Shown in pieces: positions 1 to 64,000 of a DNA stretch of 64,000 nt; position 1 is the first letter of the stretch; every line of letters starts with the position of its first letter. Below the pieces are notes generated by a model that was not told where the DNA came from, searched no databases, and saw only the letters and a list, made by a program, of their open reading frames with translations. The position numbers and the translations under genes are program-made. This stretch comes from Anaeramoeba flamelloides (taxonomy: Eukaryota; Metamonada; Anaeramoebidae), in the NCBI GenBank assembly GCA_027625915.1, contig JANTQA010000033.1:4216001-4280000 (forward strand). The letters are read 5' to 3'.

Positions 1-125
1 GCACAAAATAAAATTCAAGTAAAATAATTTGTGTAAAAAAAATTCCAAAATATGTGTCTTAATTCGAGATTTTTAAGTGTCTGAAATTTACTTGAAAGTT
101 TTTGTCTTAAAAGTGGAACTGATTG
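1..125. repeat. Right half of a TA-flanked foldback MITE (family M1), cut by window edge
   Basis: Ends in AAAGTGGAACTGATTG followed by TATAA and carries the 'gtcttaa' units seen in the right arm of the intact element at 1300-1497, in the same order. The left arm lies outside the window. It is more diverged than the 1300-1497 copy. Confidence 0.7.
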
Positions 126-279
126 TATAAATGTTTAGTAATCTAAATATTTCAGAATTGACGTTCCAAAATAGTATTCTTGTTTTTTCTGAGAATTTGA
201 TGAGTTATGAAAAAACAATAGTTTTTTACAAAAAGAAGCATAAATTTAACAAAACAAATAAAAATACAAAATTTTTCAT

Positions 280-800
280 AGAGTTCAAACAGTTAAAAGA
301 ATCATAATAAAATAGTTAATTTTTAATTGGAAATAAATTTGATTTTAGTTAAATATGAAAATATTTTTAGATCTTTTAAGTTTTTTTATTTTCATTTTTG
401 AATTACATAACCTGTTATGTTCAAGCAAAAATATTTTTCGAACAATTGTTATTATGTTAAAGTTGAGTTCTTCTAAACAGAAGAACACATATAACATTAG
501 GTGATCGTTTCATACCATTTGATCGATCAATATCCCTAATAGAAATTTAAACAAATTTACCATTGCATTTTTATGTTATTCCCTATCCACAATTTTTTAA
601 CACACTGTTTATTTATTTGTATTGATACTGATTTATTTTTTGTTATTTGAGTATTGGGGTTTTAAAACAAGTGTTAGTATTTCAATTAACGTAGCGTTCT
701 AAGTTGTTATTTCTTCTTGAATATATTAAAAAAAAGTTTTTTTCTTCACAGGTTAAATTTAGGTCTTTTAAAAATTTTTATATTGGAATTTAATTTATTT
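280..800. repeat. Dispersed repeat family R3, copy 1
   Basis: Shares an ordered series of blocks with 52540-53050 and 61195-61710: an 'attatgttaaagttgagtt' block, a 'gaagaac' block, 'tttgatcgatcaat', 'cctaatag', 'aatttttaacaca', and a final 'ggtatttcttct..gaat' type block. No coding capacity or clear terminal repeat is seen. This is the most diverged of the three copies; edges are approximate. Confidence 0.7.
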
Positions 801-1299
801 TTACTAATTATTTAATATATTCGAAATATATAGATAAAAGTTATTCTGGGGTTGCTCAAACAACTCTTTTCGTAGTAACAGTTATTTAAAAAAATAATGT
901 TTTGATGTGATGAAAAATTGATATGAACCTCTTTTAAACTTTAAAAAAAATTATATTAAATTTTTCTAGAAGTAAAAATAAAAAGCTTACTTTTCAAAAA
1001 AAAAAAAAAAAAAAAACAACAAAAAGAAATATTATGATATTACAATTAACATTATTAAAAAAAAATACAATAATTATTTTATGTGGTTTTATTTTGGTGA
1101 TTATTTAGTGAATCACGAAATTAAAAAGTTATAAAAATTGTTACTTTAATAAGTTCTTAATATGAATTGTTTAGTTTTTAGAATACCATTATTTTGGTTT
1201 CTATTTTAGATTTAGAAAAATAGAATTATAGAAAAAAATTCCTAAATAAAAATTTTCAATAGAGATAATTAGTAAAAAATATAATAAACTATTGTTTTA
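801..1299. other. AT-rich spacer
   Basis: Nothing recognisable is seen apart from A and T homopolymer runs, including an A-run near 1000. Confidence 0.5.
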
Positions 1300-1497
1300 C
1301 AGTCAGTTCTACTTTTAAGGCACAAACTTTCAACGAAATTTAAGGCACAATAAAAATCTCAAATTAAGGCACAAAATTCAGATTCTTGGTAAAATAAATT
1401 GTAAAAAAAAAAATTTCAAATTTTGTGCCTTAATTTGAGATTTTTATTGTGCCTTAAATTTCGTTGAAAGTTTGTGCCTTAAAAGTGGAATTGACTG
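1300..1497. mobile_element. Intact 198-bp foldback MITE (family M1) with TA target duplication
   Basis: Two 79-bp inverted arms (1300-1378 and 1419-1497) differ at only two positions and flank a loop of about 40 bp. Ends are CAGTCAGTTCTACTTTTAAG on the left and, reverse-complemented, CAGTCAATTCCACTTTTAAG on the right. TA lies on both sides (1298-1299, 1498-1499). A TA duplication with a CAGTC end is typical of Tc1/mariner-derived MITEs. The near-identical arms suggest a young insertion or arm homogenisation. Confidence 0.9.
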
Positions 1498-1499
1498 TA

Positions 1500-2290
1500 T
1501 AATAGTTATTATAAAATCTATAATATATTTTTTAGAGTCATTTGATAATTGTTCACTAATATCATTTACATTCAATGTAAATACACTTTAATTATTCGCG
1601 AATATATGGTGGGATAATTATATTAAGATTTAAAATTTTCAATATCAACTCCCTTATTGGAATTAACAATTAAAAAAAAGTATGAAAAAGTAATTGTGTC
1701 TTGTATAAGAAATTATTATAAAAAAAAAAGAAAAAAAATCAAATGGAGAGATTAATATTTTTTAAAAATAAAATGAAATTTTGTTAAGGAGTCTGTTTTT
1801 GGGTGAAAACAGTGAAATAATGTATAAAATCACTCTTGAATAAATTATGTAATCCAAGGAATATTTGTCCAAGTAGAATTTCTTTTAGAAAAAATGTGTA
1901 ATTTTCACAATTTCAACAATTTTCACAATTTTTACATTGTTATATCAAGCTAAATTTTGATTTTAATATTTTAGAATTTCCATTCCAACTTTCAGAACTC
2001 ACACTATTTTCTAGAGTTGCTCTACATATTATTTAAATTTGCTTTTACAAGTTTTAAATGTTCTCAAATTTGAAATGCACTTGAAAATCCCCAAAAGCCA
2101 TTTTTTGCTATTATTTTTTTTTATAATTTTCCATTTTCCTATTCATTGAAAAACAAAGAAAAAAAAGTCTTGGTGAAAAGGTAAAGATGACAAAAATTGT
2201 TTTTTTTTTTTTTTTTTGTCCAATTTCTTCGGTGTGAAATTTTTTTGAGAAGCGAAAGTGAAATAACACAATTACTCAGCCTCATCAACT
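1500..2290. other. AT-rich spacer
   Basis: Long A/T runs, no coding potential and no clear repeat structure. A 'gttaaggagtctg' string near 1785 faintly resembles the left end of repeat family D. Confidence 0.4.
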
Positions 2291-4075
2291 GTGGGGACAT
2301 AGTCCTTAAGATCTTAAATTATACTGTAATTGGTATTTAAAAAAAAAAATAAATTTGGCTAAAAGTTACATCATCTAAATAATTTATTAATTGGACTCTT
2401 TTTATTGTTATTAATATTTCACCTGCTTCTAATAAAAAATGACTAAAAAAGTAATCAGGAGTTTTAAATTAACCATAAAGTTAATTTTTGAAAATAATCG
2501 ACCTGCTAGTCAATTTGATATTAGAAAGTCTTGATTTTCAAAAAAGAAAAAAAGTTTATTTTAAACAAATTATTCATTTTTATTATTATTTTATATTGTA
2601 AATTTTACAATACGTTCTTTCAAGTTATTCAATAAATATTTTTTCAATTAATACTAATGTACATTTAACCTCTTTTATTATATTTTCTGTTTTTTTTTTG
2701 GATATTATTTTTAATTATGAATATTTGAATATAAATATCAAAAAACTAAAAGAATAATAGACAATTAAATAAATGTGATTTTATTAGGGTTTAAAAAAGT
2801 TTTATCAATGAAATTTAGATCTAAAACAGAAATTGATTTTGTATTTCTAAAAGTTTGAAAAAATTAGTTTTTTATGTTTCTTAAAAATGAGAAAATAAAC
2901 TATTTTCGAGTCAAAGGGGTCCAGTTTTATTGAAGAAATAGATCATATTCAATAAGTTTAATTCATTATTCTTCTCAAACTAAATTTTCTAATTATAAAT
3001 CTGATCATTTTTTCTAATTTTTTTTTTTTTTTTTTTTTTTTAAAATTAAATTTGAAAAAAAAAATGTTTGAAAAACCTTATTAACATTAAGAAAAGTTAG
3101 TCTTTGTATGTCCTTTTAAAATTCATACATTTACAAGTAAAAAATCTTATTGTCAACAATTTTAATTTCCTAAAGAAATTGAGTATTGTGCACGAGACGT
3201 TGCAATGAATGGGTCCAACAAAATTTTTTAACATTTTTTATTTTTTGAAATCTATGGTGTCTTCAGGATTTCCTTTTATAATTATCAACTCTTATATGAA
3301 GTTTATTGTTTCTCATCTTTCTAAACAATCTAAATTTGGTTGGTTCTTAAAAATAAAGTGACTTTTTCATATCTAGCTGGACCCCTTTGAGTGAAATTGA
3401 CTTTATAATCTGATATTTTACGATAGTTTTCAATTTTTTTAACAAATTCCTAGGATCTTATTTACAAGAATCAATATAACAATTTAAATCATTTCTTAGA
3501 AAAAAAAAATCTGATTTTGAATTTTGAGAAATTGTTATAGTATACCTAAATTTCTTTAAAAATTTTATATTTGAAAAATACAAATATCAGGATTAAATAA
3601 AAAAAAATTTTGAGGTAAAAATTTTAAATTATTTTAAAAATATAATGATTTTAAATTCCTTATTACAACAGTACCAATATTTGATGATCTGTTTGTTAAA
3701 ACATTTTTGGAGAACCAAAAGTATTATGTAAAAAAGAAAATAAAATTATTTTATTAAAATTCCAGGTGATAAAAACTATTTATTGCAGAGCAGTGATGCT
3801 AATGTAATAAACTGGTTAAAAACTTTTTATAAGGGTCACAAATAAAATAAATTTACTTGTTTTCTTTTTGAAAAAAGAGGAAAAAAAAATACAAAAAATG
3901 TTGATCTAAATGATAAAAAATTTCCTTTTTTGAGTTTATTTGTCGATTAGATTTTTTTGATACTTTGTGCCTACAAAATTTGTTGGTTGACAATATCTTC
4001 AATAAAATATAATGGTATTTTACCCTGTTTCCAAGAAAGAATATAAACTTCCCAAAATTTTTGTTTTAACAACCA
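2290..4075. repeat. Diverged copy of repeat family D, interrupted by the 2896-3406 element
   Basis: Blocks on both sides of 2896-3406 follow the order seen at 22175-24597 and 40002-41737: 'taatttattaattggactctttt', a 'gtaatca' block, then after the insert 'tttttttaacaaatt', 'acaagaatc' and 'gattagattttttt..acaaaatttgt'. No clean terminal repeats were found for this copy, so it is the oldest or least certain member. Confidence 0.5.
2896..3406. mobile_element. Inverted-repeat element, family A (about 510 bp)
   Basis: The left end contains GAGTCAAAGGGGTCCAGTTT and the right end, reverse-complemented, CACTCAAAGGGGTCCAGCTA. Each is preceded by an AT-rich stretch, giving terminal inverted repeats of roughly 30 bp. 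There is no open reading frame. The interior matches 5700-6058, a second copy broken by a LINE. The termini resemble those of the C family at 8021, 22791 and 27194. Confidence 0.75.
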
Positions 4076-4427
4076 ATAAATTTCATACTAACTCGCGTAT
4101 CTATAAACTAATAAACAAAATGACAAGTATTTACGGTACTTAGTAAATAATCTTTTTTTTTATTTCAAGGACAATATTCCTTTATTAAATTTTATTTTAA
4201 TATTTTTTTTTTTTTATTATGAATTTTTTTTCAATTTTGGAACTTTTTGAGATGAACTTTGTGACGTGTATTCGAGATCTCAAAAATGTAAAAAAATGAA
4301 AAAGAGAAAAAAAAATATGTATGAACTTTAGTTTTTTGTGATCTTTTTTATATGCGTTTAAATTTCTTCTCTTTTGAATAAAACGGTTTATTTGAATGTT
4401 GTTAGGTTTGAAAAAAGAAATAAAAAA
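4076..4427. other. AT-rich spacer before tRNA-Ser
   Basis: No gene or repeat recognised. A 'gacgtg' string and short poly-A/T tracts are the only notable features. Confidence 0.4.
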
Positions 4428-4509
4428 CGACAGAGACAGGACTCGAACCTGCGCTCCACGAGGGAATTTGATTTCAAGTCAAACGCCTTAACCACTCGGC
4501 CACTCTGCC
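4428..4509 (-). tRNA. tRNA-Ser (anticodon TGA)
   Basis: Read on the minus strand, the acceptor stem GGCAGAG pairs with CTCTGTC (one G-T pair) and the discriminator is G. The anticodon stem is TTTGA/TCAAA around the loop CTTGAAA, giving anticodon TGA. The 82-nt length reflects a long class II variable arm, as expected for serine. The A box (GTGGCCGAGTGG) and B box (GGTTCGAGTCC) are both intact. A T6 terminator follows the 3' end immediately. No intron is present. Confidence 0.97.
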
Positions 4510-5239
4510 AAAAATACATTAGATGAAAGATTTTGGAATATTTAAAAATTTGAATAAAAAAATAGACGTTAGATTACAACAAAATTTCTTTCAAAATTTT
4601 GCAGAATTTCAATAGTTAGTCCAAAAAAAACTTTCCTTAATCTTTAGAAAATACCATTTAACACAACAATAAACAATAAGACAATGTATTAGTCATTTTG
4701 TGAAAATTGAAAAGAATCCTATATTGTCTATCTCAGTAAAACTACAAAACCAACTTCCAAAAGTAAAGAAACAATTGTTTCTTAAGTAAAAAAGTAAAAC
4801 TAAATATGATTAATACTTTAAGGATTATATTCCAAAATAGATACCTTAAAAACCAACCAATAAAGTTTTTTTGAATTGAATTAGCCTGTTGATAGAAAAC
4901 CAAAGAAGGGAATTTCTCAAACTTAATTTTTAATTGTTGAACAATATTTCATTAAAAAATGAGAATAAATTTTTCATTTATTAAAGTCGAATGCAACAGA
5001 TTTCAAAAAATATTTAAAACAAATTAATTTTATTAAAATATATATTGGTATACTTTAGGTGAAGTAAGAATCTAAAATGAAAACAATTTTTTAATTGAAA
5101 TAGTAAAAATCATCTAAAATTTTATTCCATTTAAATTTTGAACTTTGAAGACAAAAAACAATTCAAAGTGCTTTTTTTAATTCTAAACATCAACTGTTTC
5201 TTTATAATTTCAGAGATCTAAGATTTTTTTTATTTTCCC
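4510..5239. other. AT-rich spacer
   Basis: 730 bp without a recognisable gene or repeat. Confidence 0.4.
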
Positions 5240-5688
5240 ATTCTGGAAAAATAATTAAATTGTGAAAAAAAAGTTCAATATGATTTTACATTTAAAACAC
5301 TTACTAAAAACGAAAATTAGAAACCAATTAAAAGAAGAAATAAATTAACTTCAAAGAATTATCCATTTTATTATATTCAATCAAACCAACAAATACAATT
5401 TAAGTCTTCTTTCATATCGAAAACTTTAAAGTATTTTTAGAGATCTCAAAAATATTCAATTTTTTCAACAAACATTTGGAATAATGGAACAATCAAAGAA
5501 AAGCCACATCATACCAAAAGATTAAAATAAAAAAACTGTTATTGTGATGAATCAACCATTTTATCTTTATTTATTAATTTTTTCTTTTATTAAATGATAT
5601 TACTTTTCATTTTCAGTAAGGTTCACAATTAAAAATAATGTTATAAATTTTTTTTCCCTGTTACACTTTATTTCCCAATTAACTAGTT
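5240..5688. repeat. Second, degraded copy of the MITE at 40498-40930 (family E)
   Basis: The interior follows 40498-40930 block by block: 'gaaaccaatta', 'caaacaaatacaattta'-like, 'gagatctcaaaaat', 'tttatctttatttatta' and 'cattttcagtaa'. The right end reads CCCTGTTACACTTTATTTCC, a mutated form of the tandem TTTCAC terminal motif of the intact copy. The left end is eroded, so boundaries are approximate. Confidence 0.65.
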
Positions 5689-5699
5689 AAATTTATATT

Positions 5700-6058
5700 T
5701 TTTGTTTTTTCTTCTTATCTTTTTATTTTTTTTTTTAATAAAATTTGAAAAAAAAATAACTGAATAGAAACAATAAATTAACTTGAAGAAAATTGAGGTT
5801 ATGTATTTTCTTTTCAAATTCATATGTTATCAATTCAAAAATATTATTGTGAATAATTTTAATTTTCGAAAGAAATTGGGTAATGTTTTAGAAATGTTTC
5901 AATGAAAGGGACCTAAAATTTTATTATATTTTTTTTTTGGAAATTTGTGGTTTTCTGAGGTAATTCCTTTTAGAATATCAACTCTGATCTGAAGTTTATT
6001 ATCTATCGGATTTCACAACATTGTATTTTTGTTGATTCTAAAAAAAAACTTAATTTTT
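5700..6058. repeat. Family A element, left part, split by a LINE insertion
   Basis: Matches the right two-thirds of the 2896-3406 element ('ttcatatgtta', 'gtgaataattttaattt', 'gaaagaaattg', 'tcaatgaa.ggacc', 'tatcaactct.atctgaagtttatt'). The match stops at 6058 and resumes at 7291, on the far side of the LINE. The left terminal repeat is missing, apparently lost where the family E copy at 5240-5688 abuts it. Confidence 0.7.
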
Positions 6059-7290
6059 TTTTTATTATTGAAGAAGTGTAAATTACACTCTAGTTACCCT
6101 TAGATTTAAATTTCCTTTCAGAAAATTAAGCGTAAAATCATAGATTTCGCAATTATTAACCAATGAAAATATCAATATACTGTTATGGTTTAAAATTAAT
6201 TCATAGAGGTTTTTTTCCTTTAATGTATTCAGAAATATTAATCTATTATTTTCATAGGAAGGACAAACCCACAATAAATGATCAATATTTTCTATAACTT
6301 CCTTTTGTTTATACTTTAAACATAAAGGAAAAAATTTATTTGAATTTTTATTAATTACATAGTAATATCTGTTTAAGCATTTGGTAAATGTCCTAAATTT
6401 TATGATTGTTGAACTTGATGGATAGCTTAGATATTTTTGAGTTGTGAATAATGAATTTTGGTTTCTTAATATTGTGAAGTATTTTTGCACTCTCCAGCTC
6501 TTGGAATTCAATAATTCATTGCATTTGTATTTATAGATTTCCTTTTTTAATTCAATTAAATCTTTTGAATTACAGTTAGTTTTATTGATGGTTCGTTGAT
6601 TAAAGTTTATTAATATTTCTAATGTAAAAAGAAATAAATTTTTTAATTTTTTTTTGAATTTGAATTTTTTTTTATTTACAGAAATTATCATATTTTCAAT
6701 TTTAAATTCTGTTTTATAAATAAGAATTGGTGTATTTCTGTTTATTTTGCATATTTCAGTTATGGTTGCATTAATCCAAGAATTTAAATAATTTAAAGTT
6801 TTTATTTCATAATTAAAAATTTCTAATCCATATGTTAATTGACTTATGATAAAAGATTTAAATAATCTGATTTTCAAATTATTATTGAGGGAATTGTTAT
6901 TAAATAATTGTTTACAGTTATTAAATGTTTCTTTAGCTTTTTTTAAATTATAAACTAAATGTGAAATTTTATCCAAATAGATACCTAAATATTTTATCTT
7001 TTTTAAATCTTTTGATATAACTGTTTTTTCTTAATTGGGTTTCTATCCAGATTGAATTATAATTTCATAAATTGAATTTAATTTTTGATTTAAATATAGT
7101 TTATTCCCTTTTATAATTAAGATTAAATCATCTGCAAACATTTGGCAATGATCTGTTAAAGATATTATTTTTAATAAAAGAAAATGTGAAATTAGAGCAA
7201 ATAAAATAGGTGATAAAGGGATCTCCTTGAAATATACCTCACCCTTACCCTTGATAATATTTTACTAAAAATTTTTGAATAATTTTATTT
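6059..7290 (-). mobile_element. 5'-truncated LINE (non-LTR retrotransposon) with 15-bp target duplication
   Basis: The 15-mer AAAAACTTAATTTTT is present at 6044-6058 and again at 7291-7305, exactly flanking the LINE. On the minus strand the insert starts inside the reverse transcriptase reading frame at 7290, runs through the RT core and C-terminal region, stops at 6083, and ends with a very short 3' UTR (TTTACACTTCTTCAATAATA) and an A-tail. This is the classic structure of a 5'-truncated, target-primed insertion. The host site is a family A element, and the copy at 2896-3406 shows the corresponding unoccupied site. Confidence 0.9.
6083..7290 (-). pseudogene. LINE reverse transcriptase, C-terminal half, inactivated
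   Basis: The minus-strand translation shows RT core motifs: GIFQGDP then, after a +1 shift in the run near 7216, LSPILFALI; the catalytic-loop motif FADD (MFADDLILI); and KYLGIYLDK. A long post-RT segment follows with YGLEIFNY and a C-terminal CLKYK..HLLWVCPSYENNR region that resembles the Cys/His cluster at the end of many LINE ORF2 proteins. The frame contains TAA and TAG codons at 7031 and 7043, and TGA and TAA at 7239 and 7245. Only the last 297 codons (6083-6976) are open. In the living ORF this would copy LINE RNA into DNA at the target nick; this copy cannot. The family most resembles LINEs with a post-RT zinc knuckle, but the clade cannot be named by eye. Confidence 0.88.
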
Positions 7291-7345
7291 AAAAACTTAA
7301 TTTTTCATTTTCGACTCGGCCCTTTGAGTTAAAAGGAGTTTAGGA
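7291..7345. repeat. Family A element, right end, beyond the LINE
   Basis: Holds the second copy of the 15-bp target duplication and then the right terminal repeat (CGACTCGGCCCTTTGAGTTA, compare GGACCCCTTTGAGTGA at 3379). This restores the element that begins at 5700. Confidence 0.7.
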
Positions 7346-7380
7346 TATAATTTACACTTCTTCAACAATAAAAAAAAAAA
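7345..7380 (+). repeat. Isolated LINE 3'-tail-like sequence on the plus strand
   Basis: ATAATTTACACTTCTTCAAC followed by AATA and an A-run is the 3' end of the 6059-7290 LINE, but on the opposite strand. It may be an extremely 5'-truncated insertion. It is short, so chance or a tail shared with another element is possible. Confidence 0.45.
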
Positions 7381-7564
7381 TATCCATAAAAAATATTTCA
7401 TTTTGAAATTTCAAACTCAAAAAATTTTTTATTTGAAAATGATTGAAATTACAAAATACTTTTATTGATTTCACAAATATTTTTTCATATATAAACTGGA
7501 TTTCAAAAATTTAACTCACTTTTTTTTTTTTTTATTTTGAAAAGAGTAAATTAATTTCCACTTA

Positions 7565-7745
7565 CATACGTTGGGTTTTTTTTTAATTTAAGAAATAAAC
7601 AGAAAATTTATTTAATTTTCAGTTTATTTCTTAAATTAAAAAAAAAACATTGTTAACTTTTCCAGAATTCGATAGAATTGAGTGAAATCTTTGATTTTTC
7701 CCCATTCTTTTGAATTTTGGAAAATCTAGGCACTTTACAGCACTT
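7565..7745. repeat. Palindromic repeat family H, copy 1
   Basis: A near-perfect hairpin with 32-bp arms (7576-7607 and 7613-7646, about one mismatch) contains the unit AGAAATAAACAGAAAATT. It is followed by a second, imperfect palindrome (7672-7730) centred on 'aaatctttgatttttcc'. The tract ends in 'ctaggcactttacagcactt'. The same two modules recur at 8890, 28287 and 39445. Confidence 0.75.
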
Positions 7746-8020
7746 CCCTAATTTCTAAATTTTTGTTTAGAAATTTAAATAAAGAACCATAATTCTCTTT
7801 ATCATTAAATAATGATAAAATAAATAATGAATCTTTGTTTCGAATAATATCAAAGATATTATTCTTTAATTGCTAATTATTTTTGTTAATTTATATTAAA
7901 TCTATAATCCAAATTATTCGATTTTCTTTATAGAATGGGCGTGGTTTGGTTTTTTTTAATTTAAGAAATAAACAGAAAATTAAATAAAAACGTAGACACG
8001 ATCCCATAAAAAATGATCTA

Positions 8021-8724
8021 AAATATTTTTCTGTCAAAGGGGCTCAGTTGTAATGGGTATAATACATGTGTTTAAAGGGTTTGCATAGATATTAGAAGAA
8101 AAATTTTATTTTGGAAATTTTCAAAATTGAAATCATTTTTTCACATTTTTTTGATTTTTTTTTATCGATTTTTTTTTTAAAACGTCATTCAGTTGCAAAA
8201 AAAATTTTTATTGCAAGATCAATAGTAACATGGTAAAAATGTGCTTATTCTAAGGATCTTAAAACCATGCCAAGATTGTTGAGAAACCATATTGGTTTCT
8301 ATTGCAATTCTATTCGATCAATGATCTTGAGATTTGATTAATAAATGTGAAAAAATTTCACTTCATTTTTATCTCGTTTTTCAAATAGAGACCACAAATA
8401 CCAACACAATTCGTTTGGGGACTTGATTTCGAAAAGAAAAAGTATGGAAAAATGAAGTGAAAAATGTTTCATATTTATTATTCAAATACCAGTAAAAGTT
8501 CAAAACGAACATTGTCGTGTTTTTCTCAATAGGGCCATAAGAATTTGAGTTTTTCTATTTTTAAGAAAATTTATTGATTAATAAGTTTTCTTTCAGACGG
8601 GTATCAACAATTCTTTAATTTATATTATTCTGTTTATTTCTTATTTTTTTCTTCAAAGGTCAATTATATAAAATAATTGATATTTGAAAAAAACGTTGTA
8701 CCCCTTTGACTGAAACAGAGTTTA
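8021..8724. mobile_element. Inverted-repeat element, family C, copy 1 (about 700 bp)
   Basis: Ends are CTGTCAAAGGGGCTCAGTTG on the left and, reverse-complemented, CAGTCAAAGGGGTACAACGT on the right, with an AT-rich outer extension. The sequence matches 22791-23500 over its whole length with only scattered differences. No open reading frame is present. The interior carries 'gagaccacaaataccaac' and 'gaagtgaaaaatgtttcatatttattattcaaataccagta', shared exactly or nearly so with copy 2. Confidence 0.85.
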
Positions 8725-8889
8725 TATCTTCATAGTATCTAGGTTTAAATATTTTTTGCATAAATTGCAAAATTTTTATTTTTGTTTTCGTAAAAATAAG
8801 AATATCTATTTCGATAATTTGTGAAATTTCTTAGTTTTAAGATGGAAGTAGAGCCTCTCCATTTTAAATATTTTTTGTCTTTAGGTTTT

Positions 8890-9155
8890 TTTTAAATTTA
8901 AAAGAATTGAGTAAAATCTTTGATTTTTCTCCATTCTTTTGATTATTGGAAAGAAGCCGTTAGGTTTTCTTGAGTTTTCTGTTTATTTGGAAAATCAATA
9001 GATTTTTGTTTGGTTTTTTTTTACTTTTTGAAATAAACCGAAAATTTATTAAAATTTTCTGTTTATTTTACAAAAATAAAAAAAACCCTATAACACTTCA
9101 CAAATAAATAGAAAACTCAAAAAAAAACATAGGCGCTCTACTGCACTTGACGACA
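8890..9155. repeat. Palindromic repeat family H, copy 2 (fullest copy)
   Basis: Contains the 'attgagtaaaatctttgatttttctccattc' half-palindrome, then nested inverted arms: an outer TTTTCTTGAGTTTTCTGTTT against its complement near 9110, and an inner TTTTTACTTTTTGAAATAAA against its complement near 9050. It ends with 'aggcgctctactgcacttgac', a variant of the 'aggcactttacagcactt' end of copy 1. Confidence 0.75.
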
Positions 9156-9177
9156 TGACTGTTTGTTTATATTGTTA

Positions 9178-10200
9178 TTATATCTAAAAATTTTTAAATA
9201 ATCATGGCCTTTCCACCCAGTATTATTTATTATTAAGTTTTCTCTAAATTGATTAAGATTTGCATTTAGCAATTTTAAATTTTCTGCTTTCCAATTAATA
9301 TTTTTGTTGTATTTTTTTGAAAATATAAAATTTTTTTATATATTTTAGAAACCAAGATTTTTTACTTGATTTTTGAGTTTAAATCTTCTTTTATATATCG
9401 AAATTCGAACTTGGTCTATTTTTGCCTCTTTTTTATAAATTATTCTGGAGGGTGTTGATTAATGTTTAAAAATTTTGTGACTTTTTTATTTATCCTAACA
9501 TCTATCGAATTGAAATCATTTGGAGTTTTGATTGAAAATAACTAACCCATAAAATAATTAGATAATATATATCGATTTAAACATTTTTAATTTTACTACA
9601 TTAGCTAAATTTTGTGGTTTAAAAATCATCTGAAATTTTTTAAAATTGACTTTTACTTTTTTAAAGTTTGTTTGAAATGTTTCTTTTTTTCTAGCCAAAT
9701 TCCTAAATACTTTATTTTGGATAATTGATTTTATTTTATAAAGTGTTATTCATTTTCAAATTTTATTCCAAATTCTTGAATAATTTGAAAAATTAATATT
9801 AACTTTTTGTCAATTTCTGGAATAGGTCCTGACATTATTAAATTTTAATTCAACTTTTAACATTTGAACATGAAGAACTAAATCTGTTATTTTTTCAATT
9901 AAAATGTGGTTGATAAATCCAAACATTAATGGAGAAAGAGTATCTCATTGATAAACTCCTATTCCTTCTTTTTTATAATATTTTTGTAGCCAAATTTTGA
10001 GTTATTCATTTTTAATATATTTATTGCGAGCATGACGAACTAGTATATGATTAATTGTATCAAATCATTTTTACTATCAATGGTAATAATATAAAATTCC
10101 TTATTTTTATATTTTTTTTTAAGTTTATTAAGTTCAAATAGTAAATTTAGAACAGCAATTATTGTATCTAATTTTTTTTAAAAAACCAAATTGAGAATCA
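9178..10200 (-). pseudogene. Heavily decayed LINE reverse transcriptase (second LINE family)
   Basis: Pieces of an RT can be read on the minus strand in the right order: KKLDTIIAVLNLLFELNKLK (finger region); TIDSKN then, after a frameshift, FDTINHILVRHARNKYI (motif A with the first catalytic Asp); GVYQ-stop-DTLSPLMFGF (TGA at 9944-9946 replacing the Gly of the QGD motif); KYLGIWL-like sequence near 9705; then a post-RT tail with many stops. The two-Asp loop has not survived in readable form. It is clearly distinct from the 6059-7290 LINE and much older, with multiple frameshifts and nonsense codons. No target duplication was identified. Confidence 0.78.
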
Positions 10201-10850
10201 AATTTAACTCACTTTAAAATGTTAATGGAAGTTTTTTTGAGTGTTTATCCTATATTCTTATCAAAAAAATATTTTCAAATTTTTAGATCAGAATCATTTT
10301 TTCTTATTTTGCAAATTTTTGTTTTTACTTTTTCAGATTTTTGTTTTTTTTTTGTTTTTCTTTTCTTTTTCTTTTTGGTTTTTCTTTTTTTTCGATTTGT
10401 ATTATCTATTTTTTTTTCTTCTTTTTTTATTTTTTTTTGAATTTTTTTGAAAATTTTTTTATGGCAAACAATCATAGAAAAAAAAAAAAATCATCGAAAA
10501 GACAAATAATCACTTTGAAAATTTCGACTAAGTGATTTCTTTCAAAAATAAAATTAATTATTTGTAAAGAATCTTGTTGTTCAACTTTTTTTCAGTGAAA
10601 GTTTAGTAATAAAAAATCCGTAATTCTCATTTCAAAAATTGTGACGCACTTTTTTTTGGTTTTGAGTTTTATTTTTTTTAATTTTTAAAATCTCAGGTTT
10701 TTTTATATATTTAAAATGATTTAAAAGTTAATTACAAATCAGATTTAATTATTAATTGTTCTTGAATACTAAAGGATAAATTTTTTTTCTTCAATTTATT
10801 ATTACAGGTAAGTCACAATTTTTGAAATAGTGTTTATATATTCTGTGTAT
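10195..10850. repeat. Dispersed repeat family G, copy 1 (inverted relative to 59345-60000)
   Basis: The reverse complement of 59345-60000 matches along about 650 bp: 'ttagatcagaatcattttttct', 'cgaaaagacaaataatcact', 'agtttagtaataaaaaatc', 'ttattaattgttcttgaatactaaaggat' and 'agtcacaatttttgaaa' occur in the same order. The middle (10330-10450) is pyrimidine-rich and gives spurious open frames. It abuts the decayed LINE, but the match to the second copy stops there, so G is treated as a separate element. Confidence 0.8.
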
Positions 10851-11250
10851 CTCTTATATTTTTACAAATATTTCACACAATACTCCAATTTTAACAAGGT
10901 GGAAATACTGTGTTTAATTGCATTTATTGAAAATTGTTTTGGAAAATGGATTAAAAATTCTTCATTTATTTGTACCCGTTGAAAAAAAGTAATCTTTTAC
11001 AAAATTCAGATTTATTCCAACAAAAAAATAAAAAAAAAAAAAACAAATAAATAAATAATTTAAAAGATCTTTATGTTTTCTTGAATTATTAAATATCATT
11101 AGATATATAAATAAAGTAGTATTTTTTGAATTTTTAAATTTTAACAAAATGAAAAAAAAAAAAAAAAAAAAAAACGTTTACTTTATAAATAAAATAATGA
11201 TACTTAGTAAAAAAAAAATAAAAATAAAAAAAAAAATCAAAAAAGGATGA
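10851..11250. other. 3' flank of the DOCK gene
   Basis: AT-rich with long A runs (11029-11043 and around 11160). It contains the untranslated 3' region and downstream sequence of the minus-strand DOCK gene. No repeat recognised. Confidence 0.4.
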
Positions 11251-14200
11251 TTAAAAAACTTCATCTGGCTGTATATTTTTAAGAGAAGATTCCAATTTTT
11301 TATTCATTGTCTCCAATTGTATTTTCATTTTATCATGGAATGGTCTAAAGTTATCTGGGCACAAACGGTTGTGTAATCTGAGACCGACATTTAGGATGTA
11401 TAGTTGGTTCGTTAGCAATTGTTTCATTTTGACGACCAAGTGTTCATTTTTTGGGTTATCGACCAAATACTTTAGTTGGAAAAAGGCGTCTACGTACATT
11501 TGCACGCCGCCATTAACTGCAGCGTCAATTACGCCATTCAGCGCCATTGAAAAGGGGTTTGTGTTCTGGATTGTTTCTGTTTGATATTTGGTGATAATTG
11601 AGATGAGGTCTTCGTTTTTATTTTCGATCGAGTTAACGCCGTTTTGTATTGGCGATATTTCGATGGTTTTGCTTTTTTTCACCTTCAGCCTTCTGCAGGT
11701 GGTTGGGAAATAATCTTCTGTGATCATATAAATGTTTCTAATCCAGAGATCGGCAAATTCGTTTGAAGATTTAATTGTGGACTTTTTGAAAGGCTGAGAA
11801 TAGACAAAGACGTTAACCTTACCTTCCATTTTATGCTTCAAGATCTTTTCTGGGATCGATCGATCGTATACAATTTTTTTACCATGGAGCACGTCCATTG
11901 AGCTTGGCAATACGGTACAAACCTGGATGTACTGGCCCTCGCCATTCTTTTGATCTTCGTTTGGATCCTTTGAATCGTAAGCGGCCTTGGGGAATTTGAT
12001 TTTCAATTTGTCCATAAACTCTGAAAGCTGCTCTAACTCCTTGCCCTTATAGATAAAGGTTTGATCTTTGAGCCCTTGGTATTTTTCGTCCTCGAACCCG
12101 CACCCAAAGTAGCCGACTCTAAAATATGTCGCATAGAAGCGGTCCACTGTGACAATGTTTTTATAAAATTCCGATTCCTTGGACAAATAATGGTTCAATT
12201 TGGAATAGCTGTAAGTATCGGCATAATATAGCTTGAGGTACTGTATCTGCTCAATGGCCAATTCCCAAGATTTGCCCTTATTTAAGTAATCAATTGCCTT
12301 TTTCAATAGGCTTTCCTTGCTCGCTGTTTGGAATTTTTTTTGATTTTCATTTTTTTTTTGGTTGTCCTTATTCGTCTCGTTATCGTTTTTATTGTCTGTT
12401 GAGCTGTTCGAATCCCAATCCAATATTTCGACTAATTTTAGCAGGGATAGGCCTGCTTCTGTAAAATTGGAGTTTTGTACGTGCAAATCGCACAGCAATT
12501 GGCAATACCGGGCAAACATTTGGTATCTTTGTGTTTTGAATAAATAATCGATGATGTCAATCAAAACTTGGCTTTTCTCTTCTTCGAATTGCTTGCCTCT
12601 GAATTCCTTTAATTTGGAGCTTCTTTGGATCAATTGCTTCAATTGCTCGAGGAATTCCTTACCGAGCTCCTCTATGGATCGCCATTTGGCAAATTTCTTT
12701 TCAAATCTATTGAAGAAATAGTTTATAAATGTCTCGTCGTTTTCTGTGTCAATGATGCTGCCGACCATTGCGACTGTGCCCTGCTCGATCCCTGATATTT
12801 CGCCCTTTTTCGCAAATTCTTCTAAGAAGAGCGTAAAGTAAAATTCGAATCCGTAATTGACGAGCCCCTTATTTTCCAATAGTAGCAATTTCAAGAAATA
12901 TTCCACCTCGTTGGGAATAAAATTAATGATTTTGTCCTGTAAGCAGTACCAGCAATTATCCAAAATGATCGCCGCAACTTCTCTTAAATCGCCGTATTGG
13001 TCCTGAATGAAATCTGCCTTTGAAGAGAATTTCTTGTTTGTCCTCAATTCGGGCAGTGTAATGAATTCTAATAACGACAATACAAAGAGCCTCCAAATGT
13101 TGAATTGGAAATTTTCACCGAGGAACTTTTTAGTCAACAGTTTGGAAATGTTTTTGAAGGTTTCAATAATAACCAAAAACCTGGCCATCGGCAGATCAGT
13201 GGATTCCAGCAACCCTGAATTCTCAAATTGGTCGTCATCGATTTTCAAAATTAATTGGCTCTTTTTGGTCAATATATTTAAAAATAAATTAAAGATCTTT
13301 TCCAATAGAATGGTTTGATCCTCGATCCTTTCGGAATAGCTGTCCAACAAGATGGAAATGTGCTCGCTATTCGTCATATGGAACAAACTTAAAAAGGACG
13401 AAATTAGGGAGCTTTCAATGACTATTTTTTTCTCTATTTGCTGGTTAAACTTTGATTTGATGTCTTGAATGAGACTTTCATTTTTGGATTCCAATTCGTT
13501 CTGCTTTTTTTTCAGTTCCTCTTGCTTTAAAATTGTATTTTTTTTCAAATTTTCCAACTCCTGTTTGTTGTTTGTATGCTGTTCGTCAATGGCCTTATCT
13601 TGTTCTTCCTTTAACGCGTTTATTAATTGGTCATTATATTCCAGGCCTCGGAAAATTTCATGAAGGAACGGTAGTAATTGCGTTGTCCATTGGAAGAGAT
13701 CATTTTTCTTCTTCGATTTTTGAAATGTTTGAATAATTAAAGAATTGATAATCGAGACACAGATTTCGTTCAGCGTTTCTCCAATGAGAATGTTGCTATT
13801 AATTTGCTCCTTGATGACCTTAATAATAATTTTCCGTGATTCAGTCTGCTCTACTAATTGGCCCGTGGCAATGGATTTGATCCAAATTAATTTATCCCTC
13901 CTCATCAGATCCCTTCCTTCCACATTGACACTTTTGATCATTTTGGCTAATAGGTTTGCCGTTAAATCGAGATCAAAGATTTTCAACAGGTCCGTAAACA
14001 AGGTTTTGAAAAATTTTAGTGCCACATTTTGCGCACTTTTCACCCACGTTGGTTCTGTTAGCGACATAAAGTCACTAAATAAATTCATTAATTTACTAAA
14101 TTTTTCCTTGAAATTCTCATCAGAAGTTAAATTTTTTTGGCTTTGAATGTTTCTTTGACCTTGATTATTATTCTGGTTGCCATTGTTATTATTATTGTTA

Positions 14201-16572
14201 TTTGGATTAAATTTTTTATTGAATTCGTAACTATTGCCAATTAATTTAAAAATTAATTCCAATCCCTTCATTGTTTGCAAAACTTGCCTCATTTTGTCTC
14301 CCTCTTCAATTTTTAATACATTGGTTAGAGTCTTTACAAATGTTAAGTAAATTGTTGAAAAGTGTTTTTGATTTTCAATACTTGCATTAGTTTTTTCCAC
14401 ATTGTAATATTCATTTAATAAATAATCCAAAACAGATCGATATCCCTTAGTCTTGATGATATCATTGTAAACATTCAATACCTCTTCAAAGATTCTTTCT
14501 TGCACTTGGCTTTCATTACCCTTTTCATTCAAAATTTCGAAAAGGGTATCGAAAATTTTGGCAATAAATTTGATTTTTTCGCTGGAATTAACATATTTCA
14601 GCTTTTGGAAGACTTCATTCAAATTGTTAATATTCTTTCTCCAATCGAAAAACGCGACCAATCTCTCGTGCTGAGTTAACGACGTGGAGCATAAATTCAC
14701 AGTGACAGTTAGGGCATTTTGGAAGCTTATCACCTTGGAATTCTTTTCCTTCGATTCCTTGCTGGTGGGCAAATAGAAGAGCGTATTTTTTCTTGCCAAT
14801 TTGGTATCCCATTTATAGAGATCAACTTTTTTTTCGCCTTGATCAATAATGGAATTGTCTGGGTTTGTTAACCGGATATAGCCTACAGAATAAATCTGCG
14901 ACGAGTTTGGTTGGGAGCTATAAATTTCAAAATACAGCTCTGCATTTTGATACTCCTGGGGGGTTAAGTTGATTTTCAATGTTTCGTTCCATTTCGGATC
15001 ACTCTTGGAACTGCACACATAGCTTGTGTACATATCCATGGTCTCGCCTGCCCCGCCATAGCTAATTGCCTTGGGGCGAAATGGCTCGTCTTTCGTGTTT
15101 TTGCCATCCTGTTGCTTCTGTTGGCCATTGCTTTCACTTCTATTTCTCACTGTGACCCTCAATTCCAAGTTTTTGAGTTTCTTTGCGTTGATCATGTTAC
15201 AGCCATTGAGTGTGATGTACAAATCGTTTCTTTGGTAATTGGGCAAAATGATTTCGGGGAACCTGGGTTTGATCGTTGGCGGGATGTCCTGCAATTTGTT
15301 TCCCTCATAATCGGGGTATGTTTTGATTACATGATCATAATCGCCCATATAGCACTTTATTTCGATGTTGACGCCGACACACGAGCTTTCCTTGAGCAGA
15401 TTGACATCGTTTTTGATGACCAATTCATGGAGCTTCCCAAACTTGGTTTCCTCGGGGTGGAAGAAGATCGGCAAGCTGAGATTTTGCTTTTCATTGGTGG
15501 ACGCTTGTATAAAGCTTTTGTCGATCTTGTGCACGGCGCACCCCAGCGGCCGTCGGTACACTGGCCAGTTTTCCTTCTTTTTGGTTTTTTTCTCTTCCTT
15601 GTTAAAGAGCCCCAATCTGAAGACGTGTGCGACTAAATAGAGATCAGAGTTGATCTCGTTTTCGTTCAGATCTTGGAAAATGGTTTTCAATTGCTTTTTT
15701 TGTTGATCGTTCGAGCCCATTTTGGATCCCATGCCTCCTCCGGCAACAATTTTCTCAATCGAAAAGCCTTCGCTGATCATCGTCTTGTCCTTTGCAGAGT
15801 ACAGCTGGAAAATGACGGTCGTGGGCTCAGTCATGCTCGTAATGATAAATTGGAAATCTAGCAGCATTTGCAGCTTGTTGCTTGTTGTGATCCTTCCCGT
15901 GACACGCGTCTGCGAAATCATGTCGCTGTGGTTGTTTTGCAAATAGAGCTCGTGGGCCTTGCAAACGCCCAGGTAGTCGATCATTGCCGGATCCCCGTTT
16001 TCTCGTCGCACCTGCTTCTTGATCGAAAAGATCGCATTGATTTGATCCAAATTGCTGACAATACGCTGCTTGATCGCAAATAGGGACTCCTTGGGCGTCT
16101 TCTTGGAGAGAAATTCCGTTCGGAACTTGATTAGTTGATCCATTATTTGGAAAATTGTTTGGATGTCCTTGCCCTTGACTCGCTCATATCTTGTCGAATA
16201 GATTCTCTCGCTCAAATGCTGAAGCGAGTTCTCGCACTCCAGAATCACGGGATCAAATTCGCGGACGGGATGGCAGTTAAGCGACAAAAACTCTTCCTTG
16301 GTGGGCCCCTTGCCCTCGGTGATCTTGACAAACTTTGTTGGGAAGATGCCCCTCCTTTCGGTAATTAATGTGCTTCCGTAGAGCCACTCCCCGCCATACT
16401 TTTCCTCAATAAGGATCGGCTCACCAATCGTCCGCAGTGTTAGGTGATCCTGGTGAACGCCAATGAAGGTGTGCTTTGTATAACAAAAGCCTTTGTTGAT
16501 TTCCCATCTCTTGTTTTCTTTTTCTTTTTCTTTTTCGATTTCGATTTCAATTTCAATTTCCTTTTGGTTCAT
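11251..16572 (-). CDS. DOCK-family guanine nucleotide exchange factor (DOCK180-like, with SH3, DHR-1 and DHR-2)
   Basis: Single-exon gene for a 1773-residue exchange factor that should load GTP onto a Rac/Cdc42-type Rho GTPase at the membrane. Domain order: an SH3 domain at about residues 27-86 (DHLTLRTIGEP, GGEWLYGS, RRGIFPTKFV); a helical N-terminal region; a C2-like DHR-1 domain at about 445-640 (RNDLYITLNGCNM, SDPKWNETLKINL, ELYFEIYSSQ), which in relatives binds phosphoinositides; an armadillo-like helical middle with a poly-Asn insert and a short coiled coil near 995-1050; and the catalytic DHR-2 from about 1330 to 1765. DHR-2 signatures are DLHVQNSNFTEAGLSLLKL, QVCTVLPSSMDV and NGVIDAAVNGGVQMY. 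The last keeps the Val-Asn of the nucleotide-sensor loop. The N-terminal SH3 places it with DOCK-A/B (ELMO-dependent, Rac-directed) rather than the zizimins; no ELMO gene is in the window. The ATG has A at -3. The N-terminal 'EIEIEIEKEKEKE' run is low complexity. GC content is far above the flanks, most strongly in the 5' third. Confidence 0.95.
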   Translation of the reverse strand: MNQKEIEIEIEIEKEKEKENKRWEINKGFCYTKHTFIGVHQDHLTLRTIGEPILIEEKYGGEWLYGSTLITERRGIFPTKFVKITEGKGPTKEEFLSLNCHPVREFDPVILECENSLQHLSERIYSTRYERVKGKDIQTIFQIMDQLIKFRTEFLSKKTPKESLFAIKQRIVSNLDQINAIFSIKKQVRRENGDPAMIDYLGVCKAHELYLQNNHSDMISQTRVTGRITTSNKLQMLLDFQFIITSMTEPTTVIFQLYSAKDKTMISEGFSIEKIVAGGGMGSKMGSNDQQKKQLKTIFQDLNENEINSDLYLVAHVFRLGLFNKEEKKTKKKENWPVYRRPLGCAVHKIDKSFIQASTNEKQNLSLPIFFHPEETKFGKLHELVIKNDVNLLKESSCVGVNIEIKCYMGDYDHVIKTYPDYEGNKLQDIPPTIKPRFPEIILPNYQRNDLYITLNGCNMINAKKLKNLELRVTVRNRSESNGQQKQQDGKNTKDEPFRPKAISYGGAGETMDMYTSYVCSSKSDPKWNETLKINLTPQEYQNAELYFEIYSSQPNSSQIYSVGYIRLTNPDNSIIDQGEKKVDLYKWDTKLARKNTLFYLPTSKESKEKNSKVISFQNALTVTVNLCSTSLTQHERLVAFFDWRKNINNLNEVFQKLKYVNSSEKIKFIAKIFDTLFEILNEKGNESQVQERIFEEVLNVYNDIIKTKGYRSVLDYLLNEYYNVEKTNASIENQKHFSTIYLTFVKTLTNVLKIEEGDKMRQVLQTMKGLELIFKLIGNSYEFNKKFNPNNNNNNNGNQNNNQGQRNIQSQKNLTSDENFKEKFSKLMNLFSDFMSLTEPTWVKSAQNVALKFFKTLFTDLLKIFDLDLTANLLAKMIKSVNVEGRDLMRRDKLIWIKSIATGQLVEQTESRKIIIKVIKEQINSNILIGETLNEICVSIINSLIIQTFQKSKKKNDLFQWTTQLLPFLHEIFRGLEYNDQLINALKEEQDKAIDEQHTNNKQELENLKKNTILKQEELKKKQNELESKNESLIQDIKSKFNQQIEKKIVIESSLISSFLSLFHMTNSEHISILLDSYSERIEDQTILLEKIFNLFLNILTKKSQLILKIDDDQFENSGLLESTDLPMARFLVIIETFKNISKLLTKKFLGENFQFNIWRLFVLSLLEFITLPELRTNKKFSSKADFIQDQYGDLREVAAIILDNCWYCLQDKIINFIPNEVEYFLKLLLLENKGLVNYGFEFYFTLFLEEFAKKGEISGIEQGTVAMVGSIIDTENDETFINYFFNRFEKKFAKWRSIEELGKEFLEQLKQLIQRSSKLKEFRGKQFEEEKSQVLIDIIDYLFKTQRYQMFARYCQLLCDLHVQNSNFTEAGLSLLKLVEILDWDSNSSTDNKNDNETNKDNQKKNENQKKFQTASKESLLKKAIDYLNKGKSWELAIEQIQYLKLYYADTYSYSKLNHYLSKESEFYKNIVTVDRFYATYFRVGYFGCGFEDEKYQGLKDQTFIYKGKELEQLSEFMDKLKIKFPKAAYDSKDPNEDQKNGEGQYIQVCTVLPSSMDVLHGKKIVYDRSIPEKILKHKMEGKVNVFVYSQPFKKSTIKSSNEFADLWIRNIYMITEDYFPTTCRRLKVKKSKTIEISPIQNGVNSIENKNEDLISIITKYQTETIQNTNPFSMALNGVIDAAVNGGVQMYVDAFFQLKYLVDNPKNEHLVVKMKQLLTNQLYILNVGLRLHNRLCPDNFRPFHDKMKIQLETMNKKLESSLKNIQPDEVF

Positions 16573-19500
16573 TTTCTTGAAATATTCTTTGGTTTGTTTG
16601 GTTGGTTTGTGGTTTGTGTTTTTGGTTGTTGGTTAGTTTGGTGTTTGTGAAAAGAGTTTTTAAAAAAAAAAGAATTGTTTTTTGTTTTTGCAAATTTGAA
16701 AAAAAAAATTAAAAAGAAATTTTAATTTTAAAAAAAGAAAAAAAGATAAAAAATAAAATTGCTTAAAGTACTTGGAAAATTTTTCTTCCTTTTACAATTT
16801 CAGTCAATGGAAAAATTTATTTTGGTATTTCTTCTTTTTTTAAATATTTAAAAATTTTCAACAAGACTTTTTCATTTATCGCCTTTTGTAGTAAGTTCCA
16901 TAATCGTGAAGAAACTAATATCTGAGGAAAAAACATTTAGTGTTGACAATTCAGACCTACACTGCTATTTGATTGATTTTTTCTCGAGATTTTTTTTTTT
17001 TTTTTACAGGCTTTTTTGGTTTTTTTTAATACAGAAACCTTTTGTTCCAAAAAAATGTCTCCTTGTAAATTGATACTATTGTGTTTGAAGATTAATTAGA
17101 AACACCTTTGGTTTTTACAAGTGAAATCCGGTCTTGTTTGTTTAATAGTACTGAATTCTACTTTTAAAATTATTGTTTTGAAAAGAAACAAGCTTGATCG
17201 TGGAAAAACTGTAAATCTTATAAAAAGGAAAAAAAATCGATATATTTGTTTTGGAAAAAAATCCCATTACAATGATGCTAATTTGAAGACAGACATTTTA
17301 AATTTTTTACAAAGCCCAGAAGTAAGAAGCAATTAGATTGCAAAATATTATTCATTTTGATTTATTGTTGATTTTTGAAATTTAAAAATAGGAACTAGTT
17401 TTACGAATTTTGAAATGAAATAAGCTTTATTTCCACTTTGTTTTTTTTTTGTTGTTTTTTAGTTTATTAATTTCATGTAAAACTCAAAGAAAATTACACT
17501 GACATTAACTTGTATTTCTGGTGTTGTTCTGAAAAAAAATTTGATCTTGGATTTACAAGAATTGAACGGAAATAAAAAAGAAAAGAAAAGAAAAGGAAAT
17601 CTTTTTCAAAGAACTGTTCCATACTTGACTAAATTTTTCTTCTCTCTACAATTCTCGAAAATTCCTTTTATTTCGAATTGTTTTGAAACACCAAAAAAGA
17701 ATGAATAATAAAAAGAACTTTATGAGTAAAAACGAACTTTAGAAACAAAACATTTACTTGAAACTGAAAGGAAAATTGAAACAACATTCTATCAAAAAGT
17801 TTTGGTTTCAAAATATTTAAGGTGACTGTAACATTGTTAGATTTAAGTGCGAAGGAAACAGGTTATTTTACCAAGTGGTTTATTATTAATAGGGAGTATA
17901 AGGTTCTCATCAAAATAAAGAAACAAATATTTGATTTTTGAGAAGATAATTAGAAAATAGCAGAAAAAAATTTTAGATAAAGTAACAGGATCATTTAATC
18001 TTATGTTGGTCAAATATTTAGAAGTCTTTTATAAAAATATTAAAATCATAAATTGTGTTTTTCAATTTCTTTTTAGAAATTAGAATTTTCGTGTATTTAT
18101 AGTCTATTTCAAAATTATTCCTACTAAAGGAACAAAGAAAAAAAATAAACTTCATTTCAAAAATTTGGAGTAAGCCCAAAATCAAAAATAGGCAAAATAA
18201 AAATCCAATTTATTATATTTTCCTAACGTAATATAAAACCATATTTAAATTACAAAGTATTAATGTTTTTATAAATAATCATTTCCGACCAAATAAAAGA
18301 AAAAAATTTAAATTTAAAAATAAAAAAATTGGTGTGTCTCAAATAATGAAACGAGTGGAACAAAAAATGTATTAGTAAATTTGTTGAAATTTCAACAAGA
18401 ATTGTTGATCGATCCAATAATAAGATACCATCTACCAATTGTATGTGTTTTTTTCAATTTAACAGAACTCAACACTATCCTTCTATCTACTATCGAAAAA
18501 AAATTCCAGATCTAACGAAACAGATTAGATAACTTGAAAAAAGGAAATTAAAACAAAACAGAAAAGAAAAAAAAATGAATAGTTTGTCAAATCAAAATTC
18601 TTTCCAAATTAAATGTAAAATGTGGTATTGCTATAATTTCAACTGTTTAAACTGTGTCAAAACTTTTGGAATTTAGTTTATTTTCCAAGTTTGTAAATAA
18701 TAAATTTAATGATAAGTATGTCTAGAGAAAAGGTTATGCTATTAGGAATAAGATATGACTTTTGGACTTGTCTTTTTTTGGGCTTTATTTTTTTTAATTG
18801 TTATTAAAAGTTGTGAAAATTTATTTTTTACAAAATCACAGTAGTTACAATCTTGATAATCATAACCCAGTTTAAGTAATGGCCGAATAAATCTACAGAG
18901 GGATTCATACAATCGTTTTAACTGTAGTTATTTTCCCACACCCAACAATTCAGCCTGTTTCACTTTATTTAAGATCAAATAAGATCATTTTCTCATTTCT
19001 TGTGAAGATTTTTTATCACTTGTACTTGATCGAAATATTTAAAAAAAATCAAAACCTGATAACTCAATAATTTTTAAAAAATGAAAAAAAAGAACATAAT
19101 TGATTGTGAATCGGAAATCTATATATAATTCCAATTTTTTTAATAATAAATGATTTTTGTTATTACCTTTCAATATTGATCATTTTCTCTTTTTTTTTTT
19201 TCAAATTAAAAAAAAAAATGATCTTAACCTTTCAATATTTTGATAATTACTTATTGGTATTTTTTAAAGGAAGCCTATTTCTTTTCAATACACTTTAATT
19301 AATTCTCATATATTTTTTAGATCTAGAATAAATTGATATTTTGATTATATATTAATAAGTATTTTAAGTCAGGTTTTACCAACTCGGATTATTTAAACTC
19401 AGCTATCTACATAAAGTTACTTTATTACTAGTACCCGTTTTATCTTTGGTTAATAATTCTTGAGTTGAAGTTTTTTTTATTATTATTTTTAATTTTATTA

Positions 19501-21051
19501 TTATTTGAAATTATTTCTGAAAGGTTAAAACCAAAAGATAAAATTAAGAGAAACTGTCATAAAACGTGACTGCAACAACAATTTTGATTTAAATTCAATT
19601 ATAGTATATACATATATATATTTCAAAAAAAGTGTATATTGTTTTATATTTGATAGAACCTTTCTTTTTAAAATTTCCTTTCATAAATATGTAAAAGAAA
19701 ATTCAGTCGATTTTATAAAAAATGGGATCAATATATAATGTTATTTTTGAAATTACGTCTAATAAATAATTAATAAAGGATGAAAAAACAAATCTAAACT
19801 AAATCGAAAATAATTGGGCACAGTTTAAACAGCTAGAATACTAAAAATAGTGTACTTTACATATTATGAGGGATTATTTTAGATTCAACAAACTATTTCA
19901 TTTTTTATCTTTTTTGTTATGTTTCAATTTTTTTTTCCAGTTACCTAATCTTTTTCCCTAGTTCTGTAATTTCTTTTCAATGGCTCATTGAATGTTATTG
20001 TTGGGTTTTTTAAATCGAAAGATCACATACACTTGGCATAGTATTTTATAATTTGATCGATCAAGGTCTGTTGGTAAACTTTCAACAAAAAAATCAATAC
20101 ATATTTTGTTTGGCTTGTTTCAACATTTTTGATACATATACTTTTTTTTTACTCGTTTGATATTTTTTTCATTTATTTAGATAACAAATGATTATTTATA
20201 AAAACATTTATACTAGGAAAATGAAATCGGGTTTATATTACGTTTGGAAAAATATAATCAATTATTTTATTTTTTTTTTTGGCTATTGTTGATCTTGGGT
20301 AGGTCCAAATTTTTGGAATGGGGTTTAGTTTAAGTGATCGAAAAACACTATTGAATAATCATAAGATTTTTTTTTACCATATGAATTTAGATGTTTGTTT
20401 TGTTTATTTTTTATTATATTTTTTCGATTTTTTTTTTTTTTCTACCATTTTAAGACTTCATCTACAAAGCACCTTTATATAAACTTTTAAACATAGTTTT
20501 TTACTTATTTTTTTCATTCTGCTTGATAATTATGAAATATTTACTAATTATTAACACAGACCGAATAATTTTTTATAAATAAATACGACTTATAATTTGA
20601 ACTTTGTTGATAATGAACTTCTCAAAAATTACCATAATTAATAAAAAAAAAAAAAAAAGAAATTTTTTTCAATAGAAGATTTTATTCCCTAAAACCAAAA
20701 CACACACATTTAAATAATGCCCAATATTACCAATTTAATAGAAATCCATGGGCATAATTTATTCAAAAAAAATGTATTTTAAAGAGAATTCAGAATAAAT
20801 ACTTTAACATTTTGAATATATTCTCTCAAAACAAGATCTCTAAAATGATGAGAGGAATTGATGGTAATCCAAATCGGGTCGGTTTTTTTTCTTTAAAATT
20901 TACAATTTAAATTTATGGGAATAAAATCAAAGAGCTTTAATGACTATAAAAGAAGATAACCAAAAATCGTAAAAGAATAAAATTCAAAAATAAATATTCA
21001 TTATTAGTTGTCTACTTTAATTTTGAAATTGTTTTTAAATTTTAATAAATA
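16573..21051. other. 4.5-kb AT-rich spacer upstream of DOCK
   Basis: Presumably holds the DOCK promoter, but no element can be named. Open frames here are short and compositionally random. A segment near 20040-20190 ('tttgatcgatcaaggtctg', 'tttcaac', 'tgatacatatac') may be a distant R3 repeat. Confidence 0.4.
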
Positions 21052-21449
21052 CAGCTGTTTCAAGCCTACCATGAAAAATTTGTCAATATAAAATTTTGAT
21101 GTTGATATAGATTTTTAACTCTAAGAATAAAAGAATAATAAAGCTTATATTGAAAATCTTTTCATAAATGAGTTGATATGAAATATATTCTTCTAATGTG
21201 ATCGAAAAATAAATTCATTTTTTAGAGGAAATTGTGTGCCTCTCTTAATTAATTTTTGATGTTTAGAATCATTTTGGGTTCTAAAAATTTATTTTTTGAA
21301 AATCAGAAAAAATTCTTGAATATTGACTCATTTAAGAATTTTTTTTTTTGAATATGAGCTTTCTTATTCTTATATTTGAACTTTGTAACAAGTTATATCA
21401 ACATCAAATTTTGATATTGATAAAATTTCAGGTAGCTTTGGATTGACTG
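21052..21449. mobile_element. TA-flanked foldback element (family M2), copy 1
   Basis: Left end CAGCTGTTTCAAGCCTACCA and right end, reverse-complemented, CAGTCAATCCAAAGCTACCT, with TA on both sides (21050-21051 and 21450-21451). The inverted homology continues inward (an 'aattttgatgttgatata' block near 21095 against its complement near 21410). It has the same terminal design as 54540-54988. Non-coding. Confidence 0.75.
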
Positions 21450-22174
21450 TAACTATTCAAAAACCAATATTAAAAAATCAAATCCTGTTCTAAATCATAT
21501 TTCATGTATCGAACTTCTCAAAAACAGCACATTTCACATATTATAAGAATAATTATTATTTCTTAAAAGTGTTTTCACTCTTCACCCATTTTTTTCAAAA
21601 GGCAAACAATAATAATTACAATTATAAATCTAAAAAAAAAATCACCAAAAAGTTTTTAAATGGATCTTTGAGAAGAACTATTTGCTAGAAAGTTTAATAG
21701 GTTAATAATTTTTAACCAATTCATAATAAGCTTTAAATTTAATACTATTATTTTCCAATTAATAAATGAAAATTTTTATTTCAATTTCCCAAATGAGAAT
21801 ATTAATTATAGCTGATACAATCAAATAAGAAGAGGAAAAATTTTATCATAGAGCTATCTAAGGAAATTTAATTTGTTGTCTAAAAATATCATTTCTAAAC
21901 AATGTTTTAAAGATCTTTGGATTTTCTTCCACTCCTAAACTAGAACAATATTTTTGGATGTTAATTAAAAATTTTCATTTTTTAATTGGAAAATATTAGT
22001 ATATTAAAACCTTCTGACAATGAAGAAACTACTTTATTATAATCGGGATTGAATAATTAGGGGATATTATTTTTAAACTAGAAACGTATTTGTTAACTCA
22101 GAAGAATTGTAGATTAGATCTTGTTACAATTTCGTTTATTGTTTCAAAAATAGTACTTTTTTGATAAAAAATTA
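21450..22174. other. AT-rich spacer
   Basis: Nothing recognised. Confidence 0.4.
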
Positions 22175-22790
22175 TTTAAGGGAGTGGCCATTTTTGAAAA
22201 TAAAATGAAATCTTGTAAAGATCTTGAAATTTTTTTTTTTTGTAATTTGTGTTTAGACTTATAAAATGGGTGAGTTAGCCCCACTTAAACAATTTATTAA
22301 TTTGAGTCTCTTTTTTGAAATCCAAAATTTACATATTTCCAATATAAAACGAAAAAAAGTAACCTATTATTTTGTTACAGAATTAAGTTAATTATTGAAA
22401 ATGGGAAATCATATTTTTCATTTTATGTTGGAAAGTATTGATTTTGAAAGAAAATTTTTTATTTGGTTTCTTTTTCTTTGATTAATATTTCAATTCAAAT
22501 CTCAACCAATAAAACTAATTGAAGTATAGGGGATTTAATAAATGAATATTCGGTAGAACCTTGACTACAGTTTATCAATTAAATCGAGATGTTAAGTAAA
22601 AAAATTTTTCTTTAAGGTTTTGAAAAAGTTGTTTTCTGATTTTCAAAAAATGAAAAAAAATTGCAAAAAAATTTTTTTAACAAATTGTTTGGTCTTATTC
22701 ACAAGAATCCTTATTACAATTCAATTCATTTTTTGCAGAAAAAAAATGATTTTGTATTTTCTTGAGGATAAAATTAACTAAATTCCTAAA

Positions 22791-23500
22791 TAAACTATTT
22801 TTCAGTTAAAGGAGTCTAGTTGTAATGGGTATAATACATGTGTTTAAAGGGTTTGCATAGATATTAGAAAGAAAAATTTTATTTTGGAAATTTTAAAAAT
22901 TGAAATCATTTTTTCACATTTTTACACATTTTTGTTTTTTTTTTTCGATTTTTTTTTTAAAACGTCATCCAGTTGCAAAAAATTTTTTTATTGCAAGATC
23001 AATAGTCACTTGGTAAAAATGTGCTATTCTAAGGTCATTGAAACCATGTAAAGATTGTTGAGAAATGATATTGATTTCTATTGCAATTCTATTCGATCTT
23101 TGATCCTGATATTTGTTTAATAAATTTGAAAAATTTTCACTTTATTTTCATTTCCTTTTTCAAATAGAGACCACAAATACCAACAAACTTTGTTTGGGGG
23201 CTTAATTTCGAAAAGAAAAAGTATGAAAAATGAAGTGAAAAATGTTTCATATTTATTATTCAAATACCAGTAGAAGATGAAAACGAACATTGTTGTTTTT
23301 CTCAATAGGTAACCGAAGAATTTGAGTTTTTCAATTTTTAAGAAAATCGATTGATTAATTAGTTTTCTTTCAGATATATATCAACAATTCTTTGACGTGT
23401 ATTATTCTGTTTATTTCTTATTTGTCCTTCAAAGGTCAATTATATAAAATAATTGATATTTGAAAAAAACGTTGGGCTCCTTTGACTGAAACAGAGTTTA
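22791..23500. mobile_element. Inverted-repeat element, family C, copy 2
   Basis: Ends are TAAACTATTTTTCAGTTAAA on the left and, reverse-complemented, TAAACTCTGTTTCAGTCAAA on the right. The sequence is collinear with 8021-8724 throughout. It is inserted inside the family D element, so it is younger than D copy 2. Confidence 0.85.
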
Positions 23501-23710
23501 TCTTCAAAAAAATTGTATTTTGAAAAATCGAATTTTGTATTAATACAAAAACAAAATTTCAGAGTAAAATTTTTACATGGCTTTAAAAGTTTGATTGTTA
23601 TAACTAATCTTCTTAAAAAAATAAAATTATTTTTTAATCCTTAAATATATCAATTTTTTTGGTTAACCAAAAGTTTTATCTCAAATAAGAAAAAAAATCT
23701 TTATTCTTTA

Positions 23711-23970
23711 TTTTTTTTTTTTATTGATGGAAGAAGTTTAAATTACACTCTAAATGTCCTTTTACTTAATTTTCCTCATGGGCAAAGTACGCGTAAAATC
23801 ATTGATTTCCCGATTTTTCAAGGAAAAGACACACCCAATTTTTTTTATGTTTAAAAAGGCAAAAGAAAAAAATTGAAAATAAAAAAGGAAAAAAGAAAAA
23901 GAAAAAAAAAGAAATTTGAAAAAGAAATTTAAAAAGGTTTTATAAGAAGCAATTGTTAAAAAATCCAAAA
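23711..23970 (-). mobile_element. SINE-like or severely truncated LINE fragment with LINE 3' tail, copy 1
   Basis: The minus strand ends with the same tail as the 6059-7290 LINE (GTAATTTAAACTTCTTCCAT then A/T run) and keeps the last codons (FSLKN.EINDFT, compare FSLVNNCEIYDFT). Upstream it is a pyrimidine-rich stretch unlike the LINE. The copy at 55040-55268 has the same extent, including similar 5' ends (TTATAAAACC versus CTTATAGACCC on the minus strand). Confidence 0.6.
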
Positions 23971-23989
23971 AAAAAAAACCAATGCTATC

Positions 23990-24300
23990 TTTAATTAAGG
24001 ACCCCCAAAATCACAGCCACGATACTTTTGGTTGGTTTAATAATTTGATAATTGATCATGAATGTTCACTTGGGGATCATTTCTTTAAGTTGAAGTAATT
24101 TCTTTTTTTTTTTGATCTTATTTGCTTTAAACCTTTGGTCATTTTTAGCCTTTGCTTTTTTGTTTTTATTTTCAAGTTACTCATACTTTCATGTTTCAGT
24201 GTTTCACAGTATTAGCAAGTAACCACTTGATCTTTTTCCTTTGTAACTCTTCTTCCCAAGATAAAGAAGATTCAGCTAGGGAAAAAATGGAAAAAAATAA
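23990..24300. repeat. Dispersed repeat family F, copy 1
   Basis: Collinear with 56330-56653: 'aattaaggac.cc.aaaat' then 'acttttggttggtttaat', 'tttgataattgatc', 'tttattttcaagtt.ctcatact', 'ttagcaag', and 'gaagattcagc'. The second copy is interrupted by the hAT element. Confidence 0.65.
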
Positions 24301-24597
24301 AAAATCTTTATATTAATATTACGAGTAACAAAGAAATGTTATAGTATAATAATGATCAAAATGACAAAAAACGGGGAAAAACCTAGATCATGTGAGAAAA
24401 AAAAAGAATTTAATAATTTTCTTTTTCAGAAAAAAAGGAAAAAAAAAATTGATCTCACGAAACTATTTTCTTTTATGACTTTCTTAGTGGATTAGAATTT
24501 TTTGACACTTGGGATCCCTAAAATTTGTAAGTAGAGAATACTGCCAATAACATATTTTCAAATTTTGCCTTGTTGTGGTAGAATACTAGTCCCTTAA

Positions 24598-25708
24598 AAT
24601 ATTATAAAATTGAAAAGTTACCTTCAAATAACACCAAAATCAGTTTGCTTTATCTACTTATACCACTTTATTTTAAAACACAATATATTTCATGGTAAGG
24701 TTATAAATATACATAGGCATAAGTGGAAAATAAGTAAAGAAGTAAATCAAATTGATTTTAATTTTGTCTTTTCTTGTTCGAAAATTATTAAATGTTTTTG
24801 TCCTTACTATGAATTTTGATCAAATTTCTTAAAAATCTTATAATTTACAATCAGTTGACTTTCTATCAACCTTAATTCTTTTATATCATTTTTTTTTTTT
24901 TTTTTGTTAAAGATCTTATATTTCAACCTACAAGACACAATTAATTCTGATAAAACCATCATACAATGAGGAAAAAAAAGAAAATTATTTAAAAATCAAT
25001 GAATCTGAACATTTAATCAATTATTTCAAATTCCCCCCTACTCAAAGATATATTTTTTCACTAAAATAATAAAAAAAGTGTTTAAGAAATTAACTTTACA
25101 ATTGTGTTCTAAGAATGTGGAAAATCTTGAAATTTTTTGAACATTCCCTTTTTAGTTCTCAAGTTTTGATGATAACAATCAATATAAATCAACATAGACG
25201 AATTTTCAAAAAGGAAACAAAAAATGATGCTCGGTTTTGGCTTTAGGTAGGTATGGAAAATTAAGGAAAACACAAGTAACACATTCTCACACACGACCTA
25301 TCAATATTTTTTTTAATAGAACTTGGGATTCTAATAATTGAACATACCTTATGTGCTTCAAATAAGAGAATATATTTAGACAATTTTCCAAATAAAAAAA
25401 GATTTAAAAATTAAAATTCTTTTTAAGATCATAACAAAATATGAACCTTTTCCATTATTGTTTACAAACTGATTTAAAATAAAAATTCGTTTCATTTTCA
25501 AAATGGAACTAAGCTCTTTTTGAAATTATTTTATTTTGGAAAAAATCTACAAAATCTTCAAATTACAAAATGGTTGTTTTAAAAGAGAATGAAAATATTT
25601 TAAAAACATCAAAATGAAAGCCCCAAAAATGAAGAATAAAAAATTTTTGATTATCGAAAGTAATTATTTTTTATTGTTACTTTTTTTTCGAATAATTTCG
25701 AATTGAAC
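24598..25708. other. AT-rich spacer upstream of the 25709 gene
   Basis: No repeat recognised. The 69- and 61-codon open frames here look random. The promoter of the following gene should lie in the last few hundred bases. Confidence 0.4.
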
Positions 25709-26433
25709 ATGTCTGTTGTGTATAATTTAATAATCAAACCCCAAAACGAATCAAGTTCTGTTTCTGTAAGTTTCTAATTGTTACCTTTCTTTTCCAAAAA
25801 TACCTTTCAAAAAATAAGAAACCCACATTTTGCAAAAAAAGAAAAAGAAAAAGAAGAAGAATGTGGAGAAAAGAAAAAATTTTTTTTTTATTCTTTCTGA
25901 TCTTGAAATTTTTTTTTTTTATTTTTATTTTTATTTTTATTCTTCAAAAAAACCCTTTCATATTTCTATAGTCCAACGAAGAAGAAGAACAAATCAACCA
26001 AATAAAAACAGAACTCCAAGAGGTGTTAAACCAAGAAAAGCAACAAGCATATGAAAATAACAATGGTGAAGAAACAAATTCGGAACAAAGCAAAGAAAAG
26101 AAATTGGAAAAATTCCGCGAAAGCGAAATCAATCTAATCTTCAACTCGAAGAGCATTTCCAACAATTTGGATTCCCAAAGGATTAAAAACATCAAAGGCT
26201 TCATTTCTTATGATGAGTTTAATCAAGAAAAGGACAAAAAAAAATTTAATCGAGAAGTCTTGATAAGATCAAAATCAGAAGACATTCAAATAATCTCAAG
26301 AAGGCAAAGAGAACACAGTAGCTCCAGTACCAGATTAAAAAAGTTAAAACAAAAATCAAAGTCCAAAAAGAAGAATAAAAATAAGAATCCCAAAAACGAT
26401 CAAGATCAAGACGATGTTTTTCAAGATTTTTGA
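25709..26433 (+). CDS. Hypothetical charged protein, two exons
   Basis: Exon 1 is 25709-25765 (19 codons, MSVVYNLIIKPQNESSSVS). The intron is 25766-25971 (GTAAGT...ATAG, 206 nt, phase 0). Exon 2 is 25972-26433, giving a 172-residue protein. The split gene is inferred from an open frame that continues upstream of its first apparent start to a good acceptor, together with an ATG exon ending in a consensus donor in the same phase. The protein has an acidic/Gln-rich coiled-coil-prone start (NEEEEQINQIKTELQEVL), a middle with INLIFNSKSISNNL and IKGFISYDEF, then Arg/Ser- and Lys-rich basic runs resembling a nuclear localisation signal (KSKSKKKNKNKN), and an acidic tail DDVFQDF. I do not recognise the family. 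A nuclear or RNA-associated role is only a guess from composition. Confidence 0.7.
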
Positions 26434-27193
26434 GTATGTGTTCTCTAAAATTATTCAAAAAAATACTCTTTGTGCGTTTGGTTTTCAAATAATGTGATTT
26501 CATTTAAAGTAATATTTGACCAAATTGGAAAAAATTAATTTAAGTTTATTTTTCCTTTGGTTCGGCCATTTGAAAAAAGTCAGGATGAAAAGTTTTCAAA
26601 GGTGTGACTCAAACTGTTTGACTACTCTTTTAAGCAACATGGGCACCGCTTTTGAAAACACTTGTGGCACACTTTTTAAAATGGTTCATGCTTTGTTTTT
26701 ATATCTTTTGTTTTCAAATTATATCCTTTCGTCGGGATATTTGTAAAAAATACAAAAAAAAAAAAAAAAAGAATTTGAAATTATCAAATAAATGAAAGCT
26801 TGAGTAATATTATTGCTTTAAATTATAACTGCTCCAGATTTATGAAAAAAAAAAAATCTTTCTTTTTATTTTGTTTTTTGAATTTTTTTACCGAAAATTA
26901 ATTGAAAAAAAAAAAATTTAATATTTGTTCCTAGATCAAAATAAAAAATATATTAAATTGTATACACGCCTGTTTTTTTATTTTTTATTTTTTATTTTTT
27001 ATTTTTAAATTTTTTTTTTCATTTTTATTTTTTCTGGTGAGATATAAACCAGTATATTGGATTCCAATCAACATAAAGCAGAATCTACAAGCCTAAAGAC
27101 ATTTTGAAGAAAATCTAATTATAGTAAAACACATTTTGACAAGTTACAATAGTTTTTAATTAGAAAATTTCAAAATTTATTTTTTTAGAATTG
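26434..27193. other. AT-rich spacer
   Basis: Contains a 76-codon open frame (26516-26746) that I judge random, an A-run at about 26755 and a poly-T 'ttttta' microsatellite near 26980-27000. Confidence 0.4.
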
Positions 27194-27753
27194 AACTATT
27201 AGCTAGTTAAAGGGTCACAGTTGTAGACAGGGGATTACATCTGTTTATGGTGTTTAAATCGATATTAGAAGAAAAAATTTATTTTGGAAATTGAAAATTG
27301 GATCATTTTTTCATATTTTGCTTTTTTCTTTTTTTTTTTTCAATTGTTTTTTTTAAAAAATTAATAATTCATTTAAGAATTTTTTTTTTTATATACAAGA
27401 TCGATTGTCAATTTGGTAAAAATGTGGTACTTCTAATGTTACTAAAACAGCGAAAATGATTGGAGATGAATCATATTGATTTCTACATTGGAATTTTATT
27501 TGGATTTTCAATTGGAAGATCAAATTAAACTTTTGTATTTTTCTCTTAATGGTGACCTAAGAAAGTAAGTTTTTCTAATTTTTAAGAAAATATATTGATT
27601 TTTTTGTTTTATTTGATAACGGTATCAACAATTCTTTGATTTTTATATTATTAACAGTTTATTTTTTTTATTTGTTCTTCAAAGTTCAATTCGAAAAAAT
27701 AATCTTAATTTGAAAAAAAAATATTGAAAACGTTGACTGAAACAATTTTTATT
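27194..27753. repeat. Inverted-repeat element, family C, copy 3 (diverged)
   Basis: Starts 'ctagttaaagggtcacagttgtag' and ends 'aacgttgactgaaaca', with C-family blocks between ('gatattagaagaaaaaatttattttggaaatt', 'ggtaaaaatgtg', 'tatcaacaattctttga'). The central 'gagaccacaaatacc' section is missing, so this is an internally deleted older copy. Confidence 0.7.
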
Positions 27754-28286
27754 TTTAAAAAATACTCTTGAAAGAAAAATAGAAGAATTAAAGATATATT
27801 TATAGAAAGAACTTTTACACATAAAGTTGTAAAAAAAGAGTTAAACCTATTTTCTAAAACAAAAAATTATTTTTTATTAATTTCAGTTATAAAAAATCCA
27901 AAAATCTGATGAAAATTTTATTTAATTGATTGTTCAAATAAAGGAAAGATGTAACAAGAGTACGATTACAAAAATAAAAAAAGAGAAGAAGAGAAATAAT
28001 TAAAATATTAATAAAAAAACATTAAATACTATTTGCATGTCTAAAATTGAAAAAAATATTAATTGTTGTTCGATTAACTAGATTTTGAAATAATTTGATA
28101 AAATTTCAAAATTTACCCAATTATTTTGAATAATGGAAGACAGCTATTCGCTTTTTTTAAAATTTAGAAATAAAAAGAATTTTTTTTTTCAATTTCTTTT
28201 TATTTGTCTTATTAAAAAAAAAAAAAAAAAACAATGTATAATTTTCTTGAGTTTATTGTATATTTGAAAAAAATAAGTTCGGTTTT

Positions 28287-28455
28287 CTTGTGTTTTCTAT
28301 TCACTTGTACAACCAATAGAGTTTTGGTTAGGTTTTTTTTACTTTTTAAAATAAACCGAAAATTTATTAAAATTTTCAGTTTATTTCAAAAAGTAAAAAA
28401 AACCTAGAACACTTTACAGAATTAAATAGAAAACACCAAGAGAAAAAATGTTAAT
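28287..28455. repeat. Palindromic repeat family H, copy 3
   Basis: Nested inverted arms: an outer TTTTCTTGTGTTTTCTATT against its near-complement at about 28430, and an inner GGTTTTTTTTACTTTTTAAA against its complement near 28390 around 'aaaatttattaaaatttt'. It ends in 'ctagaacactttacag'. Confidence 0.75.
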
Positions 28456-31400
28456 TTTTTTGAAATTTAAAAGAATGGTTTAAAAAAGAATGTTTTTACT
28501 CCACTCTTAAAAATATTGGAGAATGTAAGTACTAAACGGTATTTCCCCATAATGAACAAGAGTGACAATAACCAAATATACATATTATCAATAATATACA
28601 AAAATTCACCAATTTGGGATTCATAATTGATATTACATTGCTGTTAAGTTTTTTTTAAATCTAAAATAAGGAAAAAAAATCAAATATTTTACTTAATTCC
28701 TCCGAATTGAAAAAAATATGGGTGGGTCGTACTCAGATGAGTATAATTTTAGAAACATGGATTTTTATTTTTATTTACAATTATCAGTATTTTGGTATTT
28801 TTGATTTTTTTTTTTTTTTTTCTTTATTAGCTAAAGTTTTCAAATCATAAGGTTAATGATAAAAAATTCTAGAAAAGAAGAACATATTTCATAAATTTGA
28901 TTAATTACACAAAAGATTTTCCAAGTTATTTTTTCTGAGAATAAAGTTTTCATAAATTTTTTTTGTCTTATATTTTTGATAATTCTTTTCAAATTTGAAA
29001 TTTCTTTTTTTGAATCATCTTTACCAAATATTGAAAACTAAAGTCAAGATAATAATGTGGTTAATTATTACAAATTTCACAAACCTTCAAAAACTACATG
29101 TTTTTTTATTATCTTTTTTGAATTTTGATTTTGATGTTTTAATTTTAGAAACTTGGATTAAAATAATATCATAAGCCAATAAAACCTTTCTAGTTAATTG
29201 AAATTTTTTTTTTATTTGTTTTTTTTTATATTTTGTTGTAATTAAATTTTTTTTAAAGTTTTTCTATTTAAATACAGTGAAGAATTTATTTTTTTATAAA
29301 GTAAACTTCTCCATAATTGAAGGTATAAAGTAAATTTAAGGGCTGTCTCCAAACTTTATTAAAACAGTAAACTTTTAAAAAGTTTTAATTCTAAAAAAAT
29401 TTTCACTTTTTTAAAAGATAAAAAACAATAAATGAAATAAAAGGGTCCTCATACTTTTAAAAAGATTTTATTCAAGTAATAATTTCCAATATTATTACAT
29501 CTGAAAGTAAATTTTTGGAATTTATAGAAAAAAAATTATGATGTTAAAAATACTTTAAAATACATGATTTCAAAAGAAACCACTAGAAATCGACTCTTTA
29601 AATAACATATTTCTTTTTATCATAAGACAAAAACCTTATGGGGGGGCACATATTTGTGAATTTATTTTCTGAACATCAATTTAATTGTTATTTGATTCTA
29701 CTCATTATAATTATATATTGAAATCACAATTAAATTGATAAAAATATCTATAAACACTTTTAGAAACATTTTATTAATTTGTTATTAATTATTAACACCT
29801 TAAGAAATTATACAAAAACAAAATTTAACTAACTATCTAAACCCCCAACCTGGATTAATTCTATTTATAAAATTCCAATAGACAAGAAAGCAATATCGAA
29901 GCTAAATAATATAATAATGATATTGGTAATTTCCTATTTAAATCATTTTTTTTTTTCAACTGTTTTTTAAGGATTGAAACTCGCTTTTCAACACATACAA
30001 ATAATCCATGATGTAAAAAATGTGTATCACATTAGTAAAAAAATAACGAAATATATGATAAAGTAAAAAAAGATTTTTTGAAAATCTAATTTCTATTCTA
30101 GAAGAGAATATTATCAGTATATAATAATCTATTAACAATACTAGTATTTTATATATACTGAAAAATATTATTGATAAAAATTTTTAATTTTTATTTTTGA
30201 AAACAAGATCTTTAATTTCAAAAGAAATTGTCTCTGTTTGAATTAAACTTTACTTCTCTTATAAAATTTATTTTTCAATACAATCCTTAAAAATTGATCA
30301 ACTCTGAAAAGAATTCTCAATTTTTTTAAATTTATAAATACCTAAAAATCAAAAGAAAGTATCAATGTAGAGTAATTATGAACTTGAATAATCACCCCTT
30401 AATATATTAATTTTAAATTTTTGGAATTGTTGTAAACAAAAAAAGACTTTTTCTAATGTAAATGTCTCAATTTTTGTTTGAATTAATAATTTTTTTCAAA
30501 CTATAAAAGTACAATATAGCGTATATAAACAACAATTTTAAAAAGAAATAAAATATGAAAAAAAAAAAATAATTCAGATTTCTCTAAGGTTACTAGATAG
30601 GTCAGAATTACCATAATAAAATAATACTTGTAGATAGTTTTCATTTTCTAAATACAAAATTGAAAAAATATAAATTTGAGTTTGAAATCGATCGGGCTTA
30701 TATTTTCAATACAAATAAGCCCATTTAAAAGTTTTAACAAATGGATTTTTTTTTTTTTTGAGATCTTGAAGAATTATAATTTGTTTATTAATCAAATGTA
30801 TACGGTGATTTAACTCACCCATGTTTTTAACTTTAATCCATTTTGAAAATTTTACCCATGATCAAAATATTGATTTTTATATAGCAATAAATATAAAACA
30901 CTACAAGTATTACAATAAAATTTAAACAAGGAATAGGGTTCTCTTAATATATTTTAAAAAAGAATTCAAAAGATACTGAAAGATTAAAAAATAATTTTTT
31001 GGTAATTTTGTTGAAGCACCCATCTTTATTAAAAATAAATAAAAACTAATTTTTTGACTAAATTATGAGACAAAGATTATTTTTGAATTTATACACAAAA
31101 TCAGATACTTCTGTTGTAACATTTTTAAATTTATGATGAAGTTTTGAAAACAAAATCAATTTACATTATTTTTTAATATTTGGAATTAGTTCAGGATCTA
31201 ACCTTAAAATTTATTTTAAAACTCGGCCAAGTGTATATAAAAACATAATAACTTTCCTAGCTCCAGTACTTAAATCGTAAAAAAAACTATAGTTAAATTT
31301 TTGGAAAAGTCCTTACAGTTGTTTACCTGAATTATTTTTGTCAAGGTCATTTAAAAAAAGAATCAAACAAAATCAATTCCTTTCGAAATTAAAAAGGTTA

Positions 31401-32463
31401 ATAGAAAAACCAAAAATTAAAAAAAAAAATGAATGTTCATGATATATACTTCAATTAAACACACAACTAAAAAGTAAAAAAAAATCACTCAGATTGAAAA
31501 CCAAATCTTAAAAAAAAAAGTGATTTTTTTCTATTTATAAATAACTTTGGGTGATTATTCTTCGGATTAAAGGAATCTTATTATGATTTCTTTTGATTTA
31601 TTTGACAAAAAAGACAAAAATTACTCTTGGTCCTTTTTAGAGAATAATTCACAATTTGGGTATGAAGAGAATTTTTTAAAGTTCTCACAAACTTATAAAA
31701 ATCAAATTCTCTAAGGGAAAAAAAATTTTTTCAATAGAACAAATTGGTAGTGTGTAATTAATTTGTAAAGAACAATTCTAATTGTTGAAAAATTAAATTG
31801 TTTCAAAACCATAAATTATTAACTTGTTATTGATATTCACTTAATAAATGGGGAAAAGTGTCCAGTTCCTGATCTTGTAATTTTGAAAAGACTGTTTGTT
31901 GGAAAATAAATATAAGAATATTTTCTTTCAGCTTTCCAAAAAAAAAGATATAAAAATCATGTAACATTTCAAATTTTGAATTCTTAAAATCAAGCTTTAA
32001 TTATTAATTTTCCCTTTTTCGAATTGGGAACTTTAGTGATTTATAACAATTATTGTCAAGTGATTTTTGTGAATGCTAAAGGAAAATTTTGATCGTTTTA
32101 TTTTGCATTTAACAGTAGGCTCAATTTGTCTCAAAATTTGCAAATTAAAACCAGTTACAATGGTAAATAGATTTGTAAAAGAAAAAAATAGAAAATGAAG
32201 TGAAAATTTGAAACTTATAATTCGGTAAATACTAGAATCTCAAAACAATAATTTCCAAATGCCAATCTTTGGTATTAATTTCAAATCTGTGAAAAACAAT
32301 TGGACTAAAGAAAAAAAAGAAAAATTTTTATTTTTTTCAACTTTTTTGGCAAATTTTTTTTTTGTTTTTTCTCTCGTTTCTTTGTTTTCCGAAAAAGAAA
32401 ATCCAAAAAAAAACACAAATAATTACTTGTAGTTGAACAAAGAATTTGAATTGTTTTGAAAGA
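28456..32463. other. 4-kb AT-rich spacer upstream of the SH3 scaffold
   Basis: No gene found. Features are homopolymer runs and a short inverted pair near 31480-31530 ('aaaaaaatcact' against 'agtgattttttt'). A segment at 32180-32240 ('aaaatgaagtgaaaatttgaaac', 'ggtaaatacta') faintly resembles the interior of family C. Confidence 0.4.
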
Positions 32464-35400
32464 ATGTCCGACTTTGGAAACAAAAGGAGACAAATCGAAG
32501 AAAAGCCAACAAATTTCAAATCTTTATTTGCACGCTTTGAAGGAGGCAATTCACAAGAACCAAAAGAAAATTACAAACAAAAACAAAACAACCAAAACCG
32601 AAAGCCACTTAACCAACAACGATTTAATACCATCTCCGGAAACAACCAGCGAACAACCTCAAGAGAAAATGAAAACCCATTGGAAAACCCACAATCTCAT
32701 ATTAAAAGCAATCTTGTTAACAATAATTCCAAAAAAGAGACTTTGCATTCTCAAACAAAAAAAGGATGGGGCACAGTTACTAACAAAAGCACAGGGTGGG
32801 GAACTAACAAAAACGCAGGGTGGGGAACTAATAAACAGAACACAGGATGGGGAAACAAAAAAAACACAGGCTGGGGAACTAACAAACAAAGCACAGGGTG
32901 GGGAAATAAACAGAGCGCCCAGAGGGGAACTAATAAACAGAACACAGGGTGGGGTAATAAAACAAACACAGGATGGGGAAACAAAAAAAACACAGGATGG
33001 GGAACTAACAAACAAAGCACAGGATGGGGGAATAAAAAGAACAGCGAACAAGAAAACCAACAAAAAACAAACAAACCAAGAAGAAGACCTCCAGAAATAC
33101 CAACAATTCACAAACCTACAAATCAAAATGAAGCAAATTTTTCAAATAAAAAAGAAGACGAACCAGTTCAAGATCTAAAATATCTTGTAACTAAAGATCA
33201 CCAACGTATCAGTGAAAAAATACCAAACGTTTTGCCTCTAACTAAAGGAGAAATTGTTCAGTTGATAAGTAAAACTGAAAAGGATGTTTGGCTAAAAGGG
33301 AAAGACTCTCAAGGGAATGTTGGTCTATTTCATTTAAATTATGTTCAAGTACAACCAAATAATATTCAGGATCAAGGCCATTCCCAAAATGAAAATGAAA
33401 ACGAAAACCAGAATAACATTTCTCAGAAAAATGAAAATGGAAATAACATTACAGAAAAAATAATTTATATTGCAAAAAAAGATTACCAAAATGACTCTGA
33501 TCAAAATGTTTTAGTATTAAAGAAAGGAGACGAAATTGAGTTTGTGTCAAAAACTGAAAGTGAGGGTTGGATGAATGGCAAATTAAAAAATGGAAAAATT
33601 GGCTATTTTTATATCAATTTTGTCTATTTAAAAGGCGAAAAACCAGAATCGTCTTCCTCAGACAGCGACTCTGGCAGCGACTCTAATAGTGGAACTGATT
33701 CGGTTGATACCGATTCAGAAAATGAACAAGAATTGGAGTCTGAATCTAAAAATAAAAATAAAAATGTACATGAAAAGGGAAAGGATCATTCCCAAAAAAA
33801 TCTGTTGAATACGCCATTAATTAACAGCAGCAGCAGCAGCAACAACAATGATGATGATAGCAAAAAAATAATCTATCTTGTTACTCAAAATTATAAACCA
33901 CCGTCAAGTTTACCATCTGTTTTAGAATTAATAAAAGGGGAAGAAATTGAATTTATTAGTGACACTAAAAAGTCAGGGTGGTTAAAAGGGAAAAATAAAG
34001 AAGGGCAAATAGGGTTTATTTTCAGAAAAGGTGTGACTTTAAAAAAAAAAACCAAAAAACCAATCCCTGCCATTAGCAAACCACAAGAAAACAATAACAA
34101 AAGCAACAAAAAGATTATTTACGTTGCGATACGTAATTTTTTAAATCACCAAAATATTCCAGGGGCATTATTTTTTATGAAAGGAGATGAAATTGAGTTT
34201 TTATCAAAAACCTCAAAGCCTTTATGGTATGAAGGAAAAGATTCAAGTGGTAAAAGGGGGTATTTCCCAAAAGATTATGCCAGGTTGAAAACGGGAAACC
34301 CAATCGTTAAGGTGAATACTCCAATTAAAAAGCCAAATCAGATTCAAAGCAATAATTTCAACGCAAAGAGAGAAACAAAAGGCCAACCAAAAAATGAATT
34401 AAATTCCAATTTCGCAGAATACGATGAAAAAAAAACATATTGTAAAGCAACACAAACTTTTAAAAATCCTGAACAAAGAAAAAATGTATTAGTCTTTGAA
34501 AAGGGAATGATGATTGAATTAATAAAGAAAACAAATGAAACTTGGTGGAAAGGGACTTTAAATGGACAAGAAGGATATTTCCCAGTTGATCATATCCATG
34601 AAATTCCCGGTAAAAAGGACAAGGTGTATTATATCGCTCTAAAGGATTTTAAAAAAAGATTGAAAAAAAATATGTTGGATTTTAAAAAAGGTGATCGAAT
34701 TGAATTTTTAATGGAAACGACCAAAAAGGGGAAATTGTTAAAAGGTAAGCACCCAAATGGTAATATTGGGTTTTTTCGCCTCAAGCATGTGAAAATGGAA
34801 AAAATTAAATCAAAGAACAAGAAAAAGCCAAAGATTTCGAAATCAGATTCCAATGTTAAAAAAACTGTAAAAATAATTAAAGTAAAGGCACTACAAGATT
34901 TCCAAGAAAAAACAGCCTTTGGAAAGCCTTTACATTTTAAAGCTGGAGAAATAATTGAAATTGTTCAAAAAACACCCACTGGTTGGTGGAAAGGAAAAAT
35001 TAATGATAGAATTGGGTTTTTCCCCTCAAAGGTAGTTGTTGATCTTTCTCAAAATAAAACGACAACTGTTGAAAAAAATGGCAAACCTGAAAAAACAATT
35101 CCAAAAAAAATCAATTTACAAAAAATTTTAAGTACAGAAACAGAAGTGGCAAAAGATGCTAAAAATATTTTTTCATATACTAACCCACAAACACAAACAC
35201 AAACAAAAACACAATTAGCACAACAAAAAGAAGAAAATTCACCAATGATTCAAAAAACAAAAACAAAAGCTAATAATAACACCAAAACTGAAACTAAATC
35301 AGATCCAAAAAAAATCAATAAAACAAAAGATAAACAGAAAGGAAAGGAAAAGGGGAAAGAAACCAAAACAAAGGATAAACTAAAAGGAAAGGAGAAGGGG

Positions 35401-38400
35401 AAGGATAAAGATAAACATAAGGGGAAAGGAAAGGAAAAAGGGAAAGGAAAGAATAAGGATAAAGATAAACAGAAAGGCAAGGAAAAGGATAAACTAAAAG
35501 GAAAGGAGAAGGGAAAGAAAGAAAAAGATAAACAAAAAGGAAAAGTTAAGGGGAAGGGAAAGGTGGAAGAAATCAATACACTTGATGTCAATACTCTACC
35601 TTTACCAACAAATAATTTGGATAATGATTTGCCATTACCAGACATTTCCGATTTAGAATTAAACCCAGAACCAATTGATGGACTTGATTTGGAAACTCAA
35701 AAAAAGAGAAGGAAATTAAGTTTAAAAATGTTTAGACGATCAATGAAAAAAAATAAAACCACAAAATTCAATCCAAACGGGATAGACTTACCCGATAATC
35801 TGCCATTGCCAGAAGATTTCCCCTTACCTGAGAATTTGCCACTCCCAGAACCTTTAGCTAGAAATCAAGATCTACCAAAAGATCTTCCACCGCCAAATTT
35901 TGGCCCTGAAAAAATAATTGCACATTCTGATTTTAAAAATTTACATAATTTACCCAATGCCTTAACTTTTAAAAAAAATGAAGAAATTTTGTATATTACA
36001 AAATCGTCAGCAATAGGTTGGTTCAATGGAAAAAATTCAAAGGGGAAAGAAGGTATTTGCCCAAATACACATTTCCACTTCCCCTGGCTAGAGAAAAAGC
36101 CAATTATTACACCAAAACCAAAGCCACCACCAGAAATTAAAATCGAAGCAAAAGATAAGGAACAAGGCCAAACGGAAAGTGGGATAGATAAAGAAAAAGA
36201 AATGGAAAAAGAGAAAGAGAAAGAAGAGAAAAAGGAAATTATTTATATGATTGCTAAAGACACTTATACCAATGAAGAAAAAAGAGTAGGCGTGATGAGC
36301 TTTACAAAAGACGAAAAAATTATTTGGAAAAAAAAGAAGAATAAAGATTGGTTTTTGGGACAAAACGAAAAAGATGAAAAGGGCTATTACCCAACTAATT
36401 ATTTTATTGAAGAAAAATCGAGAAATACACAAAAAGATATTAAGAACCAAAAAAATGAAATAGAAACTGATTTAATAATTAAAACTACCTCAAAGGAAAA
36501 ATTGGCAAATGAATTAAATGCCAAAGGCGAGGATAAAGATAAGGATAAAAACAAGGACAAGGATCAAGATAATAACAAGGGCAAAGATAAGGATATTAAA
36601 AATGATAAAAAAAATAGAAAAAATAAGGATAATGAAATGGATAAGGAGAAAAACAAGGATAAGAATAATAAAAAGGACAAGGATAAGGGCAAAGATACGG
36701 ATATTAAAAAAGATAAAAAAAATAAGGATAAAGAAATGGACAAGGACAAAAAGAAAGATAAGGATCAAGATAAGAACAAGGACAAGGATAATAACAAGGG
36801 AAAAGATAAGGATATTAAAAAAGATAAAAAAAATAAAAAAAACAAGGACACTGGCACTGGCAAGGAGAAAGATAAAGATAAAGATAAGAATAAGGATAAT
36901 AAAAAGTACAAAGATAAGGATATTAAAAAAGATAAAAAAGATAGAAAAAATAAGGATAAGGAAATGGACAAGGACAAAAATAGAGATAAGGGTAAGGATA
37001 AGGTTAAAAACAAGGACAAAGACAAAGACAAAGACAAAGACAAAAAGAAGAAAAAAAAACCCACAAAATTAAATTTCAATACTACTTTTATTGAAGATGA
37101 AAGCGGATGGGCGGTAATAGACATTCGAGACAAAATCACACCCAAAAAAACAACTGCTTCTTTTATTGATTCTAAGAAAGAAAACAGGCAAGATATAAAA
37201 AAGAAAGATGATAAAAATTTCAAGCATGGCAAAGAAAAAGAAGAAAAGAAAAGAATCAACGCAAAGACAAAAACCTTTTCCAAATCTATAGACAAGAAAA
37301 AAGAAGTAGAAGATGATTGGGCAGAAATTGACGTTTCAGTTAATAATCCAAAAAAAACAAATGAAAAAACTACCACAGGGAATAAAAAACATCAACATAA
37401 TTTTAAAAAGGTGGGTGGCACTACTGGTACTACTAATACCTTTACTAATGCTAGTAACAATAAGAAAAAAAATGAAAAAATTAATATTAAAAAAATAAAA
37501 ACAGATAATAAGGATGATGAAGAAGATGCCTGGGCAGAAGTTAGTATTCCCAAAAATTCAACATCCCAAAAAATAAATTCTGATAAATTGTTCAAAAAAA
37601 CAAATTCTTCAAGACCAATTTCACATTCTAAAAAAAGTACTAAATCTAGAAATTCAAAACATCCCCACAATCATCATCACCATCACCGGCACCATAAAAA
37701 AAAAACCATTGATAAAAGATCAAAAAAACCCCAAAAAGAATATACAAAGCCTAAGAAAAATGAAGCATATATTAAAGAAGAGTGGGTAGGCATTCAAATG
37801 GGAATCGATGGAGATTTTGATGATTTGTGGGCTGAGTTCAAACCAAACAATACACAGAAACAAAATACTAGTCCAAAAAAATCATTTCAAACGAAAAAAG
37901 AAATTGAGGAAAATGAGAGAAGAAGAGAGAAATTAAAACAAAAAATTATTAACAATAAAAGAGAACAAGCAAAAAGGCGAAGAAGAGAACGAGAAAAACA
38001 AAAAGAAAGGGTAGAGGAAAAGGAGAAAGAGAAAGAGAAAGAGAAGGAGAAGGATAAAGAGAAGGTGAAGGGGAAGATGAAACAAAAACAAGAAAAAAAA
38101 ATAAAAGCAAAGGATGTAAAAGAGCAACAAATAGAAAAGGGAAAGGAAAACGAAAAGGAAAAGGAGAAAGGTGTTTCAAAAGAACATGATAATTCAAATA
38201 CAAGAAAAGTTAAAAGATCATCTTCAAAAAATAATCACCACCATCATCACAGTCGTAATCATCGCCACCACAAAGCCCAAGATTCTTCTAAACATCATAG
38301 CAAAAATAAAATTAAAAATACAACAACAAAAAAAAATCATATTTCAAAAGCAAAACCAAAATTCTTAAGAACAATCAAAGATTTTAATAATCCTAAAAAT

Positions 38401-38538
38401 CTTAAAAATATATTAATTTTTAAAAAAGGAGAGATTTTGAAAGTTGTGAAAAAGCCAAATGAAAGATGGTTTGTTGCACAACTCGGCGAAAAACGTGGTT
38501 ATGTACCTGTAGATTGTGTTGAAATATACGAAAAATAA
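32464..38538 (+). CDS. Giant SH3 scaffold: GW-repeat N-terminus plus ten SH3 domains
   Basis: Intronless gene for a 2024-residue protein; start chosen at the ATG with A at -3 (MSDFGNKRRQIEEKPTNFKS). Order: NFKSLFARFEGG segment; GW-repeat region (about 101-194); SH3 domains at about 237-299, 333-393, 467-528, 550-611, 657-716, 719-779, 801-862, 1149-1208, 1258-1320 and 1964-2024. Each shows the ALYDF-like first strand, an acidic or KGDEIE turn, a W-x-x-G-K block and a GYFP-like end. Canonical examples are WWKGTLNGQEGYFP and WWKGKINDRIGFFP; others have lost the second Trp or the Pro (SH3-3, -6, -8) and may not bind normal PxxP ligands. Linkers hold Ser/Asp-rich, Lys/Gly/Asp/Asn-rich (about 1356-1533), LPLP-rich (about 1040-1145) and His-rich tracts. 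Five Trp motifs of the type DDWAEID, DAWAEVS and DLWAEFK lie between SH3-9 and SH3-10. It probably gathers proline-rich actin or endocytic proteins; partners are unknown. AATAAA follows at 38645. Confidence 0.93.
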   Translation: MSDFGNKRRQIEEKPTNFKSLFARFEGGNSQEPKENYKQKQNNQNRKPLNQQRFNTISGNNQRTTSRENENPLENPQSHIKSNLVNNNSKKETLHSQTKKGWGTVTNKSTGWGTNKNAGWGTNKQNTGWGNKKNTGWGTNKQSTGWGNKQSAQRGTNKQNTGWGNKTNTGWGNKKNTGWGTNKQSTGWGNKKNSEQENQQKTNKPRRRPPEIPTIHKPTNQNEANFSNKKEDEPVQDLKYLVTKDHQRISEKIPNVLPLTKGEIVQLISKTEKDVWLKGKDSQGNVGLFHLNYVQVQPNNIQDQGHSQNENENENQNNISQKNENGNNITEKIIYIAKKDYQNDSDQNVLVLKKGDEIEFVSKTESEGWMNGKLKNGKIGYFYINFVYLKGEKPESSSSDSDSGSDSNSGTDSVDTDSENEQELESESKNKNKNVHEKGKDHSQKNLLNTPLINSSSSSNNNDDDSKKIIYLVTQNYKPPSSLPSVLELIKGEEIEFISDTKKSGWLKGKNKEGQIGFIFRKGVTLKKKTKKPIPAISKPQENNNKSNKKIIYVAIRNFLNHQNIPGALFFMKGDEIEFLSKTSKPLWYEGKDSSGKRGYFPKDYARLKTGNPIVKVNTPIKKPNQIQSNNFNAKRETKGQPKNELNSNFAEYDEKKTYCKATQTFKNPEQRKNVLVFEKGMMIELIKKTNETWWKGTLNGQEGYFPVDHIHEIPGKKDKVYYIALKDFKKRLKKNMLDFKKGDRIEFLMETTKKGKLLKGKHPNGNIGFFRLKHVKMEKIKSKNKKKPKISKSDSNVKKTVKIIKVKALQDFQEKTAFGKPLHFKAGEIIEIVQKTPTGWWKGKINDRIGFFPSKVVVDLSQNKTTTVEKNGKPEKTIPKKINLQKILSTETEVAKDAKNIFSYTNPQTQTQTKTQLAQQKEENSPMIQKTKTKANNNTKTETKSDPKKINKTKDKQKGKEKGKETKTKDKLKGKEKGKDKDKHKGKGKEKGKGKNKDKDKQKGKEKDKLKGKEKGKKEKDKQKGKVKGKGKVEEINTLDVNTLPLPTNNLDNDLPLPDISDLELNPEPIDGLDLETQKKRRKLSLKMFRRSMKKNKTTKFNPNGIDLPDNLPLPEDFPLPENLPLPEPLARNQDLPKDLPPPNFGPEKIIAHSDFKNLHNLPNALTFKKNEEILYITKSSAIGWFNGKNSKGKEGICPNTHFHFPWLEKKPIITPKPKPPPEIKIEAKDKEQGQTESGIDKEKEMEKEKEKEEKKEIIYMIAKDTYTNEEKRVGVMSFTKDEKIIWKKKKNKDWFLGQNEKDEKGYYPTNYFIEEKSRNTQKDIKNQKNEIETDLIIKTTSKEKLANELNAKGEDKDKDKNKDKDQDNNKGKDKDIKNDKKNRKNKDNEMDKEKNKDKNNKKDKDKGKDTDIKKDKKNKDKEMDKDKKKDKDQDKNKDKDNNKGKDKDIKKDKKNKKNKDTGTGKEKDKDKDKNKDNKKYKDKDIKKDKKDRKNKDKEMDKDKNRDKGKDKVKNKDKDKDKDKDKKKKKKPTKLNFNTTFIEDESGWAVIDIRDKITPKKTTASFIDSKKENRQDIKKKDDKNFKHGKEKEEKKRINAKTKTFSKSIDKKKEVEDDWAEIDVSVNNPKKTNEKTTTGNKKHQHNFKKVGGTTGTTNTFTNASNNKKKNEKINIKKIKTDNKDDEEDAWAEVSIPKNSTSQKINSDKLFKKTNSSRPISHSKKSTKSRNSKHPHNHHHHHRHHKKKTIDKRSKKPQKEYTKPKKNEAYIKEEWVGIQMGIDGDFDDLWAEFKPNNTQKQNTSPKKSFQTKKEIEENERRREKLKQKIINNKREQAKRRRREREKQKERVEEKEKEKEKEKEKDKEKVKGKMKQKQEKKIKAKDVKEQQIEKGKENEKEKEKGVSKEHDNSNTRKVKRSSSKNNHHHHHSRNHRHHKAQDSSKHHSKNKIKNTTTKKNHISKAKPKFLRTIKDFNNPKNLKNILIFKKGEILKVVKKPNERWFVAQLGEKRGYVPVDCVEIYEK
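32764..33045 (+). repeat. GWG tandem repeat inside the SH3 scaffold gene
   Basis: Eleven tandem units of 8-9 codons. Ten begin Gly-Trp-Gly (GWGTNKQNT, GWGNKKNT and variants) and one is degenerate (QRGTNKQNT). At DNA level the unit is about 24-27 bp and all six frames stay mostly open here, giving spurious overlapping frames. High unit similarity implies recent expansion. Confidence 0.9.
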
Positions 38539-39444
38539 AGTATCTTTTATTTATTTTTTATTTATTAATTAATTATTTTTTTCTATTTCTTTCCTTTTAT
38601 TCTTTTTATTTATATTTTTATTTATTTGAGAATTTAATATTAAGAATAAATTATTATTATTATTTTTTTTTTTTTTGAAATTTTTGAATTTTCTTTAATT
38701 CTCACCAGAAACCTATTTTTTAAAAAATACATTTTTTTTTATTTCAAAAATTACCAATCCCATTTCATTAATTCCACAAAACCTCTTCTATCTAGATGTA
38801 TTCAAGGAAAAATAATAAATTTTATTTGTCAAATCCAATTTTTATATTGTTGGACCAATTCTACAAAATTAAGTTGATAATTTTGAAAATTGAATAATCA
38901 GTTTTGATTGAAAACCATTATTGCAAGTTAATTTAATGAATGGTATTTTAAAAATTTTTTTAATTAAAATAAAAACCGATCAAAGCACTATTTTCAATCA
39001 ACCATCCAATTTTTTCATCCTTATTGGCTAATTTTTAGCAAGAGATCTTCATTATTATTCAAATTTTTAACAACAGTTTTAACACACTATCATGAAAAAA
39101 TAAAAGTGAAAAAAAAAGTTAGACAAAATTACTACATTCCTGAACCTTTCATCCTTAGAAAAGAGTTTATTCACAATCTAATCAAAATTACAGAACTTTA
39201 AATTCATGAGACTATTTTATTTATTGTTGTTAGTATAACCAAATTTTTTAAAAATCTCTAGTCTAGAAAAAAAAGTCATTTTTAGGGTAAAAAATTACAA
39301 ATAAACGGAAGAATGAATTATAGTTTAATTCAATCTGGAGATATTTACGTTGACAGATAATAATGAATAGTTTTGAAAACATTGTACTCATCTAATAAAA
39401 CTGAAACAGAGAAAAAAAATTCCTAATGATGATTATTAAGAGTG
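38539..39444. other. 3' flank of the SH3 scaffold and AT-rich spacer
   Basis: Holds a probable polyadenylation signal (AATAAA at 38645). Nothing else recognised. Confidence 0.4.
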
Positions 39445-39640
39445 TCCGTAAAGTGCCTAGATTTTCCAGAATTCAAAAGAATGGAGAAAAATCATTGATT
39501 TTACTCAATTCTTTTAAATTTTGGAAAAGCTAACGGCTGTTTTTTTACTTTTTGAAATAAACCAAATTTTCTTAAATTTTCTGTTCATTTCAAAAATTAA
39601 AAAAAACCTAACGGAAAATCAAAAAAACAATATTTTTTTC
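39445..39640. repeat. Palindromic repeat family H, copy 4
   Basis: Begins 'gtccgtaaagtgcctagattttcc', then a 58-bp imperfect palindrome (39474-39532, centre TCATTGATT). The second hairpin follows: TTTTTTTACTTTTTGAAATA against 'tttcaaaaattaaaaaaaacc'. The module order is the reverse of copy 1 at 7565, so the copy is inverted. Confidence 0.75.
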
Positions 39641-40001
39641 AATTTAAAAGAACAAATAATTCTTTGATAGTCAAAATAATTGATTATCCGTTTGAAATAT
39701 ATTTATTAAATTTCCAATGCTTTTAAAATTTAAGATTCTAACCTTTTAACTGTGAAGATCAAAATATTCAAATTTTTTACTATTAAATTTGAAAAAAATC
39801 TTAATAGAACCTGGAAAATTGAATTTTCCAACTTAAATTTTTCAATATCTTGAAAAATAATTTTTGATCCAAGATCTTTTATTAACCAATTGTGTTTATT
39901 ATAAGTGAAGTTATCAAAAAGTCAAAAATTAGCAAATATTTAATTTTTTTTTGAAAAAATTTTTTTATGATAGTGTGGTACAATCAAATATTTAAAATAA
40001 C

Positions 40002-41737
40002 TTTAAGGGGGTAATATTTGTTAAAAATAAAATGAAATCTTAAAAGATCTTGAAAAAACATTTTTTTGTAATTTGTGTTTCGACTTATGAAATCGATGAA
40101 TTAACACTATCTAAACAATTTCTTAATTTGAGTCTCTTTTTTGAAATTCAAAATTCACATCTATTCAAGATACAACAAAAAAAAGTAACCTATTATTTTT
40201 AGTAACAATTAAGTTAATTCCTGAAATGGTTTAACATATTTTTTACGTTTTATGTTGAAAAGTATTGATTTCGAAAGAAAATTATTTATTTGGTTATTGT
40301 TTTTAATAATTAATATTTCACTCAAATCTCAGCCAATAAATAATAATTGAAGGTTTGGTGGTTGAATAAATGATAAAATGAATACTCGTTTAACAACAGT
40401 TTCCCAATTAAATTGAGATCAATTAAGTAGTTTTTTTTATTCTTGAAGGTTTTAAAAAAGTCTTTTTTTTTTTCAAAAAATGAAAAAAAGAAGATAACTG
40501 TTGTGGAAAAAAGTGAAACTGGAAAAAAAGTGAAACTCATTTTTTAATTTGGAACATTATTGAAAATGAAAAGTAAAATTAATAAAAATAAGAAACCAAT
40601 TAACTTCAAATAATAATTCATTATATTATTTTCAATCAACCCAACAAATACAATTTAAATCTACTTTTATTTATCGAAATTGTTGGTGTGGTTTTGGAGA
40701 TCTCAAAAATAGTCAATTTTTTGAACAAATTTTTAATAATTGATCAATCAAAGATAAAAACATACTCAAAGATAGGTTTAAAAAAACTGTATTTGTCGTG
40801 AATACTTCATTTTGTCTTTATTTATTTATTTATTCTTTTTTTCATTAATCTCACTTTGAATTTTCAGTAATACTTACATTTAAAAACCGTGTTTCACTTT
40901 TTTTCCAGTTTCACTTTTTTTCCACAACGGTAAAATAATTTTGATTTTTGAAAATTTTTTTAAACAAATTGTTTGATCGTATTCATAAGAACCCTATATC
41001 AATTTAAATTATTTTTATCAGAAATAAATTCATTTTGAATTTTCGAAATAAAATTAACTAATTCCCAAATATCTTCAAGAAAATTTTATTTTGAAAATCG
41101 AGATTTGTCTTAGAACAAAAATATAATTTTTAAGTAAAATTTTTACATTACTGTAAAAATTTGATTTTTATAATTATTCTTCTGAAAAAAAATAAAATTA
41201 TTTTTTAATCAGTTCAATATTTCAATTTTTTGTTTAACCAAAAGTTGTTTCTCAAAATTGAAAATAGTACCCTTTTATTTTAATATTCCTGGTAAAAGTG
41301 ACTTGTTGTTGTATAATAATAATCATAAGAAACAGGGTAAAAATTTTTTAGAATATTTGAAATAAAATGAATTTAAATTTTTTTTTTACAGAAAAAATGG
41401 ATATAAAAAAAAAAATGATCTAAAAAAAATATTTTACTTTTCTGAGTTTTCTTAGCCAATCAGATATTTTTTGACACTTGATAATACAAAATTTGTAAGT
41501 ATAGAATACCACCAAGAATCTGAAAAAAAAAAATAATTGCACTTTTCTCATATTTTCCTTTCGCTTTTATTCGCATTTTTCAAAAGTAAACATTAAAATA
41601 AAATAAATTTTAAAAATAAAGAAAAATAATCAAATCTTCTTCATGATTTCCTTTTTTTTAAGAAAAAAAAAATAAAAAAAGTAAGCAAACATTACAGAAT
41701 ACACATTTTAAATTTTAAAGTTAAATACCCCCTTGAA
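40002..41737. mobile_element. Family D inverted-repeat element, copy 3, interrupted by a MITE
   Basis: Left end TTTAAGGGGGTAATATTTGT and right end, reverse-complemented, TTCAAGGGGGTATTTAACTT. The interior is collinear with 22175-24597 on both sides of the nested MITE at 40498-40930 ('atttgagtctcttttttgaaat', 'aaaaaaagtaacctattattt', 'aacaaattgtttg', 'aaccaaaagtt'). Without the insert it is about 1.3 kb. Non-coding. Confidence 0.75.
40498..40930. mobile_element. MITE with tandem terminal motifs and TAA target duplication (family E)
   Basis: The left end CTGTTGTGGAAAAAAGTGAA is followed by a second GGAAAAAAAGTGAAAC unit; the right end is the mirror image (CCGTTGTGGAAAAAAAGTGA when reverse-complemented). 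TAA flanks both sides (40495-40497 and 40931-40933). The 3-bp TWA duplication fits PIF/Harbinger-type elements, though the terminal bases are not diagnostic. It sits precisely inside a family D element, whose sequence resumes on the other side. Confidence 0.85.
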
Positions 41738-43346
41738 TTATGATAATCATTTCTAACCATCTAATTTTGAGGAATTTTAATTACAAATTTTATAACAAGT
41801 AATTTTTTAAAATTTTAAATAAAAATTCTTTTGAAACAATCACCCCACTATAAATAAATATATATTGCACATAGGATTATTGAACATATATTTTTTGGAA
41901 AATTTGTTAAAATTTAATTATTTTAAAAAACCAATTTCATATTTAAAAAACAATTAGTTAGAGTATTAGAGAGCCAAGGAACTTTTTTTGATGATTTTGA
42001 AACTTATTAGATGTTTTTTTTTCCTTTTATTATAAAAAAAATTTTAAAAGGTGAGTACATACACTATTTAAAAAAAAATTTTTATAATTTAGGATATGTT
42101 TCAAAAAATTGAATCTTTTCCATTTCAAAGTATTTTCTGTATTTATTAAGGGATTCTTTTTTATAATATTCTTTTTTTAATTTTAAAACAAAAACCAAGT
42201 CTAAAAATTTGATTGATTATTAGGTTCAAAAATAAAAATAAAAAAATCGTACTAAAACCAACATTTAAGCATTCACCAATTTACGAAATGAGATTTAATA
42301 GGAAAACATTAGAAATATTGATTTTTTTGGATTTTTTGTTTTCCTGTTTTTTCTATTATGTGAAGTTGGCTTTAATAGTTTAACAATAAGTATTATTTCA
42401 GTTTGAGCAATTCTAGATACCTTTATTAAACAGTGGTAAATAAGTAAAAAAATAATTTAAAAATTTTCATTTTAAGGTTCCATCAAACAATTAAATCCGA
42501 TTTGAAAAATTTTTTTAATATGACAATTTTTTTCCTTTTTAACTTCCATTTTACCAAAAAGATCAATTTGACATTTTTTTTCTAGAATTGTAACTAAAAA
42601 TTTGAAATTGGCTTGATTAAAGGTTAACTGTTCTTTGTAATAAAAAGATTAGAATGAGAAAAAAAAATAATTATTTGGTAAATGCCTTTGAAAAATGTAA
42701 CACACTTGTTCAAACGTTTTTTTTCTTTTACTGTTTGATTTTACTCCTTTAAGCAATTTGAGTGCCATTTTTTAAAACTTTTGCTCTTCAATTTTTTTAA
42801 AACAGTTGTTTTAATAAAGGTATTATCAATTTTTTTTTTAATATAGCCCTGAAAATTGTCCAACAGAAATTTGTAATATCTTTTATAGGTACTTTTCAGA
42901 ACTGTTTTTGGAACACTTTTTTAAAATGACTATATTTCAGAATGATACCCATATTTCTTTATTCTTTGGTGAATTTTTTTTTTTTTTGATAAATATGCAA
43001 TAATTGATTCGAATTAGATTGAGAATAGATTCGGTAGTATTTTTGGTTTCAATTTTTCGTAAAATAATTTCTTGACTTTTCATAGAATTAAGGTATCAAA
43101 AAAATAAAATAAATTGCCAATTAATTTTTGAAAATTTTCTTTTTATTGTGTGAATATTAAATTTAAGTCTAGTAAGTTTTTTTTTTAAAAAAATTTAATA
43201 AATGAACGAAAGAGAGAGAAAAAAATAATAAAAAAAATCATGTTATTTTTTAATTTTGATTTTTTCTTGATCAAGTTGTATTAATTTATGAGTTTGTTTG
43301 TTGTTTAATTTCGCAAAACGGAACAAATTCTTGTCTTGAAACTGAC
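41738..43346. other. AT-rich spacer downstream of RPP1
   Basis: No gene recognised. The segment 42690-42960 has faint similarity to 26570-26710 ('aaactgtttga', 'ttttaagcaa', 'gaacacttttttaaaatg'), possibly an old repeat. Confidence 0.4.
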
Positions 43347-43915
43347 TTAATCAAAAAGCCCACCACCAAACATATCATCATCAGATTCAGATTCAGATTC
43401 TGGCTCTGGCTCTGGCTCTGGTTCTGGTTCTTCTTCTTCTTTGTCAGCTGTGTTTGGTTCAGCAGAAACAGTTCCAACTTTGAAAATATAAAGTTGTTAT
43501 TAGTTTTGTTAATTAAGTTTTAATTTCAAAATGAGGTTGTTAAGGTCCACACCAAGTTTAAAAAAAAAAAAAAAAAAAAAAGCAAAAAGAACAAAAAAGA
43601 AAAAGCAAAATTTTGAAGCAAAACAATAAAAAAAAATAAATGATCTCAAATTCTTGTTTTTTTTCTTTTTGATTTCGTTTTTGTTAAAGAAAGACAATAT
43701 TTACCTGATCCACCAGAGCTTATTAGGTTTCCAATTTCGTTGTTTTCAAAAAATCTAACATACATATCAACCATATAGCTTTCAAATGAAATGTTTGCTG
43801 ATTTAAGAACGTTTTGGATCTTTTCAGAAGTAACTTTGATTTCATCATCATGGAGCATAAGAGCTGAGTAGATGATAGCTTTTTCTGTAATTTGTTCTTG
43901 GCTTAAGTTTTCCAT
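43347..43915 (-). CDS. RPP1: Large-subunit acidic ribosomal protein P1 (ribosomal stalk)
   Basis: Exon 1 is 43705-43915, the intron 43478-43703 (GTAAAT...CAAAG, 226 nt, phase 1), exon 2 43347-43477; the protein has 113 residues, typical for P1. The N-terminal four-helix dimerisation domain is clear (IIYSALMLHDDEIKVTSEKI, then NNEIGNLIS) and matches P1 rather than P2. The C-terminus is an acidic EPEPEPEPESESES run followed by the stalk tail SDDDMFGGGLFD, a variant of the usual SDDDMGFGLFD that recruits translation GTPases. The Ala-rich hinge usual in animals is nearly absent and replaced by the acidic repeat. P1 pairs with P2 on uL10 in the cytosolic ribosome. The spliced model is supported because the frame after the acceptor encodes the conserved tail. 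Confidence 0.95.
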
Positions 43916-45016
43916 TTAGTCTTTTGTTTGTTTTGCAATTTCAATTTTGATAGCAACAAAAAAAAAATTAAATAAAAGAAAAAAAGAAAAGTAAAAGACA
44001 ATTGTAATGTTTTAAAAAGTTATTAAAATTTGAAGTTGGTGTTTTCTTTTGTTTGTTTGGTGTTCATTTCAAAATCAAAAAAAAAAAAAGAAATAATTTT
44101 ACAAGATTAATTAAAAAAAATGAATAGGTTATGGATCAAATTTTTATGATTCGATTTTCTTCTGTTTGGAAACAATTTGTTATTTTTGTTTAAGAAAAGA
44201 ATGTTTGGATGAGTTTCTTCTGTTTAATGAGTTGATCATTAAAAGTATGGGACTTTTTTTTTAAGCCACCAAGTCATACTCTCATTTTTCAATTTTAGTG
44301 TTTCTTCATTTGGTAATAATTCCTCTCATCTTTGGAAATTTTTCAAAACTGAAGTAATATTTAAAGAGGTGAGTGGTTTTTATAGTTGTTGATTATGTTT
44401 GGTGTTCGTTTTTGGTGATTATTTTTTCTTGTCTCTTCTTGGGAAATTTAGGTATCTTTTGTATTGTTTTTATATTTCAAAACATTTACTTTTGATTTTT
44501 AAAAATTTTTTAATTTGAATAATAAATTTTAAAAATCAAATTTTGGTTAAATTAAAGATTCAAAATGATTTCTAACTATTAAATTAACTTCATCTATATA
44601 AAAAAAATTATTTCATATATCTGAGAATAAAAATAATTGGATAATTGAGATTAGCAAATTGGATTATTTTTAAAAAACCACTTTAATTTATATTTTGAAG
44701 AAATTATAGATCTGATATTTAAATTATTAAAATCCGAGTAGTATTTGGGATAAAAAAATCAAATATAAAATTTTATCAAAAATTTGTTTACTTTTAAAGA
44801 ATTTCAAAAATAATCTAAATTGGCAGAATGGTTAAATATTTTAAGGCCAAGCACTTGCAACCCAAATATGAATTAATAAGGTCTGATTTAAAATACAAAA
44901 ACCTCAAAGAGAACACTGGCTACATTTCAGTAATTAATAAAATAGTAACATTATCTTTTCAGTTTTAAATCCAAATTGAAAAAAACAATTAGGTACATTG
45001 AAATTGAAAAATAAAA
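43916..45016. other. Upstream region of RPP1
   Basis: Somewhat less AT-rich than the surroundings around 44200-44400, so it may hold the RPP1 promoter. A tRNA-like string at 44820 does not fold as a tRNA. Confidence 0.4.
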
Positions 45017-45525
45017 TATAGTTGGGAAAAAAATAACGTACATGAAAAAAATCCCTGACAAGATTTTTAATTGTGAATATTAGGAAAATTATTGTGTAAT
45101 TTCATTCATTTTCAATCAAATCCTTATTATAAATAACCAATTTTTTTATGAACCTAGTAATAAACCTACCTAAAGTTCATCAAAGTAGGGTTTCTCTAGA
45201 ATACTCGAGTAATTGTTTGATAACAAAAGTAGATCAACTTTTTTTGAAAAAACAATTGAGTTTTAGAGTGGTTAACGAGAGTTTGGAAAATGATAATTTT
45301 TCTTCTTGTTTTTTGATTGATTGAATGGTGTTTTGAACAAGTGTGATTTCATTAATCATTTTTTTAATAAGTGGGCGAGTTATAATTTAAAAAGTTTGAT
45401 TCTTAAATCAAAGGATTTGATTGTACATCAATGAAATTACACAAAAATTTTACTAATATTCACAATTAACAATCTTGTCAGGGATTATTTTCATGTCCGG
45501 TATTTTTTTTCACTACTTTAAAAAT
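45017..45525. mobile_element. Inverted-repeat element with arms of about 90-110 bp
   Basis: The left arm contains ATCCCTGACAAGATTTTTAA, TTGTGAATATTAGGAAAATT and TGTGTAATTTCATT. The right arm (about 45410-45525) holds the same blocks in reverse complement, and the inward homology ends at a 'caatcaaatcctt' block. No open frame and no clear target duplication; edges are approximate. Confidence 0.75.
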
Positions 45526-45732
45526 ATGTTTACTATAATACCTTATTGATATGATTCACTATTTCTTGAAATGGGTTATTGTTTTTAAAAGTTTGATTAC
45601 TCTTTTCTATTTTCAGATATGTTCCCAATTGAAGATATTTTCAAATTTTATACTTTTTTTTTTGTATTATTTGAGAGATATCTTATTTTCTGTGAAACTG
45701 GTGTACTAAAATATACTGTTTATTTCTAGAAA

Positions 45733-45793
45733 AAGATCTTTATTTAATAATACTCTACTGATTATGAGTATTATTGAATAAAGATCTTTTTTT
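45733..45793. repeat. Long perfect-type hairpin
   Basis: AAAAGATCTTTATTTAATAA plus TACTC pairs with GAGTATTATTGAATAAAGAT plus CTTTT around a 10-base loop (TACTGATTAT). The stem is about 25 bp with one mismatch. There is no T-run or gene immediately upstream to suggest a terminator. Confidence 0.7.
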
Positions 45794-45799
45794 TGTTTA

Positions 45800-46531
45800 T
45801 TTTTTGAGAAATGAATAGTTGAGTTTTTGAAAATTTTGGTGTCTTAATTATCAAATTTACCTCTTATTACAGGGGAATAGAAGAAATGTGAATTTTCTCT
45901 AGATATTAATTAACAAGTTATGTTTTTTTATTCAAAAACGTAGAATACTCAAGGTGCAGTTCTTGGTTAGAGTAATTTATTTTGTGAGTTCAAAGAGTGC
46001 GCTGAAGAAAATAACTTTTTAAAAATATTGAAATTTAGAAAAAATTAATTTTATTATTGAGAGTATCTTATTTTAAACCAGTTTTAAAGAATACAGAAAT
46101 TCGTCAAGCTTTATAGATCTAAAAAGAATGAAAAACTACAAAGAATTTTTTTTATTTTTTTGTATTTTTAATTTTTTTCCATAAGATCCATACTATTTCA
46201 ACAAATAACAACTCAGGCAATTTAACTGATTGTTTCGACAACAAGCAAAATATTGTTATTTCTAGGTGATATAAATATCACCCTCTCAAGAAAAATATAT
46301 TACTTATCATCTCAATTCCCTACCAATAACAACAGATATATTCACATGCATATTATACGAGTTTTTTAATTTTATTTTGTTTTTTCTTGATATTTTTTTA
46401 AAGGTATTAAAACAGAAATTAAAGTAGTATAAATATTAATTATTTAGAGAGAAAGTCTTTGGCCCAATATTAAATCAAAGAGTAATAATATTTTTTAAGA
46501 TTATTGTTTTATAATTTTTACTTTGTCACAT
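45800..46531. other. AT-rich spacer
   Basis: No gene or repeat recognised. Confidence 0.4.
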
Positions 46532-46535
46532 TTAA

Positions 46536-47302
46536 GGTTTACAATCCATGTAATTCGAAAAAAAAGGATTATCTTGTATTAAGGGTGGTTACAGGTTAAT
46601 TTTTTTCTTAGTAGATCGATATTCAAGGTTGTATGGGTTTTAATAGTGGTTCAATAAGGAAAAATTTCCCATTTATTGTTGTTTTTCTGAAATCCAAAAT
46701 TATGAGTCTCAGACTTAGAGATGTGTATAGATTTTAAATATTGATCATTGAGGAGAAGGGAGATTATTAATTTTTAAATATCCTTAAATAAAACCAAATC
46801 TAAATTATAATTTCATTGAAAACCCACAAATTACAATTTTTATTACTCCTCTTTTAACCTTATTCGTCTAACACTCATCAATTTAGGATTTTGAAAAAAA
46901 AAAAATTACTAATAATTACCTTTTTGAAGCACTATTAAAATTCATCAGAAGAACAAGATAGATCAACGAAGAAACAAAAAAACATGTAACCACCTAATAC
47001 AAGAGAATCCTTTTTTTTTTCAAATTTCCAGGATTGCCTGAATAAGAAAATTTTTTGATAAGATCTATATAAAATTTTTATAACAAAATTTCCTTTTATA
47101 TAACCTTTTTTTCCATATTTTTTTAAAATATTCTTATAATAGACTTATAACATGTTACAAATTTTATAACACATTTTATAACAAATTACTATGTTATAAA
47201 AGTTGTTATTTTTAAAATTTAATAACAGTTTATTCAATTATAACCCCTTAAAAACACGTTTATAACATGTTATAAAAAACTTTTTTTATTGGGATGTAAA
47301 CC
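46536..47302. mobile_element. TTAA-flanked inverted-repeat element (767 bp)
   Basis: TTAA (46532-46535) is followed by GGTTTACAATCCATG, and the right end reads CATCCC..TGTAAACC then TTAA (47303-47306), i.e. GGTTTACATCCC in reverse complement. TTAA duplication is the signature of piggyBac-type transposition. A second inverted pair lies inside (GGATTATCTTGTATTAAGGG near 46567 against its near-complement at about 46990-47012). The right part also holds a cluster of TTATAAC motifs. Confidence 0.65.
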
Positions 47303-47380
47303 TTAAAATCCTATAAATAAAAAAAACAATAAAATGTGATAATAACCAATTTCTCAATATTTTCAAAAGAGAACAATTTG

Positions 47381-47918
47381 AAAAGGGAAAATTATTAAAT
47401 TTTAAATTTGGTCAAATTTCAAAATTGGTCAAATTCGCATTTTTTTTTCAAAATAGTCAATTCTATTGAAATAGATTGACTGTAGGTATTTTAAACCACC
47501 TTTACGGACAGTTAAAGTATTCTCGGGTAGGTTTTGGTGGTTTGGATGGTATTTTAGAGAATTTTATACGTGATTTTGAAAAAAAAATAATGAAGAGATG
47601 AATTAGACTTTTACAACTGGTATTAAGCATAAAAACATTACCACTTAACTTTGGTATTAGTGTTGGGTTTCCAACAAATTTTTGTAAAATATTTAGTATT
47701 AATGATTTTGGATTTTCGACAATTTAAGTAATAAAATACTACCAATCGCAAAATAATCATTTTGATTTTTTCCTCCACACAATTACAAAAATCCATTAAA
47801 AACTTTCATACAAACTAATAATAATCAAGAAACTCTTGAATAAATATCAAAAATTTCAATTTGTCCAATTTTCGAATTTGACCAAATTGGAAATTTAATA
47901 ATATACCCTTTGAAAATC
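47381..47918. mobile_element. Inverted-repeat element with arms of about 60 bp
   Basis: The left arm AAGGGAAAATTATTAAATTT continues into AATTTGGTCAAATTTCAAAA. The right arm is the reverse complement of AAAGGGTATATTATTAAATT continuing into AATTTGGTCAAATTCGAAAA. No coding potential. No target duplication could be fixed. Confidence 0.7.
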
Positions 47919-48873
47919 TTAAATTTAAGAACACCCGTCAAAGTAAAACAAAGTTAAAAAACTTAGTTTTTTTTTTTTTTTTTTTTTTTCGCTTTTTTAT
48001 CATTGTTAAAATAAAATGAAAAAAGAATGTGTACGTTTGAAAACTAAAAATAATATGTAAACGAGGTGGTTTTTGAGAAAAACTTGGAAATAAAATTTAT
48101 TTAAATTCTGGTGATTAGATTGAGATAAACGTAAAGGAACTATTTTTTTTTTTTTTTTTTGTACTATTTTTGCTCTTATTGGTCACCATTAAACTTCAAT
48201 ATTAAAGATAATGATTTTTTCGGATTTGTTCAGTTTTCCTTCAGTAAAAAATATAATCCTAAAAAAAAAACGAGCCAATGAATAATAATTTCTTTTATTT
48301 AAGAACCAAAATTTCGAAATTAAAGACTATTAACTAGTCACTTATTAGAATATTGACTAAAGTTTATTAATTTAATTATACTCACCCAAAACTAAATATA
48401 AAAAATCAAAAAGAACGTAAAAAAATTTGATTTTCCAAATTCAATGCAAACCTCTTTAAAGCTCTATTGTTTTTCGAAATAAGTAGATCTACTTTATGTT
48501 TCAAACAATTTAAGCAGTATTCTATAAATACCCCACTTTCGTTATCTTTCTGTTGGTTTATTTATTGGGTTCATAAAATATTTTTTTAGTTATAAAAATG
48601 ATTTGATTTAAAAATTATACAATTACAGAACAATTTTGCGAATATTAAAAATTAATATTGAAGTTCAACTTATTTTAATGTAATGATTTTTTCAAGCAAG
48701 ACTTTTGAAAATTTGCTTGTTCTGAATAAACAAAAGTTTTTAAACATTTTAAGTTTCACAAAAGATTGCTTTAAGAATATTTCAATTCTCATAAAAAATT
48801 TTTTTATTAAAATACTTTTCCCCTGAAATTAATTATTTTTTTCTCAAACTTTTTAAAAAACAGTATTTAACAA
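47919..48873. other. AT-rich region upstream of the G-alpha gene
   Basis: Presumed promoter and 5' UTR of the G-alpha gene. It has long T runs (47972-47990 and about 48145-48160) and no named motif. Confidence 0.4.
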
Positions 48874-51800
48874 ATGGGTGCTGCGAACACTAAAAAAAGG
48901 AAATATCGAAAAGAAAAGAAAAAAGCAAGGAAATTAGATCAACAATTACAAATTTCAAAAGATCAAAAAGCAAAAGAGGCAAATATCTTATTATTAGGTA
49001 ACATCTTTCAATCACAAATACCAATTTAATTCCCTTCTTATTTGTATCAATTGTTTCCTACTTGAATACTTTGCTAAAAAAATTTTTAAAAGGTACTGGT
49101 GACTCGGGTAAATCGACGATGGTCAAACAACTCCAAATCTTATATAACAATGGCTTTAGTCAAAAAGAAATTCAGGACTACAAGCGAGTCATACAAGACA
49201 CAATCCGTTTCTCGATGCAAAACCTTCTTCGGTCTTGTGAAGAGCTAAATTATACTCTTAAAAGCGAGACAGAAAGTTTAGAGGGTATCTTTAATAAAGG
49301 GTTCAACGATCACGAGGTATGTTTTACAAAAAAATTTGGAAAAACAATGGCAACTTTATGGACCGATCCTGCTCTAAAGAAGACATGGTTAAAAAGAGAA
49401 AAATTCCAAATTGCTGAAAACTCTGATTAGTAAGAACTTGGTCCTGTTTTTTTTTTTTTTTTGTTGGTATTCCCCCTTTACCGTTTTTTTTTATGTTTGG
49501 AAATAAAATTTATTATTTTGCAAATATTTTTTTAAAGTGAATTACGACAATTCGAAAATTCAGAAAAAATTACAAACAACTCAATACCATTGAAAATTTG
49601 ATATTTTTTACAAATCGAAAAAAAATTTGGTCAAATACTCTCAACTTTTTTATTTTTTTTTGAAAAGCATAAACAGGATTTTTGCAAAACCCCTCAAGTA
49701 AAACATCAAATCACTTTCAATGAATTTACTCCAGACTCAAAGAGTAGTTTACCACTCAAAAGTTTTCTTGTGAAATTTCGATTCTTTTACTTGACAAAAA
49801 ATCCAAACACGATTAAAAATAAATTTAGTCGATTAATGAAAAGAAATTTCCAATTACAAAAAAATATTTTGCAAGATCTAATTTCAAAAAAAATTCAACT
49901 GATTTCCAAGACAAAATATTCAAATAATCAAAAAAGAGTTTAAGGGAGTAAGTACATTTTACCAATTTTGAGTGTCAAGGTTTATCTAACTGAATGTTTC
50001 TAATCATTTATTTTACCAAACACACAAATGTTTTAATAAATAATGAAGTGAAATATATCCAAATATAAGAGATTTACAAACCAATTAAAAAAATGGAAAT
50101 CAAAAAATTGAAAAAATGATCAAGAAAAAAAAAATAAAAATCATTTATTTAAACTATATGTAACATTTGACACAATTACTTATTCTTAATTTGGGTTTTA
50201 TTTTGAATTCTTTATCGAAATAAATTTTGTTTGTAAAATTTTTAAGAAAACAAATTACTTTTTTTTTCGAAAGAATTTCCAAAATGAATTTAAAAATGTT
50301 ATTTTCATTTAATTCATCTAATTCTAGATTGAGTGAAAAAAAATAGGATATTTTTTTGAATTATTCAGCAGAAATCAAGTGTTTCTAGAATGTATTATTT
50401 TGACTTAATAATTATTTATTTTCCATTCAAATCCGAGAACAAAAAATAATTCTGAATTCTGATTGAAATTTTTACTTGAATTTTTCTTTTATTTTGAGTT
50501 GAATCTTTTGTAACTGTTTTTTTGATTCCGAGTATTCAAGCCCCTTTACTTTCCTTTTTGAAATAGTGTTCTTTTGTTTTGGCTTTGTTTGATAAAAATA
50601 TTGGAAAAAAAAATTTTAAAAGCAAATTTGTAAAAAATGTATTTTTTAAATAAGAATAAATAGTAATGAGACGAGAAATTCAAGGTTATAAATTGTTTGG
50701 ATTCATATAATTAAGTCGATAAAGAAAACAAATCTCCGAAAATAGTCTTTTATAACTTTTTTTTTCTTCATTTTTGAATTCAACAAATGTATTTGGAAAA
50801 GGAGATCTTTGGTATTTGGTCTTCTAAAAGAAAATTATTTGTTTAAAATGTACACATTTTTTGGTCTATTTTTTAGGTTTATTCTATGATTAATTCCAAT
50901 CTTTCATGGAAAAATACATTTCCAGATTCAAAACGGATAATTTAATAAAACAAAAAATTTAATCTATCTAAAAATGTTCCAAAAATTAAAAAATTAAATA
51001 TTCAACTCTGTTTTACTTTAGGTTCGCTTTCTTTTGACAAATAGAGCAGTGAATGATGTTTTGGTTTTCAAAATTTCAATATCTGTCTGACACTCAAAAA
51101 ATATTTTTTTAGGTAAGGTTCTCACAATTAAAAAATTTTCGAAATCGAAAAATGTTCCTACCCCCTTAAAAGAATTCCCAATTTCAAAAAATTCAATTTT
51201 TAAAATATAAATCATTTCTTATTTTATATTTCAAAATGGTTAAATTTCTCCAATCAAATTGTTTTCTTTCAGCACATAATCAATTTAATCTAATTTGTGG
51301 TTATATTATAACCCGCAATATTTAATAAAATAAGGATTTTGTAATATTCTTTAGATCAAAAATAACTCATTCGAGAAGAGAAAAAAATAAAAAATCTTTG
51401 AGATCTCAAAAAGAGTCAAAAAGTGACCGTTCAAAACTAACATAGTTTTTTTCAAAATTATTTACACCACTCTAATTGGAAATTGAGTGTCGTTCTTTGG
51501 CGATTTTTTCATAAAATGGTTAAGTTTTTCATAATTGATTTTTTGAGATCGATCTTTCTTCAAATGTTTATAAGTTTTTGATTCGTATTAGTCACTCAGA
51601 AAAATTACAAAATTTTTTTTTTTCCATTTTAAATAATTTTTTTCCACCGAAATTACTCTACCCATAATTATTTTTGATCAATTGAAAATATTAGGAAAAA
51701 TCACAAAATATATTTTATTTTGAGAAAAATATTCAAATTATTGAATGTCCATTAACCAATATAATATGGGGTATCGTTTAAATATTCTAAATCTTTCAAT

Positions 51801-54112
51801 TTAAACCCATTGGTAAATGAAAAAATCAAAAAAATCATAATTGTTCAGAATTAATATAGAAGACGACTGAAAATTAAAATCTGACTTTAATATCAAAACT
51901 TTTTAGAATTGGGCGTTTTTTTATCAATTTAAAATATATGAATTAATGCTCATTTGAGAAAGGTGTTTGTTTATTTTGAATTTACATTAATTTAAGAAAA
52001 AATGATATCAAATTAAATAAAAATAAAAATAAAATAATTTTAATTGATTGTGGAAAGTAAATAAAAATTTTATTTGTTAATTCTTAAATGATAAAAAATG
52101 TAAACAATTTTTTTTTTTTGATAAATGCTCTTGAAATACTTTAAATAGGTTTTTTAAAATTCAAAATTGAGACGAGAAACAAAAAGTTTACCAACCTTCA
52201 TCCAGGCTAATTTTGGTTGAAAAAAAAAAAAAAAAGAAAAATTAAAAAATATATATAATGAACTATTATTTTAAAAGCAATCATTTGAAAACCATTTTCA
52301 AATAATATGAGAACCTCATTATGTTATTTAAAAATCTTTTGAAATTTTTTTATTTACACTTAAAATTTATAAATTTAATAACCAAGAAAAAACAAACAAA
52401 CAATTAAAGGTATTAAAAATAATTAAAGTAACATTACTATTGATAATTTAATTTAATTTTTTATTGAACGAAATTACCACAAAAATATTTCAATATAATA
52501 AACTCCAAGAATTTTAAAATAATTAAAATAGTTCGAAAAACAACACTCCTGGAATTACATTCGGTTTGGAAATAATTTTGGTTTTAACAAAATATCAAAA
52601 TCATTTTTTCATTTTTGTTTGTTATTTTCATTTTCATTTTTTTTTTTTCAATTACGTATAAAAGTTTAGATTATATCCACAATTTTTTTTCAAATATTGA
52701 TATTATGTTAAAGTTGAGTTAATCAAAATAGAAGAACTCAAATAAATTTAGGTGATCATGTCAACCTTTTGATCGATCAATATTCCTAATAGTATTTTTA
52801 GAAATTTATTAATGTATATTTTGTTTTGCTCTCTCCAAAATTTTTAACATACCGATAATTTATTGGTATTGATAATATTTCATTTTTTGTTTGGTGAGGG
52901 GATTGTAATTTATAAAAAAGTGTTAACATTTCAATTAAAAAATGATTCTAATTTGGTATTTCTTCTAGAATTTTATTAAATTAGATTTTTTTTTCAAAAA
53001 TTGAATTTTTATGTGTTAAAAAATTTGAATTAAAATATACTTTAGACGAACAAAATGACATATTATTAATACAATTTGAAAAAAAAAAAAATTAATTGGT
53101 TTCCATCTTTTTTTAATCACCATATTCCTCTTCCTCTTTTTCTTGTTATTGATGTTCTCCATAAATATCCTTTCATGAATAGTACTTATTTTATCTTTCA
53201 TTTCCATTAAATTAATAATATAATACTCAAATTTAAAATTTGAATTTTTTTTTAAAATTTCTTAACAAAATTAATAGTTTTTGGGATAATATCAATCGGA
53301 TATACAGTGAAAAATTCCAACCAAGTAATAAAGATATACTCTATTGCAGAATACCAACGGTTGGAGTTAAAGAAATATTATTTAATATAGGAGACAAACA
53401 ATGGAGGTAACTTTTATTGAAAAAAAAAAATCAAAATATTTATTTTGTAAAATAAACTTTTATTAGTAACTTCATCATTTTGATTTAAAAATTTATATTA
53501 ATTAAACAATTTAGAATCGTGGATGTTGGTGGGCAAAGGAACGAAAGAAGAAAATGGATACATCAATTTGAGAATGTTGATTTATTATTATTTATTGTTG
53601 GGGTAAGTGAATATGCCAAAAATTTGTATGAAGATAAGAACATGAATAGAATGCATGAAAGTATTAAAGTATGGAAAGATACCCTGAAGACAAACCATTT
53701 TAAAAAGATACCAACCACAATTATATTCAATAAAATTGATATTTTTAAAGAAACTTTATCAAGAGTATCTTTAAAACATTGCTTCCCAGAATATACTGGC
53801 AATGATAATTTTGAAGAAGCTTCACGATACATTATGGATAATTATTTAACAAAAAGAATTTTAAAAAAAAGAGATATCAAATATCATTTTACCTGTGGAA
53901 CAAATACCGAACAGGTAAGTTTTTTTTTTTTTGTATTTAATATTCAATCAAAACATTATTTTAATATTAATTATAATTTTTTTACCTATTTTTTATTATT
54001 TTGCTTTTTATTTCTAATTTACTTATATTCTATGTCTATAAAGGTCCAGGGCGTAGTGGAAAAACTAATTAATACAATTATTTATAATTCATTGGAAGGG
54101 TTTTTGCTTTAA
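48874..54112 (+). CDS. Heterotrimeric G-protein alpha subunit
   Basis: Five exons: 48874-48997, 49093-49429, 53278-53406, 53515-53914 and 54044-54112; 1059 coding nt, 352 residues, the normal G-alpha length. Introns are 95, 3848, 108 and 129 nt, all GT..AG. Each join restores family sequence: LLG/TGDSGKSTMVKQ, AENSDY/FWDNI, DKQWR/IVDVGGQ and TCGTNTEQ/VQGVV. All GTPase motifs are present: P-loop GTGDSGKST (Asp where most have Glu), helical domain with LWTDPALKKTW, switch I CRIPTVGV with the Arg and Thr, switch II DVGGQRNERRKW with catalytic Gln, FNKID and TCGT. It should bind GTP at the plasma membrane, be activated by a 7TM receptor and pair with beta-gamma. MGAANTKK fits an N-myristoylation signal, but there is no Cys3 for palmitoylation. 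The C-terminus (LEGFLL) lacks the Cys at -4 that is the pertussis-toxin site. The N-terminal helix is strongly basic (KKRKYRKEKKKARK). Confidence 0.96.
49939..51170. mobile_element. TTAA-type inverted-repeat element inside the G-alpha intron (1232 bp)
   Basis: Left end TTTAAGGGAGTAAGTACATT and right end, reverse-complemented, TTTAAGGGGGTAGGAACATT. A second shared motif, TTTTGAGTGTCA, follows inside each end at different distances. The termini resemble family D (TTTAAGGGGGT) but the interior differs. No transposase frame is seen. Confidence 0.65.
52540..53050. repeat. Dispersed repeat family R3, copy 2 (in G-alpha intron 2)
   Basis: Closest to copy 3 at 61195-61710, sharing 'aatagaagaactcaaataaa', 'ccttttgatcgatcaat', 'ttgttttgctctctccaaaat', 'taaaaaagtgttaacatttc' and 'aatgattctaatttggtatt'. 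No coding potential. Confidence 0.8.
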
Positions 54113-54537
54113 TTGATGGGTAATTTATATGAACGTGCATTATAATTAATCATATATATTATTTCACCTAAACTTTTAATTAGAATTTGAAAATATTATT
54201 ATTTATCCCCCTTTTTTTTTTTTTGAAATAATAATTTATGAGAATTTTGTAATTGCAACATGTATAATTTTCCAGACTAAATCTAATTATTAAATTAACA
54301 AATCTTAAGCAAATAAATAAATAAATAAATAAATTAATACTATTTTATTCAAAAGTAGGAATATTTAAAAATTTTGAACATTTTAATTGTGAGATCTTAA
54401 GAATTTTTTTTTTTTTTTTGGGTGTTAAAAGGATATTGGAGTTTTGATTCAAATTACCATTCATTAATTATTTTATCAATCAAAATAATAACATTAAATT
54501 AGAGTGGAATCATTAATTTTTCATTTTTGTGAAGATG
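54113..54537. other. 3' flank of G-alpha
   Basis: AT-rich, with an AAAT tetranucleotide microsatellite at about 54312-54335. Confidence 0.4.
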
Positions 54538-54539
54538 TA

Positions 54540-54988
54540 CAGTCTTTCCAAGGCTACCATAAAATTATAAATAAAATACAATTGAGTTTTCTATTCTTAT
54601 TTTCCATTTTCAAACAATTCGAAAATAAGAGTTATTATTCAATAAAAAAATTTTTCAATAAAAGAGCTATTATTCAAAATTTTGAAACTTCAAAAAAAAA
54701 ATTCAAGATTTATGAAGTACTTGAAATATTGTTCAAAAATGTTAAATTTTTAAAGATTGGTAAATATTGATATTTTTTTTGGGCTTTTTTGGACTAATAA
54801 TTTACTAGTTTCATGGGATCTTGAATTTTTTTTTTTTTGATGTTCCAAAAATTTGAATAATAGCTCATTTATTAAAATTTTTTTATTGAATAATAACTCT
54901 TATTTTCGAATTGTTTGAAAATGGAAAATAAGAATAGAAAACCCAATTTTGTTTTATTTAAAATTTTATGGTAGCTTTGGAACGGCTG
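54540..54988. mobile_element. TA-flanked foldback element (family M2), copy 2, with long arms
   Basis: Left end CAGTCTTTCCAAGGCTACCA and right end, reverse-complemented, CAGCCGTTCCAAAGCTACCA, with TA on each side (54538-54539, 54989-54990). The arms extend about 180 bp each, with a spacer near 54740-54810. An 88-codon open frame across the left arm is a by-product. The Tc1/mariner-type end is shared with 21052-21449. Confidence 0.85.
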
Positions 54989-55039
54989 TAATATTCTCCT
55001 TATTATTATTATTATTATTATTATTTTATTAAATTTTGG

Positions 55040-55268
55040 TTTTATTTATTATTATTGAAGAAGTGTACATTACACTCGAGATACCAGTTTACTTAACTTT
55101 CCTTTAAGGAAGTATAAAAGTAAAATCACAGGTTTCACAATTCTTCAAGAAAAAATCACATATCCAATGGTTTTCTCCTAAAAACGACAAGAAAAAATGA
55201 AAAGAAAAAAAGGAAAAAAGAGAAAAAAAATAAATTTGTAAAGGGTCTATAAGATTTAATTAGCGAAT
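55040..55268 (-). mobile_element. SINE-like or truncated LINE fragment, copy 2
   Basis: On the minus strand the 3' end is GTAATGTACACTTCTTCAAT followed by an A/T tail, as in the LINE at 6059-7290. Decayed codons FFLKNCETCDFTFILP parallel the LINE C-terminus. The upstream half is pyrimidine-rich and begins at the same point as the 23711-23970 copy. Confidence 0.6.
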
Positions 55269-55340
55269 AACCCTAATTTGGTATTTTTTCCAGAATTTAT
55301 TAAATAAGATTTTTTTTTTAAAAAATTGAATTTTTTTTTT
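55269..55340. repeat. Terminal fragment of repeat R3
   Basis: 'ctaatttggtattttttccagaatttattaaa' matches the last part of R3 copies 2 and 3 and ends in a T-run. Only this end is present. Confidence 0.6.
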
Positions 55341-55904
55341 TTTTATTGTTGAGCGGAGGTGATTCAACAAAATTACCTCCTATTTGCCTGAAACTCTAAA
55401 ATTGTATTTAGGGTTTTTTTTATCCTAACTGTAGTGTAAGCAGGATTACAGCTCAAAGGATATCTTTTCTTTAAAAAATGAAAAGAATAAATTATTTCGG
55501 AAAACAGACAAGAAAAAGAGAAAGAAAAGCAAGAAATGAAAGAGAGTCAAAAAATAATAGAAAAAAGAAAAAACTTCAGTGAAAAGTTTTTTTTGTGCCC
55601 CAAGTGTTGAATGGACTGGTGGTTGTTTCCTTTTATGTCGTTTTTTTTTGGATCGCCACCCTAAGTTGTTTTAATAAAGAGTTCTAAATATTTGAACAAC
55701 TATAGATCAAATGAAAAAGGCTGTTTATTAGATTTTGATTTAGAACTTTATAGATGGGTTGAATCTAAAAAGCTCTGAGTTTTTAAGAATAAGATTTGGT
55801 TTTCGAAATTTTCTTTTCAGTTGCTTTGCTTTTTTTTTTATTTTTTTTTTTTGTGTTATTTTTTTTTTTTTATTATTTTATTTTTTTTTTTTTTGTAAGT
55901 TTCC

Positions 55905-56110
55905 CAAATCTTGTTTTCGCAAAATCCCAGTACAAGATACCGACTCGACAGCAAAAACCCAGTCAAAGTAACGACTCGACAGATAGTACGGAAAGTTCAA
56001 TTCGGTTCACTTTGGTTGGTTTCAGATCGCATTCGTTGGATTCAGTTCAGTTGCATAAGTCCTCGTCGAAGATCTGATCATGAACAAGTTTGGTTGGGTT
56101 AGTCATCATC
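55905..56110. other. Anomalously GC-rich non-coding patch
   Basis: About 200 bp with markedly higher GC than its surroundings, containing a repeated GACTCGACAG (55942 and 55974) and 'ttggattcagttcag'. Open frames of 60-90 codons cross it but match nothing I recognise. It could be a fragment of a mobile element or of a lost gene. Confidence 0.4.
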
Positions 56111-56329
56111 AGGTCAACCAATTCTTATAATGATTTTTTATACTTTTTACCTTTCCCAAACACCTAAAAAAACAAAAAGAGAAGGAACATAGAGCCCAAG
56201 TAACTTAAGAAGGGAAATTTGGAAAAGGTAAAAAGTAGAAAAAAATCAAAAAATTGAATTTTTTAAAACTAATTTCCTCCTTTAAAATAAAAATCACGAA
56301 AAAAAAAAAAAAAAAAAAAAAACATACTA

Positions 56330-56653
56330 CTCTTTACTTAAGAACACCAAAAATAACTGTCATAATATTTTTGGTTAATATAATTTAATTTGATAATTGA
56401 TCCTGTTTTTCTTTTTTTGATCATTATTTAATTGATGTAATTTATTTTTCATTTTAGATATGATTTTACTTTTAACAATGTAGTTTTATTTTTATTTTTT
56501 TAATTTTCAAGTTGATCATACTGTTTTGTCTGGCTTCGGTATATTATTTTTAGCAAGAGACCGATTTATCTTTTTTATGGGTAACTCATATTCCACAAAA
56601 AAAAAAAAAGAAGAATCAGCAAAATATAAAAATGGGAAAAAAAAAATAAAGAT
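56330..56653. repeat. Dispersed repeat family F, copy 2 (target of the hAT insertion)
   Basis: Collinear with 23990-24300 up to the hAT left end, including the 'tttgataattgatc' and 'ttagcaag' blocks. Sequence beyond the hAT at 59108 ('aaaacttcaatgtttaaaatatatc') probably continues it. Confidence 0.65.
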
Positions 56654-59107
56654 CAGAGAAAGGCAAACGGTGTATAAAAAATGATCTAAAAGTGTTTTTT
56701 TTCCTAATGACTCACTTTTATTTTAGTGAGTTGCTTGAATTTGTATGTTCTTTTATTATTTAAACTTTAATACTCTTATTCAGAAAAGAGTAATAGAGTT
56801 TTATTTTAAAATCCTAAAATAACTCCTCACTAAAAATACACCATTGTTAGAGAGGAGTAAAGAAAGCAATTCTGAAGTTTTTTTCCGTGTCGAGTCATCA
56901 CGAAAAAATCCAAAACACGGAGTACGTGTTCATTTTAGTATTTTAAGGCGTCTACGTCATCGTAAAGTGGTTGAAAAAGAATTTCAACTGATTTAAATTC
57001 ATTTTTTTAAATCATATTTCACTTTAAGTGTTTAAGAGCGTGTCACGAAAAAGAATTCAAATTTCTAAACCAAACACATCCATTTCAGTTCGTCAGAAAT
57101 TGAAAGTGAGGAGGAAGAATCGAAGAAAGAAGAAGAAACAAAGAGATACTGTTTTAAATAATAAAAACACAATCATTGTTTCAAATTCTGTTGAAAAGAT
57201 TGAAACGAAAACAAGAGTAAAATTATTTTGATAATTAATCCCAAAGAACTCAACTAATATTTATTTTTTTTTTCTTTTTCTTTTCTTTTCTTTTTTTCAA
57301 TAGGTGAACCTAAGTAACTTGGTTGAGATTCTAAAAGAACCCGATATGAATTGTTTTACTTTTCTTGAGTCGAATAAAGAAAAGATAAAAAAGGGGGGCT
57401 TTTATCAGATACTATGTCGGAAATGCGGTGCCACTATTTGTGGTTCGCGATACAGTATGAAAAGACATTTATTGACTAGTAAACACAGAAGAGGTTTTGG
57501 ACCAAATGGTCAGACAGCATCAGAGCTAATCATCCAGGATAGTGTAGACAGAGTCACACAAACCTTCCTGCAAGCTTCTGTGCCAATTGATAAATTTCAT
57601 CGGTTGGTCAATCGAGATTCGATTGTTGCGTTTCGATCACTTGGTTCAATTCCTTCAATAAGAACTGTGCGAAGGTCAATAGTACGAGTTCTTGAAGAGA
57701 AAAAGAGTAACATGAAAAGAGTACTTGTTGGACAGAGGTTTTGTCTAATGATGGACGAAACGACTGACATCACTTCACGCAGTTTGTGTGCTGTTGTGGT
57801 AACCAACTTGGATTTCCAATTGTGTCTCAAAGTCAAAGAAATGGATAGATGCGATGCCTCTTCATTGCAAAAACTCCTGGAAGAAACATTACTTGAATAC
57901 GAGATTGATTGGCAACAAATTACAAATTTTGTTACTGATGGTGCAAGAGCATGTGTTTCATTAGGAAGACGATTAAACGAACAATATGCAATACAACACA
58001 CTTTATGTGCTGCACACTTACTGCATCTCATTTCACAAAAATTAATGGAGTCTTTTCCAAACATCAATGGATTATGTAAATTGGTTCGTGTGTTTTTTAA
58101 GAGGGGAATACAAGCAGGCCGTAAGAAGCGATGGAGAAGTCAAAACATAACTGACATATCTCTTCCTTCAAAAAACACGCTGGGGAACTTGGTTAAAATG
58201 TGTTTCAGATGTGTTCATGAGACGCAAAAAACTTACTTACTTTTATAACCAAGGAGGAAACATCAGAAACTGCGAATCAAATGATAAAGTGTTTGACGAA
58301 TGAAGGAAGCATACAAGACCTCCGTTTCATTGAATATTTTTCAAGACTATTTACACCTTTGATAGATGGAATTCAAGAACGACAACTCCGAAAAGATACT
58401 TTAAATAGATGGCGAAATATCGAAACTTGGTTATTTAAAATGAGTGGGAAAGATTATGCAAAAATAATCAATTTATCGGTTAATAGCGGAACGATGGGGA
58501 AAATTATGGATTTTCTCAATAAAATAAGAAGATACAAGCCACGATGGGAAGATGCCAATAGAATCATTTATACGCATTTTTACTTATGCCCTGAACACAT
58601 TAAACCACTTATTGAAGACGAAAATAAACTATGTGATAAGATGCGTAAATACCTACGTGGAGATTTGATTGGTCAGTTCATTGACTTTCAAAATTTTTTG
58701 ATGAAAAAAAGATGAATCTTGTCATTCGCCTCACCTATACTGGACTGGAAAAAAACAAGTTTTTGGAGATTTGTCCAAACATTTTTTGAGCTTGTTAGTT
58801 ATGGAGCCTACTTCATGTGAAGTTGAAAGAGTCTTTTCACATGTCACTTATATTATGAATCCACGAAGAAATCGATTAAATACCGAAAATCTTGAAGCAG
58901 AAGTGATTTTCAGTTACAATACAATTAATTAAAATTTCTTTTTCATTTTTTTTTCATAATCTTTACTCATTTCTTTCTTAAAATAAATTCATCAAGAAAA
59001 ATAGAAAATTTCAATAAAGCACCTTTTCTGCACTTTTTTTTCGTTTTTCTTTTTTTTTAGTAACTTTCCGTGTTAATTTTTCATTTTACACCTTTTGCCT
59101 GTCTCTG
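56654..59107 (+). mobile_element. hAT-superfamily DNA transposon with exact 8-bp target duplication (2454 bp)
   Basis: Left terminal repeat CAGAGAAAGGCAAACGGTGT (56654-56673) and right, reverse-complemented, CAGAGACAGGCAAAAGGTGT: 18 of 20 positions match. ATAAAGAT is present directly outside both ends (56646-56653 and 59108-59115). An 8-bp duplication, a CAGAG start and a BED/RNase-H transposase inside are diagnostic of hAT. The perfect duplication argues for a fairly recent insertion. The element is less AT-rich than its surroundings. Confidence 0.97.
57346..58932 (+). pseudogene. hAT transposase, three frameshifts
   Basis: Order of hAT parts: BED-type zinc finger (CRKCGATICGSRYSMKRHL..H); RNase-H-like core with first Asp in MMDETTDITS and second in NFVTDGARACV; the CAAHLLHL motif; then a dimerisation tail (PTSCEVERVFSHV, NPRRNRLNTENLEAE). 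The frame changes three times, each explicable by one extra base in a homopolymer: A-run 58170-58175 (before RWGTWLKC), T-run 58241-58244, and A-run 58704-58710. After three +1 steps the original frame is regained and runs to TAA at 58930. Frame 1 stops at 58248. The start is uncertain: ATG 57346 is just before the finger. A basic open frame at 57028-57219 could be joined by a GTAAAA...TTCAATAG intron ending at 57303, but it has no ATG. As written it cannot make a full transposase. Confidence 0.93.
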
Positions 59108-59344
59108 ATAAAGATAAAACTTCAATGTTTAAAATATATCAGATTCACAAGAAAAAAGAAATTTGTTACATGAAATAGTTAGAATTAATCAAAGATTTAA
59201 CAATTGTAATTTACATAGGGAGGAGTGTGTTTTGTACTTTTTTTTTCTTCTTATTGACCTAATAAATAAGATTATCTTTTCAAATAAACTTTGTTGAAAT
59301 CAAAAAAGAAAAGAAAAAAAAAAATTATAAAAAATATTTTTGAA

Positions 59345-60000
59345 AATATTTAAACTAAACTCTTTTTCAAAAATTGTGACTCACCTGAAATAATAAATTG
59401 AAAAAAAAAAAATTATCCTTTAGTATTCAAGAACAATTAATAACTAAATATGATTTGTAATTCACTTTTAAGAAATTCTAAATATATAAAAGCCTGATAT
59501 ATTCAAAATTAAATATTAAAAAAAAATAAAACCAAAAAATAAAGAAAAGTGAGTAAAAATTTTCGAAATGAGCATTACCGATTTTTTATTACTAAACTTT
59601 TACTGAAAACAAGTAGAACAACAAGATTTTTTATGAATAGTTAAATCCATTTTCAAAGACATTACATAGTCAAAATTTTCTTAGTGATTATTTGTCTTTT
59701 CGAAGATCTCTTTTTTTTTTCAACATGATCTTTTGTAAAAAAAAAAAAGAAAAGAAAATATAATAAAAGAAAATTTGTCAAAAAAAAAAGAAAAAAAAGA
59801 ATAAAAGAAAAAAAAAAAAAGAAAAGAAAAACAAAAGAAAAACAAAAATTTGAAAAAGCAAAACTAAAATTTGCAAAATTAGAAAAAATGATTCTGATCT
59901 AAAAATTTATTTGAAAATATTTTTTATTAAAGAATATGGATTAAACCCTCAATACAACTTCCATTGACATTATAAAGGATGTCAAAATTTTTGAAAAATA
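59345..60000. repeat. Dispersed repeat family G, copy 2 (inverted relative to 10195-10850)
   Basis: Its reverse complement is collinear with 10195-10850 ('ttagatcagaatcattttttct', 'tcgaaaagacaaataatcact', 'gtttagtaataaaaaatc', 'attgttcttgaatactaaaggata', 'gtcacaatttttgaaa'). The central purine-rich tract (59740-59870) explains why no gene is seen here. Confidence 0.8.
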
Positions 60001-60289
60001 GTTTATTTCCTCAAAAGTTGGACAAATTTATTTTAAAATATCTTTCTTAAACCACAATCCTCATAATAATATTTAGATATACAAAATCACTCAAAAACTT
60101 TTCTTGGTTCTTTATCATAATTCAATTTTTATGTTAGTATGTTATTACATAAATAAAATATATTAAATTTTCTGATCTCTATTTTATTTGATATTATATA
60201 AGGATGAAAATTACCATTTATTATTTTCTTTAAGATTGGAAACAATCTTTTCATAACATGTTAATTTCGACTAATAATATTCAAATAGA

Positions 60290-61153
60290 ATGAAAAACAT
60301 AACAATTCATTTTATTATTTCAAAAATCATTCGTGACCTTTCCTTATTTCTAGTTTTTTTATTGAAATTAATTGTACATTGCTTTAAACAAAAACAACTA
60401 GAAAAGGAAAAACAAAAAGAAATGGAAAAAGAAAAAGAGAAAAAAATTTTAGATTTGAAAAAAAAACTATCAGGTATCTGTCGATTATATTTATCTGAAA
60501 ATGAAAATAATTTCATTGGAATACCAATTAATGAAAATACTACCACTCAAGAAATCATTGAGCAAAATTTGAAACGACCAAAAATCAAAATGCTTTTTAA
60601 AATCACTGAACAGGATAATTACAAATTATTTTATATTAAAGAACTCAAAGGAAATACAACAAATATCTTATTATATAGCGATCTTCCATATCAAATCCAG
60701 CAACGATGGCCAAAGACAATGACCAACAATTCTTGCAAATTTGTCTTTTTGCGAAAGACAGCCTTTGATTTAAAAATTGAAAGGATCCAAGAGGAGACAA
60801 GGAAAAGGAAATTGGAGGAAAAATTGAAAAAAAAGGAAACATTAAATAAATTAACCGAGGAAGAAAATAAAATCAATTTACCAATCTATTTTGTTTCCAA
60901 ACAAAAAACGGAGCAAATATCCATTGGAGGATCATCTAATTTAAACAATTTAATACAACTGATCATTGAATTGGACAAAGAAGGCAAAATGGATTTGCTT
61001 GCAAATGACGAAAAATCGTTAAGTGAAATCATGTTTAAAATAAGGCTAGTTTCAGGATTAGACATTCAATATATAGATGTCAATGCCAAAGTTACGGAGC
61101 TAAAACAAAAATACCTCTTTAATACGAGGTTTAAAATCCATTTTTTTCATTAA
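60290..61153 (+). CDS. Ras-association (RA) domain-like protein
   Basis: Open frame of 287 codons from an ATG. After a Lys/Glu coiled-coil-like stretch (about 34-60) comes a ubiquitin-like fold typical of RA domains at about 63-155: CRLYLSENENNFIGIPI, TTTQEIIEQNL, YKLFYIKEL, then LLYSDLPYQIQQRWP, matching the 'dE.Pl.iq..w' end of RA domains. RA domains bind Ras/Rap-type GTPases in the GTP state. A second charged helix (about 170-195) leads to a C-terminal region (INLPIYFVSKQKTEQISI) that could be another beta-grasp module but is not recognised. The first 33 residues are hydrophobic (SLFLVFLLKLIVHC) and follow intron-like 'ttatttctag' and 'acaactag' strings, so the true start may be downstream or in an unseen upstream exon. 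No catalytic domain is present. Confidence 0.7.
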   Translation: MKNITIHFIISKIIRDLSLFLVFLLKLIVHCFKQKQLEKEKQKEMEKEKEKKILDLKKKLSGICRLYLSENENNFIGIPINENTTTQEIIEQNLKRPKIKMLFKITEQDNYKLFYIKELKGNTTNILLYSDLPYQIQQRWPKTMTNNSCKFVFLRKTAFDLKIERIQEETRKRKLEEKLKKKETLNKLTEEENKINLPIYFVSKQKTEQISIGGSSNLNNLIQLIIELDKEGKMDLLANDEKSLSEIMFKIRLVSGLDIQYIDVNAKVTELKQKYLFNTRFKIHFFH

Positions 61154-61194
61154 AATTGGTGTTATTATACTAAAAGTCAAATTTTTCGGCACAG

Positions 61195-61710
61195 ATAAAA
61201 GGTTCCAAACAATCACAATAATACAATTTTATTCAAATTGGAAATAATTTCGATTTTTGACAAATATGAAAATCATTTTTTCATCTTTTGGTTTTCATTT
61301 CATTTTTAAATTAGGTAACTTGTTTTGTTCGATCCATTAATTTTTTTCAAAATTTGATATTCGGGTAAAGTTGAGTTATTCAAAATAGAAGAACTCAAAT
61401 AAAACTAGTTGGTAGTATCTAACCTTTTGATCGATCAATAATTCCTAATAGAATTTCAACAAATTTACCAAATGTATTTTACTTGTTTTGCTCTCTCCAA
61501 AATTTTTAACACACCCTTGATTTATTTGTATTGATAATTATTTATTTTTTATTTTGTGAGTATTGCATTTTATAAAAAAGTGTTAACATTTCAATTAGAA
61601 AATGATTCTAATTTGGTATTTCTTCTAGAATTGATTAAATCGGTTTTTTTTTTTTCACAAATCAAATTTTGGTGTGATAAAAAATTTGAATTGGGGTTTA
61701 TTTGACAAAT
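61195..61710. repeat. Dispersed repeat family R3, copy 3
   Basis: Lies directly downstream of the RA-like gene and is closest to the G-alpha intron copy. Shared blocks are listed under that copy. Confidence 0.8.
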
Positions 61711-61788
61711 TGATCAAAACCCTTCATTATTTTTTAATATCTCGAGTTTTTTATTTAAATTGGTCATACATTTTTTTCACCAAAAAAA

Positions 61789-62256
61789 TTGCTATTGTTT
61801 TTTTTTTGTTGTAAATTATTTCATCATACATATCTTGAAATAAAATCCATAGTCATTGATTCAATTTCTATAATAATATACAAGTTAATTTTCTATTTTC
61901 AATTGAAAAATAGATGCACTTACAAAAGATTATTTTTTATGAAAAAAAAAAAAAGCCCCACTTTTTTGGGAAATATTGTAGTCTTTATCTTCTCATTTTG
62001 GATGAATTCAAAAGAACATTACCTTGGAATTTATTTCTCTAGAACTATTTATAATTATTTTACAAAATATTTTTTTTTCAGATTTGTTTTGAAAATTCTT
62101 TTTTCAAATATTTTGAACAAAGCTAAAATAAATACTGTTTCAAAAATTAAGGAAAAGAGAAAAATTATTAACATCCACAATATAACTACAAAAGATTCAA
62201 CCCATAAAATAATTGAAAAAGAAAATATGAGAAAAAAATTCAGTCAGAATTCATAA
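61789..62256 (+). CDS. Doubtful 155-codon open frame
   Basis: Rich in Phe, Ile and Lys with a hydrophobic first half and a Lys/Asn-rich end (MRKKFSQNS). No motif is recognised and the composition equals that of spacer DNA. Its length is unusual for chance in such AT-rich DNA, so it is recorded. A 'tttttttttcag' string inside (about 62070) could be a splice acceptor, in which case only the last 60 codons would be exon. Confidence 0.2.
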   Translation: MLLFFFCCKLFHHTYLEIKSIVIDSISIIIYKLIFYFQLKNRCTYKRLFFMKKKKSPTFLGNIVVFIFSFWMNSKEHYLGIYFSRTIYNYFTKYFFFRFVLKILFSNILNKAKINTVSKIKEKRKIINIHNITTKDSTHKIIEKENMRKKFSQNS

Positions 62257-63070
62257 TTATTTTGATTTTTCAATTTAATCCGAAATAAATAATCATTAAA
62301 ATCAAACGAATTAATTCAATAAATCTTTTTTTCTGAAGATTAATCAAGAAAAATAACATATTTTCTAAATCAAAATTAGAATTAGGTGAATTAAATGAAA
62401 TTAATAATTTAATTCATTTGAAGAATTTCTTGAAAAATAAAAAGTAATTTCTTTCTCAAAAAATTTTTCTAACAAATGCTTTTCCTTTAGAAATAAAAAT
62501 AAAACCAAGTGAGAAGAAGTAATTATATCAAATTTTTACAGATAAGATCAAGAAATAAATATTTTTTAAATTTTTTATTGATCAAATTGATCTTTTTTTT
62601 TTGATTTCCCTTTTTTTGTTTTTTATATAAATATGTTATATGAGGATATATTAAACTCTCATATTTATTAAAATATTAATTAATTTGGTTAAAGATATAA
62701 TTTGATTAATTCAATTTTGCAGTAACTGTGGAACTCAAAATTGGTTAAATATAGAGCTACCTTATATATTAGATAAGATTTATCACTTTTCCAAAATATC
62801 TGATGGTATTTATATAGTCTAAAAAATAATATGTGTAAGGTTTAATTGTTTAATCCATCATTGTAATAACCATACAAAAGTGTTTTTTTTTTTTGGATTA
62901 ATTGTTGAATTGTTTATTTTAAAATTTTTTTTTTTTACCTATTTTGGAAAAATATAGATCTATCAATAAATCAAAAAAAAAAGAACTTTTAAAAGAATTG
63001 TTTGGCATTTGAAAGAGTTTAGAATCTCACGAATAATCTGAATATCAAAGGAGTAAGAAACATAAAAAAA
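62257..63070. other. AT-rich spacer before tRNA-Trp
   Basis: No gene or repeat recognised. Confidence 0.4.
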
Positions 63071-63142
63071 TGAGGATAGCAGGACTCGAACCTACAACCT
63101 TTCGGTTTGGAGCCGAATGCGCTACCATTACGCCATATCCCC
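63071..63142 (-). tRNA. tRNA-Trp (anticodon CCA)
   Basis: The minus strand gives acceptor stem GGGGATA/TATCCTC (one G-T pair), discriminator A, and anticodon stem TTCGG/CCGAA around CTCCAAA, so anticodon CCA. The T arm has GGTTCGAGTCC. Length is 72 nt with a short variable loop and no intron. A T7 terminator follows on the minus strand. Confidence 0.97.
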
Positions 63143-63452
63143 TTACATTTTTAAACAGGCTTTTCGAATTTATGAAATATAATATTTCGATAATTTGAAA
63201 AAAAAAAAAAAAAATTTTTGCTTTATTTTCTAAATTAAAAAGAAAAACTTTCTCAAGAATTAATCACCTGAAAATTTGAAACTCCAAATTTGAAGAGTTT
63301 CTTCTGTATTCACAATAATCAACGAACCTACAAAAAGAATTGAGGAAAAAAAAAACCATGTTCATTGCGTGATCGACAGACAACAAGGGTGGAGAAAGTA
63401 TTAAAATCAAGGATCAAAAGCAATGCTCATAAGCAGCGCTTCCTTGTGTGAC
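63143..63452. other. Short spacer between tRNA-Trp and CCDC25
   Basis: Includes the 3' untranslated region of the CCDC25 gene; A/T runs only. Confidence 0.4.
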
Positions 63453-64000
63453 TTAAAAAAAGTTGTTCTCATATTCTTCCAAATCGTTTGAGTCTTGGTT
63501 TGATTCCATGAGGTCTTCGTCCATCATCCAATTATAGCTTTTCATTTCTTTTTCCTTTTTTTTTTTCTGTTTGAGCTTTTGGATTTCTTTTTCTTCTTTC
63601 AATTTTTGTTTTTTGATTTCCATGGATTCTTGCTTTTGCCTCTTGAGCCACATCTTTTCAAAATCTGGGAAATGTTCTTTCCTTGTTTTCTTCAGTCGTA
63701 GCACAGTTGGACGGTCTTCTTTGACTTTTTGGATTGTGCGTACATTGCCTTCGTTTTTGTAATACACGGATCCGATTTCCATGCCTCGCTGTTTCAAAAG
63801 GTTGCTTGCAGGTGTGTAGTTGATGGCAACAAATTTTTTTTTTTTGCCCTCGATCGAGTAATACTTGGTTATTTGGCAGATGTCGTCTAATGTCTCTTGT
63901 GGAATGTCGTCCATCGTTTCTCCTTTACGCAAACGAAGATAGACATGAGGCGAAGACAGCCTTTTGACATGAAACCAAATGTCCTCAGGAAAATGGTATT
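63453..64000 (-). CDS. CCDC25: CCDC25 homologue (NFACT-R domain), 5' end outside the window
   Basis: The open frame runs off the right edge; the visible part encodes about 182 residues to the stop at 63453. The start codon is not in the window: the TTG near 63932 is internal, because the conserved frame continues upstream (YHFPEDIWFHVKRLSSPHVY). That segment and LRLRKGETMDDIP match the NFACT-R (DUF814) domain of CCDC25. A family-typical region YTPASNLLKQRGMEIGSV, an ERFPD-like KEHFPDFEK, a Lys/Glu coiled coil, and the conserved end SYNWMMDEDLMESNQDSND follow. In animals CCDC25 is a membrane-associated protein reported to bind extracellular DNA; the ancestral role is unclear, and related NFACT proteins act in ribosome quality control. 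No intron occurs in the visible part. GC content is above background. Confidence 0.93.
   Translation of the reverse strand, partial: YHFPEDIWFHVKRLSSPHVYLRLRKGETMDDIPQETLDDICQITKYYSIEGKKKKFVAINYTPASNLLKQRGMEIGSVYYKNEGNVRTIQKVKEDRPTVLRLKKTRKEHFPDFEKMWLKRQKQESMEIKKQKLKEEKEIQKLKQKKKKEKEMKSYNWMMDEDLMESNQDSNDLEEYENNFF

What the first reader, a model, noticed from the sequence alone, without database searches (positions are those of the whole stretch)
32464..38538. Ten-SH3 scaffold with a GW-repeat head
A single intronless exon encodes ten SH3 domains, unusually many for one chain, joined to an eleven-unit GWG tandem repeat, LPLP tracts and long Lys/Asp/Asn linkers. GW/WG repeats in disordered regions are the known Argonaute-hook architecture in animals and plants, and also occur in other binding proteins. 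I know of no described protein that combines them with an SH3 array. The GW part could recruit an unrelated partner, so the Argonaute link is only a hypothesis.
Basis: partly seen in the sequence, partly recalled or inferred. Interest (0 to 1): 0.75.

Follow-up and report, generated by a model that had tools for sequence, protein, structure and literature searches.

The report
Amoeba ten-SH3 scaffold, tryptophan-motif head
A gene of the anaerobic amoeba Anaeramoeba flamelloides encodes a large scaffold protein with ten SH3 binding domains and a tenfold repeated tryptophan motif; the repeat looks like an amplified short motif found once in each of four sister proteins, and it is more likely part of a cell-skeleton scaffold than a docking site for gene-silencing proteins.

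Summary
Window 32464-38538 (+) is one open frame of 2024 aa with ten SH3 domains, the sixth degenerate. The GW block has eleven units; ten carry GWG. The organism is Anaeramoeba flamelloides; another assembly encodes the same protein (97% identical, nine GWG).

The Argonaute reading is weakened. The genome has six Piwi-family loci; the three compared with solved structures are PIWI-clade. Of four residues whose joint mutation abolished GW182 binding in an AGO-clade protein, 1, 0, 0 and 0 of 6 loci keep them. Four paralogs in the genome (7-11 SH3 domains) lack a GW block but carry exactly one SGWGR each, so the array looks like an amplified family motif.

A second motif was not noted: five acidic W-[AV]-x-[IVF] sites in the C-terminal linker (at most 1 in 5000 shuffles; pattern chosen after seeing the sites). 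They resemble Arp2/3-binding acidic motifs, and the genome holds ARPC2 and WH1 genes.

Best explanation: a multivalent SH3 scaffold, probably of the actin cortex, with two kinds of Trp docking motif. Partners are inferred, not shown.

The parts
32464..38538 (+). single-exon gene, 2024-aa SH3-array scaffold (P0001); ATG to stop
32761..33042 (+). GW block, residues 100-193: ten GWG units plus one degenerate; W-W spacing 8-10, once 17
32917..32946 (+). seventh, degenerate unit (AQRG...), which also differs between the two assemblies
33082..33102 (+). class I SH3 ligand RRPPEIP (residues 207-213); RRKPPPIP in two paralogs
33178..33348 (+). SH3-1
33460..33624 (+). SH3-2
33868..34035 (+). SH3-3 (just over the Pfam cut-off)
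34114..34281 (+). SH3-4
34435..34599 (+). SH3-5
34624..34794 (+). SH3-6, degenerate: no groove Trp, below the Pfam cut-off, still modelled as a barrel
34876..35037 (+). SH3-7
35596..35895 (+). LPLP/FPLP/LPPP tract (residues 1045-1144)
35914..36078 (+). SH3-8
36241..36405 (+). SH3-9 (at the Pfam cut-off)
37090..37134 (+). acidic Trp motif 1, IEDESGWAVIDIRDK
37300..37344 (+). acidic Trp motif 2, KEVEDDWAEIDVSVN
37513..37557 (+). acidic Trp motif 3, DDEEDAWAEVSIPKN
37765..37809 (+). acidic Trp motif 4, AYIKEEWVGIQMGID
37810..37854 (+). acidic Trp motif 5, GDFDDLWAEFKPNNT
38365..38523 (+). SH3-10, C-terminal

Best explanation
The gene encodes one of at least five paralogous SH3-array scaffolds of Anaeramoeba flamelloides. 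Shown here: ten SH3 domains on basic, low-complexity linkers; a head whose GW block repeats tenfold an SGWG motif that is single in the four paralogs; five W-[AV]-x-[IVF] sites in acidic surroundings in the C-terminal linker; one class I SH3 ligand within the chain. Inferred: the protein works as a multivalent adapter at the actin cortex. Its SH3 domains with an intact groove gather proline-rich partners such as WASP. Its acidic Trp motifs dock on Arp2/3, as the acidic motifs of cortactin, yeast Abp1 and WASP do. The amplified SGWG motif raises the avidity for one partner of unknown identity, which the single-copy paralogs bind with low valency.
For: SH3 array and no other Pfam domain up to E 0.1. 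SGWG in 5 of 5 family heads, 10 GWG here and 1 in each of the other four; 0 GWG in 5739 aa of 17 other SH3 frames that a filter kept from 30 loci. W-[AV]-x-[IVF] 5 seen, at most 1 in 5000 shuffles; local net charge -3 to -4 against a linker mean of +2.2, with 7.5% of 17-mers at -3 or below. Paralog heads carry Trp with acidic runs (DEDEDDDEWLDD in P0004), and one WH1 frame of this genome ends SEDEEPESDSEWSD. ARPC2 at seven paired places, 12 WH1 matches. Cortactin's DDWETDPDFV binds Arp3 through its Trp (PMC10613254, passages); yeast Abp1 joins an SH3 domain to two acidic motifs (PMC6057921, passages).
Against: No localisation, binding or expression data. No F-actin-binding domain found, unlike Abp1. 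The pattern W-[AV]-x-[IVF] was chosen after seeing the five sites. Acidic residues before these Trp are only modestly enriched over the acidic linker: 56 of 2000 shuffles reached 5. The residues after the Trp are hydrophobic, unlike the WASP tail, and fit a WxxF adaptor-ear motif about as well. By eye only 6 of 10 SH3 domains keep both groove Trp and Pro, and none keeps the first Tyr of ALYDY (alignment), so many may not bind ordinary PxxP ligands. L056, a further frame with five SH3 domains of this subtype, has no GWG in the 917 aa seen; its head was not fetched.
Confidence: 0.43

Rival explanations
1. Argonaute hook: the GW block docks PIWI-clade Argonautes and ties small-RNA complexes to an SH3 scaffold.
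For: Ten GWG in a low-complexity head, alternate Trp 16-18 residues apart, 25-26 across the degenerate unit (positions); TNRC6 sites need two Trp ten or more residues apart (PMC9262622, passages). Six Piwi loci exist, and all six keep P700, three C691, of AGO2 pocket 3, five F653 and six Y698. GW proteins Wag1p and CnjBp act with the Tetrahymena Argonaute Twi1p (PMC5666084, passages), and GTSF1 binds PIWI proteins through three Trp (PMC9385479, passages).
Against: P590, F659, K660, E695 kept in 1, 0, 0, 0 of 6 loci. PMC12477606 (section 35 read) finds the GW interface variable in the PIWI clade. Four paralogs have a single GWG.
Confidence: 0.07
2. Endocytic adaptor-ear docking: the W-[AV]-x-[IVF] sites are WxxF-type motifs for clathrin-adaptor ear domains, and the scaffold serves endocytosis rather than Arp2/3.
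For: GDFDDLWAEF fits WxxF exactly; multi-SH3 proteins such as intersectin, CIN85 and CD2AP work in endocytosis (motif and roles recalled).
Against: Four of five sites have I or V in place of F. No adaptor ear was searched for.
Confidence: 0.15
3. The GW block is a near-neutral low-complexity expansion of one SGWG motif by replication slippage, with no added function.
For: Length differs between assemblies (10 against 9 GWG), with one 8-residue indel; the block is a tandem repeat with periods up to 126 bases at 88% matches, and the gene holds other such repeats. The only other coding GWG array found by the pattern is among FG-like repeats in a B-box protein.
Against: GWG kept in 10 of 11 units although Gly codons differ; the three substitutions between assemblies inside the block fall in the one unit without GWG.
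Confidence: 0.25

Closest known systems
P0003/P0004, 'Las seventeen-binding protein' of A. flamelloides, and unnamed paralogs L052, L053
   Same: SH3 array of the same subtype (11, 11, 9, 7 domains), SGWG motif in the head, similar low-complexity linkers
   Different: One GWG instead of ten; Trp with acidic runs in the head, where P0001 has none; RRxPPxIP in L052 and L053 but not in P0003/P0004; P0003 and P0004 are 36% identical to the finding
CIN85/CD2AP, intersectin, Tks5 (multi-SH3 adaptors)
   Same: Several SH3 domains without a catalytic domain (recalled); Foldseek matches include CIN85 and CD2AP SH3 domains
   Different: 3-5 SH3 domains and, in some, other domains (recalled); no GW block
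Cortactin and yeast Abp1
   Same: SH3 plus acidic Trp motifs; EDDWAEIDV against DDWETDPDFV
   Different: No F-actin-binding domain found here; ten SH3 domains
GW182/TNRC6 and Tetrahymena Wag1p/CnjBp
   Same: Reiterated GW in a low-complexity region
   Different: SH3 array; the genome's Piwi proteins lack the AGO residues of pockets 1 and 2

Membership tests
Argonaute-hook GW protein | Reiterated GW/WG in a low-complexity region | tested here: met
Argonaute-hook GW protein | Pairs of Trp at least ten residues apart | tested here: met
   W positions; rule from PMC9262622 (passages)
Argonaute-hook GW protein | Partner Argonaute with AGO-type Trp-binding pockets in the genome | tested here: not met
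   six Piwi loci; P590, F659, K660, E695 in 1, 0, 0, 0 of 6; pocket-3 C691 in 3 and P700 in 6 of 6
Argonaute-hook GW protein | GW array conserved among homologues | tested here: not met
   kept in P0002 (9 GWG); single GWG in 4 of 4 paralogs
Argonaute-hook GW protein | Physical binding to Argonaute | not testable with these tools
   needs a pull-down
Multi-SH3 adaptor/scaffold | Two or more SH3 domains, no catalytic domain | tested here: met
Multi-SH3 adaptor/scaffold | SH3 domains with an intact PxxP groove | tested here: inconclusive
   by eye 6 of 10 keep Trp and Pro, none keeps the first ALYDY Tyr (alignment)
Type II nucleation-promoting factor (cortactin/Abp1 kind) | Acidic Trp motif | tested here: inconclusive
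   five sites share a pattern, acidity only modestly enriched
Type II nucleation-promoting factor (cortactin/Abp1 kind) | F-actin-binding domain | tested here: not met
   Pfam finds SH3 models only
Type II nucleation-promoting factor (cortactin/Abp1 kind) | Arp2/3 complex in the organism | tested here: met
   ARPC2 at seven paired places; other subunits not searched

The most novel reading that the evidence does not exclude
The SGWG head is a docking platform for PIWI-clade Argonautes that lack the animal AGO pockets 1 and 2, so that an SH3 scaffold holds small-RNA complexes at the cell cortex or another membrane, with repeat number setting the valency. It would be a hook read by an undescribed pocket.
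Probability: 0.06. Interest if true: 0.8.

Novelty: new variant of a known kind. Interest (0 to 1): 0.4.

Why it matters
It shows a protist genome with a family of 7-11-SH3 scaffolds in which one copy has a short Trp motif amplified tenfold, with copy number differing between assemblies. That gives natural pairs (1 against 10 copies in paralogs, 9 against 10 in assemblies) for testing how linear-motif valency evolves. It also cautions that GW repeats alone do not make an Argonaute hook.

Tried and rejected
Argonaute hook as first choice: set aside on pockets and paralogs. GW block as FG-nucleoporin-like repeat: the only other coding GWG array that the pattern finds lies in a B-box protein with FG-like repeats; P0001 has no FG repeats in its sequence, so not adopted; the pattern asks for three GWG at set spacing and misses other arrays. 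Homologue searches returned only A. flamelloides proteins. Searches scored only the candidates sharing most words, all 278; none of the three returned L052 or L053, which exist, so they are insensitive and absence elsewhere, for instance in A. ignava, is not shown. Codon counts in the block (53 synonymous, 0 non-synonymous single-base differences in the GWG cores) were made on the 10 units that keep GWG; the degenerate unit was left out, so the zero is true by construction and is not used. '15 of 15 Trp outside SH3 domains lie in a motif' (boundaries) becomes 15 of 16 with the HMM boundaries, because W1208 lies three residues past SH3-8; not used as evidence. The control kept 17 frames of 30 loci by a rough SH3 pattern and missed the two six-SH3 frames on C70 and C13. 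The structure model has pTM 0.22 and four sequences; only single barrels are used. Gene neighbours (DOCK GEF, G-alpha) give no functional link. Papers: searches are search listings only. In 94 no paper holds both Anaeramoeba and SH3. In 93 (any two of SH3 domain, GW repeat, Argonaute-binding) 12 of 30 papers were listed; 2 of these 12 (PMC12208459, PMC5732267) hold both SH3 domain and GW repeat, and neither was opened; none of the 12 holds SH3 domain with Argonaute-binding; 18 were not seen. Passages of PMC11437800 and PMC7015924 were seen and not used. On recheck the best explanation went from 0.45 to 0.43, for the W1208 correction and the L056 frame without GWG.
Full report
What is there. 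Window 32464-38538 (+) is one open frame of 2024 aa. The closest database protein, P0002, is a 'grb2-related adapter protein' of Anaeramoeba flamelloides, 97% identical and 2102 aa long. The window lies in a 254-Mb, 76-contig genome at G000:C34:4216001-4280000. P0003 and P0004, both named A. flamelloides, lie on contigs whose lengths equal C29 and C75 of this genome. A DNA search of the genome with window 34400-35050 finds one full-length copy, the window's own, so P0002 most likely belongs to another assembly. Strains BUSSELTON2 and SCHOONER1 are described in PMC11550330 (passages); that these are the two assemblies is inference.

SH3 domains. Pfam SH3_1 matches at E 2.8e-57 with 9 stretches, and only SH3 models match up to E 0.1. 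Cut out singly, 8 of 10 segments pass a Pfam SH3 cut-off (segment 3 by 0.7 bits), segment 9 equals it and segment 6 falls short. An HMM built from the ten domains and widened with their paralogs finds 10 in P0001, 10 in P0002, 11 in P0003, 11 in P0004, 9 in L052, 6 in the first 1850 aa of L053 and 5 in the part of L056 held. The end of L053 adds a seventh, read by eye. AlphaFold2 on residues 195-870 gives seven five-stranded barrels, mostly at 70-90 pLDDT, joined by segments below 50; pTM 0.22. The best Foldseek match is an integrative two-protein model with TM-scores of 0.12 and 0.15; most of the rest are SH3 proteins, with some large transcription and polymerase complexes at TM-scores near 0.1. 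So ten SH3 domains is typical of this family, not exceptional within it. By eye on the alignment, 9 of 10 keep the first groove Trp, 6 of 10 keep both Trp and Pro, and none keeps the first Tyr of ALYDY.

The GW block. Eleven units, ten with GWG; W-W spacing 10, 8, 9, 8, 9, 17, 8, 8, 9. Shuffled linkers reach at most 2 GWG in 2000 trials. P0002 has nine GWG: one unit is missing, and the three substitutions inside the block fall in the unit that lacks GWG in both. A genome-wide pattern for three spaced GWG gives 14 forward and 0 reverse matches: six are this block, one is a B-box protein with FG-like repeats (L021), and the other seven are T- and G-rich repeats. The pattern read backwards, as control, gives 8 forward and 1 reverse, so the match count itself is not far above chance and only the two coding arrays matter. 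Arrays with other spacing would be missed.

Paralogs. Besides P0001 the genome holds P0003 (C29), P0004 (C75), L052 (C70) and L053 (C64). In their heads GWG occurs exactly once each: SSGWGR, SSGWGR, NSGWGR, NSGWGR; 17 other SH3 frames of the genome, kept by a rough filter from 30 loci, have none in 5739 aa. L056, a related five-SH3 frame, has none in the 917 aa seen, but its head was not fetched. The simplest history is one ancestral SGWG, amplified in the lineage of the window's gene; no rooted tree was built. P0001, L052 and L053 share a class I ligand RRxPPxIP in the head; P0003 and P0004 lack it. All four paralogs have Trp followed by an acidic run in the head; P0001 has none there.

A second Trp motif. 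The 641-residue linker 1321-1961 holds five Trp, and all five read W-[AV]-x-[IVF]; 5000 shuffles reach at most 1, but the pattern was chosen after seeing the sites. Each lies in a 17-residue stretch of net charge -3 or -4, in a linker whose 17-mers average +2.2 and of which 7.5% are at -3 or below. The looser test, two or more acidic residues in the four before the Trp, is weaker: 56 of 2000 shuffles reach 5.

Argonaute test. Six loci match Piwi (PF02171), E 2.0e-84 to 8.5e-49. Three of six were compared with solved structures; each matches PIWI proteins first and AGO-clade proteins far lower: L004 1.8e-142 against 2.7e-43, L006 2.9e-59 against 7.4e-20, L001 1.5e-102 against 1.4e-36. The other three were only aligned. 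PMC5147811 (passages) names four ALG-1 pocket residues whose joint mutation abolished detectable GW182 binding; mapping them to human AGO2 P590, F659, K660, E695 is mine. They are kept in 1, 0, 0 and 0 of 6 loci. Other positions are kept more often: L650 in 5, F653 in 5, C691 in 3, Y698 in 6 and P700 in 6 of 6; PMC9262622 (passages) assigns C691 and P700 to pocket 3. PMC12477606 (section 35 read) finds these pockets highly variable in the PIWI clade. Against this stand the GW proteins that act with Tetrahymena Twi1p (PMC5666084, passages) and Trp-dependent binding of GTSF1 to PIWI proteins (PMC9385479, passages). So a hook is unlikely but open.

Mechanism. Cortactin binds Arp3 through DDWETDPDFV, a Trp among acidic residues (PMC10613254, passages); yeast Abp1 pairs an SH3 domain with two acidic motifs (PMC6057921, passages); multivalent SH3 linkers gather WASP to a threshold in yeast (PMC5559269, passages). 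The genome has ARPC2 halves at seven paired places, one pair 4 kb apart with a stop inside, plus two weak matches, and 12 WH1 matches. Of two WH1 loci looked at, one frame has a proline-rich stretch and an acidic tail ending in EWSD, the other shows neither in the stretch held. On this basis a multivalent scaffold of the actin cortex is the best-supported mechanism (0.43). Adaptor-ear docking, a neutral expansion and an Argonaute hook remain.

Noticed in passing
L001-L006 (own genome C13, C70, C9, C37, C70, C24): Six Piwi-family loci, PIWI-like rather than AGO-like in the three compared with solved structures; only L004 keeps D, D and H at the AGO2 597/669/807 positions, four have Q at 807 and L006 keeps none of the three.
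   Followed up: partly
L021 (own genome C24:13108800-13118799), 3928-5916: B-box protein with SGWGSSNN units among FG-like repeats and a long FTFGSNN tail.
   Followed up: partly
own genome: Large SH3 repertoire (150 matches, 150 of 408 candidates scored), ARPC2 at seven paired places and 12 WH1 matches: a duplicated actin machinery.
   Followed up: no
own genome C70:2474065-2476113 and C13:14869910-14871877: Two other single frames (1441 and 1428 aa) with at least six SH3 matches each.
   Followed up: no
11251-16632, - strand: DOCK-family exchange factor in a single frame of 1793 aa.
   Followed up: no
49002-54112, + strand: Heterotrimeric G-protein alpha subunit in at least two exons.
   Followed up: no
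57304-58248, + strand: DUF659 match, as in hAT-type transposases (recalled).
   Followed up: no
60278-61153 + and 63453-63998 -: Ras-association domain frame, and an NFACT-R domain frame cut by the window's end.
   Followed up: no
own genome C23:91934-92213 and C30:4042201-4042261: T- and G-rich repeat tracts that match the GWG pattern by composition; telomere-like by eye.
   Followed up: no
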